Shown here: piece after piece, positions 1 to 64,000 of the stretch
How the letters are laid out: the number at the start of each line of letters is the position of its first letter
Numbering within the stretch: the stretch's first letter is position 1
NCBI GenBank assembly: GCA_002049455.2
Contig: KV918973.1
Coordinates: 1-64,000, forward strand
Reading direction: 5' to 3'
DNA length: 64,000 nt
DNA from: Porphyra umbilicalis
Lineage: Eukaryota; Rhodophyta; Bangiophyceae; Bangiales; Bangiaceae
The notes under the pieces: model-generated
What the model was told of the DNA's origin: nothing
Seen by the model: the letters and a program-made list of their open reading frames with translations, nothing else
The model's database searches: none
Made by a program: the position numbers and the translations under genes

Positions 1-517
1 CCTCCACCTTTTCTGTGAAATGCGCCACGGATGCGCAGCGCCGCGACTACTGGGCCCACATTGTCAAGGCGTGCCTTGACAAATTTGCCGCGAGGCGCGG
101 GCTAGGTGTGCCCTGCCAGTCGACATGAAGACCGTACACGCAGGTTGGAGGCGTTGCAGACACGGTCGGCGGAGTGGAGCGTCGACGCGATGGAGCAGGT
201 TTGAGGGTCTCCCGCGCCTCCTGTGCATGCCAGTCGAGACGGGGGGACCTGTGGGCGACTTTTTGGCGGCCACCGTCGCGCTCGACGGCAAAGCGCCGAG
301 TGTCGGCGCAAACAACGCCGACGGTGTCGCCAGCGACGACACGCACAATGGTGGCGGCGGCGGCGGCGCCGCCGCCGCCGCTGACGGCTCTCGTGGACGT
401 GGACGGCCGACAAAGCGCTCGCGAGGTGTCTAGACACACACACCGACCGGCGGGGGGGGCTTTGCGCAGGTGGACGCGAGTGGGCACCCGCAGGGCACCC
501 CACCCCGGATGGGGATG
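1..517. other. No supported gene (left edge)
   Basis: GC-rich sequence with several overlapping open frames on both strands, none with a recognisable motif. A short GCC/GGC-rich patch near 350-390 encodes Ala/Gly in any frame. I see no RNA gene or repeat in it. Confidence 0.5.
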
Positions 518-693
518 TATTGCTGTCTTCTCAATTTTGGCCGATGTGGTCGAAGTCAAGATAGGGTCTGGTTCAACTACCCATTGGACGATCCATTTTA
601 TCCGGCTGAATGGATGGCTGAGACACTGTTTCGCACAGTTGATCACCCTTCTTGACATCGACGGGATCGGCCAAAATTGGGAAGACAGCAATA
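518..693. mobile_element. MITE A1 (TA-flanked, about 176 bp)
   Basis: The left end starts TATTGCTGTCTTCTCAATTT and continues to about 545; the right end (about 665-693) is its reverse complement with one mismatch over 28 bp. The outermost TA on each side is read as the target duplication of a Tc1/mariner-type insertion. The TATTGCTG terminus is shared with the larger copies at 33.7 and 41.5 kb, so this looks like an internally deleted member of the same family. It has no coding capacity. Confidence 0.75.
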
Positions 694-1354
694 CCGTTGG
701 TTTTATGGTAGCCGGTGGGCTACAAAAAAGAGTATTTTGCAAAAACAACCACCCCGTCGCGGCTACCGGGGTGCGGCCCGAGGGGACCCCGGCGCGTCGC
801 TGGTGATCCAAGCCCCCCCCCCAGGACGCCTGTGGGGTACACAGCCAAGGGAGCGCGTGTAGTTGTGGACGCTTCGCAGAGGAGGCGTATGACACGTGCG
901 GCGACGAGGAACCTCTAGGGATATGAGACACTGGGGTTTGCTAAACACAAGACATTGGTCGGGCGTCGAGGGTGGAGCAGGGGGGAGGGAGGGGGGAAGG
1001 CGGGCGGGGAAGGCTGCAGCCAAGGACAGAGACGTGGGGAAGGCTGCAGCAAAGGACAGAGACGTGGGGACGGGGGCGGACGGGTGGGGGAGGCAGGGGG
1101 GGGGGGGCGGACGCGCAGGGGGCGGGTGTGTTACTGTGCTTCTCACAAAACTCGGACCTCGGTGCGTCAGCTTTGTTGCAAACTCACTGTTTCATTGGCT
1201 CGGGGGCCGGTTCATGATGCCAAAGCGGATGTTGGGACGGGACCGTCTGCAACCAGCATCTGCCACCACACGTGCCACTGCCAGATTCGCAGGATACCGA
1301 ATGAATACAAACTTCCGTGGTTAAAATTAGCCGCTGCCCCCCTGTCGACAGCGG
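694..1354. other. Upstream region of the AAA gene with a duplicated 30-bp unit
   Basis: No gene is supported. A 30-bp purine-rich unit is tandemly duplicated at 1006-1035 and 1036-1065 with one mismatch, next to G-rich runs (about 1085-1110). The reading frame that starts near 955 runs through here only because the region lacks stops; it precedes the TATA box of the AAA gene and is not taken as coding. Confidence 0.5.
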
Positions 1355-1362
1355 GTATAAAT
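1355..1362 (+). promoter_or_regulatory. TATA box (TATAAATA)
   Basis: TATAAATA in the context GCGGGTATAAATACGG, about 150 bp before the ATG at 1514. This is a strong match to the eukaryotic core promoter and favours a start for the AAA gene downstream of 1390. Confidence 0.6.
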
Positions 1363-1513
1363 ACGGACCGGTCGATGAGACTACTGCGACCGCCGCCGAC
1401 GGGCGTCGACGTCACACCGAGGCGCCCTCGTGCGAGACCGCGCGGCTCGCTCGGCGGTGCGCGGGGTGCGCGCGGTGCCGCCGCCCTGTCGTTTGCCCCG
1501 CGTCTGCAGCACC

Positions 1514-2575
1514 ATGTCCCCGCCGTCGCCCTCGCCGCGCGGCACGCCCCGGGGTGGTCGTTCCGCGCGGGACCGCGCGGCGCTTGCCGCCGTGCGAGAC
1601 GTGGCGTCGCGCTTGGACGGGCGCCTCCACACCCTGCCGCCGGCGAGTGCCGCGAGCGCCGCCAACCGCGTGCCCCCCCCCCGCCCGTCGACGCAGGTGG
1701 CTCGCCGGTGCGCTCCGTCGGGGCCAAGCGCGCCCGCACCGACCGGTCAGTGTCGGGCGGGGCGACCAAGCGCCGCCGGCGGGGCGAGAAGGGTATTTTT
1801 CCCGAGCCCGAGCCCCCCGCCCGCTCCCGTGGGCAACGGTGGCGGGCACGACGCGCACGTGTTGCGGCTGCGCGAGGTGCTGGCGCTGCTCACCGCCACG
1901 CCGCGCGGGGAGGTGTCGGGCGGCCCCTGCCCTTTCCCCGGGGTGTGCTGCTGACCGGTCCGCCCGGGACGGGCAAGACGCTGAGCGTCCGGGTGCTCGC
2001 CTCACACGCGCGGGCGGCCAATGGTGGCGCCTCCGTGCCTCTGTACCTCATCCGCGGCGGCGAAATCCTCTCCAAGTACGTCGGCGAGGGCGAGCGCCGC
2101 CTCCGCCGCCTGTTTGACGCTGCGACCGCGGCGGCCCCGTCCATCTTGTTTTTCGACCAAGTCGACGCCCTCGCGGCGACGCGGGACGACAACCGCGACC
2201 ACTCGCGGGTCGTCAACACCCTTCTCGCCTTGCTCGACGGCTTTCGCTCGCGCGGTCGCGTGTTGGTCCTCGCCGCGACCAACCGGGTGGACCTGTTGGA
2301 CTCGGCGTTTCGTCGTCCGGGCCGGTTTGACTTGGAGCTCGACTTTCAGCTGCCCGACGCGTCCGACCGCCGGCGGCTGATGGAGCTGCACGCAGGCACG
2401 TCGGCAGACGAGACGGCGGTCTCGTACGTCGTCCGACGCACAGACGGCTGGTCGGGAGCGGAAATCCGGGGCCTCGCCACCGAAGCCGTGTGCTGCGCGT
2501 GGCGCCGGACCGACCCGCAGTGGCTCGAGGCGGTGGCGACCGCCGCCACAGACCCGGCGACAGTCGGGGGTGGTG

Positions 2576-2611
<36 letters not shown>

Positions 2612-3793
2612 CCGCCGCCGCTCCCAGACGTGACGCACGCGGACTGGGACGTGGCGCTGGCCTCCCGAGCGCAGACCGCCCGGGCGGGGGTATCCCCGGC
2701 GCTGCACCGGCCGCTGCCGTTGCGCCTGAGCGCGCTCCTCGAGCCGACCGTGTCGGGGTGGTGGGGGTCCTCGACACGCGCTTTCCGCTGGACAAGCTGA
2801 CCACCCCCGGCGCCGAGTGGGCCACCCAGGCCGTGGGCGGGCCGACGTCGAGTGCGTCTGCCGCCGCCATGCTCGCCGCGTGGCCGGTCCTCCCGCACCG
2901 CCTCTGCATTGCGGGGCGTGCGGGCATGGGGCAGTCGCTGGTTGGGGCTGCGGTGCTGTGCCACCTGCAGTCCCTGCCCGTGTTTGACGTCGGCTTCCTC
3001 TCCCTCACTGCGAGTGGCACCGACGGGCAGCTGCCGCTGCTGCTGTCCACGGTGGCGGCGGCCGTCCGCGTCGCGCCGTCGGTCCTGTACATGCCCGACG
3101 CCGAGATGTGGATGGCCGAGTCTGCCGCCGCCGCCGACGGGCGCCCACCGCGCTGCTGCGCAGCGTGCTGGCCCGCATCCCCGTCGACACGCCCGTGTTG
3201 GTGCTCGGCGTTGCCAACGCGACCGAGGACGTGACAAACGCGTGGGCGCCGACGTGGTCGACGGTCGTGCGCATGGGCGGGGCGTCGGAGCAGCGGCGGC
3301 GGCAGTACTGGTGCCCGGTCGTCGACGCGCTCAAGCGGTCGTGCGCAAGCACAAGACCGGCGTCGCGCGTGCCCGCGTCACCGATTGGACGTGGCGTTGG
3401 ACGGCGTGCACCTCACGCACGCACCCGTGGACGAGATGGAGCGCGTTTTTCAGCAGCTCCTCGACGCCCTCGCGAGCGTACACGAGGCAGCAGCACCTGC
3501 GGCGCACGGGATCGACGCGTGGGTGGCGACGGTGTTGGCGGCCATCGACCAGCTGTCTGACAGCGGCGGCCGCACGTCCCTCGGTGGCGCACGTGCCGCT
3601 CGGTCGGCCTCGCACGCACCGGACGGTGTGGCTGCTGCCGCATCTGTGGGGCACCGCGCCGGTAGCCGCGACACAAACGACTGACGCGACGCCTGTCCCA
3701 CCGTCGGACGAGGCGTCGACCGCGCCGACACCCCGAGCGGAGCGGGGCAAGCGCAACACCCGTCCCGTTCGCCGCTGCAACATCATGCTGTAG
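1514..3793 (+). CDS. ATAD2/Yta7-like double AAA ATPase, frame broken
   Basis: Probable chromatin-associated AAA ATPase of the ATAD2/Yta7 family (nucleosome-linked ATPases in the nucleus). The start chosen is ATG 1514 (context CACCATG) after the TATA box. The first AAA domain has Walker A GPPGTGKT (1957-1980), Walker B FFDQ (2152-2160), sensor-1 ATNR (Asn at 2281) and the RRPGRFD arginine-finger segment (2311-2331). The order and spacing match ATAD2 (ILSKYVGEGERRLR, then PSILFFD, then VNTLLALLDGF). A second, degenerate AAA lies at about 2875-3215 (GRAGMGQSL, then PSVLYMPD, then LLRSVLARIP), as in ATAD2. The frame changes near 1910-1950, 3140, 3340-3385 and 3600. No bromodomain was recognised. 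The Walker B Glu is Gln, which in AAA proteins blocks or slows hydrolysis. Either sequence indels near homopolymers or a decaying gene could explain the breaks. Confidence 0.7.
2577..2606 (+). repeat. Run of 30 G inside the AAA gene
   Basis: Thirty consecutive G between the two AAA domains; in the first-domain frame it encodes polyglycine, followed by polyalanine. Runs this long slip easily in replication and sequencing, can form G-quadruplexes, and are an obvious source of uncertainty about the frame. Confidence 0.9.
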
Positions 3794-4739
3794 GGTGGGG
3801 GGGGGGTGTGGCAGCCACAAACCGCCGCAGCCGAGCGGCGTGCGTCGACCGTCCATTGTTCCTGCGAGTGGGGTGGTCCGTGCGCGTGGCACGGTGTGCC
3901 GACGTAGCGTGGATGCGATTGGCCGAGGTCGTCACGTGACAGTTTGCCGGTACTGTACGGATCCCCGCGTATGTTTACACCACTGTATACCGTCTGTGAA
4001 GGGAGATTTTCCACGTCTTGGGTGTTTGTAATCCCTCTTTTGCAACAACTGTCAAACGAGATGTCGACAATCCGGCAACGCCTCGCCCGGTGTGGCGACA
4101 CACGCCGCTGCCAACGGTCGCGTGGTCTGTCCCGCTTGGCTGCACGCGTCTGGGCCCGCGCCAGGGGGTGTGCACAGGCGTCGCCGCTCCATCGCGTCGG
4201 CTGCCGCGCCAACGCGCCCATCCGCACGTGCGTGGCGTGCGGGCGCGCACGGGTGAGACCCCCTTGTCAGCCGTGATTCGCTTCGCCCTGTGCCGTCCAA
4301 ATGATTACGGGAGCAACCCCGTGCGGCCGATGCGGACAGACCACACGAGCACTACATACGAGAGGCGGGCTACAAGCTTCTCACAGAGACCTCGGGCTGA
4401 CCCTGCCCTTTCCCCGGCCAGTGGCGCTTCACTGGGGGTGGGACGCAAATGTCATTGCTGGCAATGGGGACCCACATTGGAATCTGAAATCGGCCTGTGC
4501 GTGGTCACCAGGGCCGATTTTTTCTTCGAGCCCATGTAGCTTGATCTTGCTGGTGTGTGCTCGTTGTGCGCCAGACGGGCGGACGGGGCACGGCGACGAG
4601 TGGGGCTCGTATGGAGTGCGGGGTTTTGCCTTTGTCAGGCGGCTCGGCACCTCCCACTGAACGGCAACCCTTCTTCGTGTTCTCTGGATCGGTTTTCCCC
4701 TCCCGCGCTTTGTTTTCAACAACCAGTCCGCCGCGCCAT
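3794..4739. other. No supported gene
   Basis: Moderately GC-rich sequence. Short open frames occur on both strands but none shows a motif, and no terminal repeats were found. Confidence 0.45.
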
Positions 4740-5590
4740 CGACGACAACACCGCCAGGGAGCTGCTTTGGGCCGCCAATCTCGTCGTCAGCTGCTGCTCG
4801 ACGGGCGGATGGGCTCAGTAGCCTTTGTTGCGAATGCAACTGACGACCTGGACGCCCTCCATGTGGCGGCTGAGCTCGGCATCAAGGGGGTGGCGACCTA
4901 CGGCGGCATCTCGGAGGCTGCCGTTTCCGGAAAGTTGCGCGCTCACGTGCCTTTCGTCAGGCGGCTCCGTAAGCGCGTCACCTCTGTCGCCGAAATGCAA
5001 ATGAGGTTGACCCAGAGGTTGCGGCGGGACACCTCGTCGCTCAAAAGAAAGACCGACGCGTTGGCGGCGGGTGGCGGGGACACCTTCCGGCTCCGCACGG
5101 GCATCAGCCGCGTAAAGGCTCGCATCCTCCAGCTGAATTCCGACCTCAAGACGATTCGTTAAGTCACCGACAAGGCCATTGTGGAGCTGGGTCAACGTGA
5201 GCACATCCTCAACCACCTCTGCGCGACTGCCCGTAACGCTTTCTGCCGCACCCAGTGGCGCATGGGTTTCGCCCAAGGGATGCGGGAGCTGATGGCGGCG
5301 AGCGTCATGTCGAGTGGATCGACGGGCCAGGACGCGACTGCCGAGCCGCGGTGCTGCCATCGCCGTCTGCACCCTGGCGCCGACGGAGGTGCCCTCCCTC
5401 GGCCAGCACGTGCGGCACAAGATGCTGGTGTCGCGAGCCGCCGCCGAGGCGACGCGGTCGGTTAGGATCGAGCTGCTGCCCGCGTCGGAGACGCAGTACC
5501 AGACACTGGAGGACTGTGCGAGGCCGGGGCAACAGGCTTCCGTATGTTATATTTCCTGGTCTTTACGACAGGGTACTCTCAAAGTGTAGT
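4740..5590 (+). pseudogene. Broken hypothetical reading frame
   Basis: I do not recognise this protein. One frame to the TAA at 5160-5162 reads like a helical, charged protein (ATDDLDALHVAAELGIKG, then VPFVRRLRKRVTSVAEMQMR and RLRRDTSSLKRKTDAL). After the stop the same style continues (KAIVELGQREHILNHL, then AFCRTQWRMGFAQGMREL), then shifts again near 5330 (PSLGQHVRHKMLVSRAAAEA). This looks like a decayed gene, perhaps from a mobile element, because repeat B1 follows directly. Confidence 0.35.
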
Positions 5591-5662
5591 GCTGCACACA
5601 TATGCTTAGGTGGGACTTGCTCTCCGTTTCAGAGGTGACAGTCTGCATTCATTTTCTCGGCC
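5547..5662 (+). repeat. Repeat family B, short copy B1
   Basis: About 115 bp that align with the starts of B2 (42421) and B3 (44401): a CCTGG ... ACAGGG segment, then TACTCTCAAAGTGTAGTG, then GTTTCAGAGGTGACAGTCTG. Only the left part of the family is present. Confidence 0.7.
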
Positions 5663-5799
5663 TGTCGTGCTCTGCTGTTTCGTGTCGGACATACGGAAAA
5701 CACTCACCGCCTGTCAGGCAAAGCACTGGTCCCGGCGGAGGTGGGAGTGAGCTGGACAGTGTCCGCACCACGGCCGGAGCGCCACCCCCCACAGGCTGG

Positions 5800-6170
5800 A
5801 ATGCAGGGACGTTTGTGATTGGCCAAGAGGAGCAACAGCAGTGCATGTTGGGTCCCATCTGTACAGAATGTGCCCGTACGGCCCGCAAACGCACGATCGG
5901 CGCACTCGTTTTCTGAGATATTTGAGAATCCTGAAGAAATCTCGATAACTCACGGCTCTGGGCTACTTTACCACATGAGACGACTGAGAAGGAAGAATAT
6001 CCAAGAAAACGGAGAATCTCGATTCTGCACGAACCTGGCCGTTGGAGAGCCAATGGCGCGTCGAAGATACGCACTCAGCAGCTGTTTGATGCTGTTCTAG
6101 ACCAATGGTTGGCCTGTTTTACAAAGCAGTCCCGGTCTGGGCCGATGAGGACAACATTGGGGATCAGCAA
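5800..6170. mobile_element. MITE A2 (degenerate, one end recognisable)
   Basis: Shares blocks in the same order with the complete copy A3 (33707-34151): GCAGTGCAT, then TACAGAATGTGCCCGTACGG, then GGCCGTTGGAGAGCCAATGG and GACCAATGGTTGGCC, and a right end GGGGATCAGCAA at 6159-6170. No matching left terminus was found, so the start is approximate. Confidence 0.6.
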
Positions 6171-7751
6171 CACATTGAGGGAGAATGTCTTTTCGATGCT
6201 GTCATAGAATCCGAGCTTCGTCACTGTAATGGCGGCTAGTCGTCCTGTCCCTTTGCTCTTGTGACCACCATGGCGTTGGGTCCCTTTTTTCTTACCCAGT
6301 TGTCGCTGTGTCTTTTTCTCTTCTCCAGTTGTCGCGTCCCCATTGTCGGTCCCCATTTGATATCTTCATCTTTGTCGTATGGTTCTCAGTATAAAACAAT
6401 GGTCAGCAAAGCAAATAAACACAGCACCCGGCGCGCCGCCACACGCAGGGGGGGGTCGACAGCGGAGGCCGCCAGATGCCTCAAGAAATGAACAAGAGAT
6501 GAGTAAAAACCCCGGCTGGGGCTTGGGGGGGGGACGGGGAAGGACGAGGAACACATTGAGGAAAAAACGTACCTGAGTGCAGCGCAACGTGCATGGTGTG
6601 CGGAGGGGGGGAGGGAGGGGGGCAAAGAATGGGGCAGATGCGGCGCGCGGGCGCAAAGAAAGGGGGGGGGGGGGGGCAAAAAAAGGGGCGGATGCGGAGC
6701 GCGGGCCCGAAGAAGGAGCGGATGCGGCGCGCGCGTCAAAGAGAGAGCATGGCGGTGCGGTGACGACGATGGAGTGGTGGTGTGAAAGGCCCGACGGAGG
6801 GGCCAGATGACAAGATGGTGAAACGACGGAAGAGAGCGGGGGGCAGTGCAGGCGCGCTGCTGACCATTTCTGGGCCTTGGTGTGGAGTGTATACTGTACA
6901 GTGGGGGTTCCCCGAAGGCATCTGTAAACGCTTTTGGCGGAACTGTAATCGCTTGCGTGTGTAATCCATTTGGACCAGAGCGATCGTGAGCCATCGAATG
7001 CTGAAACGTGGATATTCTTGATTGGGCGTGCAGATGGGACCATCCAATCAAATGGCCTAGAGGGTGACCATCAAATCGACTAGGGCCATCCATTCTATGA
7101 AACGTGGTCGCCTGAGCGTTGAGAACACGAATGGATCCCTACTAGAAGCTTCGCTAATCATCGCTTCTTGCTGCGGCGGGCTCCAAACGTGTATGCACGC
7201 GTGGCAACCAATGAGCGCGCGCCGTTCCACTCATATCTGCCTCAATATGTGTCCTGTGACAATAGAATCCCAAACGCCGGGTCACTAAATTGTACCCTGA
7301 TTTTGGTACGCTTGAAGACTGCTGATTGAGACACTCACGCTGCGGAGAACGCGACATCGCCATGAGGCGGGCCTCGGCGGCTTCCCCCCCATGACCGCTT
7401 TGGTCTTAACGTGAGTGAGCAGCGACACGAGCGACTGAGGTTGATGGCATGCTTGGTCGACATTTGACCCCGCACTCCCTGCCTGCGTCTGGTTTGGTCG
7501 TTGTCTCCCACTGCTCGCGCTGGTTCTCCGTTGCGGCGAGTCGCCCCCTTCTGGACGAGCGGGAGCACCTGTTTTCCTGTCATCACGATATGCGTCTGCA
7601 TGTTTCGCAGTTTAGCCTTCTTTCCCAATGGACACGCAGTAGCTTGCGGATGCCTTGTCGGCGGGAACGGCAGCTGCAGGGGTGACTCAAGCGGCGTCTC
7701 CGGGCGGGTGGAGTTCTCGACTGGGGCGGCCCGAGCACAGCGCCTGGCCCC
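6171..7751. other. Non-coding stretch with purine-rich imperfect repeats
   Basis: At about 6590-6760 there is a G/A-rich tract with imperfect copies of GCGGATGCGGCGCGCG and G runs; open frames on the complementary strand are by-products of it. The remainder (6760-7640) is of ordinary composition with no recognisable gene or terminal repeat. Confidence 0.4.
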
Positions 7752-7758
7752 TATATGA
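7752..7758 (+). promoter_or_regulatory. Possible TATA box (TATATGA)
   Basis: CCCCTATATGAGC lies about 130 bp before ATG 7889 and 180 bp before ATG 7934, a spacing like that of the other TATA-bearing genes here. It is a weaker match than the one at 1355. Confidence 0.35.
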
Positions 7759-7933
7759 GCTCCGCGCCCCCGCCTGGGACTCGGTGTTAGGGAACCGGAC
7801 GTTGCAGTGCACGTTGGTGGATATCACGACGTCGGCGTTGTGCCGGTGGGGACTCGTGCTGGTCGTGCCGTTCTCCGTCTTTGGCGGCATGACATTGCCC
7901 GCGTATCTGCGGCTGGCGGGACGAGCGCCAGAC

Positions 7934-8925
7934 ATGGGTTGTGGGACGCGCTGCAAACCCCCGCTGCGACCACTGCTGCGGTGTGTGGTGCTGCTCGGCT
8001 GCTTCTTGCTGTTGGGGGCCACGGCTGCGGCGGTCGACCGCCGCGCCGCGCCTGGAGATGCCCACGTGACGGCCACCATGCGCGAGGCGTCGGCGGGGGA
8101 ATCGTCGCACGCCCTAGGCGCCATGGCGGTGGTGGTGGGGGCGGCCGTCGATACCTTCTGGGCCGAGCACAAGCTCGTCGTCGGGGCGCTGGGCGGTGTC
8201 GCCGCCACCCTACGCCGCTTCCAAACCGTCCAGGCTCGCGCCGTCGCCGTCCATGACCTTCGGCAGCTTCTTCGCAGGGACATCACTGAGGCCAACTTGC
8301 AGGCGGCGGTCTTCGCCATCCGCCACGTGATGAACCTCCTCTCGGACTGCGGCAGCTGCTCGACCTTTTTCCATCATGTGGCGCCGACGCCGGGGTGGGT
8401 GGCTTTTTGTTGGACGGGCGTCGTCCACACATACAACAAGCCAACGACCTTTGCCGCGCCGCATGCGCTGCTCGGGTGGCCGGAACCCATTCGCGCACCG
8501 ACAGTCGGGTGGGACTTTTTGCGGTTGGACCCGCTGCCGCCCCTGGAGCGCCATAGGTACACCACCAATGACGTCTACGACGTGCAGGCGGTGATTGCGG
8601 CGGGCACCGAGGAGGTCACCGCCGCGGCGCTGCAGGCCGTCGTCTCCAAGGAGCTGGCCGCAGACCGCCGGGTCGTGTCGGCCAACTTTACGGCGGCCAT
8701 GGCGGCCGCACAACAGATGCGGATGGATGCTGACGAGATGGTTGCTAACGTCACGCTGTCTCGAAAGGCGCAGAAGCAGTACGGCCGAGCCAAGAGGCTC
8801 GCAGCTGAGGCGTGGAATGAGGCCAGGGAGCATTTAGAAGACGAGTTGCAGGACCTGCTGAATGACGACAATGGCAACAATGGCAAGAAAGGCAAGAAAG
8901 GCAGCAACGTCAGCAGCAGTGGTGA

Positions 8926-8991
<66 letters not shown>

Positions 8992-9688
8992 TGATGACGA
9001 TGATGACGATGATGATGACGAGAACGACAACGGCAAGTCATTCAAGAAGCCGAAGAACAGTAAGAAGAATAAGGTCAAGGACGTACTGTCTGTCAGAATT
9101 TCGGAGACGCGTGCCCAGGCGATTCGCCGCCTTGAAGGGGAGCTGGCCAACGCGCGGCAGGCGTACGACGACGCGCTGGCGACCGCTGCCGCCGTCCGTG
9201 ATGCGTCTCTGGCGGCCGACATTGCGGCGGCCAACGCCGCCCGGGTCGTGGCGTACGCGGACGCGCTCGCCCTCGAGACCGCCGCCCAGGCGACGCTGGA
9301 GCAGGCGATCGCGGCCCTTGAGCGGCGCCACGCCTTCGTCCCACCGGCGGTGACGACCGCGCCGCCGCCGCTGCCGCCCGGCGTGGCCGCCCCCGCCGCG
9401 CGCCCGGCCATGTCCATTGACGCGGCGCCCGGAGCCGCGCGGGGCAAGGCGCCCGCGGAGCTGCAGCCCGCGGCGGTGGACTATTTCAACGACGTGCCGG
9501 CGGCCATGGACTTGACCGCCGTCGGCGGCTCCTTTGAGGGCCAGTACCGAGCGTACGGCCTGCGGCAGCCGTTTGACACGCACCTGTGCAGCAAGTCGAT
9601 CAACTCGCTGGACGTGTGCACGTTTCTGTGCTGCCAGACGCGCATGCCGGGCTCGTCCGAGTGCCTCTCGACGTCGTTCTGTTTTTGA
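7934..9688 (+). CDS. Predicted secreted protein with a 32-residue Asp tract
   Basis: Function not recognised. From ATG 7934 the protein is 584 residues. The frame is open further upstream, and ATG 7889 is an alternative start that adds 15 residues. Residues about 12-33 are a basic segment followed by a hydrophobic core (LLRCVVLLGCFLLLGATAAA), a typical secretory signal. Residues about 330-362 are 32 consecutive Asp, flanked by Lys-rich stretches (NGKKGKKG before; KKPKNSKKNKVKD after). Ala-rich helical heptads follow (RAQAIRRLEGELANARQAY), then a Pro-rich linker and a Cys-rich C-terminus (HLCSKS, CTFLCCQTR, SFCF). The acidic tract suggests calcium or polycation binding, for example in an extracellular matrix; that is inference. 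The frame is intact through the repeat. Confidence 0.7.
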
Positions 9689-10035
9689 CGCGACGAGGGG
9701 GGGGGGGGGGGGGGAGGTCGCCCGCTTTGCCTGTGGCGGGCGCCGCACGGTGTGTCGCTGGCTCTCTTGCTGCGTTCCCTTGGTCGTGTCGACGACCGAT
9801 GCCGCCGCGCGCGCTCGGACGTAGCGGGGAGGTGGGCGCCGGCGGTGGGCACCCCGCCAGCGGGGGCATCATTAAAAACGGCGCGGGAGCCCCTTGGGCC
9901 TTGGGCCGGTGCTTTCGGACGCTCGGGCGATTCCCCTCAATCTCGGTGCGGCGCGCGGCACGCCGCCCGCACGGGCGCGCGCGGATCTGCGCCGCCCGCC
10001 CCGCCCCGCGCGCCGCCGAGCGCGTGCCGACACGG
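9689..10035. other. 3' flank with poly-G run; no gene
   Basis: Directly after the stop codon there is a G run of about 18 (9699-9716). The rest is GC-rich and leads into the 30-bp minisatellite. No polyadenylation signal was identified. Confidence 0.4.
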
Positions 10036-10201
10036 TGCGCGGGCGGCGGGCGCGCGCCGGCGCGCTGCGCGGGCGGCGGGCGCGCGCCGGCACGCTGCGC
10101 GGGCGGCGGGCGCGCGCCGGCACGCTGCGCGGGCGGCGGGCGCGCGCCGGCACGCTGCGCGGGCGGCGGGCGCGCGCCGGCACGCTGCGCGGGCGGCGGG
10201 C
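10036..10201 (+). repeat. 30-bp GC-rich minisatellite (left part)
   Basis: Five to six direct copies of a 30-bp unit (core GCGGGCGGCGGGCGCGCGCC followed by GGCACGCTGC). The array continues at 10946-10996 beyond the inserted element C1; removing C1 and one GGGC rebuilds a continuous unit. Confidence 0.9.
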
Positions 10202-10945
10202 CACGCCTAGTCAAGGGCGGACATGGTGTATTCGTCATTACAGTTTTTTGTGAATATATTCAGACGACACGTCTCATTCGGACAGTCCGGCCCCTCTCTG
10301 CAGCATGCTTCTGAAGGCTTCGGCCTACGAGCTCGACCACCCAGTTTCTCAGTGCAGCACACGTCTTTTTCATTGCTTTTTTCTGCAAACGCTACTAGAC
10401 TACGTGATGATGTCGAGGACCCCAACAGGACCCCTGGGACCCCTGCTTGTTTTCCCGCTATGGCCACCTCTCTTTCGCACTTGGGAGGCCTCCCAGAGAC
10501 ATCGTAAAGGCCACTACGGCTGCAAAAAGAACGTCAGACAGCATGTGCAGAGTCCCAAAGGATAGGAGAGGTGGCTACATGATATGTAAAGGCTCTATGG
10601 ATGCCGTACCGGTAGCTCTGGCGGTGGTGTCGGATTGGGAGGGTGGACTCTGACGAGCAGAAATGTAAAACTGCTATCGAAAATGTTGCCGAATGCGTCC
10701 ACCGGAGCCGCTTTGTTTCATCGAGAGATCAGATAGTTATTGTCCAAGCGTCTGTTGATTGGGTGCTGAGTGCCACGTCAAGCCCATTCGAAACTTATTT
10801 TATATTTCCACCTGGACCATGTCAGTACGCTCGTCCACCAATGAGGTGAAGCGAGCCCCTTGCATGATGAGGGAATCACCAATGGAAGGACGGATTCACA
10901 TGAAAAACCCAGATGTCCGCTTTTAGGCCCTCTTGACTAGGCGTG
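10202..10945. mobile_element. Non-autonomous element C1 (744 bp, 4-bp TSD)
   Basis: Ends are CACGCCTAGTCAAG and its exact reverse complement. A second shared block, GCGGACAT, follows at slightly different distances inside each end. It is flanked by GGGC on both sides (10198-10201 and 10946-10949), and the minisatellite is seamless when the element plus one GGGC is removed. The same terminal blocks bound C2 at 16.1 kb. There is no coding capacity. A 4-bp duplication and CAC terminus would fit the CMC/Chapaev group, which is only a suggestion. Confidence 0.85.
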
Positions 10946-10996
10946 GGGCGCGCGCCGGCACGCTGCGCGGGCGGCGGGCGCGCGCCGGCACGCTGC
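10946..10996 (+). repeat. 30-bp minisatellite (right part)
   Basis: Continuation of the array interrupted by C1, with about 1.5 more units before the sequence changes to a CCG-rich tract. Confidence 0.85.
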
Positions 10997-11234
10997 CGCC
11001 ACCGCCGCCGCCGCCGCCACCGCCGCTGCCGCTGCCGGTACGCTTCCCCCCCGTCGCCCGTGCCTGCGCGGCCGCGCCATTGGCGCCCGCGCGGCGGCGG
11101 CGGCAGCGGCGCCGACCCGCGGGGGCGCCCCGCGCCCCCCCCCGCGGGCGCCGCCCGCGCGCGTGCGCGCGCGGCGCGGCCGCCGCCGCCGCCGCCGCCG
11201 GCCGGCGACGGGGCCCCGCCCGCCCAGCGCGGCC

Positions 11235-12639
11235 ATGGCGACCGTCCGAGACGGCCGCCCCTGCCCCCGCCGGCGGCGCCTCTTTGGGGCGCCCGCGGCG
11301 GCGGCGGCGCCACGGGCGGCGGCCGGTGGCGCGGCGGCGGCGGCGCCCCCCCGGTGGCGGCGGTGGCGCACGCCGGCGGGCGGCCGCCCACCCCCCCGCC
11401 CCCCCGGCCGCGCCCGTCGAGCGCCCCGCGGGGGCCGACGCGCCCCTGCCGCCGCCGCCGTGGTGGCGGCGGCGGCGGCGGCCGCGCCTCCGCCACTCCC
11501 TGTCGGTCGAGCTGGCCGACGGGCAGGCGGGTCACGTCGGCTGGGGCGGCCGCTGGCGCTCCTCCGCCTCCCTCGACGGCGAGGGGGGGGGGGGGGGGGC
11601 GCCGGCCCCACCGCCGCCGGCAGCAGCGGGCGGCGCGCCCCGCCCCCGCCGCGCGCACCGTCGGCGGCGGTCGTGTCGGCTGCCGCCGCCGCCACCGCTG
11701 CCGCCGCTGCCGCCGCGTTGCCGCCGCCGCCGCCGCCGCCGCCCTTTGCGCTGCCTGGCGGCGGCAGCGGCGGCGGCGGTGGCGGCGGCGGTGGCGGCAG
11801 CGGCTCGACTCTGCGCTACGAGACGGCCGCCGACTTTCGGGCGGCGCTGCTCAGCCGCCGCGGCCGCACCTTTTGCGCCGCCGACGGGGGGCGGTTGCGG
11901 CTCGTGCCGACGCGCCGGAGCGGGGATTGTGGGTTTGAGGCGGTCGCGTGGGCGCTGACGGTCGCGGGGCGCGGCGCCCGCACACCCGCCGACGTGCGGC
12001 GGGCGCTGCGTGACGCGGTGGTGGCAGACGCGGGGGGGGTGGCGGCGCGCCTGCGGGGGTTTGGGGCCGCGGGGGCGGGCCCCGCGGGGGGGGGGACGCC
12101 GCCCCGGCGGCTAGTGGCGGCTACCAGGGCGGTGCCGTCGCGGCCTCGGCCGCCGCCCCGGCTGCTGCTGGCGGTGGCGGTAGGCAGCCCGACCCCCCCC
12201 TGCTGGCAGCCGCCGCCAGGCCCTCCGCGTCTCTGTCTCCCAACGGCACGAGCCCCCCCCCCTCCACACCCCCCCCGCACCCCCCCGCTCCCCCGCCGTC
12301 GCAGCCGCCGCCGCCGCGACCGCCGAGGGCGACGAGTGCACGCGGCGCGTCGCGGCCTTTTCCCACCGCGTCCTCGTCGGCGGCTTGCGCGGCCACTGGT
12401 TGTGTGGGGAGTTTGGGACGCTCGAGTTGAGCGCCCTCGCGACCGCCCTCGCCCTCCACATTGAGGTGTACACGTGGGACGCGCGGCGGCAGGCGGTGCG
12501 GGCGTACTTTGGGGAGGCGGCGGGGGACACCTGGGTCGGCCTGTTTTTTTCGGGCGCCGCCCTAACGGGGCACTTTGACTTGCTGCTGCGCGCCAAGGGA
12601 CCGCCGTGTCGGCGGCCGGCCAAGGCCGCGCCGACTTGA
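11235..12639 (+). CDS. OTU-family cysteine peptidase, frame broken
   Basis: Probable OTU-type peptidase (a family that typically removes ubiquitin). From ATG 11235 there are about 200 low-complexity Ala/Pro/Gly/Arg residues. The catalytic core then begins: RLRLVPTRRSGDCGFEAVAWAL, with the nucleophile region D-C (Cys codon 11928-11930, about residue 232). The second half lies in another frame: GHWLCGEFGTLELSALATALALHIEVY and the His motif GHFDLLL (His codon 12571-12573), ending at TGA 12637-12639. Between them a third frame reads as a Ser/Pro/Ala linker. The shifts fall in or beside G runs (12077-12096) and C runs (12245-12310), so they may be indel errors rather than real lesions. The order Cys ... 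W...GE.GTLEL ... His fits OTU. The substrate cannot be told. Confidence 0.65.
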
Positions 12640-13576
12640 TGCCGGGGGGGGGGGGGGGGGGCGGGAGCGGCGACGCTGTCCTTGGTGCCGACCACCGGTT
12701 TGTGCACGTCTTCCCAGACCATGTGAGGGCTTGGGGAGCAGTGCGCGTGTACCATACGTTTGTCGCACGTCGGTTGGTGTGGGTTGCTACCACCAGAGTC
12801 ACCCTCTATTGCTGTGCGTATCCGCTTCTCTGCTTTTTCTCATGCTGTGATATACGAGTACCTGCGTTGGAATGTCTCGGCTGCGTCTCTCCTCGCCGTC
12901 TTACTTTTGGTTTCCGACACAGATGGCATGCCGTTGTGGGCTGGCGCAAACGGCTGTCCTCTGTTCCCAGTTTCTGTTTGGGCGCGGTGCCGCCCTCGGC
13001 CCCACTTTGCACCATCGAGCGCCGCCCATGCCTCGTGCAGGTCGACGCGGTGCGGGCCGGCACCCGCAAACTCGTCGGGTGCCCCCGTCGCAAAAGCCGC
13101 TCCAGCGCCGATTGCTCCAGCACCAACTGCTCCAGCACCGACTGCTCCAGCATCGACCACTCCAGACCCGACCGCTCCGCACCGACCGCGCCAGCGCCGG
13201 CCGCGCCAGCGCCGACCCCGCCAACGCCAACAGCATCAACGCCGACCGCGTCAACGCGGCCCGAGTGACCGCCAAGGCCATTGGTCACCACGTCGGTGCC
13301 GCGCCGGGTAGCCGACCGGCGGCCGACCGGCGCCCCGCACACGACGCCGACCGCCTCCATGGAGCGGGCGATGCGTGCGCGTCGCGGCGGTGCGCGCCGC
13401 CCGCCGACCCGCCCGCCGTCGAGGCGCGTCGCTCCCGCCCGGCGGGTGGGGGCCCGGGAAATATTTAGGGGCCCCGCCGGCGCCCACGCCGGCGGCGGGC
13501 CACCCCTGGCGCTGGCCACACGTCGGCGCTCCCCCGTGCCGGCCCGCCGCCGCCGTGGCGCGGTGGCGCGCTCCGC
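12640..13576. other. No supported gene; 15-bp tandem repeats
   Basis: A G run (about 12643-12661) follows the OTU gene. At about 13095-13260 there is an imperfect 15-bp repeat (GCTCCAGCACCGACT variants) that gives Ala/Pro/Thr or Val/Gly repeats depending on frame. No domain is seen in any frame. Confidence 0.45.
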
Positions 13577-14149
13577 GTGGCCTCCTCGCGGCAGCGGTGG
13601 CCGCCTTGCGCCGCCGCCCGTCTGCCCCAGAGGCGCTCCCCCCTCCCCCCACCCCGGCGTGGGGCGCCCTTGCGGCGTCGTCGCTGCACGGGCCTGGCGA
13701 TGCGACGGGGACCTCATGCGCAACGCAGACAGTGGGTCGGGGGGAGGGCCGCCCCCCTACCACATGGTAGCGGAGGTACCTCGGCGGGCGGGCGGGCGTC
13801 GTGCGGTCGGGTGACGGCGGGCAGCCCGATCGGGGCAGCGTCACAACGGGCTGCCGCCAGGCTCAGCGGCCGTCGGCTAGCCACGACAACGGTCATCTGG
13901 CGAGCGGCGCGGCGCCGTGTCCACCGTTGTCGACCCGGCGGCGGCGGCCGAGCGCCGAGGCGTGTCCACGGCCGGCGCCCGCAGGTGGCAGCGGGGGGGG
14001 GGGGGCGGGTGGAGGTATCGACAGCACGACGGCAGCGGCACGATACCGCGGCGGCAGCTCTGGCCGCCGCCGCCCCCCCGACGCAGCGGCGTTTCGTTCG
14101 ATCACCCGGCGCGGGCGGAGGGCGACACGTCGGCGGCGGCAGCGGCGGC

Positions 14150-14189
<40 letters not shown>

Positions 14190-15007
14190 GTGCCGCCGCG
14201 GCGCCTCCTTCCCCCTCAGTCCCCTCCTTCAACAGCACCAGCTTCGGACGGAACGCCTTCACCTTCTCCCTCAACCGGCCCTCCAACGCCCGTTCTTCCC
14301 CACCCCCCGCGGTCATGCACGTCGAGCAGCGGCGCGTCGGTACGGCGGGCCAGGCGGGCAGAGGCGCGGGTCCCCCCCCCATCTCGCCCACCCTCTCCCC
14401 CATCACACCGACCGCCGGGTGCCGCGGACGGCCCCACTGGAACGAGGACCCCCCCTCCACCACCGCCCCGCTCGCCGCCGACGGCGGCGGCCACGACCGT
14501 GACGGCGGTAGCGACCGCCTCGTCCGCCGCCACTGCCTGCGACTGGACCCGTCGTGGGGGGTGGCGTACGGGGGCGGTCGGGAGTGCTCCCCGCGGCCGT
14601 CACGGGACCGCGCGTGCGTGGGCGGCGGCGAGTGGGGTGGCGGGACCGCGACCGCCCGCGTCGACGAGGCCTTTCTCCGACTCACGTCGGCCGCGTCGGA
14701 CGGCGCGGGCGCAGACGACAGGGACGGCGGACGCGGGCGGGGAGGGGAGGTAGCGACGCCACCGACGAGCGCCGCCACCGGCCGGCTCGTCTGCCCTTGC
14801 AGCGGCGGCCTGGTGGGCGGCAGTGGCGGCGGCGGTGGGGGGAGGGCGCCGCCGGCAGAGCCGCCCACGGCGCCCGTCGTGGCGGCGGAGAGTGGCCTTG
14901 GCGGGGGGGTGACCTTTCAGGTGCGGCTGCGACGGACGGCGTCGCGAGACTGCATGCTCCACAAGCTGCCATCGATTGTGGAGGACGACGAGGACGGCGG
15001 GGGGTGA
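13577..15007 (+). CDS. Doubtful low-complexity hypothetical protein
   Basis: A 476-codon frame ends at TGA 15005-15007. It is rich in Gly, Arg, Ala and Pro and crosses a CGG/GGC trinucleotide tract at about 14130-14195. Only the end looks protein-like: VDEAFLRLTSAASDGAG, then GGVTFQVRLRRTASRDCMLH and an acidic tail. Long frames on the other strand and in other phases come from the same composition, so strand and start are uncertain. No family was recognised. Confidence 0.2.
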
Positions 15008-15421
15008 CGGGGGGGCGGCGGGCTGACCACCGGCGTGGATGAGGACAGAAGGGGGAAACTGCGGGGTGGGAGAGAGAGCAACTGCTGGAATGGGGAGGGT
15101 AAGGGGGCATCGGACAGTGGGGGCAGCCACACAAGCAGACGAGCGGCGGCGAAGGCGTGTACAAAGAGAAGCGAGGGCCGTCGAAGAAAACGCCGGCGCA
15201 ACAAAAAAGAGCAAGCAACAGGCAACCACCCGGCTTGTCGGTCAAGCAGCAAGCCCAGCACTGGCAAAACGCGCAACAGCAGGAGCTGCAGTGGCCAACA
15301 CAAGACACGAACGCGCCGTCCATGCCGACAGCCCCAGCGCCGACCCACGCGCCCCACCCTGCACGCTCGCCCTCCACCCCCACCCCCAGTCCCCCACACC
15401 GCGGCACCCCCCCCCCCCCGT

Positions 15422-15901
15422 CTAGATCGTAATCCCCACCCCGTCGAGCATCTTGCGCAGTGTCCCGTCCGCGTCGGCTTGCATCAGGTCGTCGCAGCCG
15501 CCGACGTGCCCCCCCCCCACAAAAATGTTGGGCACCGTCCGCTGCCCCGTGCGCTCACGCAGCGCATCCTGCACGTCCCGCCCGTCGGGGCGCTTGTCCA
15601 ACTCGACGGCCTCGTACGGCACGCCGAGGCCGTTGAAGAGGTTGCGGGCGGCCACGCAGTACGGGCAGCGGGACTTGGTAAAGAGGACGACGGAGGAGGA
15701 GGCGAGCGCGCCGTCAATCACCGCCGCGGGGGAGTCAGGGGTGGCATCCGACGCCACCCACCGCGCGCGGCGGGCGACCGCGGTAGCGGCGGCGGCGGCG
15801 GGGGGGCCCGGGGGGGGGGCGCCGCCGAGCGGCGGGCGCCGCCTCAAGGGGGTGGCCACGACCGCCCGCAGGCCAATGGCTACAGAAGTGAGAAACGCCA
15901 T
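15422..15901 (-). CDS. Glutaredoxin (CPYC, dithiol class), probably organellar
   Basis: Glutathione-dependent oxidoreductase of the classical dithiol class. The 159-residue protein starts at the ATG whose first base is 15901. An N-terminal 60 residues rich in Ala, Arg and Pro with few acids (MAFLTSVAIGLRAVVATPLR) looks like a plastid or mitochondrial presequence. The glutaredoxin fold covers residues about 60-159, with active site C79-P-Y-C82 (SSVVLFTKSRCPYC), TVPNIFVGGGHVGGCDDL carrying the cis-Pro and the glutathione-binding GG and CDD elements, and a C-terminal helix. Length and motif order are complete. The frame is open further upstream, but the 15901 start gives the normal size. Element C2 begins 184 bp upstream of the ATG, inside the likely promoter. 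No TATA box was seen. Confidence 0.9.
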   Translation of the reverse strand: MAFLTSVAIGLRAVVATPLRRRPPLGGAPPPGPPAAAAATAVARRARWVASDATPDSPAAVIDGALASSSVVLFTKSRCPYCVAARNLFNGLGVPYEAVELDKRPDGRDVQDALRERTGQRTVPNIFVGGGHVGGCDDLMQADADGTLRKMLDGVGITI

Positions 15902-16084
15902 GCTTGGGGGGTGTCGAGCGGAGAAGAGGGCACCGGCAGGTGGAGGGAGGGGAGATTGGGGAGCAAGGCGGACGGCGGGGTGTCGTCGTGGGGAGTTGGC
16001 GTTGAAGAAGCCGCGGGCGAGGCCGCATGGTGCCGGTGTGGAAGATTGCACGCACGGGCGTGGGAGATGGCATCTTCCGGGTGT

Positions 16085-17115
16085 CACGCCCAGTTAAGAC
16101 GGGTCAGATGCGGACATCAGGATTCCGCTTCATCTATTGGCTACATAGGCCCATGTAAGCGATTTCCAACGTGTTGCACTGGTTTGGAGTACGTGTCATG
16201 CGTGTCGATCTTCGTGTCTAACATTTAGCTCTCGTGTCTCGGCATCCAACCTGAGGTGGCCATATCGCATCTTGTGGGAGCCCAAATTTTCGCGGTCTCT
16301 TGCACCGTCCGCCTCATTCAGACAAAGAAAGACGGCCGACGCAGCCAATCGTATTCCTGAGTCAACTTCGCGCTGGCACTCGATCGGGAACGGCCGCGGT
16401 GACGCACCGCATCACCACATGTTCTTGTCCGGTCGAGAGTCGGCGGCCGGCACAGTGCCCAACTTGCGGCTTGTCTGGAAAAAAAACTAGCGGCATCAGA
16501 ATATGAGTGTCTGATCACTACCCCGGCGCTCCCCGGCGCCCATGAAGACTGAAAAGACGTGGGCGGGTTCATTGCGGTGCACTATGTACCCCAGTGACAG
16601 CTTTTCCTCCCCCAGTTGTTCCCTCGCCCTGACAGAAAAACGCGAAAAATTGCGAAAAAAACAAACTTTGAGCACAGCGGAGGAAGAGTCAGAATCGCGT
16701 AACAAACCACGCAGCATTGATCAGCGTCATGAGTTTCATAAGGCTGCATACACGACGGTAAAAAGACCTTCTGGTTCTCGCTTGGTTCAGAGCCATATGC
16801 ACGAATTATTGCGCGCCCAGCGGCGGGGGGGTGGCGGCGGCGGACGACGACGAAATGGCAGGACTGAGGCAAGCGACAGAAACTCCGCCGGCGCAGAAGA
16901 AAGAGGAAGAAGCACACTGCAGTATCAATAGGACAATTCCTGGGGTCTGGGGGGGTCGGTAAAGACGGTGGGGTAGGAGCAAGACCGACGTTCGTAGCAG
17001 TCACAAGGGGATCATCTGCGCCGGAAAAGGATGTTCATTCTTGTGGGAATTCTTACGTGGCTGCTGTAATGCAAAAACGTGTCTCAATCCTGATGTCCGC
17101 CCTTAACTGGGCGTG
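16085..17115. mobile_element. Non-autonomous element C2 (1031 bp, 4-bp TSD)
   Basis: Ends are CACGCCCAGTTAAG and its exact reverse complement; the subterminal block GCGGACATCAGGATT is also present at both ends, offset by a short insertion at the left. The 4-bp flanks are GTGT (16081-16084 and 17116-17119). It shares terminal blocks with C1 but not the interior. It lies upstream of the glutaredoxin gene, so it could alter that promoter. Confidence 0.85.
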
Positions 17116-17123
17116 GTGTTATT

Positions 17124-17802
17124 AGAGAGCGTCGGCAAGTCGGGCGTGGCTATCAAATGTGGGTAGAATGTGGGTCGCCGACCCACGTCGGATATACCCA
17201 CATCTTACCCACATTTAGCGTCGGCAAGTGTTCAAATAACGGTCGACACGATTTGAGCTCTCCACATCTACCGCAACGGCACAGCAGCGACCTCTGTGCG
17301 AGCAACACCTTCCAATTGACCTCCACACCTCCACCCCAAGCACCATCACCTCTTTCCCCTTGGGGAGACGCCCCGGCCGACCATATGACAGGGCGGCGGT
17401 CGATGGAGATGGGATACAGTGGGCACAGTCCGAGTTTTTGGATGGAGGGGCGCCGGCAGTTAAGGGCGTGGGGGGGGGGCGGGGGTGACGGCATCGGGGG
17501 GGGTATGGTGCCGGTTGACAAAGGCAGCTTGTACGGTGCAAGATGATGCGCCTTCTCGATACACCCGAAACTGGAGACACGAGCGCCCGTGGTGGGCGCC
17601 AAGCCCGGGCTGAGACGAGCGGTGGTGGCACAACCAGCGCCACGTGTGTGGCCACGTGGTCTTCACCGACCGGTATTTGGCGTGGGTCGGATGACCCAGA
17701 TAGCCACAAATGGGTTCCAAATGTGGGTACCAGCTGTAACGTGGCATGAAACGTGTCCCCGACCCACGCCACCGACCCACATTTGACTTGCCGACGCTCT
17801 CT
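17124..17802. mobile_element. Non-autonomous element R1 (679 bp, 3-bp TSD)
   Basis: Ends are AGAGAGCGTCGGCAAGTC and its exact reverse complement, flanked by ATT (17121-17123 and 17803-17805). Several copies of ACCCACATT in both orientations lie just inside the ends, and the left 90 bp can fold on itself. Open frames inside are repeated unchanged in R2 and have no protein features. R1 gives the empty-site sequence for the Harbinger insertion in R2. Confidence 0.85.
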
Positions 17803-18002
17803 ATTAACGAAGCTTCTATGCTGCTGTTGGAACACGTGGCGTTTGGCCACCAGATGGCAAACGTTGATTGGTGCAAAGGGTGGGCCAAATATTTATCCTT
17901 CTTAATATTCATCTCAGCTGAGGGAGTTATCCATATTCAATTACGAAGAATCGGCATGTCGCCAAAGAATGATCGGATCCGAGCAAGTTCCACACATGTA
18001 AT

Positions 18003-18096
18003 AGAGAGCGTCGGCAAGTCGGGCGTGGGTATCAAATGTGGGTAGAATGTGGGTCGCCGACCCACGTCGGATATACCCACATCTTACCCACATTTA
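18003..18096. mobile_element. Element R2, left fragment
   Basis: First 94 bp of a second R copy, flanked on the left by AAT (18000-18002). It is nearly identical to 17124-17217 of R1 and stops at the TTA where the Harbinger element is inserted. Confidence 0.9.
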
Positions 18097-18118
18097 GAGC
18101 ACACCCAACAACGTCGGT

Positions 18119-18366
18119 TGCGAACCGCTTTTGCGTATTATTCGTTAAACGTGGCATATTTGCCAGTTATGGGCAGAGGTATGGGAAAACCGGTCATCCC
18201 ACCAACGTCGCAAACCAGATCTGCGAACCGAGCTACTGGTGGGCCAGATATAAGTCCAACCGGATAATATGGCGCTGGTTCGCAGGAGGTTCGCATTTTT
18301 CCATCGGCCGACCATACCACTGACGTTTGGGCAGACGTTTGTGCATTTCCGAACGTTTTGCGAACC
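18119..18366. repeat. Left subterminal GCGAACC motifs
   Basis: GCGAACC or its complement GGTTCGC recurs at about 18119, 18218, 18275, 18287 and 18359, and again near the right end (about 27438, 27511). Short repeated subterminal motifs in both orientations are typical binding sites for the transposase or its Myb-like partner; the role here is inferred. Confidence 0.5.
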
Positions 18367-19185
18367 GAATCTGTCTACAATTGTGTCTAAACGGGGGTCA
18401 AACACCCAAATCGGGACGATCGCAGACAAACACACGTTGCGTTGACGATCGCACAGGCGTCTCGAGCTCTGATATTCATGAGCATGCGGTCGCGAGTGGC
18501 CGCAGATTCCGTTCGAGGCGCAGGCGGCGCTCATTGCCGGGCCCTGTGGGGGGGGGGGCCGGCGGGACACCGTTTTTTCCTGGTGGACATCCGCCGCCAC
18601 GCGCGATTCTGGGTCGGCCCCCCCACGGCTGAACGGTTTGATTAGGGGGGGGGGCCGCCTAGAGGCACTGTCGCATGGGTTGGCGCGCGGCCCCAATCGG
18701 TCGTCCAGCGGAATTCTTTGGCGGGGTGGCCCCCAGTTGACGCGCTGCTGGTGCCACCAACCTGCGCTGGGAGCCAATCGGGGGGGGGTTCCGCGCAGCG
18801 CAACATTGTGTGGCCGGCATGTGCCTGTCCGCGCGCAGCCGCACCCGCGGGAATGGGCCGTGCATGGGGGTTTTCAGGCAGCGCCGCGCAGCCCACATTA
18901 TTGGTCACGCGGCCGCCCGGGACCTGCCAATCGCGCTTTCTGTGGGGGGGGGCGCGGAGCAACAGATCGGCGCGGTGCGGCCGCCACCAGCGGCACGTCG
19001 ACCACACCGTCGTCGTCGGGGGCAGCGCGATTGCGGCACCGCCGTCGTCGGCGTCGTCCATCCCGTTTCTCCGTTCTGCCCGTCTCCGTCGCCGGCGCAG
19101 CGGCCGTGAGCGGCCGTGTTGACGGCCGCCTTTGCGGCCGCTTCTGCGGCCGCTCTAGCTCTCGTCACGTCGGCTGAACTGGTGG

Positions 19186-22152
19186 ATGGAGATGGACGCG
19201 TCCACTGATGATGGGTCTGGGTCGTCGAGCGATGACGGCCGCGGGCAGTCGGAGGGCTCCGCGGACGAGCTGCTTGCGGCCGTCATCGGAGCGCGATCTC
19301 TGTTCCTAATGCGCCGTCACCGCAGGAATGCGGCGCAGCGACCGCGCAGACGGCGTTTTGTCGGGTCTGTGGCCGGGCGGCGTCCCAACCGGCCACGTGA
19401 TTTCGACCAGGGTATGCGCGGCATCATGCGGGATTATTTTGGTGTGGATGGGCAGCCGCCTGTGTATGGAGAAGAGACGTTTGAGCGTCGCTTCCGTGTG
19501 CCACGGTCTGTTTTTATGCGCATTTATGAGGCCATCCGGGACCGGCCATTTTGGCGGCAGAGCATCAATGCGACGGGGCGGCCACAAGCTTATGCTCTGC
19601 AGAAGCTGGTGGCCGCCTTCCGTGTCCTCGCGTACGGGGAGTCGTATGATCGTGCGGATGAGTATGTCCGGCTGTCCAAGTCTACAATTGAGGTGGCCAC
19701 GAAGAAGCTGATTGAGTTTATTGTTGAGGAGTGGGAGCCCGTCTACCTGCGGCCTCCTAACGACGAGGAGGTCAAGCGCATGCTGGAGCGCAACGCAGCA
19801 CGGGGCATGCCGGGATGCATCGGCAGCCTCGATTGCTCGCACTGGGAGTGGGCCGCGTGCCCAAAGGGGCTTGCTGGGCAGTATCAGAACCGCAAGAAGC
19901 GGCGCTCCATCGTCATGGAGACGGTTTGTGATGAGGACCTTTACATCTGGCATTTCTTTATCGGGGCGCCGGGGAGCCTCAATGACCTCAACGTGTTACG
20001 TATCTCACCGTTGTATTTTGATGTGGTGGAGGGTGTGTGGCCGCCGAAGTCTTTCTCTTTCTGTGTGAATGGTCGTTCTCGTCGTTTGTTGTATTATCTT
20101 ACTGACGGTGTTTATCCCAAGTATCCATTTTTTGTGTCTCCGTACCCCAACCCCATCACACCCGCAGAAAAATGTTTCAACCGGCTCCAGGAAGCGCTGC
20201 GCAAGGATGTCGAGCGGCTCTACGGGGTTATGACCGCGAGATTCCACATTCTTCTACACCCTGGCCGATTTGGCTCTGTAGAGCAGATGATGCTTGCCGG
20301 CAAGGCGGCCGCCATTCTGCACAACATGGTCGTTGAGCAGAGGCGTGGCCGGTATGTCGCTCATGAGCGTATGGCAGCGGCGGCGGCCCCAAGGGATGGG
20401 GAACCTGCGGCCGCCGCCGATGATGGCCATGCCGTTGGCGCAGGCGACGTCGGCTGGGCTGGCAATACGGGAACAGGTGTGGCGGCCGCCGGCGATGTCG
20501 AATCGGCGGCGGCCGCCGGCGGAGACCCCTTCGCCGGCGCAGTTGGGCAGGGAGGAGCTGGTGCCGATGACGTCGCTGCCGCGGCCGCCGGCCTGGGCGC
20601 CGCGGCGGCGGCCGCCGGCGATCGATCGCCAGCGGGCATCGGCGGTGGCGGAGCAGATGATGGAGCAGGCGCCACCGCTGCGGCCGCCGGTCTGGTCGGC
20701 CCGGCGGCGGCCGCCGGCGGTGGCTCGCCAGCGGGTGTGCGTGGCGGAGAAGGAGCTGGAAGAGCGGGCGCCGCCGCCGCGGCCGCCAACTTTGGTGGCT
20801 CGGCGGCCGCCGCCGGCGGCGACTCGCCAGCGGGCGGGCGCGGAGGTGACGGAGCTGGTGGTGCGGGCGCCGCCGCCGCGGCCGCCGTCTTTGGTGGCTC
20901 GGCGGCCGCCGCCGGCGGCGACTCGATAGCGGGCGTGCGTGGCGGAGAAGGAGCTGGTGGTGCGGCCGCCGCCGCCGCGGCCGCCGACTTTGTTGGATCG
21001 GCGGCCGCCGCCGGCGGCGCCTCGCCATCATGCGGGGGGGACGTCGGATGTGTGGATGGTGCGGGCGCCGCCGCCGCGGCCGCCAACTTTGGTGTCTTGG
21101 CGGCCGCCGCTGGCGGGGACTCGCCAGCGGGCGTGCGTGGGGGAGACGGCGCTGGGGGTGCGGGCGCCACCGCCGCGGCCGCCGACTTTGGTGGCTCGGC
21201 GGCCGCCGCCGGCGGCGACTCGCCAGCGGGCGTGCGGGGTGGAGAAGGAGCTGGTGGAGCAGGCAGCGCCGCCGCGGCCGCCAACTTTGGTGGCTCGGCG
21301 GCCGCCGCTGGCGGCGTCTCGCCAACGGGCGTGCGTGGAGGAGAGGGCGCTGGTCGTGCGGGCGCCACCGCCGCGGCCGCCGGCTTTGGTGGCTTGGCGG
21401 CCGCCGCTGGCGGCGACTCGCCAGCGGGCGTGCCTTCAAATGATGCAGCTCGTGGTGCGGGCGCCGCCGCCGCGGCCGCCAATTTTGGTGGCTCGGCGGC
21501 CGCCGCTGGCAGCCACTCGCCAGCGGGCGTGCGTGGAGGAGATGCAGCTGGTGGTGCAGGCGCCACCGCCGCGGCCGCCAACTTTGGTGGCTCGGCGGCC
21601 GCCGCCGGCGGTGACTCGCCAGCGGGAGGGCGCGGAGGTGACAGAGCTGGTGGTGCGGGCGCCGCCGCCGCGGCCGCCGGCTTCGGTGGCTCGGCGGCCG
21701 CCGCTGGCGGCGACTCGCCAGCGGGCGTGCGTGGAGGAGAGGGCGCTGGTCGTGCGGGCGCCGCCGCCGCGGCCGCCAACTTTGGTGACTCGGCGGCCGC
21801 CGCCGGCGGCGACTCGCCAGCGGGCGGGCGCGGAGGTGACGGAGCTGGTGGTGCGGGCGCCGCACCCGCGGCCGCCGGCGTTGTCGGTCCGCGTGCGGTT
21901 GCGGGAGGTGGCTCCACAGCCGCAGGACCGGCCGCTGATGCGGCCGCCGCGGCGGCCGCAGCTCCCCGTTTGGCGGCTTTGCCGCACGCTCCCGTGGTTT
22001 TGGGCGGCGCGGACCCCCCGCCGGGTTCTTTTCTGTTCCAGTTGCGGGCGCGCCAGACCGCCACGGACAGAGCAGAGTTCTTCTATCTCCGCGACGACCT
22101 GGCGGCCCATATCTTTGATGATCGCGGGTCCCTTCTGGAGCCGTATTTGTAG
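19186..22152 (+). CDS. PIF/Harbinger DDE transposase with long Ala/Gly repeat tail
   Basis: Transposase of the Harbinger element (DDE_Tnp_4 type nuclease). The 988-residue frame starts at ATG 19186 (MEMDASTDDGSG). Residues 1-65 are acidic then Arg-rich. Residues about 70-390 are the transposase: FERRFRVPRSVFMRIYEAI, the helix-turn-helix-like LAYGESYDRADEYVRLSKST, then catalytic D216 (GSLDCSHWEWAACP), D267 (GAPGSLNDLNVL) and E343 (KDVERLYGVMTARF). All three acids are present. Residues about 395-930 are Ala/Gly-rich, mostly a 33-residue tandem repeat (AAAANFGGSAAAAGG ... SPAGVRGGEGAG). The last 60 residues are again ordinary protein (FLFQLRARQTATDRAEFFYL). Plant and animal PIF transposases are usually 350-450 residues, so the tail is unusual. 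Confidence 0.93.
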   Translation: MEMDASTDDGSGSSSDDGRGQSEGSADELLAAVIGARSLFLMRRHRRNAAQRPRRRRFVGSVAGRRPNRPRDFDQGMRGIMRDYFGVDGQPPVYGEETFERRFRVPRSVFMRIYEAIRDRPFWRQSINATGRPQAYALQKLVAAFRVLAYGESYDRADEYVRLSKSTIEVATKKLIEFIVEEWEPVYLRPPNDEEVKRMLERNAARGMPGCIGSLDCSHWEWAACPKGLAGQYQNRKKRRSIVMETVCDEDLYIWHFFIGAPGSLNDLNVLRISPLYFDVVEGVWPPKSFSFCVNGRSRRLLYYLTDGVYPKYPFFVSPYPNPITPAEKCFNRLQEALRKDVERLYGVMTARFHILLHPGRFGSVEQMMLAGKAAAILHNMVVEQRRGRYVAHERMAAAAAPRDGEPAAAADDGHAVGAGDVGWAGNTGTGVAAAGDVESAAAAGGDPFAGAVGQGGAGADDVAAAAAGLGAAAAAAGDRSPAGIGGGGADDGAGATAAAAGLVGPAAAAGGGSPAGVRGGEGAGRAGAAAAAANFGGSAAAAGGDSPAGGRGGDGAGGAGAAAAAAVFGGSAAAAGGDSIAGVRGGEGAGGAAAAAAAADFVGSAAAAGGASPSCGGDVGCVDGAGAAAAAANFGVLAAAAGGDSPAGVRGGDGAGGAGATAAAADFGGSAAAAGGDSPAGVRGGEGAGGAGSAAAAANFGGSAAAAGGVSPTGVRGGEGAGRAGATAAAAGFGGLAAAAGGDSPAGVPSNDAARGAGAAAAAANFGGSAAAAGSHSPAGVRGGDAAGGAGATAAAANFGGSAAAAGGDSPAGGRGGDRAGGAGAAAAAAGFGGSAAAAGGDSPAGVRGGEGAGRAGAAAAAANFGDSAAAAGGDSPAGGRGGDGAGGAGAAPAAAGVVGPRAVAGGGSTAAGPAADAAAAAAAAPRLAALPHAPVVLGGADPPPGSFLFQLRARQTATDRAEFFYLRDDLAAHIFDDRGSLLEPYL
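20665..21880 (+). repeat. 99-bp coding tandem repeat, about 12 units
   Basis: Unit starts near GCGGGCGCCGCCGCCGCGGC at 20764, 20863, 20962 and so on, always 99 bp apart, so the frame is kept and the product gains 33 residues per unit. Units differ by a few substitutions. Because the unit is a multiple of three and lacks stops, all three plus frames and two minus frames stay largely open across it. Confidence 0.9.
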
Positions 22153-22554
22153 CGTTCAATGGTTTTTTTTTGCCATCATGGCTTTTTTTTTTCCTCACAC
22201 ATTGGCACGTCGGCGGACGCCACCACGCCGACCCGGGATAGGAAAGACGCTTGGACGGCCTCCGTTCTATCTAGGAAGACGGACGAGGCCGCCGCTCTGT
22301 ATGGCGTAGGCGGATGTTCACCAGTGGCTTATACTTTCAAGCTGCAGCATGACTGGTGTACAAGTGAGAGGATTTTGCCGTGCTCGCTTCTCGGACGGAG
22401 TCACAGGGTCGGACAGAGTCGGTGTGTAGGAAAAAAAACCCCGGCGAAGGGGAAAAAAAAACCGTGTATGATTGTCGTACAATAGTCGATGCAGTAGTCG
22501 AGCACTCCACACGCGCAGAGACCCCACCGACACAAATATTAACAGAGATACAAC
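22153..22554. other. Intergenic region between the convergent Harbinger genes
   Basis: Contains T runs at 22161-22168 and 22182-22191 just after the transposase stop, and A runs at 22432-22439 and 22454-22462 flanking CCCCGGCGAAGGGG. These could hold the 3' ends of both transcripts. No reading frame of note. Confidence 0.5.
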
Positions 22555-25152
22555 TCAAGCCAAGTCACCATCCGCGCAATCGCTGCCACTGGTACCACAG
22601 GCAGCGTCCTCCTCGTCGTCGCCCGATTCGCCAGCGGCCGCATTATGCGGCCGCGGCGTCATGGAACAGCTTGGACCCGATACGGTGTTCCTGGCCGCCG
22701 TGAAGCGGGCCTGCTTGGTCTGCAACGAGTTCCAGCCTCGCCCCTTCCTCCGCTTGACCGAGCCGATACCGGCCGAGGCCGCAGCGCGGCGGGCAACGGC
22801 CGCGCTTGCGGCCGCGGCTGGTGATGCGCCGGTACGCGGCGACGCGTCGACGCCGTCACTCGGAGAAGATGAAGACGGGGGCAATGCGGCCGCACTCGCG
22901 GCCGCGCCAGACGCCAGGGACCCGACTGTGTTGTCAGCGGCCGGCGCCAACGCGGCCGCTTCGCCGCCGTTCACAGCCACGCCGCCAGGAGTACCGGGCG
23001 CTCCACCAGACCCGGGAGACGCGGCCGCACCACCACTTGGAGAAACTGCAGATGCTGGCGATGCGGCCGCACTTGGAGCCCTACCTACGGCCGCACCCGC
23101 CGCCGCCTCAGCGGCCGCGGTAGCGGCCGCAGAGGTGCCCGACATAGACGGCGCAGTTGTTGTCGAGCGCGAAGCGACCCGTGCCTCCGCGGCCGTGGCC
23201 TTGCGCAGTCTGGCGTTGGAGAGCAGAAGCCCCCGCTCCATCTCGTTCTTGCGCCACTGCTCCGCCTCACCCGTCTCACGCACGTCCTTGGCCTTCCAAA
23301 AGTCAATGTCGGCGCGCTCGATGGCCGTCTCAGATAAGTACTTGAGGGCGGCCGCCGTCGTGGCGGCCTCCCTTTGGATAGCAATGTCAGTCGAGGCCGC
23401 CGCTTTGGCGGCCTTCGTACCGATAGGCCGCTCTTGGAAGAGGCCGCGCCGCCTACCGACCGTGGAGCTCGAGTCGTCGTCCGAAATGTCCTCGACGCCC
23501 CCGCCTGGCACAGGACGGCGGCCGCGAGCGGCGGCCGCCGTGGCGGCCGCCCCCGACGCGCCGCTGAACTTGTCCAACTTGCGCATGACCGTCCAACACT
23601 TGACCCAATCGGCTCCTCTCGTGCCGCCCTTCTTCACCACCAAGACCGGCGCGTCCCCGTCGTTGTCGTCCGCTTGCACGGCCTCATACAGGTTCTCGGC
23701 GTCAAAGTGCGCGGTGGCCATGCGTATCAGGTCCTCGTCGGTCAAATTGCCCGTCATCTGGCGACGCCCGACGGCCACCATAGAGGATGAGAAGCGTTGA
23801 ACGTTCTTGAAAACTGAATAGCGCAGTTCGCGGTCGATGGCAGTGTCCGTGCGCGCCCTGCGTCCAGGGCCCATCGGGCAATGGGACTTGTACCCGTTGA
23901 CGACTGCAGCGGCAAAGGTTGCTTGGCTCTGGTCGGTACCGACCACCGGGTCTTGCGCCACCGCCAACCAGGCCTGGCAGAAAGCTTCTCGCTCTGCCTC
24001 GGTCCATCCTCGGCCGCGTCCTCTGCCCCTGGCGGTGGGGGACTCGTTGTCGCCAGCGGCGACGGCGTCGGCTGTCGCAGCGGCCGCTGAGGAGGAAGGG
24101 GGACCGCCACCGTCCCCGCCTCCACCGGCGGCCGCTGCACCCCCTCCATGTCCGTCCCCGCCTGGGCCGGCGGTGGGTGCACGCCCTCCATCGCCGACTC
24201 CGCTTCCGCCGCCGCGGCCGCCGTCGGCGGCCGCGGCTCCGGCTGTGTTGCCAGATCCACTCCCGTGAGCGGCCGCTGAGGCGGCCGCTCCGTGACCTGA
24301 TCGGCTGGGCGACGTGACGCCGCGGGACTCTGCGTCGCCGCCATCGCCTCGTGTAGCGTCAGAGGCCGGGAGACCGGCGGTGGCTGCAGCGACAGCATGT
24401 TCAGCCCCGCGCACCTCTGCAACCCCTGCTCCGCGGCCGCCGGGAGGGCAGCGCCCTCCGAGTGCTCCGCGCCTGCCCGCCCCGCGGCCGCGGACTGCAA
24501 ACCCGGCATCGGCGTCGACGGTAGCGCCTCCGACGCCGCGTTCACCGTGTCCGCCGGCGCCGATTGGTCCGCCGAGTGCATGTCCACGTCCGCGGCCTCG
24601 CCCAAGCCCCGATGACCCCCCCGCGACGAGGTTGTATCCGCGGCCTGCGACGCTGCAGCTTGGAGGGGCCTCGAAATCTCCGTCAGCGCGTCGGTCTGCG
24701 GCCGTGGCGGCGGCGTCGGGGGCCGCCCGATCGGCGGCCCCGCCGGCCGCGGCCGAGGAGGCGGCAGGTGACCTTGTCTCATCTGCTGCCGCCCGTGCCG
24801 CCGCGCCTCCTACCAATTGCTCTCCTGCAGGCAGTCCGGACTGCCCTCCCGCAGCAGCCATTGCGCAGTCCGGTCCCCGTTGTGCGCTCTGCGGGCAAGC
24901 TCCTGCAGCTCCCGCAATTCCCCCGCGTCCACCGGAGAAGTTGGTGGCCGCGCTCGCTCCGAGAGACTTGGCGGACTGGATGTTCCGACAGGTGGCCACG
25001 TCGGCGCAGGTGGTCCTTGACGCGGCGGGCTTGGGGGACTCGGCGGCCGCTGGGGCGACGGCCGCCGGGTTGCAGAGGGTGGACCTTGACCAAGTGGGCT
25101 TGGCGGCCGCGCCGGGGGCGGCCGCCAGGCGGACCCAGATGCGCCTTGACAA
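22555..25152 (-). CDS. Myb/SANT-like DNA-binding partner of the Harbinger transposase
   Basis: Second gene of the element; in PIF/Harbinger systems the Myb-like protein binds the transposon ends and brings the transposase to the nucleus. The 865-codon frame has a recognisable domain at residues about 383-530: GWTEAEREAFCQAWLAVAQD, then PVVGTDQSQATFAAAVVNGY, then LRYSVFKNVQRFSSSM and the late WVKCWTVMRKLDKF, the order seen in plant Harbinger SANT proteins. The C-terminal 330 residues are Ala-rich but include an amphipathic block (SETAIERADIDFWKAKDVRE). The N-terminal 380 residues are very low in complexity. A second frame on this strand (23754-24782) reads more like normal protein there, so the true 5' part may be spliced; the stated start is provisional. 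Confidence 0.75.
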   Translation of the reverse strand: MSRRIWVRLAAAPGAAAKPTWSRSTLCNPAAVAPAAAESPKPAASRTTCADVATCRNIQSAKSLGASAATNFSGGRGGIAGAAGACPQSAQRGPDCAMAAAGGQSGLPAGEQLVGGAAARAAADETRSPAASSAAAGGAADRAAPDAAATAADRRADGDFEAPPSCSVAGRGYNLVAGGSSGLGRGRGRGHALGGPIGAGGHGERGVGGATVDADAGFAVRGRGAGRRGALGGRCPPGGRGAGVAEVRGAEHAVAAATAGLPASDATRGDGGDAESRGVTSPSRSGHGAAASAAAHGSGSGNTAGAAAADGGRGGGSGVGDGGRAPTAGPGGDGHGGGAAAAGGGGDGGGPPSSSAAAATADAVAAGDNESPTARGRGRGRGWTEAEREAFCQAWLAVAQDPVVGTDQSQATFAAAVVNGYKSHCPMGPGRRARTDTAIDRELRYSVFKNVQRFSSSMVAVGRRQMTGNLTDEDLIRMATAHFDAENLYEAVQADDNDGDAPVLVVKKGGTRGADWVKCWTVMRKLDKFSGASGAAATAAAARGRRPVPGGGVEDISDDDSSSTVGRRRGLFQERPIGTKAAKAAASTDIAIQREAATTAAALKYLSETAIERADIDFWKAKDVRETGEAEQWRKNEMERGLLLSNARLRKATAAEARVASRSTTTAPSMSGTSAAATAAAEAAAGAAVGRAPSAAASPASAVSPSGGAAASPGSGGAPGTPGGVAVNGGEAAALAPAADNTVGSLASGAAASAAALPPSSSSPSDGVDASPRTGASPAAAASAAVARRAAASAGIGSVKRRKGRGWNSLQTKQARFTAARNTVSGPSCSMTPRPHNAAAGESGDDEEDAACGTSGSDCADGDLA

Positions 25153-25259
25153 GGGGGGCTCCCCAGACCCGATGATGACGGCCGGACTTGGTCACGGGGC
25201 GCACTTGCTCGAGGTGGGCTCTCCGGTGGCTGCCAGCCTCGCGACGGCTGGCATGCGCG

Positions 25260-25640
25260 AGTGGAACTCGGCGGCCGCTGCGGCGACGGCCGCCAATCGG
25301 GGGGACGCAGGCCTTGACGGGGCGGGCTCGGCAGCCGCTGCGGCGGCGGCCGCCAATCGGGGGGACGCAGGCCCTGACGGCGCGGGCTCGGCGGCCGCTG
25401 CGGCGGCGGCCGCCAATCGGGGGGACGCAGGCCTTGACGAAGCGGGCTCGGCGGCCGCTGCGGCGGCGGCCGCCAATCGGGGGGACGCAGGCCTTGACGA
25501 AGCGGGCTCGGCGGCCGCTGCGGCGGCGGCCGGCAATCGGGGGGACGCAGGCCTTGACGAAGCCGGCTCGGCGGCCGCTGCGGCGGCGGCCGCCAATCGG
25601 GGGGACGCGGGTCTTGACGATGCGGGCTCGGCGGTCCTGA
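25260..25640 (+). repeat. 60-bp tandem repeat, about six units
   Basis: Unit of exactly 60 bp (GCGGGCTCGGCGGCCGCTGC, then GGCGGCGGCCGCCAATCGGG and GGGACGCAGGCCTTGACGAA) repeated with few changes. It is open on both strands: AANRGDAGLDEAGS on plus, RQGLRPPDWRPPPQRPPSP on minus. Which strand, if either, is translated is unclear. Confidence 0.85.
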
Positions 25641-27522
25641 CGGCAGTGGACCGAGGCAAGGAGGGTGTACAGGTTGAGGTGGTGGCGCCTCGGCCCCAGA
25701 TGCTCGTGGTGGAGCCTCTGATATGGGCCGAGTGCGCGCCGCCCACGGACACGGGCAGGATGGCGCGCACAGGGGATGATCGTCACCGACGCCAAGCGTG
25801 CGTCGGCACATACGGCAGAACTGCTGCAGACCGCGCCGGCGCTCCGTTTTTGAGATCGGACGCGGCGCGGGAAGAACCATGCTGCCGCAACGGCCGGTCC
25901 TCGCACAGTCCGACGCCTCGTGGGCAGGGAGCGAAAGGCGGCCGCTTCTGCACAGAGCGGCCGCCAAAAAGGTGAGGCAGCCCGCCTTCCGCCGCACCCT
26001 CGTCCAAAAACGGTCGGGACCAGCGGCGGGCACAGAGAAAGACGGCCGCCAAGAGCAACACACACGCGCACACGGTGCCGCCGCGGCCGCCAACGACAAC
26101 GGCGGCCGCGAAAAAGCGCGCGGACACGCACGTCCTCCCTCCCGTGATGCAACGCGGCCGCCAACGACAACGGCGGCCGCTACAAAGCACGCGCGCTCGA
26201 CGTCTCCTCTCCCGCGCTGCAACGGCGGCCGCTGGCGACGATGGCGGCCGCACGCACGCACGCGGATGCACAATGCTCCTCTCTCGGCGCCGAACGGGTC
26301 ACGGCCCCGGTGCGGTTGCCCCCGGCGCTGCCACCCCGCCCACAAATGGTCCACAAACAGAGTCTGCCCCCAACGCAAGCGACCGTTCGAGACGATGCGC
26401 GGCGCCCCCACCCTGCCACTGCGTAGACGATGACAGAGGGGCCCGCAGGGCTCCACCGCGGCCGTTCTCGACGGTCTCGCAGGTGGCACAACCCCACCGT
26501 ACGCCCCAAAAACAGGCGGCCGCCCTCGATTGCCCCCTCGCTCGGGGGGAATCGGGCGGCCGCCTTTCTTGCCTGTCACGCTCAGGGGCCCTGCAGGCCA
26601 CGCCGAGCGTGGCACGCGTGGCCCGCAGGCCTCGCTCAAACGCCACAGAGCTCCCTGCGCGACATGTGGCGCCCAGTCGGCCGTTCACGGTGGACGGCCA
26701 ATCGAGGGTGTGGCCGGGGAGGTGCACAGCGAGAGTGCGTCTGACCAATGAGCATGCGGATCGCTGACACAAAACTCGGAGGGGGTCGCACGATTCTGCG
26801 GCTCCGCAAGGGACGCGATCGAGCGTGGCCCCTGCCGCGTCTCGGCAGCCTTGCAGGCCGGGCCGCCCGACCGCCGCAGGCGGCCGCGTGGGAGCCCGCC
26901 CTGCGTCACGGTGACCGGCGGACACCACGCGGCCGCCTCACAGGCGCTTCAGAACAGAATGCTCCAGTGTCGATCGAGGCGAAAGCGCCACCAGATTGCA
27001 CGCATGCTGTACGTCTGCCGGCTGAACGGACCAATGAGAGACCTACAAATGACTGCTGTCAGTCGCGAGATGCGACAGCGCCGCGAGATGATGCGAGATG
27101 CTGCCAACGTGTCTCCGACAGTTGTGCGTTTGACCTCGTCGTGTCTACTCGACCGCAAGAATTTGCAGCCATTTGAAGCCTATCGCGCTGCGTGTCTCAC
27201 TTGACCGGCTTATTTGCTGACGATTGGGGTCCAGATCAGCGTGATCGCGATGTCGATCGATGGCCTGTTTGCTTGAAATGTCGCACTGGACTGTCGGAAT
27301 GTGGACATCTCACGGGAAAGCCGCTCGCAAGCTCCAGTTCGCAGGTCGACAAACAAGCAACGTCACCTTCTCCGTTTCCCATACACTGCGATCTGCCGAC
27401 AGAAGAAAACAAGTACTCTGGATCCGAGCGGAGCGGGTTCGCAGAGCCTGCGCATATCGCTGCCGAAACGCTTTTGGCCACTCATAGGCGCACACGTTGC
27501 GCTCTTAAACGGTTCGCAGATC
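25641..27522. other. Right-hand region of the Harbinger element
   Basis: No gene is certain. A minus-strand frame (26639 down to 24810) contains FCRMCRRTLGVGDDHPLC, a possible zinc-binding cluster, and ends in a helical stretch (DAGELRELQELARRAHNGD), so it might be an upstream exon of the SANT gene. Paired GCGGCCGC sites are frequent from 25938 to 26935 in sequence that is not obviously coding. From 26950 to 27522 composition returns to normal and nothing is recognised. Confidence 0.4.
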
Positions 27523-27554
27523 GTTCGCAACCGACGTTGTTGGGTGTGCTCTTA

Positions 27555-28138
27555 GCGTCGGCAAGTGTTCAAATAACGGTCGACACGATTTGAGCTCTCC
27601 ACATCTACCGCAACGGCACAGCAGCGACCTCTGTGCGAGCAACACCTTCCAATTGACCTCCACACCTCCACCCCAAGCACCATCACCTCTTTCCCCTTGG
27701 GGAGACGCCCCGGCCGACCATATGACAGGGCGGCGGTCGATGGAGATGGGATACAGTGGGCACAGTCCGAGTTTTTGGATGGAGGGGCGCCGGCAGTTAA
27801 GGGCGTGGGGGGGGGCGGGGGTGACGGCATCGGGGGGGGTATGGTGCCGGTTGACAAAGGCAGCTTGTACGGTGCAAGATGATGCGCCTTCTCGATACAC
27901 CCGAAACTGGAGACACGAGCGCCCGTGGTGGGCGCCAAGCCCGGGCTGAGACGAGCGGTGGTGGCACAACCAGCGCCACGTGTGTGGCCACGTGGTCTTC
28001 ACCGACCGGTATTTGGCGTGGGTCGGATGACCCAGATAGCCACAAATGGGTTCCAAATGTGGGTACCAGCTGTAACGTGGCATGAAACGTGTCCCCGACC
28101 CACGCCACCGACCCACATTTGACTTGCCGACGCTCTCT
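27555..28138. mobile_element. Element R2, right fragment
   Basis: Continues R2 beyond the Harbinger insertion; nearly identical to 17219-17802 of R1, ending in the reverse complement of AGAGAGCGTCGGCAAGTC and flanked by AAT (28139-28141). With the left fragment it totals 678 bp, matching the 679 bp of R1. Confidence 0.9.
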
Positions 28139-28499
28139 AATATCTCATGCAGAAGGGCACCCCGTCGATTGTGTAAGGAAGAATCGTCGTGTGGGCCGTT
28201 TGCAACGCCTCAGAGCACTGTAGTTCAAAGCAAATCGCAATCAAGTCGCCTCAGTACGCTCGACTGGAGGGGGCCCCTTACAGCAGCCGTCGGCCCGCCC
28301 CGGATGGAATGCGGTCGGGATTCAAATGCACTGCCGGACGGAAAGTCCAGTACATGGGAATGACAACGAGAGGCCAGAGAGCAGATCGTTACAACGTTCC
28401 TGCGAGCTGGGCGTCATCACATCATTCACAGTGCTGGAATCACATTTCCCCGTCACACGTCCCACCAGCTGGGCATCATGTCGGCCGCCCCCGCTGTAT
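28139..28499. other. No supported gene
   Basis: Ordinary-composition sequence between R2 and repeat D1; no motif seen on either strand. Confidence 0.4.
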
Positions 28500-28640
28500 C
28501 GTCTCTTTTGGGGACAAACGCCATCGGACGAATCCGATGGCCAAACTGCCATCGGATTTGGGCCCGATGGCGCCATCGGAGACTGCCATCGGATGATACC
28601 ATCCGATGGTGCGCCGAACTGGGCGCTGGAGTCCGATGGT
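28500..28640. repeat. Repeat family D, copy D1 (CCATCGGA-rich)
   Basis: Starts with a 29-bp block (GTCTCTTTTGGGGACAAACG, then CCATCGGA) whose exact reverse complement is at 38115-38143. It then carries about eight CCATCGGA/TCCGATGG motifs in both orientations, which would let the segment fold. Right boundary uncertain. Confidence 0.65.
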
Positions 28641-29058
28641 GGAGAAAATTCCGCTTTATTCTCGCTCGGAAAGTTGTGGGTCGGCCAGAATGCTCGAAAA
28701 GGCCGCACACCCGGTCTCATTGCCTCGATGCACCGCACGACGCACGCACCAGCGACTCTCAGCGCGCCGCTCGGCAGCGGGTCGTTGCTGTTGGTGCTGC
28801 CGCTAGTCAACGTGCCGGGGTGCTTGCCCCGCTAACCGACGGGGACGGCGCGGACGCGCCCGTTTGCAGCCAGGGAGGTGCGGCGGGGTGGTCCGACACT
28901 CGTGAGGCCGTGCTGCGGCCGCGGCCGCGGCCGCTGCGCCACGCGAGTTCCAGCAGTCGATGGCCGACTACGCCAAGGGGTAGGTGCGCTTGTCCCCTCT
29001 CGCTCGCGGGTATCAGAGTGGCAGATAAAAGTTTCTTGAAGAGAAGGCACCTGGCAGT
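28641..29058. other. 3' flank of the C2H2/Plavaka-like gene
   Basis: No reading frame is supported. It contains a run of NotI-like GCGGCCGC repeats at about 28916-28942. Confidence 0.4.
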
Positions 29059-32000
29059 TTAATCCCACGGAAAAAAGGCGTTCTCGTAGTAGTGCATGGC
29101 CCTCCTCTCCTCGACTGACGCTGTGTACCGAGCCGGAAGGGCCTTGACCCCCTTGCGCACAGACAGTTCCCCAAAGTCCGGGGCCACGTGGATCAGCCTC
29201 CTCACTCTGGAGATAGGGACGACCGAGATGGACCAGTCCCCATCTTCCGGCGCCGGCACGTCAGCCGCGTACATTGACGCTCCCCGAGGGGGCACGCCTC
29301 GTTGGCCTCGACGGGAACCATGTTGCAAACAACAGCCAAGTCTGCCTCTCTGTACCGAAGCAGAGCTCGTACCTCTCCGTAGTGTAGGCGCTGTGGGGGT
29401 GCCGGTCTCGCCCATCACCTGTGTCTCGCCCTCGACGGTGTAGACGACACAGTCGAACCAGGCGCCTCTACTCCGGTAGTTGACCGAGGACCGCAGCGTT
29501 TGCAGCATCCGCGTGCCGCAGTCCATCAAGGCCAGGAACTTGACCTGCCCGAGCACAGGCACCTTTTCGTTTGGACCAAGGGCCAAAATGGTGGCCAGAC
29601 GACCAAGGCCCGGCCGCTGGGCGAGAGCGCCGACGGCAACCCGATGCAGCTTATGCACCGACCGCTTTGTAGCGGCGGTCAACTTGCCGCCACGCGCGAG
29701 GGATCGACGACGGCGGCGCAGCTTGTCAGCCCGGATGGTCGTGGAGTCCTCATTGTCCAAGCGCTCGAGCACGGCTTGTGTGCCTTGAGACTGCCGAGCG
29801 ATTTGTGCGGGAAATGTCCTCACAATCTTGTCGGTACGACGGTAGTAGAGCTTGTCGACTTTGTGCCGCGCCTCGTTGCTGCTCGTGTTTGCATTGCGGA
29901 GGTGGCCGTGCATCCGTATCGTTCCAAGGAGGTGCCTCAGAACCTTGTGGACCTTGGGAGTGTTGAGCTCCCCCAGGATGGGGCGGACGTACTCCTTGAT
30001 GAATGTCTCCGCGTGCTTGGCAAGGCTTTCGGCCACTTCGAGTGTCATCGGTGGAGGGGCAGATGACGTCGTCCACATGGCGACGCGGCCATAAAACACC
30101 GCGTACTCCGCAAACATGGCGGTGACGGCGTCCTCGTACGGCGTGTCCTGCCACACGTCCTTGTAGCCCCCCCAGTCAAAAGAGAACCCAGGCGGGAGTT
30201 CATCGTCCGGCTCGTCGCCTTTGGCAAATGAGAGCGCGGGTACACCTTCTTCGCTGCCGAGGGAGAGCGCCGCCGCCGCCGACCGCTTGGCCGGCCGCTG
30301 GCGAGGAGCGGGTGTCTTGGAGGGCCTGCTTTTGACGGCGGACTGTCTCACCCTGTGGGCCTCGGCGGCGTCGGTGTTGGCCGAAGCCGCACCACCGGTG
30401 TCGTCGTCAGAGCCGCTCAGGTCCCTGGATGCCTTTTTGGGACCGAGTGCAAACACTTTGGCGACTGCGTGGGGAAGGATAAAAACGCCCAGCCGCTGCT
30501 CCTCGCCCGTAAAGCAAGCTTGCAGCTCGTTGACGGCAACGAGATATCTGCACCACAACAAACGCGGACAACCGAGGCAGACAGTCAAGTGTGAGCGAAG
30601 CAGGCGACGTAATGTGATGGGTAGAGCACTGTCAGCGCCCCCTTCAACGAAACGACATACAAGATGCCGACGCACAGGTTATCTCACGACTCAAGCATGG
30701 CAGCTGGAACTCTGTGAGGGAAAACAGAGTGCACCAAACGTACCCTGGTGCTGACAAGCTCGCCTTGCTGCGCCGACCCATCTCATCAAACCGCCTGATG
30801 GCGACGCGGAAAACGCCCTTAGTGCCACCGCAGGCAGGCTCACACCCTGCGGCCGCGCACACGTGCGGGTACACACGCACGAGGCCGTGCACCAGCATCC
30901 GCGTTAGGCCCAAGTCGAGGACGTGCAGGACGTCGACACCAATAATCTTGTACATATGAAATGGTGGTGTCGACAGGCCCGCCATAGCGACAAGGGCGGG
31001 CATTACACTGTGCGCGCTGTGCTTTTTCTCCAGCATCAGCCGGCGGCTCGGCCGCTCCTTACGTAGCTGAAAGCCGCTGGCCTCTATCTGGTCTCCGAGT
31101 ACATGGGGCGCGTCCCGGTCCACTGCCTCCAGCGCCTCGGGCGCCACCGCCGCCTCGTGGCGCACAGTGCACATAGAGCATGGCAGTGCGGTCTTACCAC
31201 CCTTGAGACAGAGAAGCCCCTTCTCCTCTGGCAGGTCAAAAATGTAGAGAAGCATGCGCGGAAAGCAGAGCAGGTCCCGATTGCCAGCGCGCACCTTGAC
31301 ACCCACGTGACTAGCTGCAATCGCCGACCGAAACACGAGATACAAAACGCGCTGGAGGATGGCAGAGCGGCGCTTTCTCGAGCGCCCCTCTGCGCCCGGC
31401 TCCTTTCCCTGGTGTACAATGGGAATGTACGCCACCGTGAGCCAGGCGTCCTCCCCTTCCTCATAGACCACTGTGATGCGCAGTGGGTACAAGTTGTGGG
31501 CTGGTGGCACAATCGAGAATCGAGGAAATTTCAGAAAATCCACGAATAAGAGCAGAAAAGACGAGATTCTCGTGAGTAGCCAGCCACAGACCACAAGATT
31601 AACACAGACGAGTGTCTCGACGCCTGATTTTCTTCCACCCTCGCTCTCCCACCCAGAGTGCGAGCTTACCACCAGAGCTTGAGAGCCTACTGGCATCGCT
31701 AAACCCGTGGAACCCGAGCACGAAGCTGTTCTCGTCGGTCTCTTTGATGGCCTCCGCCTCGCCTTGCCGAAAGGCATCTCCGTCCATTGGCCCCTCGCGG
31801 CGGTTCGTCGCGGGTGCCGGGCGGCTGCCACCGCTCCACAGTTTGACCTTCCTAGCGTCCCGTAGACGCCGCAGGCCCAACTCGAGCGCTGGCCGAAAAA
31901 TCGTCTGGTAGGTCTCCCCCCCCTCCTCCAGGTCCGCCGTAAGCCACCCTTCGTCGTCAACGGCGTCGTCAATGTGGTCTTTGAGGGCGTTCTTGAACGA

Positions 32001-32900
32001 GGTCTTTGACTGGAACGTGTCACGGATGCTGAGGAAATGGCCGTCATCAACGGGCATCCCCTGCTTCGTCCGGTCCCACGCGTCAAGTACGTCATACAGC
32101 TTCTCCTGGTCACTGATAGACAGCCCTCCGCCGCCACACTCGAGGAAAAATCGCTCCACCTGTCGCAACCTGTACGAGTTGGAGCATCTGGGCCGGCAGC
32201 CCTTGCGTAGCTTGACCAGCGGCACCGTGGACTCCCAGTCCTTCTGGTCCTCGTAGTGCTGACGGACCTCAGCAACGACTGTGGAGTACTCGTATCCCGC
32301 ATGGGTTGGCTGAGCGTTGTCATTTTCCACCCTCCTCTTCTTGCGCGCGGGGGCGGCCGACTTTCTCGGGCGCCGCGAGTCCGCAATGATGGAGTCCAGC
32401 CTTGATAACGCGTCGTCGACTGCGTTGTCCTCAAAGTCAAACACGTGTCCCGAGCGTCTGGCCTGAGCATGGACGCCGGCACCACCGCTTGACGGCTGCT
32501 GAGGAGGCGGCGGCGGTGGTGAAGGCGGTGCGTCACCGCTCGGCGGCCACCCGTCGCCACCATCGCCACCGCCGCTGCCACCCGCCAGACGTGTGGGTGA
32601 CAGCGGTGGTGGCGGCGGCGGCGGCGGCGGTCGCAGCGGCGGCTGCAGCTGCAGCGCCGGTGGTGGTGTCCGACTGCTGCCACCGCCTGCGATGCGCCCA
32701 GCGGGGGCGGCGCACGCCGCATCGTCGTTTGCTCCGCCCACTACCGGGGGCAGACCACCGCCCGGCTGCGGGATGACGGTCCGGTGCACAGACCGGCGAT
32801 GCCAGGCGAGCCCCTCGTACTTGCGAAATCGTTTGTCGCAGAGGCAGCAAGAGAGGGGCTTGGGGTGGGCCCCGTCGTTTCTCGGCGCGTTGCCCGTCAT
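29059..32900 (-). CDS. C2H2-finger, Plavaka-like transposase gene (interrupted)
   Basis: Large transposon-type gene read right to left. First part (32900-31670): ATG, a C2H2 finger (CLCDKRFRKYEGLAWHRRSVH), a Gly/Pro-rich linker, then SLDSIIADS, VAEVRQHYEDQKDW and GFHGFSDASRLSSSG. Second part (31500 to about 30730): NLYPLRITVVYEEGEDAW, AYIPIV, LLYIFDLPEEKGLLCLKGGK, then CSMCTV and PPFHMYKIIGVDVLHVLDLG. Third part (about 30560-29059): YLVAVNELQACFTGEEQRLG, HKVLRHLLGTIRMHGHLRNA, NTSSNEARHKVDKLYYRRTD, ending FFPWD then TAA. The order of blocks resembles Plavaka/KDZ-type transposases of fungi and protists. A phase-consistent GT-AG intron joins the first two parts; the second junction has candidate sites but is unresolved. 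Terminal repeats of an element were not found. Confidence 0.6.
31501..31669 (-). other. Candidate 169-nt spliceosomal intron
   Basis: On the minus strand the donor is GTAAGC (first base 31669) and the acceptor CCACCAG (last base 31501). Splicing leaves one base of a codon on the left that pairs with CC on the right to make GCC, keeping the frame from SRLSSSG into AHNLYPLRI. The unspliced frame stops shortly after the donor. Confidence 0.6.
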
Positions 32901-33706
32901 GACGCCCTACCTGTCCCAACAGCAAAGGCGTTTGGTACGGAGGGGGGGCTCCCAGAGCGAAAGGGAGGGGATGAAGCCGGCGTGGAAGACAGCCGTCGGC
33001 GTGGGTGACAAGGGCGTGGCGGGCTTGGGCGCGCTAGTGATGCCGTAGCGGCTGCCTCGGGGCGCACCTCACGGGTGGCGACTCCAAACTGTCTTGCGGG
33101 AAGCCTCGGCGAAAGAAATCCTGACTTTGGTTGAGCGCTACAATCAGTACAGGGGACAGCAACACATGATGCTTCACGACGCTGGCTGGCGCGCGTCAGG
33201 TACACAAGCCCTCTGCTCCCACTGGTATAAAGCGAGAGCGTGACAGACCCCCTCCCGGCCCCTCTCTTGCCCGAAGCCGCAGGGAGTGTCAAGAGCCTGC
33301 CTCACCCCAGGCCGGCAATAGCAAGGGAGACTCCAACGTACAGCGCCTGCCCTTGCTCCATCAAAGGAGACGGCGGTCAGGGCTGCCACGCCTCGACAAG
33401 TCAGGAGCTCACGTGCTACTGTCTCCCAATCGCGATGGCAGCACAGAAAAGAGTGGCGCGGGACACGGCAGCCTGGACGGTCCAGGGCATCCGCGGTTGG
33501 AGGCGGAGGGAGCTTGCGGCAAGGGGGGGACAGTAGTAAAAACCCTGGGCACGTGCGGATCACAGGGTTCTGCGCTTTCAGGTGACAGCCCACCTGTGGT
33601 TAGAGCGTCCGCTGTCCTGTGATCTTGGCCAATTGGATGCCTCGATCGTGCATTCAATCGAATTGATAGGCATTGGTTGCGCCACGACCGACATAACTGA
33701 ACGCAA
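32901..33706. other. 5' flank of the Plavaka-like gene; no gene
   Basis: A plus-strand TATAAAG at 33226-33232 is not followed by a convincing frame. Nothing else recognised. Confidence 0.4.
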
Positions 33707-34151
33707 TATTGCTGATCCCCCAATTCTGTCCTCTTCGCCCCGGAACGGTAGTGGAACAGCAAGGAATGGAGACATGCGATTGGTCGATCAGTCGGACAGC
33801 AGTGCATATCGGGCCCGATCTTTACAGAATGTGCCCGTACGGCCCCCGATCGCACATTCGACGCCTTCGTTTTTCTGCACTTTTCTGCGTATCTCCCAGA
33901 AAATCTCGAAGTCGCAACGATTGCGGGCCCGTTGCCCCTCTGACTCGGACTGGATCGGAAGAAAATCTCAAGAAAAAGAAGAATATTGAATCTGCACGGA
34001 ACTGGCCGTTGGAGAGCCAATAGAATGTCTCAGATTCGTGCTTATCAGCTGTTTGCAAGTACTTTTGACCAATGGCTGGCCATTTCTACACGAACCGTAC
34101 GTCCAAGAACCGTTCCTGATCGATGAGGACAGAATTGGGGGATCAGCAATA
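33707..34151. mobile_element. MITE A3 (445 bp, TA-flanked)
   Basis: Perfect 27-bp terminal inverted repeats (33707-33733 and 34125-34151) starting TATTGCTGATCCCCCAATTC; the terminal TA on each side is the presumed target duplication. The interior shares several blocks with A2. No coding capacity. Its right-hand TA is also the left TA of element P. Confidence 0.88.
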
Positions 34152-34282
34152 CAGTGCGTTCTCGTTATAAGAGACAGCTGATTCGGCTCAATATGAAGAA
34201 AAAGTGGCCCACACGGACTGGAATGGAAGACTCGCGACCCATATTCTTTTGTAAACGATTCTCTTATAACGAGAACGCACTG
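34152..34282. mobile_element. Pogo-like MITE P (131 bp)
   Basis: Perfect 23-bp terminal inverted repeats (34152-34174 and 34260-34282) starting CAGTGCGTTCTCGTTATAAG, flanked by TA at 34150-34151 and 34283-34284. A CAGT-type end with a TA duplication fits the pogo/Tc1-mariner group. Confidence 0.88.
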
Positions 34283-34284
34283 TA

Positions 34285-35158
34285 CAGTGCGCTGAAGGCA
34301 GTGTGAACGCTGTTGGGCTGCAAGATCTTAAATCTCGTGCTACCCGATCGCCAGCCTGTCTACCCAGAAAACCTGCGTGCCTCTCACACTCGGCGCGTGT
34401 CGACCCGCTGGCGGCGCAACGCGTGCGTGCCAGCGTCGAGGCGACTCGGTTACGATCAGTTCCGCCGCTGTCGACCCCGCCACGCGGCCAGGATGCGACG
34501 ACTTTCTTGCGGCCACCTGCGCTGACCGCATCCGATGGCGCTGCCCGAGGTCCCCACCGGCACTCTTGAGAGAGCGGACCACGTTTTTCCGCCTTCTGTA
34601 CGGTCAGGGGATGGACGAGTTTTCCCTCCACTGTCCTGGGGACCTTTCGAGTACGTTAGGCCTGATCTACTTGACCGCAAAGCGCTGTGCGGTGGGGCTT
34701 TCTGCACGCAAGGCCGCGCCTTGCAAAGCAGCTCGCTACTTAGTGTGTGACGTCGCGCGTGGTCGCCTGTCTACCTGTGTGGCGTTCTCCAACTGCTTTT
34801 GACCGTCGGTGGTTCGGATGCACGAGTGTTGGTACAGTTTGAAAGCGCCGGCTGCAGCCGGTAGGGGTGCTCTGGGAGCTGACGCGCCTCTTGTGGGAGC
34901 GGGAAGCGGGCTCCCGCGCTGAGCGTTTTCGCGCGTCGTGGTCGCGCGCTGTGTGGGGACGCCGGAAGCTTGGCATTACTTTTTCTTTCGTACCTCGAGC
35001 GCGCCCGTGCTGCGCCGATCGTCTAGCAGGAGGCTGGCCACCGCCTTGTGGCACTGGGTTGGCGAAACTGACAAGCGGGCGGTGGAGCGGCGTTGGATGG
35101 GCCGGGTGGGCTGCCTGGGCGCCTGCGTGGGTGGCGGCGCACGCCGTCGAATGTGACC
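34285..35158. other. No supported gene
   Basis: Open frames exist on both strands but lack motifs. The right part is the promoter side of the following gene. Confidence 0.4.
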
Positions 35159-35159
35159 T

Positions 35160-35165
35160 TATAAG
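35160..35165 (+). promoter_or_regulatory. TATA box (TATAAG)
   Basis: ACCTTATAAGC, 146 bp before the ATG at 35311, a spacing like that of the TATA box at 1355 to its start codon. Confidence 0.45.
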
Positions 35166-35310
35166 CATGAGCGCCATGCGTGGGGGAGGCACACCATCCA
35201 TTTCCCAGTACTCCCACCACAACCTGCCCGTGCCTTGTCCTGATCCCGTTGTGCAGGCCTCTTGCGCTCCTTTCACCCCTGTACGCTTCTCTGCTGAGTA
35301 CTTTGTCGCC

Positions 35311-37544
35311 ATGGCGGGCGGCCGCACACCTGACCGTACGCCTGCTCCGACGTTCCAAGACCGGGACAACAAGGACACCCTCCGTGCTGCTTCTGGCGCG
35401 CGCCCGCCTGTAGCCCCCCGACTCGCCCCCGCGCCTTCCAGTGTTGGGTCTGGCGTCCCGATCCACATGCAGCAGAACCCCTCTCCTCTGCTCGAAGGCC
35501 GCCACGCTCCTGCGGCGGCGCACACCGCGGTGCACCAGGAGGCGGTGACCGCCTGGAGCTCGGCAGCTGTGGGACGTGTCGCGACGGCTGCTTCGGCATC
35601 CTCCCTGCCGCCCATAGCCACGGGCCCGCTGCCTCGTCATCCGCAACTCGAATTTGAGAACCACTCCACAACCCTCGCGGCTGGGACGGTGCCTCATTAC
35701 AACGAAGCCAACCACTCGAGTTCCGAGGAGGCGCAGCTGCTGTCTACCAAGACACACAAGGGCCGCCCCACCCCCCGCCGCCGAAACAGCCTTCCTGCTG
35801 TCCCGTCGCTCGCCTCTGTGCCCGGGCTCGGCCTCGCGTCTGGCCGCGTCGACGGCTCCGGTGGCGTGGGTCGCGCACTGCCGCGACGCACGCCTCTGGC
35901 TGCCCCTTCCGTCGCACGCCTCCCGCATACCAAGACGGGGGTGTCCGAGGCCACCCCGCCCAAGACCGCCCCCAGGGATGTTCCGTATGCCGAGGCACTT
36001 GCGGGGCTCCTCAAACTGTCTGGCCAGGACAAGGTGCTTGGCAATAGCACTGACTCAACTCGTGGCGCGTCTCTTAGTGCGCTGTCAATTGGGCGGTGGC
36101 GCCTGGAGCCAAGCGCGCCAAGATGCCAGACTTGGCCAAGCCCCTCTACGTGCCTGACGAGATGCAGACCTCGCGTGGTGTCGACGAGGCTCCCACTCTC
36201 TCTGTAACGCCCTCGTTGCGCGTGCCTCCCTTGACACGCTCTCAAAAGGTTGCCTGTGCCGCTGCGGCGGACGTTGCCAAGAAGCGCGCTGACGGCCTGA
36301 CGATTATGGTCGGCATCCGCAGGTTGCTCAAGTCACGCACCAAGGCCAAGACGGGAAATGCGACGAAGACCATTGACGTCTTCCCGTCCCCGAGTCAGCG
36401 TTCCGCTATGGTCACGTGCGCCGTTAAGGACCACACCGAGTACTCCGAGACAGAGGCGACGGACTTCCTGCTCGAGACCATTCTGGCACCCCGTCGCGCC
36501 AGCAAGCGCTCGCGCGACGGGGCTATGGAGCACGAAGCTCGCAAGCCCGAGGATCTCGTGGAGCCCAAGTCGAGCAGGTCGGCCGGCACGTCGACCCCGT
36601 CGGCGAAGCTCAACCAATCCATGTCCCACACGTTTGCTGACCTCAAGCGCAACATGACGCAGGCGTGGTTTGTCAAGGTGACCGGCCGCCCCAAGCCGAT
36701 CATGACGTCCGTCGCTGCAGCAGGCTGGCTGGACCAGCGCTCCTACTCCATGACACCGGGGGGACGGGGCGGCATAATCGAGGCCATCATGAAGGGCTAC
36801 AAGCATCTTGGCGTGTACGACCAGCGCGTGCGGCCAGCGGCGGGTGCTGGCTCCAACCCGGTCCCCACGATTTGTCTCGGTCACTACGGACTGGGGGCGT
36901 TGTGTGTCCGGGAGGCCTTGGAGTGCATCCGGGACGGCGTGTCCGACTCGGGCGGGCCGGATCTGTACCGGTACCAGAGGTATGTCGACGAGGTGATAGC
37001 GCATGACGCGTATCTCCCGAAGACCTCTTGGGAGAGGGACGGGATCCTCCTCTGTGACGGGGCGGACCCCCAGCGCGCGGTATTTGAGGCAGAGTTCATG
37101 TTGAAGTTCGGAGGTGACGGTGAATCGAGAATGGCGGGGGTGCCCGTCGTGGAAATTTCTGAGACGGGGTGGGTTGCCGCGGAGGCTGACCGGGCGGGGG
37201 GGGTCGGGGCGGGGGAGGGCGGCATCGCAGGTGATGGGCAGCGCGTGATCGACGGTGGTAACGGGCCAGCCGCCGTTGCCCTCCCGGCGGAGGCCGCGGC
37301 CGCTGCGGCGGAGGCGGCGGTGGGGACCGCCGAGCAGGTGGCGGACGTCCCGATGCTGCCGCCGCGTGCGATGGCCCCGGCCGCGCCGTCGCCGCCCGTG
37401 GCCGCGGCGGTGCCGTCGCTGCCCGAGGCCGCGGCGGCACAGCCGCAGAGTTCCACCAGAGCCAGGGCTGCGGCTATTTTGTCCGCCGCCCAGGCCGAGG
37501 CGGCGGCGCTGCTTGCCCTGGCGGATGACGATGACCTTCTGTGA
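35311..37544 (+). CDS. Unrecognised 729-residue protein with one short intron
   Basis: Function unknown. ATG 35311 has a strong context (GTCGCCATGGCG). The first part (241 codons) is Pro/Ser/Ala-rich and probably disordered. A candidate intron (36034-36077) joins it in phase to a second part of 488 codons. That part has a basic helical segment (TRSQKVACAAAADVAKKRAD), a conserved-looking core (MSHTFADLKRNMTQAWFVKV, then GGIIEAIMKGYKHLGVYDQR, CLGHYGLGALCVREALECI and DLYRYQRYVDEVIAHDAYLP) and an Ala-rich acidic tail ending ALADDDDLL. The core has the composition of a folded domain, but I cannot place it in a family; it might belong to a host gene or a mobile element. No flanking terminal repeats were found. 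Confidence 0.65.
36034..36077 (+). other. Candidate 44-nt intron
   Basis: GTGCTTGG ... CTGACTCAACTC ... TCTCTTAG: donor GT, a branch-like CTGAC, a pyrimidine-rich acceptor. It starts and ends exactly between codons of the two frames and removes the TAG at 36075 in the downstream frame. The alternative is a frameshift between two ORFs that overlap at 36096-36207. Confidence 0.45.
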
Positions 37545-38022
37545 CGAGCAGTGGGTTAACCTGTTCTGTGACGTGGCCAACTGCACTTTTTGACGCTACG
37601 GTACGCGTGCATCATGATTTGGAGTGTGGGGCGACGGGGGGATGGGGGGATGTCGGGATGGGGAGCGGGTGGGAGGGCCTGCGAGCGGGCAGGGGACAGA
37701 GTGGCGCCTGGGTGTGGGTCTTTGTCAGTCCCGTGCTTCTTGGCCGCTTCTCGGCATCAGTGCTTCTTCTCTTTCTTGCTTTCGTACGACAAAGCAAGGG
37801 AAGAAGCTCTATGGTGGAAGGTTGCCATGTGGTGCCGCGTACGTACCACGCTTGTCCCTGAAAGAAACAGAGAACAGGCAGCACCCCCTGGTGCCGGGCA
37901 GCGCAGCACGAGGATCGCACGTCTCCCAATCGCGATGAGATGTGATATCGAAACCAGATTCAACTCTCGTGGATAGTTTTCTCACCTCCAATTCGGCAGG
38001 TTTTGTCTCCGGTTCGACACCG
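37545..38022. other. 3' flank; no gene
   Basis: No coding signal. G-rich at 37620-37700. Confidence 0.4.
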
Positions 38023-38143
38023 CATCCGATGGGCAAATGTCCATCGGATGACCCCTTCCGATGACACCATCGGACGCGATATCGTTACCATCGGAAACTT
38101 CCTCCCGATGGTGATCCGATGGCGTTTGTCCCCAAAAGAGACG
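38023..38143. repeat. Repeat family D, copy D2 (inverted relative to D1)
   Basis: Ends in a 29-bp block (38115-38143) that is the reverse complement of 28500-28528. It holds several CCATCGGA/TCCGATGG motifs. A sequence resembling a tRNA B box (GGTTCGACACC) lies just left of it at about 38014, so a tRNA-derived SINE is possible, but no A box was found. Confidence 0.6.
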
Positions 38144-39505
38144 ATGGGAGCTACCCACGGCGCATGGATGGCTGCCACCTGCGGCTGTCGCTGCACCGCG
38201 CTACTCCCCCCCCCGCAGCAGTTGCCTTTTTCCCGCACTGCTGCCGTCCCCCGCTGTCGCTTCCCCTGGCTGCCGCCGCCCCCGCTGCGCGGCCGCCCCT
38301 GGCTGCCGCCGCCCCCGCGGCGCGGCCGCCCCTGGCTGCCGCCGTCGCCGCCCCCGGCTGCCACCGCCGCCGCCACCAGCCGCCGGCGGGGGGCCCGCCG
38401 CCGGCCGCTGCCTGCAGCTGGCGTGGGGGATGGGCCTTCTTCACGGAAGGGCGCGCCTGCGCGGTGTTTGTGACCCGTCAGAACATGCTGGGGCCCGCTG
38501 TCTTACTCTGTCTTGTGACGCTCACATCCATCGGACAGCCGTTGTTACGTCACGTCAAGCGATATCCAGCAAGGTTACCGACGCACGCGTCATTGTGGTA
38601 AATTCAAACACCCAAGAGTCCACAATCGAAATAATTTTATCGTGGCAATGTGCCCCGCCGGCACCCCCCGCCAGGGCCGCCCCCCGGAGCCTCCTCCCCA
38701 GAGCCCCCCCCCAGGCCCCCCGCCGCACCCCCCCCCCGCGCCCCCCCCAGCCCCCCCAGGACCCCCCAGCTGCCCCACCCCCCCCCCCCCCCCAAAACCC
38801 CCCGCAAGCCCCCCCCCCCCCCCTTCACACCACCCCTGAGAGCTCCCCCCGTCGATTGTAGCCCACCTACACGTCGAATCGACGGGGTGCGTTTTTTTTG
38901 AAATACAACCTCGTTCCACAGCAAGTTAGAGCATGCTGTGACTGTGCTGTGACTGTGCTTTGAAATAAAATTGGATGCTGAGGGCTCCTGGATGGCTCTG
39001 TGGGAGGCAAGGGCGAGCACAGCAATTTTAAATTCTGTGCTGTGAGCAGCTGTGAACTGCTGTGACTTGCTGTGAGCGTTTCTCAAATCCGATCATTCTT
39101 TGGCGCCGCGCCATATCCGTATCCTATTACAGTCACTATCCGCTTATATGGCACCCTTGCGCACTTTGTAGCCCCCTTGCCAGCAATGCATTCTCACGGC
39201 GCACCACGGCGAGGCGTTCTCGTTTCACTTCCGATCGCTGCCATTTTGACCGAGAAAGGGGCTGCTGGGGCTCATGATCACAGGATTTAAGAACCAATTC
39301 AGTTGGTCGATCGCATGAGGGGGCGTACAATTACGGATTTGCTATGACTTCGAGTTCCACACGCGCGTCCTCCAGCGACACGATCCGACACCAACTCTGA
39401 GCATCCTCGAGCTGGCAACCACCAGACTTCAAACGGGACTGGAGTATGATCAGTTTCTTTTCTGAGAAAAAAAATAAGAAGGATACGACGAGGGGTTTAT
39501 GAAGA
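38144..39505. other. Simple-sequence region without genes
   Basis: A 33-bp GC-rich repeat (GGCTGCCGCCGCCCCCGCGG units) lies at about 38265-38350 and a C-rich, proline-coding-like tract at about 38655-38835. TGCTGTGA-type short repeats occur at 38936-38960 and 39037-39078. A hairpin formed by CCCCGTCGATT and AATCGACGGGG spans about 38848-38887. No gene recognised. Confidence 0.5.
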
Positions 39506-40320
39506 TCATTCATCGTTGCTGTCCGACGGGTCCTCACTCGCTTCCTTTTCGGGCCCATTACGACCCCCGCCGTCCGAGCCGTCAGGCCCCTCGCCGTCCA
39601 AGTCGGCACTGTCCCCGCAGTCCACTCATTTACATCCTCCATCGTCCAACACGCCACTCCTTCCGCTGTTCGAGTCGTCGCTCTCCCGGCTGGACGAGGC
39701 GTCACTCCCGTCGCCTTCAGTGGCATGGCCTCCCTTGTTCTCGTCCAACCCAGTCTGGCCCTACGTGGCTGGACAACCGCTGTGGGAAAGAAGACGGTGG
39801 AGTCGATGACGGTGGTGTCGGCGACGGTGGGGCCCAGGACGATTGTCAGCGTCATCGGTGGAAGGACGGATGACGGTATGTTCACATCGATGGGTGCAGT
39901 GTGCGACAAATCCGTCACGTTTTTACAATTCCCCCTGTCTGAGCTGCATTCCAGAAGACGATCGCGAGATTTGTCGATGGTTCCCGTGGAAGTTGTCGAT
40001 CGCGATCCTCCCAGTTATATAGCACGTGACATATAACTGGAGCGCATATAACCGGATATTGACTGTACTGCCCAAAAAGCATGTCCTGACAACCCCTGGC
40101 AGTGACGTCCACGAACAGCGGCGACTGGTGCAGCACATTCATATCGTTCAAACTGCCGGGCGCGCCGACAAACAGGTGCCATATCCACAGGTCTTCGTCG
40201 CATACAGCTTCGATGACAATGCCGCGCTTTCCCTTCCGACTCTGGTACGCCCCCGCCATCCCCTAGGGTCACTGCTGCCACTCCCAGTGGCAGCAGTCGA
40301 GGGAGCCAATGCAACGCCAT
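39506..40320 (-). pseudogene. Decayed PIF/Harbinger transposase
   Basis: Remnant of a second, diverged Harbinger transposase. Reading the minus strand: IGSLDCCHWEWQQ with the first catalytic Asp (40296-40298), then an in-frame TGA (40269-40271), then the same frame resumes with YQSRKGKRGIVIEAVCDEDL, WIWHLFVGAPGSLNDMNVL (second Asp) and a degraded continuation (GQYSQYP). The region holding the third catalytic acid is not recognisable. Further left, an acidic Ser/Asp-rich tail (SSSRESDDSNS, DGEGPDGSDGGG, SEDPSDSNDE) resembles the C-termini of ordinary Harbinger transposases. Confidence 0.75.
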
Positions 40321-41472
40321 GAGCACGCTCAAGTGCGTCTGCACGACAGCAGACACGTCCGACCAGTCATCCTCCGCCAGCAGGGCGGCGGTGGTAGAAT
40401 TTTCCTCCTCGTCGACAAACTCGGCATCTTTCAAGACAGGGCGGGAGACCGGCCACGGTAACACGTGACGGCGGGGGGTGCAGATGAAGAAAAAGAGGTG
40501 GTCGGCGTCGGCAGAGAAAACAGAAGGAGCGTGCAGGCGAGGTGGTGATGCGGGGGGGGAGCAAGGGCCGTGCGATGGGAGTGGCGTGCGTGGGCAGCAA
40601 GATCGAGGAGGGGTACAATCCGCCGTGGCCGTGGGTGGAGAGCGTGCGGGTGGAACATTTTTAGCGGCGACAGGATGGCGGTGACGACGGCGATGGGATC
40701 GTGCGGTCCTTCCCTGCGGCGCCACCGGCGCGAGCTCATAATCGCATTGCTCTCTCACCCCCCCCCTCCCAAGAAAGCGCCTGCGCGGGGCGCCTGCCAC
40801 CATCGCGAGTGGCTGGGCCGTGACCCCCCTCAAAACGGGGGTGACGGCGGCCCCGCCATCCCGGCGCGACCGTTCAGGCTCCACGCACCCCCTAAAACAG
40901 CATGCAGGGCGCCCCAATAACTGTGGCGCTGCGATCTGCCCGATCGCATCCCTCCAGAAAGCGCTGTCGGCGGCCTGTGCCACCCCGCGCCACGGCCCCG
41001 CTCCATGTGCGGCCCTGATGGCCCAACAGAGGCGCGGCACGCCTGGATCGCCGTCCCCCCCCTCTCAAACGGGGCTCTGACCGCTGTGTGGACGCCACGC
41101 ACACTGAGAGAAATGACTGATCGGAGGGTCGCGGCGGCTGCTGCGGGTGCCAATCAGCGGCGCGCTGCTCATATCCGAGGATTTTGACTCAGAGCACGTC
41201 TCAATCAACATATCTCGCCTCGCCGTCAGTCCGCTTTCGAGAGGAGTGCTCCAGATCGACTGTTTCTCGCTTCTGAATGATTGTGAAAAGCCGACGCTGA
41301 TCGAAGGCCCACACATTGCTTTTTTATGCGTGCCATACTCTATACTGTTGGGAATCGTTCGACCAATGAGAGAGCATAGCAGAATGGGGTCCGCCCTGGA
41401 CCGACCCCATTTCCGGTCGGGAATGGGGTCGGACCGGCTCAGGCACTACTTCTGAAAGCAACATATGCGTTG
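40321..41472. other. No supported gene
   Basis: The left part may contain upstream remains of the Harbinger pseudogene (on minus, DEEENSTTAALLAEDDWSDV), but not enough to annotate. The rest shows nothing. Confidence 0.35.
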
Positions 41473-41875
41473 TATTGCTGATCCCCGAATTTTGTCCTGG
41501 TGGACAGATACTGACTTGCGGACGGACTCTCTCCACCAATCAGATGCGCCCCTGGGACTGACTTCGTGCTCTTGATTGCTCACATGTGCCCATACAGCCT
41601 GGAAATCAACATCAGCTCCTCTTTTTTTCTGCACTTCTGGCAAGGAGACAGTAGAAAATCCCAAGATCTCGCGTGAGCAGCTTGCTCCGTGCCAAGACAA
41701 GAGGATCGAGCGGCAACAAATAGATAATTCTGCTGGATGCAAGGTCCTGGCACAGAGTGCGGGCTTTCTATTGGCATCGTTTCCTTCTTAATGTCGTTTT
41801 AGACCAATAGAGTGCTGTTACTCACAGTCAGTCACTGTCTCTGTCCCCCAGGACAAAACTCGGGAATCAGCAATA
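41473..41875. mobile_element. MITE A4 (403 bp, TA-flanked)
   Basis: Terminal inverted repeats of about 28 bp with two mismatches (TATTGCTGATCCCCGAATTT on the left; CGGGAATCAGCAATA closes the right). Same family as A3; outer TA on both sides. Confidence 0.85.
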
Positions 41876-42420
41876 CCTAAGCCGTTTGATTTGGTTGAAA
41901 AGAACCTCAAATGGGGTTGGAGACGTTGATGGGGGAGCGTTCCGGCCCCATTTCCTTAGTAATGAGAAACGTTTGCGCAACGTGGCACCACGTGATATAT
42001 AAATGAGATGGGGCCGACGTTGTAGGGATTGCTCCCAGAGGGCGCTCGACCGCGCAGCGCCCACGGTTTCCTGAACGTTTTAATGGGCGCTCTAAATGTT
42101 AATTGTTGTAGGATGTTAACTGCGTGGTCGACCGAGTGCCGGACGACTCTGTTTGCAGCCTCTATGGGCGCAGCAGCCCTGGCTGCAGCCGCCCCAGCAG
42201 TACGGCGCGAAGGGCCCGTCGGGAGGTGTCGATAGCAGCAGCGACGGCCCTCATCTTGGCGCCAGAGTAGCAGCATCCTTCTCAACCACCTCGCCCGACT
42301 GCAAGACATCTTTGGCACGGATATCTTTTTGGTCAAGGCTGCAGACGTGAATAGGTCGGCGTGACTTTGTACAATGTGCGTGTGTTTCTTGTCCTCATGG
42401 CCCGACGGTCTGGTTGTCTA
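41876..42420. other. No supported gene
   Basis: Only short unremarkable frames on both strands. Confidence 0.4.
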
Positions 42421-43000
42421 CATTACCTGGCCTTTAGGACAGGGTGCTCTCAAAGTGTAGTGATACACACATACACTTAGATCAAGGGACTTGCTTTTCG
42501 TTTCAGAGGTGGCAGTCTGCATCCGTGTCCTCAGGGATCTGAGGGCATGTCAGCGTTGGAAGGGTCGCGATGGCGCTAAAAGCGAATAGAGTCACGTGGC
42601 TGAGAAGGACTGTCCTACCATAGGGGTCACAGGACCCGGACGGCGCCTGCCCCCCAGCACCCCCCCACCGCCCCGAGTTGCGCGCGGCGACCGCGCGCAG
42701 CGAATTCCGGGGCTCAACGCGCACACGATGACCTGCGGGTGATCGTGCCTGCGCTCCGACTTTTGCTGCGGCGGCTCGTCGGCGAGATCTGAAGTCATCT
42801 AGCGGCGAGGTTAAAGGCGCCCCGTCGCGCAGCGGTCGGTCCCGCCCGCCCGCCCGCGCGCCGTGTCGGCCGCCCCACCCGCCCTGCGCAGGTGCGCTGC
42901 GCAGCGAAGTGGTGGTCCCTCCCGTGGGCGCCGCGCGACGCCGTCGAGCCGCCACCGCTGCGGTGGAGGCGGCGGCACCCCTTTCCCTCAGGGGCGCATC
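42421..43000 (+). repeat. Repeat family B, copy B2
   Basis: Aligned with B3: CTGG...GGACAGGGTGCTCTCAAAG, then AAGGGACTTGC, then an almost identical stretch 42534-42620 (starts GGGATCTGAGGGCATGTCAG), then a diverged GC-rich right half with Arg/Ala/Gly-coding triplets and CACCCCTTTCCC. No recognised protein. Right boundary approximate. Confidence 0.75.
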
Positions 43001-44400
43001 GTGCACCAGCGCCCCGAAATTCAGGGCGCACCCTCGGGGCGCGGCTCCACAGCAGTTCAAATTCCGGGCAAAAGAGCCGATACAAGATATTTCTGGGAGC
43101 AGAGGCCAAAATAGCTTGCATGGCCTCTGGGTCAGACCTTGTCCGGCCTTGCTTCAGACTACGCATTCGCCAATGACACACGATCTCTGGTGGACAGGCT
43201 CTGGTCAGTTTGTTGGATCGGCAATCCGATGAAAGCTCAGCTGAGAGATCTCTGTCACGCCCGCCACGTGATTGGCGCCAAGCCGCTGGTCTGTCGGGGG
43301 CCCATGCGGGCGCCGGCGGTTGGCATAGCGTCGGGGTGGCGTGGGCTCAGCAGATCTGCTGAGTGGAGCAGATCTGCTGAGCCCATTACACCCCCCCGCT
43401 ACGCCAACCGCCCATCGACCAACCGCCACCACCCCCCCACGTGCTACGGAGCCTCGCTTCCGCACTTTTCCGCCCCGTTTTGGGATCCCACCGGGTCGGT
43501 GCGGCCATGCACACTCTCAACTGCCTGGCTCGCAGCGGTCCACCCCTCCGTTGTTGCTGCGTGACCACCCCAACCGCTTCGTACCCCTCTTTGTGTCCCC
43601 GTCGCCCCCTACCCCCCCCCCGCCCACCATCCCTTCCGCATGTGTCGCTCAGCAGCTTTCCGACGATCCCCCTCAAGAGCTTGCCATCTTTTCCGCATCA
43701 CCGGTCGTTCCCCCCCCTCGGTCGCTGCCCGTCCCCCGTTTCCCCCTATATTCGTCGTTGGCTGTGTACGTCATCCTGCTTGCGCCTTCTATGCACCTGC
43801 ATGTCGTGAGCATTTGCACCGTCGCTGTGACGTGAGAGTGTAAGTGGTGTGTGTGGGTGGAAGTGTTGCCTACATGGGCAGGGTGGACATGATGCGCCAC
43901 GGGGCCTGGCCGCTGAGCGGCCAGCCCCCTGATCAGATGTCTGACCGCTGCTATGAGTCATGCTCGCTCATTTTCGTCGTGCTCTGGCTGCCTTTGGTGG
44001 CTTTTTGCCTTGCGGTAAACGGCGTGCGATTCCTGCGGAGGTAGTGGGGGGGTGTCGGGGGTGCCGTGTTTGGCGGGGGGTATCGGGGGTGAATAGGTTG
44101 ACGAGAATGCAGAGGTTGCGACGTTGGTGGGGGTGTGGTATTGGCGGGGTTGGCGGGGGTGCGGGAGTGGAGGGTAAGGCGGGAGTGCGGGAGTGGCGGG
44201 GTTGGCGGGGGTGCGGGAGTGGCGGGAATGGCAGGGATGCGGGCGGGAAGCGTTCATAGGCAGGAGCGACCTGCTGTCACTACTGTGAGAACAAATGCTG
44301 CACAGAGCAATCACTGAAGGGCTCTGGTTGAATAGCCTCGTCGAGAGCGAGGGCCAAGATCATCTCAGCTATATGAATTCGAGTACAGTGCTGCAAGTTC
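43001..44400. other. Spacer with a palindrome; no gene
   Basis: Between B2 and B3; contains the hairpin listed separately and GGGAGTGGCGGGG-type short repeats at about 44130-44240. No convincing reading frame. Confidence 0.4.
43315..43412. repeat. Long inverted repeat around a perfect 18-bp palindrome
   Basis: CTCAGCAGATCTGCTGAG (43346-43363) is a perfect palindrome, followed after 5 nt by CAGATCTGCTGAGCCC. The outer arms GGCGGTTGGCATAGCG and CGCTACGCCAACCGCC are also complementary apart from one base. The segment could form a hairpin or cruciform of about 98 bp. Confidence 0.8.
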
Positions 44401-44890
44401 TATATTCCCTGGCCTTCGGCCTTTCTTTTTTTGGACAGGGTGCTCTCAAAGTGTAGTGATGCACGCATATACTTAGATCAAGGGACTTGCTCTCCGTTTC
44501 AGAGGTGACAGTCTGCATTCGTGTCCTCAGGGATCTGAGGGCATGTCAGCGTTGGAAGGGTCGCGATGGCGCTAAAAGCGAATAGAGTCACGTGGCTGAG
44601 AAGGACTGTCCTACCACAGGGGTCACAGGGCGCCTGCCCCCCCGCCCCCCCCACCGCCCCGAGTTGCGCGCGGCGACCGACTTCTGGGGTTTGAAGCGCC
44701 CACGATGACCCGCGGGCGATCGTGCCTGCGCGCCGGCTTCTGTGGCGGCGGCGCGTCGGAGGTTGCTGACGCCATCCACCGGTGCGCTGCGCGGCTCCGT
44801 GACGGCCCCGCCCGTAGGCGCTGCACCACGCCGGCGGGCCGCCGCCGCTGCGGCGGCGGCGGCGGCACCCCTTTCCCCGCCCAACGCCCC
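44401..44890 (+). repeat. Repeat family B, copy B3
   Basis: Same order of blocks as B2, with 44531-44617 nearly identical to 42534-42620. The two copies are direct repeats about 2 kb apart. They diverge in the GC-rich right half. Confidence 0.75.
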
Positions 44891-45318
44891 CCCCGCCACG
44901 GCAACGTGGCTGTACGTGCCCCTGTGCGTGCTCGCGGCCATGGAGCCGGCCGGCGTACCCCGTATCTATGCGTGGCCGAGCGCGCCACCGCCCTGAAGGC
45001 CAGGGTATTGCACGTACGTGCCTGGAATTCTTATTGCGGTGGCAAGACGATCAGAGCTTGAGGCCAAGAGATTGGATCGGTTATTCTCATCCGATTCGTG
45101 AACATCTGTGTCCGGGGCTCCGCGCCGACGCTCGGGCCCCGAAGGTGCCTTGCTGACACTGCGTTTTTCGCCGCAGTGCTCGCTGCTACATTATTTTACA
45201 CAGATGACCCGTGCATTGCGGGACATGTGATTGGTTGGAAGGCGACATGATCTACCAATGAGAGATCCACGCACGCTGCGATCCCTCACGGAGTTCTTCC
45301 TCTCGGGAAAGGTCCCCC

Positions 45319-46260
45319 CTAGTTCCGATTAGGCTCCCTAGTTAGTCCTATCCCACCGAACCCACTCCAAGTGCCTCTGAGGGGGAGATTCTCAGGGATA
45401 CGTGCGCCGTTAGTGCTCTTTCGCAGTCTCCCCGGGGAACCTTTCCCCGCAGACAATAACTCGCAGGAACCACGGCGGGAAAGGTCCCACCAACCCCCCT
45501 GGATGGCCGCCGGCTCGCCGTCACTGGTGGCAACAACCGCCCCCTCACGGTAGGGAATTGACCCGAAGGACACCACTGGCTGGTCCATCTCCCGCCTGGC
45601 CTTGGGCTCAAGGCGAACCATCAGCCGGTGGAGGTCAACGCGGCGGGTGGCGTACCCGGCGCCCATCCCAGTCAATAGCCGCACCACCTCCACCTGGTAG
45701 GCATCCATAAGCCACGCACCCGTGTTCTTGAACCCGTTGATAACGTGCACTGGCGACAAGCCGTGCAGGCACGCCTTGGCAATGAACAGCATCAGGTGCT
45801 CGAGGGTGAAGCGCGTGCCTGCCGGCACGGTAGGGAGCAGAGCGCGCGCCGAGCGGTAGGCATGCGCCTTTGCCTTCAAAAATGGGTCATCGTCGCACGG
45901 CCGCAGCAGGTGGGAGAGGTGAGACGGAAACATCAAAACCATTATCTTAGAGGCCTTCAAGAGGCCCAAGACCTTGGCTGACAGGTGCACCTTACACCCG
46001 CCCATCAGCAGGAGCTTCCACTTGGTTGGCTGAGTAGAGCCCAGGTGCTTACACTAAAATACATGCGTACTCAACCCAGAAGTCCCCGTCAAAGCCTGGG
46101 TTCTCACGCCGATGGACCTCGGCGCCCTCCCCCAAGAAGGAGGCCAGAGGAACTTTGGCGGTGGTGCCGTCGGGGCGCGTCTCCTGCACATACGGTAGGC
46201 GCCCCCTGCTTCTGCGCACGACCGAGAAGAGCGGCAGCCGGGTAACGTCGGCACAAAAAA
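45319..46260 (-). pseudogene. Remnant of a pogo/DDE_1-type transposase
   Basis: Minus-strand frame 46005-45319 reads KWKLLLMGGCKVHLSAKVLG, then MVLMFPSHLSHLLRPCDDDP, then KACLHGLSPVHVINGFKNTG and AWLMDAYQ, the order of the second half of DDE_1 (pogo/Tigger/jerky) transposases: Hs.H, LPPH.TH.LQPLD, GF..TGIWP. The usual catalytic Asp before the first His is Gly (LLLMGGCKVH). Upstream (to about 46260) another frame reads PDGTTAKVPLASFLGEGAEV and GDFWVEYACI, ending at TTTTAG, a possible acceptor. No N-terminal DNA-binding part or ends were found, so it is most likely a dead copy. Confidence 0.65.
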
Positions 46261-46639
46261 AACGGGGAAACGTCGGTCACGTGTTTCTTTTTTTGAACAA
46301 GTGCCCATGTCGTCTGTGAGGGACGTTTACATGGTTTCCAGCGACGATTCGCTCTCAATGGGGTCAAAAACGCCGTCGAGTACGTTTTACAGGCTGGAAA
46401 CGACGATTCCTGCTGCACTCGGTCGAAGCAGTTAGCCGTACTCAGAAAAAGATGCGTTTGTGCGCTCTGAGGCATATGTTTGAATTTTTGACTGAGGCAG
46501 GGCGGCGTCCTTGCACTCTGTCAGTCGGTGGCTCCCATGTCCGTGCGCCGACCGGCCGTGCGCCGCGCGCCAGGCCACCTGCCCGTTTTTTTCTCTCCCG
46601 CACAGCCGCGCGCCGCGTGCCACGCGCGGCACACCCGCG

Positions 46640-47930
46640 CGCGGCGGATGGGGGGGCGGCCACCGCCGCTGGCGGCGTTGCCGCCGCGCCTGCCGCCGAG
46701 CCGGCGGTGGACGGTCGACAACCGCGCGCGCGACGCGCACCCACACGCGGCGGCGGGCGGCGGCCGCGGCCGCGGCCGCCGCGGTGGTGGCAGCGGTGGC
46801 CCCGGCGGCCGCAGCGCTCGTATTCCCCATGGTGACGGGGCGCGGGCGCGGCGACGGCGGCGGGGCGGTAGCCACCACCGCCAGGCGCGCGGCGCCCGTC
46901 GGGGCGGTTGGGCTCGGGGGGCGGCGCGCCACCCCGACGGGCTGGTGGCGCCCTAGCCACCGCGCCCTGCCGCCACTGCTGCCACCGCTGTCGCCGCGGC
47001 GTCCACTGGCGTGCCCATGAGGGCGGTGGCCGAAGCCACGGCTGTGCTTCCGCCCCGCCGCCGTGGCGTCGGCGGTCGCGTGCGACTGCCGTGGCGGAGG
47101 CCGGCCGGCGGGCGCCGCCACGGCGCCGGGACGAGGTTGGGGCACTCCCAACCCTGCCCCTCGCTGCCGGTGGTCCTCGCCCCCGCCGGTGGGTGCGCCC
47201 CGTCGACGCTGCGCGTGTGCGCGCGTGAAGGCGGCCTGTGGCGGCCACTCCGACGGCCGTCGCCGCCGCAGCGTCGGCACCCCCCCGCCCCATCTGACAA
47301 CGGCAACGGGCACGCAGCGGCCGCCCCGCCGGCCGATGGGGCGGGGGCCCCCGGTCGGGCACACCCCGAGCCGCCTCCCGCACCGAGGCGTCGCGCGTGT
47401 GCGCGCGGGTGCGGCGGAAGCGGCGCGCCGCCGCCGCCGCGCACCCGCGGCCGCGACGCCGACGGCGACTCGGTGGGGGCACGGCGGCGCGGCAGGCGCC
47501 GGCGCCGAGCGCCACGCCGACGATGGGGATGCGGGGCTTTCCTCTGGCGCAAAGGACTTGGGAGCGCGTGAGGACAGGGTGGGGGGGGCTCAAAGCCCCG
47601 CGCGGTCGTCCCGCTGGTCCGCCGTCCACTCGCGTGGTCTGCGTGGCGGAAACTGCGCAAGGGCGATTGTACCGGGCTCCCGTGGTGGCCGCCCTGTGGT
47701 GTGGGTGAGAAAGGGGTGGGAAAAAGACAAAGAAGCTGTTTTGGTGTGGCGAGACAGTGGCGTAGGTGAAGGTGGCATTGTGTCTGAGCAGCGCGGCCTC
47801 TTGTCAGAGCACCTGCAGAAGATGCACGTGACGCTCTTGTCACTCTTTGGTTGTGTGAAAACGGTATTGTCGTTTCGCAAGTCCAGGGTGTTTTCGCGAA
47901 CGCGCTTTCAGTCTCAGAAACCGCAGCCGA
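46640..47930 (+). repeat. Duplicated segment E, copy 1
   Basis: Shares with copy 2 a GC-rich block (46650-46800 with 48505-48660) and a terminal block (47862-47911 with 49318-49373: CAAGTCCAGGGTGTTTTCGC, then GAACGCGCTTTCAGT). The middle is diverged and longer here. Long frames on both strands are Arg/Pro/Ala-rich and not convincing. Confidence 0.65.
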
Positions 47931-48499
47931 GGCCGGGAACATGGTCACAGAGAGGCATCAAAAACAGCCTCAAATGAGGGGGGGGGACGGCTCAAAATGA
48001 GGCGGCCAGTAGAATTCCCTGGACGTAAGTCTAGGGTGCTTTCTCACACCCACACGTCGAAAAAAAAGTCCTTTTTTCTAGTGCACGTTGCGGGAGTACT
48101 TGAAAAAACGTTTTTGGCGGTCCGTTTGGCTCCCTACGCCGTGGGTGGACGTCCCTCGGCGCTTTCTTGACTATGGGATCATGCGCCGGGGCTGCCCGCA
48201 TCTTTCTGTGAAGTTGCTAGAGGTGGCGACGTCTTCATCGCCCGTACGGTCCGCGGAAGCAGAATCGTGGTTAAAAAGGTGCGTGAGGGCAGGTGCGGCG
48301 TTTACGGGGTCGTGGGGGCAGGTGGACACGGCCACGCACGGCCATGATGTCGCAATTCCGCGGTAGTTGGCCAGAATCGGGCTCTGCGGGCCCTGTGGGA
48401 GACGTCGGTTTTGATTTTTCAAACAGGGGGTCGTGTCGGCGCTGAATGTGCTGCGGCCTGCGTGGTCGCGTCCCTTCCCGCAACACCCGCGCGCGGTGG

Positions 48500-49386
48500 G
48501 TGGGGGCGGCGGCCACCGCCGCTGGCGGTGTTCCCGCCGCGCCTGCCGCCGACGCGGCGGTGAGCAGTGGACGACCGTGCGCACGACGCGCGCCCGCACA
48601 CGGCAGCGAGTGGCGCCCGCGGCCGCGGCGGCCGCGGCCGCGGCGGTGCCGGCGGCGGCGGCGGCGGCGGCGTGGCGCCCCTGCTATTTTCTCGCTCCAC
48701 CCCGCCGCCCGCTCCCCCGTGCCATCGACGGCTTCTTCCCCCCCCCTCCCCCTCTGTGGCCCCACATACCCCCCCCTCCCCATCCACCGCGTCGCCGCCG
48801 CGCACGTGCGCATCGCGCAGCTCGGCCTTGATTCTGCGCTGCGGCAAGCGACGACTGCCCAGACAGCGTCGGCCGGTGGTTTCTCGGATGGTGGCGGCCG
48901 TGCCTCGGTGGCAGCCGCCGCCCGCCACGGCGGTGGCGGCCGCTGCTGACCCTCCGGTGGGTGCGGCAGGAGCCCCTCGCGGCGATCACCTACCCCCTCT
49001 CGGACGAAGACAAAGCGCTGGTCTTCGAGGAGCGTGCGGGCGGCCGCTATCCACCAGTGGGTGGGTACCCCCCCGACGGCAGCAGCTGCCGCTCGTGAGG
49101 GCCGCGGTGGACGCCGCGGCGGCGGTGGGCGGAGCGCCCCCTACGCCAGCAAGCGGTGGTCACGTCGGCGACCGCCACCACCGCCGCCATGGCCGCCTTC
49201 CTCGTCTCCTTTTTTCTGATCTCCCGCTCGTACGTGCGCTCCCAAGCGGCGCCGGTCGTGCAGGTGACGCTCACCCGGGAGGCGGTGCTCGACTTGCCTA
49301 TGTATCTTTTGTCGTGTGAGAACAGTTCTATCGTTTTGCAAGTCCAGGGTGTTTTCGCGAACGCGCTTTCAGTAGACACTAGCTAG
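48500..49386 (+). repeat. Duplicated segment E, copy 2, with possible exons
   Basis: Same order of blocks as copy 1, in tandem. Two plus-strand pieces look coding: VRQEPLAAITYPLSDEDKAL (about 48961-49098), and from ATG 49189 a 65-residue frame starting with a hydrophobic segment (MAAFLVSFFLISRSYVRSQA) and ending in the shared FANALSVDTS at 49386. They might be exons of an unrecognised secreted or membrane protein. Copy 1 keeps the equivalent of the last piece (CENGIVVSQVQGVFANALSV). Confidence 0.4.
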
Positions 49387-50388
49387 CGGGGCCCACGTGG
49401 CGCGCCAGCGATGCCACAGCAGGTTCCGAGGCAATGCTCTCAGCCAAAAAACGAGTGTTGTCGATCTGCTTGGTTCTGTACTTGAGTTTTGAGCACATTT
49501 CGCAATACCGCGGAGTAGCTAGCACTGATGTCTCCCATATACCTGCTCGTGCTGGCCCCTTCACACATTGTCTCGAGAGGCGCAGGAATGCGTCCTGGAC
49601 ATCGGATTCAAACACAAGATGGGCACGTATGTGGCAACTGCATCTTGCGGCGCTCCAGACGAGTGTCCCGCTGTGATACTGCCGAACAAGGGACCATCAC
49701 GTCGAGTCAGCCGAGTACAGAGATGATGTCCCTCACACAGAGACAGCATGGATGTGTCTCACGCGGTTCATATCTGCCGTGCAGACGAGCTCCAGAGCCC
49801 CCCCTTCAACATCAAGGTTGTGTTCCATAAGAAGCAGTTCAGCATATCCCTTCAGCACCGCTTCTCTTCGTTCTTGTTCACCGCCGTGAACACTTGCTCT
49901 GAATTTACATTGGCGCCCCGTACGACCTGCTCGCCTTCCTACGGCCCGCCACGTCAGTCCCTCTGTGCGCTGTGGCGGTGCTCACGTCGTCCCTAGGAAC
50001 TCCCATAATACATCATAAAGCAGTTAAGATCCAGGCAAGCAATCCACGAGTACAGACTAGGGAGCAGAGAAGCACAAAGAGGCTGTTAGTAACCCTGGAC
50101 ACCTCAGAAATTGCCATGCAATGCAGCACAGGAGGGGCAGATTCTCAGACATGCACACGCCCCGCTGGTACACGCATAACTCCTGAAAAGACCGCAGAAC
50201 TTAGATACGACAACCATGAGACACAGCTTGAGAACACTGCGTTGTCACCTTCAAAACGCCACCAAGTAGAAGAGGAAGGGGACCATGCAGGCACACGAAC
50301 AGGTATCACGGCAACACTAAACAGCAGTGTCAGTAAACCACTCCAGAGAGATGAACCGGGGGCAGGTTAGCAGAGCATGTCTGCGTGG
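49387..50388. other. Left flank of the copia insertion; no gene
   Basis: Less GC-rich than the surroundings. No frame with recognisable features. Confidence 0.4.
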
Positions 50389-50393
50389 CACAA

Positions 50394-50811
50394 TGTTGGA
50401 CTGTGATGCTCGTCGCCGACTCCACTGGCGGTTCGCGGTTGGACGATGGTCGGTGACCCTTATGGTACCCCACATGGTACATTTGCAAGACGTGGTCAAG
50501 TTGCACACATTTGTGTTGGGTCATCTTGGGGCGTTACTTTTGGCATGTTTTGGATTTGATCTTCGCTTTGCTCTAGTGGCTTTTGATTTGGTGAGTGATT
50601 CGATTTGGTGCGAGGGCGTGGGCGTCGGTGTGGGCGCGAGAGGGGGGAGCACTGGGGCCGGTGGGGACTATTTTAGAGGTGCTCTCGGTTGGGAGAGGCG
50701 GGCGATCCTTAGGACAACCAACAAAGCACGTTCGCACACACACACACAAGCTCAAGCCACTCAACCACTTCACCGTGGTCCCCCAACCCCTATCCCCACT
50801 GCGTTTCAACA
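50394..50811 (+). repeat. 5' LTR
   Basis: 418 bp, TGTTGGACTG ... GCGTTTCAACA. Contains an ACAC run near its end. A clear TATA box was not seen. Confidence 0.95.
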
Positions 50812-50825
50812 GGTTATGGGCCCAG
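50812..50825 (+). promoter_or_regulatory. Primer-binding site, initiator tRNA-Met anticodon type
   Basis: GGTTATGGGCCCAG directly abuts the 5' LTR. It is complementary to the anticodon stem-loop of initiator tRNA-Met (CUGGGCCCAUAACC), not to the tRNA 3' end. The same site follows the LTR of Drosophila copia, whose reverse transcription is primed by a 5' half-tRNA. Confidence 0.85.
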
Positions 50826-50972
50826 AGCCGGGGCTGTGACAAGAGCAAGGTGTGCCAGCTGGTGTCGCGACGGTCGCGGCAAGTGCGAAGAAGACGAGGT
50901 CAAGGTGGTTCAAGGACGTGACGGTCAAGGCGAACGGCTCGGCAAGGTCGGGCGCTACGACAAGACGAGATC

Positions 50973-52991
50973 ATGGACGGAGGCGCTGCCGGCATGGGCG
51001 GCATCAAGATCGACAAGTTGACGGAGACGAACTTCCACGAATGGCGTCAGCGCATTAAGATGGTCCTCGCGCTGCGCGACCTGGACGATATGCTTGACGA
51101 AGACGGCAAGCCGACGGACGCGGATGCCCGCGAGTTGGCGGTGTGGAAGCGTCGAGACACGAAGGCGAGCGCCATCATTGGGCTCACCCTTGGATCTGAG
51201 CAGCTCGAGCACGTGTCGGGCTGCAAGACGACGGCAGAAATGTGGTCGACGCTGCAAGGTGTCTTCCAGCGCAAGAGTTTGATGAACAAGATGAAGGCGC
51301 GACGCGAGTTCTACACCGTCGAAATGACCGTCGGTGAGGGCATGCTGGGCTACATCAACCGCGTGCGCAACCTCGGCGAGAACCTCAAGGCCATGGGCGG
51401 CGAGGTGACGGAGATGGACGTTGCTATGAGTGTCCTCAACGGGCTGACGTCCAAGTACGAGAACCTGCTGGTGGCTCTCGACGCCAAGGGCGAGGACGAG
51501 CTGAGCCTCGACTTTGTCAAGAGCCGCTTGCTTCAGGAGGAGCGGCGGCAGGCGGACAAGTCACCGTCGAGCAAGCGCATTGGCGACATGGCACTCGTCG
51601 GCGCCAACTATCGAGGTCAAGGCCGCCGTGGTGACCTCTCCAAGATCGAGTTTTACTACTGCCATAAGCTTGGGCATATCTCTCACGATTGCCCAGAGCT
51701 CAAGGCCAAGAAGCAGAGACAGGACAAGGTGGCCGCGATTGCGGCTGACGATGGTAGCGACAGCGACGACGCTATCTGTTTGGTGGGCAATGCGGCTGAC
51801 ACCGATGACATCTCCAAGTCGTGGCTTGTCGATTCTGCGGCGTCTGCACACATGTGCTGGATGCGCGGGTGCTTCGACGACTACCAGACGACTACGGGAC
51901 GCAGCGTCACCATGGGTGACAAGGGGTCCGTTGCCACGGCGGGCGTCGGAACCGTCGTGCTCAATGTCATCGTTCACGGCAAGACGCGCAAGATCAAGTT
52001 GGAGAAGGTGCTCCATGTTCCTACCATGGGCTTCAACCTCATGTCGGTCGGCATGATGGAGGAGCGTGGTGCGGAAGTGTCATTCAAGGGCGGTAAGACG
52101 ATCATCAAGATTAGCGACAAGGTCGCTGCGTGCGGCACGCGGAAGAGTGGGCTCTACCACCTGGACATGGCCCCACTGTCGGATATTGCTGCGGTGGCCT
52201 CTCTTCTGCTCTGGCATGAGCGCCTTGGGCACGTCAACGTGGCTGGCGTTAAGCGGATGATGAAGAACAAGGACATCGATGGACTCAAGTGCTCTTCCAT
52301 GGCGGTCAAGGACGTCTGCGAGCCGTGCGTGTATGGGAAGGCGGCTATGACGCCTATGCCTAGTGCAGGAGGAGGTCGAGTGACCAAGCGCCTGCAGCTC
52401 GTGCACTCGGACCTGGGCGGGCCAATGTCGGAGCCGTCGCGTGGCGGTGCGCTCTACTTTGGCACCTTCACTGACGACTTCTCCCGCTGGACAGACGTGG
52501 TCTTCCTGCAGAAGAAGAGCGATCTGCTCTCTGAGTACAAGAAGTGGCTGACGAAGGCCCAGCTGCACACGGGAACCAAGATCAAGATCCTACGCTCCGA
52601 CAATGGCGGCGAGTATGTGTCGAACGCATTCAAGGCTCTTCACGATGAGAACGGCACGACGCACCAGACCACGGTGCCCGACACGCCGCAGCAGAACGGG
52701 GTTGCTGAGCGGCTTAACCGAGTTCTCGTGGAGATGGCTCGCACCATGATGCGACACAAGGACGTCGATCAGGATCTTTGGGCAGATGCCATCAAGACGG
52801 CGGTGTACATCAAGAATCGCGTCACCAGCCGGGCGCTTCCCGTCGGCAAGACGCCTTTTGAGCTGTGGAGCGGGAAGAAGCCCGACGTAAGCCACATGCG
52901 GGTGTTTGGGTCGACATGCTGGGTGGTGCCGCACAAGAGTAATATATCGACGGCAAGTTTGGCGACAAGGCGGCGAAGGGCGTCTTCTTAG
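50973..52991 (+). CDS. Copia polyprotein, gag-protease-integrase part
   Basis: Start ATG 50973 (MDGGAAGMGGIKIDKLTETN), 161 bp after the LTR. Gag (UBN2-like) covers residues about 8-200: NFHEWRQRIKMVLALRDLDD, GYINRVRNLGENLKAMG. The zinc knuckle at 227-240 reads FYYCHKLGHISHDC, so the first Cys of CX2CX4HX4C is Phe227. The protease active site is D287 (LVDSAAS). Integrase has the HHCC finger (HERLGHVN ... CEPC) and D480, D543, E579, a D,D-35-E spacing (HSDLGG, RSDNGGEY, NGVAERLN). The frame runs into a stop at 52989-52991 because of a shift at about 52939-52945; the polyprotein continues in another frame. Confidence 0.93.
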   Translation: MDGGAAGMGGIKIDKLTETNFHEWRQRIKMVLALRDLDDMLDEDGKPTDADARELAVWKRRDTKASAIIGLTLGSEQLEHVSGCKTTAEMWSTLQGVFQRKSLMNKMKARREFYTVEMTVGEGMLGYINRVRNLGENLKAMGGEVTEMDVAMSVLNGLTSKYENLLVALDAKGEDELSLDFVKSRLLQEERRQADKSPSSKRIGDMALVGANYRGQGRRGDLSKIEFYYCHKLGHISHDCPELKAKKQRQDKVAAIAADDGSDSDDAICLVGNAADTDDISKSWLVDSAASAHMCWMRGCFDDYQTTTGRSVTMGDKGSVATAGVGTVVLNVIVHGKTRKIKLEKVLHVPTMGFNLMSVGMMEERGAEVSFKGGKTIIKISDKVAACGTRKSGLYHLDMAPLSDIAAVASLLLWHERLGHVNVAGVKRMMKNKDIDGLKCSSMAVKDVCEPCVYGKAAMTPMPSAGGGRVTKRLQLVHSDLGGPMSEPSRGGALYFGTFTDDFSRWTDVVFLQKKSDLLSEYKKWLTKAQLHTGTKIKILRSDNGGEYVSNAFKALHDENGTTHQTTVPDTPQQNGVAERLNRVLVEMARTMMRHKDVDQDLWADAIKTAVYIKNRVTSRALPVGKTPFELWSGKKPDVSHMRVFGSTCWVVPHKSNISTASLATRRRRASS

Positions 52992-54901
52992 GCTATCCCG
53001 ACGGCAGCAAGGCGTACAAGGTCATCCTCGACGACGGCAAGGTCGTCAAGGCACGAAGCGTCGTGTTTGCCGAGACGAACGTAAGCGAGGTGGCAGAAGT
53101 TGCAGAGGAGCTCCCCGGAGACGAAAACGTCGAAGTCGAGACGGGCTTGCGTTCTACAAGCGACGGCGAAGACGTAGATGCCGACAATGACGACAAGGAT
53201 GACAAGCAAGACGATGGATCTGACAAGTCCGCGGACGACAATCAAGGTTGTGGCGGCTCTCAAGACACTCTGCGTCGGAGCGGCAGAGCGCGGCGACCAC
53301 CTGTCGAGTACTGGCGCCCGGTGAGCCTGGTTGCTCACGAGGCGCCCACGACGTACGTGCAAGCCGTTCAAGGGCAGGAATCGGCTAAGTGGCAGATTGC
53401 CATGGACGAGGAGATGGAGGCCATCCGCAAGAACAAGACTTGGCGCTTGACGGATCGCCCGGCCAGTCAACGCGTGCTGAAGGGCAAGTGGGTGTACAAG
53501 GTCAAGAACGAGGTTGACAAGAACGGGAACAACACGACGCGGCACAAGGCGCGCCTGTGCTTCATGGGGAACCGGCAGATCAAGGGGCTCGACTTCAACG
53601 AGACGTTCGCGCCGGTGGCCAAGTTCACTACCATCCGATACATCCTGGCGATGACGGCGGCGAACGGGTGGGAGCTACATCAGATGGACGTCAAGACGGC
53701 ATTCCTCAACGGCGACCTTGACGAGGAGGTCTACATGGAGCAGCCAGACGGCTATGTCGATCCGACGTATCCTGACAAGGTGTGTCGTCTCCTCCAAGCG
53801 CTGTATGGGCTGAAGCAAGCTCCCAAGATGTGGTACGCCAAGCTCGACGACTTCCTCAAGTCACAAGGGTTCAATAACATTGACCCGGATGCATGCCTCT
53901 ACCTCCTTATGGATGACGGCGAAATCATCATCGTCCTGGTGTACGTCGACGATCTACTGTTGGTGGCCTCAAGCCTGGCGGCGATCTACAAGATTAAGGA
54001 CGCTCTGCACAAGCGTTTTGAGATGAAGGACCTGGGCGAGGCCAAGGTCATCCTCGGGCTAGAGATTAGGCGTGACAAGGCGTTGGGCACCCTCAAGCTG
54101 TCGCAGGGCAAGTACGCGGCGCAAGTGCTGGAGAAGTTCGGGATGGCGGAGTGCAACCCGATCGGAACGCCGCTGGAGGTGGGCCTGCAGCTGGTCAAGG
54201 CCGACGAGAGCGACGACACGCTGCCCTACCGCGAAGCTGTCGGCAGTCTGATGTACCTGATGGTCGGGACACGTCCTGACCTCGCCTTCGCTATCGGGAA
54301 GCTGAGTCGGTTTGTTTCGTGCTACGGCAAGGAGCATTGGGCGGCGATCAAGCGCGTTCTACGGTACGTCAAGGGTTCGATGGACAAGGGGCTGGTCTTC
54401 GACAAGAACTCTTCCTGTGTTCTACAAGGCTTTAGTGATGCCGACTGGGCGGGTGACCACGAGACGCGACGTTCGACGACGGGCTTCACCTTCATCTTTG
54501 GCGGAGCAGCCGTCAGCTGGGGTTCTAAGTTGCAGAAGACGGTGGCGCTGTCGACGATGGAAGCTGAGTACATGGCTCTATGTGAGGCCAGCAAGGAAGC
54601 TGTTTGGCTCAACAAGCTCGTGCAAAGCGTGGCAACTCAAGGGCTGCGGACAGCGATCTCGGGCGGGCCGATCAACATCAAGGTCGACAACAGCGGGTGC
54701 ATTGACTTCTCCAAGAACCCCGTCGAGCACAAGCGCACTAAGCACATCGACATTCGCTACCACTTTGTGCGCGAGGCCATCACGACTGACAAGGTGACAT
54801 TGGAGCATTGTGCAACGGACGACATGGTGGCGGACCCGATGACGAAGGAGCTCGGCAAGACCAAGCACGACAAGCATGTCGAGGCCATGGGGCTTTGCTG
54901 A
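52946..54901 (+). CDS. Copia polyprotein, integrase tail-RT-RNase H part
   Basis: The continuing frame opens just after 52942 (DGKFGDKAAKGVFLGYPDGS, the integrase GKGY-like tail), passes an acidic linker, then the reverse transcriptase: WKLTD-type start, VYKVKNEVDKNG, KTAFLNGDLDEEVYMEQPDG, QALYGLKQAPKMWY and the catalytic YVDDLLLVAS (Asp codons 53948-53953). RNase H has GFSDADWAGDHETRRSTTGF, then LSTMEAEYMALCEASKEAVW and KHIDIRYHFVREA. It ends at TGA 54899-54901. It has no start of its own, so expression needs the upstream frame. Apart from the shift the sequence is intact. Confidence 0.93.
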   Translation: MDGKFGDKAAKGVFLGYPDGSKAYKVILDDGKVVKARSVVFAETNVSEVAEVAEELPGDENVEVETGLRSTSDGEDVDADNDDKDDKQDDGSDKSADDNQGCGGSQDTLRRSGRARRPPVEYWRPVSLVAHEAPTTYVQAVQGQESAKWQIAMDEEMEAIRKNKTWRLTDRPASQRVLKGKWVYKVKNEVDKNGNNTTRHKARLCFMGNRQIKGLDFNETFAPVAKFTTIRYILAMTAANGWELHQMDVKTAFLNGDLDEEVYMEQPDGYVDPTYPDKVCRLLQALYGLKQAPKMWYAKLDDFLKSQGFNNIDPDACLYLLMDDGEIIIVLVYVDDLLLVASSLAAIYKIKDALHKRFEMKDLGEAKVILGLEIRRDKALGTLKLSQGKYAAQVLEKFGMAECNPIGTPLEVGLQLVKADESDDTLPYREAVGSLMYLMVGTRPDLAFAIGKLSRFVSCYGKEHWAAIKRVLRYVKGSMDKGLVFDKNSSCVLQGFSDADWAGDHETRRSTTGFTFIFGGAAVSWGSKLQKTVALSTMEAEYMALCEASKEAVWLNKLVQSVATQGLRTAISGGPINIKVDNSGCIDFSKNPVEHKRTKHIDIRYHFVREAITTDKVTLEHCATDDMVADPMTKELGKTKHDKHVEAMGLC

Positions 54902-54924
54902 AAACAAGAACCGCCGCGGCAACA

Positions 54925-54936
54925 AGCAAGGAGGAG
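54925..54936 (+). promoter_or_regulatory. Polypurine tract
   Basis: Purine-rich AAGCAAGGAGGAG-type sequence immediately before the 3' LTR, the expected primer for plus-strand synthesis. Confidence 0.7.
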
Positions 54937-55354
54937 TGTTGGACTGTGATGCTCGTCGCCGACTCCACTGGCGGTTCGCGGTTGGACGATGGTCGGTGAC
55001 CCTTATGGTACCCCACATGGTACATTTGCAAGACGTGGTCAAGTTGCACACATTTGTGTTGGGTCATCTTGGGGCGTTACTTTTGGCATGTTTTGGATTT
55101 GATCTTCGCTTTGCTCTAGTGGCTTTTGATTTGGTGAGTGATTCGATTTGGTGCGAGGGCGTGGGCGTCGGTGTGGGCGCGAGAGGGGGGAGCACTGGGG
55201 CCGGTGGGGACTATTTTAGAGGTGCTCTCGGTTGGGAGAGGCGGGCGATCCTTAGGACAACCAACAAAGCACGTTCGCACACACACACACAAGCTCAAGC
55301 CACTCAACCACTTCACCGTGGTCCCCCAACCCCTATCCCCACTGCGTTTCAACA
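54937..55354 (+). repeat. 3' LTR
   Basis: 418 bp, apparently identical to the 5' LTR; followed by the CACAA duplication. Confidence 0.95.
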
Positions 55355-55359
55355 CACAA

Positions 55360-56050
55360 GGCACTAAGGAGCTGTGCTGCTCAAGGTGATGCCACGTCGC
55401 CGTCCCAGACATGCAAAAGTCACAACCGCCAAACCAGTGCAAGAATCTCAGGCGCAACGACCTCAGACATGGACCACACCAACGCACGCAACAGCAATGC
55501 AGAAGTAAACGGCTTAAAAAGCGCGGGATGCACCCGCTCGCGACGGCTGGTGAAAAAGGAACGGCACAATGTCCGCAGAAGCAACCAGAAAGAAGATCAT
55601 GTCTACGAGACCGAACTCGGAAGAAGACACAAAAGGAAGCCATTGCGCAATACACGAGCGGGCACGGTCCGCGGACCAGGTGCGGTGCGCGGAACCAGAG
55701 CGGCGACCACTCCTCCAAGGTGCGCTCAAGTGAGTCGAGGGATGCCTGCAGCGTAAGTGTGCGCAACCGCAGAGAAGGCATGGTCAAGTGCAGTGGGGAG
55801 GGCAGTCCCCGTTGCGCGCGGTCGCGCGCCCAGGCGAAGCGCACGTGTCCACCGTCCCGGCCAAAATCGCCGGTATTCGTTTCTCGAGCTGATAGTATTT
55901 ATTCTGCGACGCCGCTGTTCGCGGCCCACTGCCTGCGCAGTGCACATCGTCACTGAATCCCCGTCGAGCCCGTTTTGCCTCAAATCGCTGGGCTTCTCTC
56001 GTTGCGTGGCCAGTCAGTCCACACACAGAGTGAGTAAAAGCCAATTTGTC
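55360..56050. other. Right flank of copia; no gene
   Basis: No convincing frame. Continues the sequence interrupted by the copia element. Confidence 0.4.
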
Positions 56051-58329
56051 AGCACTGGAGTTCCGATATGCCGTTCGAGCCAATGCCGACGACGGCAGCA
56101 CCGCCGCGTCCTCGGGGTCGCAACCGCGGCGGCGGCCCACGCCCGACACACCCCCCCCGCGCCCGCGGCGGTGCGCGACCGCCAGCGACCAACACGGCAG
56201 CCGCGTGGTCGGCTGCCGCGCCGACGCGGCGACCGCCCCCCCCCCCCCCCCCCAGCGCGTGCGTGTGAATGTTACCGCCGTAGCCGCCGCCGCGCACGTC
56301 ACCCGCGCGGACGGCGGCGGCCGACGCCCCGCCCCGTCGGTGGCCGCACCGCCCGTCGCGCGCGCCATGGCGTGCTCCAAGGCACCGCTGCCTTCCCCAC
56401 GCGCCGACGCGGCGGCAGCGTTGACGGCCGCCACGCTCTCCAAGGTGCCCCCGCCCACCTCTCCCTCGCCATTGTCTGACGGGGTACGGGCACGGCCGCC
56501 GTTGAGCGGGGGAGGGCGCCGGCAGCGGCGCCGCCTCCTCCCCGGCCGCCGCTGCCGCCATCTCCCCGAGTGCCGCAGAAGCCACCACCGAGCCCGCCAC
56601 CTCCGCGACTACGACGGGCGGCAGCGGCGGCGGCGGTGGTGGCGGCGGGCTGCGGTCCATGTCCCCACTGCCGCCGCTGCCGCCGCTGTCGGGTGTGCGC
56701 ACCGTCACCGACGCGCCGGCGGGGGACGGCGGTGCGGTGCTCGGCGCCGGGCCACCCGCGGCGCCTGTGGCGGCGCCCGACGGCGGCGGCCGTGGCGACC
56801 TGGACGCGTGGGAGGGCGGGCGGCGGGCGGTGGGCGAGGGCGGCGGTGCAAGGAAGCGGCGGTCCGACGGCGGCGGCGGAAAGGGCGGTCCGTGGGGGGG
56901 GGGGGCGAGGGGAGACGGTGGCGGCGGAGGCGTCCCATACGCGGATGTCGCTGGGGCGGCAGCTGAGGGGGGTACCCCGCTCAGGGTTGGTGACACGGTG
57001 CTGGCCGGCCATGTCTCGCTGCTATGAAGCCAGTGTACGTGGCGGACGCGCCGCGCCGCCAGCCGGTTGGTGGGGGTGAGGGATTTGGCTGAGGTCGCAC
57101 AGGCCGCGGCGGTGGATGTAGGCTGTCGTGGGGCCCTCAGCGTCAAATTTGAGGCGTTGCGGAGACTGACCGGTCATTCTGTTTCCTTGCACTGCTTGCT
57201 CGTGTTGCGCTCGTATGCGCATTGCTTGTCAGGCCCTATGTTTCAAATTCTTTCCAACAGGAACTGGAGGTTTTTGTTGGCGGCGAGCAGCTGCGTCCAC
57301 TTTCAAGGCTGGCCCCAATCGTGGGACGGCGTCACAGAGTCGGTCCTCCCCCGCACCTCCTTCGACATGATTCCCTCGCGGGAGCTCGTCTGTGCCAACG
57401 TGCAGCAATAGCCGGGCGGCGGCTGTGGAGTGGACGGCGCCATTGCGGGCATCGACGGTGACGGCAGCGCCGGCGCCGGCGAGCTCGACGCCACCACGTG
57501 AGCGACGGGCGCCGACGGTGACGCCCGCAAGCGCGAGCTTCCCAACGCCCCCGTCGGCGCCGACGGGCGGGTGACCAAGTGCGGGCGGCGCCGGTGGCGG
57601 CGGCGGCGTGGCGTCGGTGGGTGGCATTCTGCCGAGGACGCGCGTCGTCACGGGGCAGATGAGCGGCGGCGCCAAGACGTCGGAGGCGGCGTGAATGCTT
57701 TGCATGCCAGGAGGTGCGGGGGTGGGCGTCTGCTTGTGGCGGAGCGGGAGAGGCTCGGCGGTGACGGCGGCGGCGGCGGCGGCGGCGGTGGCGCTGGCAG
57801 TACTTGTGTGCGGTGGCTGGCTTGCCGTGGACGCGCGGCCACGCGGGGGGGGTGGGTCGCGGGGGCCGGTCATCGTCGGCTACCTTATCTCTGTGCTCGC
57901 CTTGCGGATGGGTGGCAGGCGGCTTGTGAGGAGGGGGGGGGGGCTGGAGGTGGCGGTGGCTGCGGCGGCAATGCCGCTGTGCATTCCTGGTGGTGGAGGG
58001 GTGGTCGCTCAGTTGTTGTCGGCGGGATGTTGCGGCCGCTGGGGCCGGGGCGGCGGCGGTGTGTCGTTCGTGGCGTGACTTTTGCCGTGTACGCGGGACG
58101 GCGCGTGAGGGATGAGAATTTACGGCGGGTGCTCGTCGGCGGCATTTCTTTTGTGCACACCTGGTGGTGTTGGGGTGGGCTTGTGGTCTTGGAAAGTGGG
58201 GAAATGCAGACAACGGCCTTGATAAAAGACAGACGTGATTTTTCGCTACCGCTTTCGGCGGAGCTATCCCTCACCAGAGCGCTCCTCTGCTGCCCACCTC
58301 ATTCTTGAACACTCCCCTTTCACACAGTG
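56051..58329. other. GC-rich region with unresolved coding signals
   Basis: Long frames on both strands come from CCG/CGG composition. Two pieces may be real. One is 57269-57411 (plus), preceded by a good acceptor (TTCTTTCCAACAG) and reading WDGVTESVLPRTSFDMIPSR to a TAG. The other is 57695-58078 (plus), 127 codons with a hydrophobic segment (AVALAVLVCGGWLAV). Neither is recognised, and the minus strand is equally open at the second. Confidence 0.3.
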
Positions 58330-58707
58330 CTAGTCCTCGACGTCAAAGATGACTTCCGACAAGGACCGCATCGCCGCGACGGCGCGGCTCATGCGGCGCT
58401 TCGCCTCTTTGTGAACCGCTTCCGCAGCGGAGTGCTCGCGATCGAGGCGCTTGACCACTGCTTCGCGCTGCACCACCACCTGCTCGACCGCGGCCGCCGC
58501 TTCGTCCATCCGCCGCTTCGCCGCCTTCCGCGTTTGCTTTGCAAAGAACCACTGCTCCTCGCCGGCGGTGCGTTTGCGCGACACGCCCGGCGCAGCCGCC
58601 AAAATCGTCGGTACCCCCGCGTCGGGGGCAGAGGTGGCGGCCGCGAGGGCAGGGCCGGCGGAAGCGGCGGCGGCACGGGCGGAAACTGCGAAGGCAGCGA
58701 CCGACAG

Positions 58708-58738
<31 letters not shown>

Positions 58739-59075
58739 GGAGGCGGCGGCGGCGGCGGCGGCGGAGGCGGGGGCGGCGGCGGAGGTGGAGGTGGGGGCGG
58801 GGGCGGGGGCAGGGACGAGGACGGGGATGGGGGCGGGGGCGGCGGGGGCGGCGACGGAGGGGGCGGGGGAGGAGGCGGGCGCGGAGCAGACGCTTCGGGT
58901 GTTGGCGTGCGCGACGGCGGCGGAGCGGAGGGAGCCGCCGATGCGCGCGCCCCCCGCCCTTGAGTGCGTGCACGTGCTGATGAGTACGCAGCTCGGCGGC
59001 TCCGGGACGGTAGGAGTAGCCCCTTTCGGGCCGGTGGCGGCGGCGGCGACGGCGACGGCGACGACGGCGTCGGCG

Positions 59076-59106
<31 letters not shown>

Positions 59107-59289
59107 AGGCGGCGCCTCATGCGGCGGCGACGGCGTCGAGCCAACCCGTGGCGTACTCGGGTAGGAGGTCTCCGTCGCCGGTCCGCCGCGGTTGTTGCCA
59201 ACGCGGCACGCTTCCCGGGACCACCGGAAGACCGCCCCTGACGACATGGTCGACGCAGACGGCGTCGTGTCGAGGAATGACGGAGCCAT
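58330..59289 (-). CDS. Polyproline and coiled-coil protein, 319 residues
   Basis: Function unknown. Frame 59289-58330 on the minus strand. Residues 1-130 are Ser/Pro-rich with short proline blocks. There are 34 consecutive Pro at 58809-58708 (about residues 161-194), then an Ala-rich stretch, then an Arg/Lys-rich helical C-terminus (KQTRKAAKRRMDEAAAAVEQ, VVVQREAVVKRLDREHSAAE, SRAVAAMRSLSEVIFDVED) with heptad character. Proline runs of this kind bind profilin or SH3/EVH1 domains in other proteins; here that is inference. A minus-strand TATAAAG lies about 190 bp upstream. The contrast between the low-complexity middle and the ordinary C-terminus favours a real gene. Confidence 0.6.
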
Positions 59290-59476
59290 TTTTGCAGAGG
59301 AGGCGGGGTGGGGGCGGGCGGTAGAGGGGGGGCGGCGGGCAGAGCAGAGTGGCGAAGGAGTGGTCGGGCTCGGCAGAGACAGAAAGGGCTGCGGAGAGAT
59401 GACGGGCGAGGTGATGAATTGCTGAGCAGCCGGCGGTATGGGTTAACCAAGAAGATGGAGACAAGGATTCCTCAGA

Positions 59477-59483
59477 CTTTATA
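59477..59483 (-). promoter_or_regulatory. TATA box (TATAAAG, minus strand)
   Basis: Reads GTATAAAGTC on the minus strand, about 190 bp before the ATG of the polyproline/coiled-coil gene. Confidence 0.45.
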
Positions 59484-59509
59484 CTTTCAAGTGCAACCCC
59501 CACACGCGC

Positions 59510-60960
59510 CCCCGCCGCGCGTCGCATGGGGGGCAGCGACGGGATGAGCTCACGCGCAGGCAGCGGGGAGCGCCTCGCCGCCGTCGCCAGCGGCATATCA
59601 AGCGGGCAGGGACGGAAGCTAGGCAGCAACTCGCCGCTGGCGCAGTCCGCATGGAAGGCAGGGGGAGGGGGCGGGACCACGGGCAGCATGCGGCGAGCAA
59701 CGCCCCGACGACACAGGTGTGGTGGGTTGCACGGGAAGGGGGGGGACCACGAGAAGGCAGTGGGGAGCGGCGCGTCGGCGCCGCTGTCGCGAACGGCATG
59801 TCAAGCGGGCAGGGACGGAAGCTAGGCAGCGACGCGCCGCTGGCGCAGTCCGCATTGGAGGCAGGGGGAGGGGGCGGGATCACGGGCAGCATGGGGCGAG
59901 CAACGCGCCGACACCAACGCGCCGACGCCGCAGGTGGGGTGGGTTGCACGGGGGTGGGGGGCACCACGAGAAGGCAATGGGGAGCGGCGCGTCGGCGCCG
60001 TCGTCCAAGTGGGACGCAGCCCCGGCGGGGAGCTCCACAGCGCACAGCAGGGGGGGCACTTAATGCCAGCGGATAGGGGAGATAGGGTTCGGCATGCCGC
60101 CGTCACAGCCCGCGTCGGAGCCAAAGGGGGGAGGCGGGACCACAGGCCACCACCCGGGAGCGGTGCGCCGCCGCTTGACACAGTGTCGGCGGCAGGGGCC
60201 CACCTAAAGCAGGGCAGACACCCAGAAGCGGTGCGTCGTCGCTACAGTTGAGGTGGGTTGCACAATGAGGGGGCGGACTACGAGAAGATAGTGGGGAGCG
60301 GCGCGTAGGCGCCGTCGTCTGAGTGGGACGCAGCCCGGGCAGGGGGCTGCACATCCCTAGACAGGAAGGGCACAAGCAGCCAGCGGGTAGGGGAGATATG
60401 GTTCGGCGTGCCGCCGTCGCAGCGGACGTCGGAGCCAGAGGGGAAAGGCGGGACCACAGCCCACTAGCCGGGAGCGGTGCGCCGCCGCGTGACGCAGCGT
60501 GGGCGGCAGGGGCCCACCCACAGCAGGGAAGACACCCGGAAGCGGTGCGTAGCCGCTACAGTTGAGGTGGGTGACACGGACGCGGAGCGGACCACCAGAA
60601 GGCAGCGAGGAGCGGTGGGTCGGCGCCGGCGTCCGAAGGGGATGCAGCGTCGGCGGCAGGCTTGCACAGAACAGGGCTGGGGGGCCACGGACAGCCAGCG
60701 GGTGGGGGCAATGGGGAACAGCACGCCACCTGAGGAGGTCGGCGGGAGCACAATAATTCAGCAAGGAGCAGCGCGCCAGGTCGCGCGTCCGCGTGGGTGG
60801 CACGGGCGAGGCCGCAACAGGGCAGGCACCGGTGAGCGCGGCGCCGCCCCGCAGTTGGGGTGGGGTGCTGGGGATCAGAGGGAGATGGAAGCATCTGAGG
60901 ACCGCCAGCCGCAGGCGGGGGCGGGGAGGGCTCGGCGGGCGGATCCTGGGTGGTGACCCA
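59510..60960. repeat. Degenerate long-unit tandem repeat region
   Basis: Blocks such as AGCGGGCAGGGACGGAAGCT (59597 and 59804, 207 bp apart), GCGGGACCACGGGC/AGGCC and GGGAGCGGCGCGTCGGCGCC recur at about 200-300 bp spacing with substitutions and indels. Open frames are by-products of the repeated G-rich units. Confidence 0.65.
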
Positions 60961-62679
60961 GAATGAACAGGGGGCGTGGGCAACGAGAGCCTATTTAGTC
61001 GTGTCGCGCCGTCCAAGCAATGACCCGTCCGATGGCACCAACCCACGACGCAGCGCACCCGACCCACAGCCGCAAGACCTCCCACCCTACCACACCCACC
61101 CAGCTGCCCGTCACTCTCCCCACCGGCATCACCCACCGCCCCTGTTGACCGGTAGTCGTCCCACCGTCTTGGGCCAGGTAAGCCATGGTGCGATGCGAAC
61201 AAGTACGCCAGCTATTCGCTCGCACACCCAATAGGTAAGTACTCTCCGACGCACCTCAGGGTATTGCTCGTAGACGCATCTCAGGTAAGTGGTCGCACAC
61301 GCACACTGGCAGGCCCATGACAACATGGTAGGTTTGCGTCACAGCGTTCGGGTCTCAGTAGGTCCTCCCTCTCCGTCTAAAGGAGGGTTGTAGAGCGCAC
61401 GCTCACGCTCGGGTGGTAGGACAATAGTGCGCCAAGTCCCCCTTCACGGCGCGGCGCCGCCTTTCAGTTCGTCCCTCATGCAAAATGCAGCACGTGGCCA
61501 TGAGAGTGCACCTTCTTTTCGCTCGTGCGTGCTGTTAGAATGTAAAAGTGCGCGCCCAACAACTGAGCTGAGTCGACAGGGCTCATGCCAGGCCATGCCA
61601 CGCCAGGCACAATGACATAGAGAACATTTTCAGACGTGCTGTATGAGTGCATCTCTCTCCGGCTTAGAAGCAACGCTGGCAGAGGAGGCACAGTCGACTT
61701 CATTTGGAATCCAGGCGCCCTGCCCCCCCCCCGCTTCTCTCTACCCCCCGCCACCCCTTCTCCCGCTCGCGCCATTACTCCTCTTCCACCCCCAGCCGTG
61801 ATGTGTGGCCAGCTCAGCCGCCTTCCACAAAATTACATAGCCTTCACCACCGCGCAGAAACCGGGGGGGGGGATGCGGCAGCACTGTCAGCGGCGCCGTC
61901 AGGATGCAAATGTAAAGCGGAAAAGCTAAGGGTGTCACCCAAGGCATGCGCCATGAGACTCTGGTGCTACTGATTCACTCCTCGACGGATTCTTCCTGGA
62001 GTCGATGAGTCAGGGTACGTGGGGGGGGGGGTGTCCCACAAGATGTGCAGGTCGAAAGACTTGAAGATGCTACGACGAATCGGCACAAAACGCGGCGAGA
62101 GGGTCCAGAATTGCCCGTTCCAGCGCGGGGTCACAGCAACTCAGAACACGTTCGCAACTGGATCTATATAGCAAGTGCCCGCCACCAACCCGACCACGGC
62201 TGGATGCATCCATCATGTGTGCGCATCCGCCGTGTGTACTGCGGGCAGTCAAGTTGTGGAACCAACTGCTCTGATCTCATGTTTGTCGAAGAGTTGTCAC
62301 AAGTCCCCTCCGCTGCCGACCCTACCCCTACTTAAATCACTCAAGACTCTGACATCAGGTCACTTCGAGAACGAGACGGGTAGGCCCGTGACACTGCGCA
62401 GTGGACGGACTGATCACGGTTTGCTCCCTTGCCGAGGAATCGTGAAATGCTGCACTGTTCCCTCTATACCGATATGCTCGTACCATACGACACGCAGCGG
62501 GTGAGGTGGCACCCGATAGTCGCCGGCAATCGCCGTCACACGCCGCTGCTGCAAGGCACTCTGGCACACGACCCATTTAGTACATCACGTGCATACATCC
62601 CCTGACACCTAGTGACCTCACTGCGCCAACACGTCGGAGCTCACAAAAACAAACTTCAAACGCACAGAATGCAACCACT
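60961..62679. other. No supported gene
   Basis: Contains three AGGTAAG/AGGTAAGT donor-like sites within 110 bp (about 61178, 61235, 61285) and G runs, but no frame or domain. Confidence 0.4.
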
Positions 62680-63996
62680 CTAGAGCCCGTCTTGTACGTT
62701 GTCTGCAGCATGTTCTTGAGGAGGCTCTTCAGGAAGGTGGAGTGGGATTTGGTCGAAAGGATCCTCCTCCTCGAGCTCGGCGTCTTGCTGCTCGGCGAGG
62801 ACAGCCATCGCCGCGCTCAGAGCAGCAGTCGCGGAGTGGTCGACGGTATCTTGTTGCTCCACCTTCAGCGTCTGCAGTAAAACATCCTCCACCGCACGCT
62901 TCGTCATGGTGGGCATGAGCAGGTACCACCGCCCCGGGAGGTTGCGCTCGTCGCTTCCGAGTGCAGCTATCCCGTCGTCCGTCGTCCAATGAGCACGGGG
63001 CTCCAGGACCATCTTGCGCAAGCAAACAGCCACGGCAAAGATGACAGAGGAAGGAAACTTGTAACAGTCACGGCCTGAGAGGGCGTGTAACAGCGCGCTC
63101 GCGACGCGGAAGAAGCATCCTGTGGCCTGGACTTGCACTTCTCCAGGCACAGCCACTGCCGAGACCGCCGTTGAGCCAGCACCCGTACCGAGTGTTGATG
63201 ATGTACCAGCAGCCGCCGCATTCGCCAAAGTTAATGCGCCAGTCGTGCCCTGAGCAGGGGCGGGTCGGGCGGAGCGTGAAGACGACTTGGCGAGCGCGTC
63301 GGATGTCAATACGTGAATGGACATGGGAACGTGTTGAGGGACCGAAATCCTGCCCGACGGGGACGCCAGGTGTGCGCTCTTAAAGGCGAAGTAGGGAGAG
63401 CCGTCAGCAGACTCCAGCCCGGGTCGCGGCGCAGAGGGTTTGACCAATATAATGGACACAAGCGGTGACGGGTGGAAGATGAAGTAACCGACGGTACGCC
63501 ACCAGAACGCCCGCGCCTGGCAGCGCCCGTCGTTCACAATGACACGCAGGACGGCTAGGATGTTGACGGTGACTTTGTTCTTGGAGGTGGATGCTCCCGT
63601 CAAGCCTTGAATGACGCTCGGGGGCATCGTGCGCGCCCTGAGCAGCGTCATGGCCCGTTTAAACACGGACTCGAGCAGCTCGTTGAAGTACTTGATGGCG
63701 AACGACCGCTCCCCCGACGCCTTCTTGACCGGAGGGAAGAACGGAGTGAGCACATCGCCGCGCGCTTCCGCCATTGAGTACAACTTCATAACCATAGCGG
63801 GAATGGCCACTGCCGCAATAGGCCTGACGAATGAGGAGTCGAAGACCGACTCCACCTCGGGGCGGATGACTTTCTTCTCTCTCTCCGACCACGGACGCTC
63901 CGAGGGGGCGGCCCGTGCCGCGTGAGCAGCATGGGCGTCCTCCATGCTCTTCTTGAACGACCGCAGCAGTGGCCCATTGGGGTCCGCCAACTTCAC
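62680..63996 (-). CDS. Unrecognised protein, 5' end beyond the window
   Basis: Function unknown. At least 438 codons on the minus strand, open to the window edge (first in-window residues KLADPNGPLLRSFKKSMEDA after a GTG), so the true start is probably to the right. It reads like a folded protein: RPEVESVFDSSFVRPIAAVA, FAIKYFNELLESVFKRAMTL, VTVNILAVLRVIVNDGRCQA, WRTVGYFIFHPSPLVSIIL, CFFRVASALLHALSGRDCYK, then an acidic tail (EQQDAELEEEDPFDQIPLHL). No catalytic motif or transmembrane segment was identified. No terminal repeats were noted nearby. Confidence 0.6.
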   Translation of the reverse strand: MKLADPNGPLLRSFKKSMEDAHAAHAARAAPSERPWSEREKKVIRPEVESVFDSSFVRPIAAVAIPAMVMKLYSMAEARGDVLTPFFPPVKKASGERSFAIKYFNELLESVFKRAMTLLRARTMPPSVIQGLTGASTSKNKVTVNILAVLRVIVNDGRCQARAFWWRTVGYFIFHPSPLVSIILVKPSAPRPGLESADGSPYFAFKSAHLASPSGRISVPQHVPMSIHVLTSDALAKSSSRSARPAPAQGTTGALTLANAAAAGTSSTLGTGAGSTAVSAVAVPGEVQVQATGCFFRVASALLHALSGRDCYKFPSSVIFAVAVCLRKMVLEPRAHWTTDDGIAALGSDERNLPGRWYLLMPTMTKRAVEDVLLQTLKVEQQDTVDHSATAALSAAMAVLAEQQDAELEEEDPFDQIPLHLPEEPPQEHAADNVQDGL

Positions 63997-64000
63997 GACC

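Follow-up and report, generated by a model that had tools for sequence, protein, structure and literature searches.

A Harbinger-like element nested within a short DNA transposon beside its empty paralogue in Porphyra umbilicalis

Anatomy of the locus

The window, that is, the whole stretch of 64,000 nucleotides of Porphyra umbilicalis DNA that was analysed, is part of contig C213, and the genome assembly searched comprised 83.8 Mb in 665 contigs. Domain searches of this assembly gave 10 matches to light-harvesting domains and 12 to phycobilisome linkers, four of the latter on contig C665, as a photosynthetic red alga would have. Direct sequence comparison delimited an intact element of 679 bp, R1, at positions 17124–17802, which is bounded by 18-bp perfect terminal inverted repeats (AGAGAGCGTCGGCAAGTC) and flanked by a 3-bp duplication, ATT/ATT. 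Some 200 bp away lies its sister R2, which is divided into a left part of 94 bp (18003–18096) and a right part of 584 bp (27555–28138), with an outer duplication of AAT at 18000–18002 and 28139–28141. The ends of this family, hereafter the R family, begin with AG (AGAGAGCG). The flanking duplications, ATT/ATT for R1 and AAT/AAT for R2, mark the two as separate insertions. The parts of R2 are separated by an element of 9455 bp (18097–27551, plus strand), hereafter the insert. Its perfect 29-bp terminal inverted repeats, at 18097–18125 (plus strand) and 27523–27551 (minus strand), start with GAGCACACCC, and it is bordered by TTA at 18094–18096 and again at 27552–27554, the left and right copies of a 3-bp duplication. 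R1, the two parts of R2 and the two TTA copies were annotated without strand.

In silico removal of 18097–27551 together with one TTA left a sequence of 94 + 584 bp that nearly rebuilds R1; in the alignment, the differences between the two are a C/G substitution and a single base of a G run. Among the ten R copies compared, R1 was the closest relative of R2, with one substitution against five for the next nearest. The first-pass annotation had described R1 as intact and R2 as split at a duplicated TTA by an element with perfect ends, and these descriptions proved exact to the base; the halves of R2 aligned end to end with R1 and TTA was present on both sides, where a failure of either had been named as grounds for abandoning the reading. 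The same annotation regarded R1 as the empty site preserved next door. R1 is indeed empty, but it is a paralogous empty site and not an allele that predates the insertion.

The insert carries two convergent genes. The first is a transposase open reading frame on the plus strand (19159–22152), of 997 aa from stop to stop and 988 aa from the ATG at 19186, which matched the Pfam families Plant_tran (PF04827; E=1.9e-59, 201 bits against a cut-off of 22) and DDE_Tnp_4 (45.7 bits against a cut-off of 24.8) and includes the motifs SLDCSH, SLNDLNV and DVERLYG. A search for viral relatives of the transposase core found none. Repeat analysis located, within the transposase frame, a tandem array of about 13 copies of a 99-bp unit encoding 33 Ala/Gly-rich residues (20454–21941, plus strand), compared with 18, 25, 26 and 31 copies in the family members on contigs C9, C2, C171 and C10, respectively. 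The alignable coding flank 5' of the array is 99.5 to 99.9% identical among copies, and the 3' flank is 98.7 to 98.9% identical in C9, C2 and C10 and matches at 95 of 98 aligned bases in C171. Because the frame stops short of the C-terminus of the window copy in all four of these other copies, the array and the C-terminal tail of the transposase look weakly constrained.

The second gene lies on the minus strand (22555–25191) and spans 878 aa from stop to stop, or 768 aa from the ATG at 24861. Its best family match, NAM-associated, was below threshold (E=0.028). A region at 23560–24024 with the motifs W-T-E-A-E-R, D-P and G-T is reminiscent of the Myb/trihelix-like reading frame of other Harbingers; the predicted structure of this Myb-like region was too poor to be used (pLDDT 49). 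In a sister element at locus L039 on contig C243, the transposase is 63% identical to that of the insert over 335 residues, and the second reading frame, 34% identical to the second gene over the motif region, gave a NAM-associated match of E=2.8e-5 and 25.5 bits, which is still under the cut-off of 27.7. Repeat analysis also revealed a 60-bp tandem array in the insert (25164–25703, plus strand), which is likewise present in the C10 copy, with 8.1 units.

Copies, targets and classification of the two families

The search for further copies of the insert that the first-pass annotation had proposed yielded 159 genome matches to its 29-mer end with up to three mismatches, compared with none for the same letters reversed, so that chance is excluded for these ends. 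When neighbouring ends were paired by eye, many family members measured about 9 to 11 kb, a further class lay near 3.65 kb, and there were a few others. The 3.65-kb class is roughly 88 to 98% identical to the window insert in its outer parts but only 78 to 80% in a middle segment of 1.1 kb, and therefore did not arise from the window copy by mere deletion. Over its first 2000 bp, the insert differed by 7 to 21 substitutions from the seven other best-ranked copies, and the 40 scored genome matches listed, whatever their length above 500 bases, shared 97 to 100% identity with it. The insert is accordingly recent, and its family was active not long ago.

Perfect 3-bp duplications flanked all 14 family copies with distinct flanks that were complete within one examined locus (3266 to 5029 bp), as they do the window insert (TTA/TTA) and the C10 copy, which is split across two loci (TAA/TAA). 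The trinucleotide TNA preceded 88 of the 90 exact family ends in the genome listing, the two others being both ends of a single copy (C42:113323–122909), and was found in all 40 distinct flanks from the window and the examined loci (TAA in 11, TTA in 10, TCA in 10 and TGA in 9). The base before TNA, at −4, was C in 24 of the 40 flanks, compared with 31% C in the examined loci. The TTA of the insert is one instance of the TNA target of its family. The first-pass annotation had drawn on the TTA duplication to identify the insert as PIF/Harbinger; this identity is borne out by the Plant_tran/DDE transposase, whereas TTA by itself, as one case of TNA, does not serve as an identifier.

The available part of PMC4482050, in which the Pangu and Nuwa groups are defined, strictly delimits PIF/Harbinger by a TWA duplication. 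The insert family, which uses TNA, lies outside this definition, which would place it with NuwaII. The target of the latter, C-TNA-G, is shared in that the insert family likewise prefers TNA with a preceding C, the figures above for position −4 denoting a preference and not a rule. The strong Plant_tran match of the insert suggests, on the other hand, plant-type PIF/Harbinger transposases, unlike NuwaII, and the portion of PMC12477816 at hand treats TNA as the classic Harbinger pattern. As described there, a TNA-type Harbinger of Ectocarpus, within PIF/Harbinger of the PHIS superfamily, resembles the insert in its 3-bp TNA duplication and its tail-to-tail gene pair; the insert differs in having the Ala-rich 99-bp array within its transposase reading frame. 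With 9.5 kb, it also differs from candidate autonomous PIF/Harbinger elements, for which the same part of PMC4482050 gives a mean of about 4.1 kb. The insert is here referred to as a TNA-type Harbinger-like element.

For the R family, duplications were counted over the 38 copies in the examined loci that had distinct flanks and no more than two mismatches at both ends. A perfect 3-bp duplication was present in 33 of them, 30 of which were ANT (ATT 12, AAT 11, ACT 4 and AGT 3, with GAT, ACA and CTT once each); the five copies without one are at loci L015 (two), L038, L041 and L043. A table compiled at four mismatches (5/40 perfect) was discarded, as a false internal end had been picked in most copies. 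The preferred target is C-ANT-G: of the 33 duplications, 26 are preceded by C and 20 are followed by G. At locus L040, on contig C92, an element of 3275 bp has the same 18-bp ends as R and a duplication of AGT/AGT, and the two ends of R1 match its own at 81 and 84%. It encodes a DDE_Tnp_4 protein of 476 aa (E=5e-15), and the two other open reading frames searched gave no Pfam match at E≤0.1. This element is probably autonomous. The R copy at L039 (C243:16012–25298), considered as the autonomous partner of R, was rejected in favour of L040, as it is an R copy with a different Harbinger nested inside. Neither the insert transposase nor that of L040 had a relative in the PDB at E≤0.1.

The Pangu group, in the available part of PMC4482050, is characterised by an ANT duplication, ends in AG/GG, a length of about 3.5 kb and two open reading frames. 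The R family resembles this group, and the ANT Harbingers of Ectocarpus in the corresponding part of PMC12477816, in its ANT duplication, its AG ends and its 3.3-kb DDE_Tnp_4 relative, close to the Pangu length of ~3.5 kb, whose further reading frames gave no Pfam match; its target, C-ANT-G, is narrower. R1 and R2 are thus best read, from their sequences, as non-autonomous Pangu-group elements and superfamily cousins of the insert. The host element had been presented as another DNA transposon, and a DNA transposon it is, but not an unrelated one, its features agreeing with those of the Pangu group, which duplicates ANT and belongs to the superfamily of the insert. The transposases of the insert and L040 barely aligned in BLASTP (E=0.03), and the shared superfamily therefore rests on the Pfam assignment of both to DDE_Tnp_4.

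Density of GCGGCCGC octamers in the insert

The octamer GCGGCCGC occurs 84 times in the 9455 bp of the insert (8.9 per kb), whereas the remainder of the window has 0.55 per kb. The whole genome contains 53,436 occurrences (0.64 per kb; 36,442 for the reversed control), so that the density in the insert is about 14 times that of the genome. All 34 octamers in the transposase reading frame, and 20 of the 25 in the second, are in the frame that reads Ala-Ala; ten more lie in the 3' part of the insert after 25975, which was taken as non-coding. Outside the arrays, 44 octamers were seen against about two expected under a second-order Markov model. The locus of the sister element L039 has only 0.62 per kb, which makes the density a trait of the insert family. 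Another stretch dense in GCGGCCGC was observed on contig C1 near 29–40 kb.

Conservation of the octamers gave mixed results. Within the middle segment of five short copies (78 to 80% identical), 9, 9, 6, 8 and 9 of 10 octamers were intact, whereas every one of these copies retained 6 of 25 other 8-mers composed of G and C alone; Fisher's test for the first copy returned p=5.6e-4, a value that is indicative only, given the overlap between 8-mers and the relatedness of the copies. By contrast, the full-length diverged copy L064 displayed no clear excess, whether read from the insert (32/35 octamers against 126/149 other 8-mers) or from its own side (32/33 against 127/146), and none in its non-coding 3' part (7/8 against 22/22). 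Given these discrepant tests, the octamers are not claimed as conserved functional sites. It is very unlikely that they act at the DNA level, as binding sites or a chromatin signal used by the element or the host, beyond encoding alanine in a GC-rich genome.

Order of events and alternative explanations

The anatomy, the duplications, the two copy families and the empty paralogue were observed directly. The reading that we favour, with a probability of about 0.92, is that R2 inserted first and the TNA-type Harbinger-like element subsequently entered it at a TTA by ordinary cut-and-paste transposition. The 3.3-kb relative that shares its ends presumably supplied the transposase that brought R2 to a site some 200 bp from R1, its near-identical sister. 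At a later time, the 9.5-kb element would have jumped into the TTA by means of its DDE transposase and, putatively, an accessory protein of the kind that it encodes, with a staggered cut and repair of the 3-bp gap probably giving rise to the duplicated TTA. The exact junction between R and the insert occurs once in the genome. A 25-base junction pattern had six further matches with two mismatches, and the two of these that were inspected (C13:273843 and C586:11878) had 12-base flanks unlike R; a diverged second junction would still be conceivable among the other four. The single exact junction and the empty R1 support the order proposed by the first-pass annotation, which had called it directly readable. 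It is more properly described as strongly implied than as proven, since a joint jump of R with the insert already inside would leave the same outer AAT.

Such a composite jump, with the Harbinger first inserting into an R copy at another locus and the two then travelling here as a 10.1-kb unit by means of the R ends, is compatible with the AAT/AAT around R2, and R ends do bound large units, as in L039, where an R copy with a nested 8.6-kb Harbinger has an outer AGT/AGT. With the one exact junction, however, no identical donor or sibling was seen, and the R copy nearest to R2 among those compared is the empty R1, so close by and a single substitution apart, which renders this route highly improbable. 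The mutual proximity of R1 and R2 among the ten copies could conversely mean that R1 is not independent, either because a segment was duplicated in tandem to give the pair or because R1 is what an R2-like copy became after excision of the insert. PIF/Harbinger elements such as mPing can excise precisely, and the single TTA in R1 would be compatible with that; yet R and the insert would first have had to jump as a unit, and a segmental duplicate would have common flanks instead of ATT and AAT. Non-independence of R1 is thus barely credible. An assembly artefact joining two repeats might be entertained because both families are repetitive and because copies on C53 and C602 with identical 12-bp flanks suggest some duplicated sequence in the assembly, but perfect TTA and perfect ANT duplications at nested levels are expected from real insertions and not from a misjoin, and its probability is next to negligible. 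These explanations address different steps, and their probabilities need not sum to one with that of successive insertion, the reading retained here.

Nesting is not unique to the window, since it recurs at two further loci. At L039, a second R copy is split, at a different TTA, by a different Harbinger of 8613 bp with ends GGGCAATCCCARCAACGTCGG and a TTA duplication, and once emptied of it is identical to R1 in 641 of 681 alignment columns; at L045, an R-type element flanked by an ACA duplication resides within another R copy. Tandem repeats of variable number and nested insertions have already been published for PIF/Harbinger elements in Medicago, and the available part of PMC2213677 likewise describes nested insertions and 60-bp tandem repeats inside an element. 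There, retrotransposons and an unidentified element are nested in Harbingers, whereas here a Harbinger is nested in a Pangu-type element. Similarly, PMC12477816 reports that Ectocarpus harbours both ANT and TNA Harbingers, with genes arranged tail to tail. No description of the insert family was found in the openly licensed literature searched, although one may still have been published.

Overall, both elements are of types already known, and the nested insertion, though clean, is an ordinary case. It unites, in one genome, two groups of one superfamily whose targets, TNA and ANT, are mirror-like. This genome, which has at least 150 Plant_tran loci, would be well suited for asking which transposase residues set TNA versus ANT.

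Repeats within the 9455-bp insert

The transposase reading frame of the insert, a PIF/Harbinger-like element, contains an array of 99-bp units (window 20454-21941), which is present in approximately 13 copies here and in 31, 26, 18 and 25 copies in the elements at four further loci of the same assembly (L070, L071, L072 and L073, respectively). Across these five elements, the alignable portion of the 5' coding flanks of the array is at least 99.5% identical. The octamer GCGGCCGC occurs 84 times within the insert (window 18097-27551), at about 14 times its density in the genome. In both insert genes, its copies are mostly in-frame and read as alanine codons, and it is also found in the presumed non-coding 3' part.

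Insert-family and R copies elsewhere in the assembly

The short class of the insert family, of approximately 3.65 kb (L053-L057, L059, L061, L066 and L068), is mosaic: compared with the window copy, its outer parts show 90 to 97% similarity, and the middle 1.1 kb only some 79 to 80%. One element was found on two contigs with identical 12-bp flanks (L055 on C53 and L066 on C602), representing either a segmental duplication or duplicated assembly. At two loci, a pair of adjoining family members is separated by a single TAA that both have in common (L058, 3993-3997; L065, 6313-6317), which suggests insertion into a pre-existing duplication.

A further copy of the short Pangu-type element R (L039; C243, 16012-25298) is interrupted by a different Harbinger of 8.6 kb, located at a TTA other than that used in R2. 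At L049 (C269, 78405-79792), two inverted R copies, separated by 48 bp and differing by two substitutions, carry swapped duplications (AAT..ATT and ATT..AAT), the pattern expected if the segment between them had inverted.

Other features of the window and Harbinger load of the genome

An AAA ATPase domain (PF00004, E=3e-38) is encoded in a reading frame at window 1375-3231. A putative Copia-type LTR retrotransposon (50383-55354) was assigned from its ORFs, and its 429-bp direct-repeat blocks differ at six positions.

Across the whole assembly, at least 150 Plant_tran (PF04827) transposase domains lie above the cut-off, including those of the insert family itself; of 624 first-look candidates, 150 were scored. 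In 84 Mb, this is a large Harbinger load.
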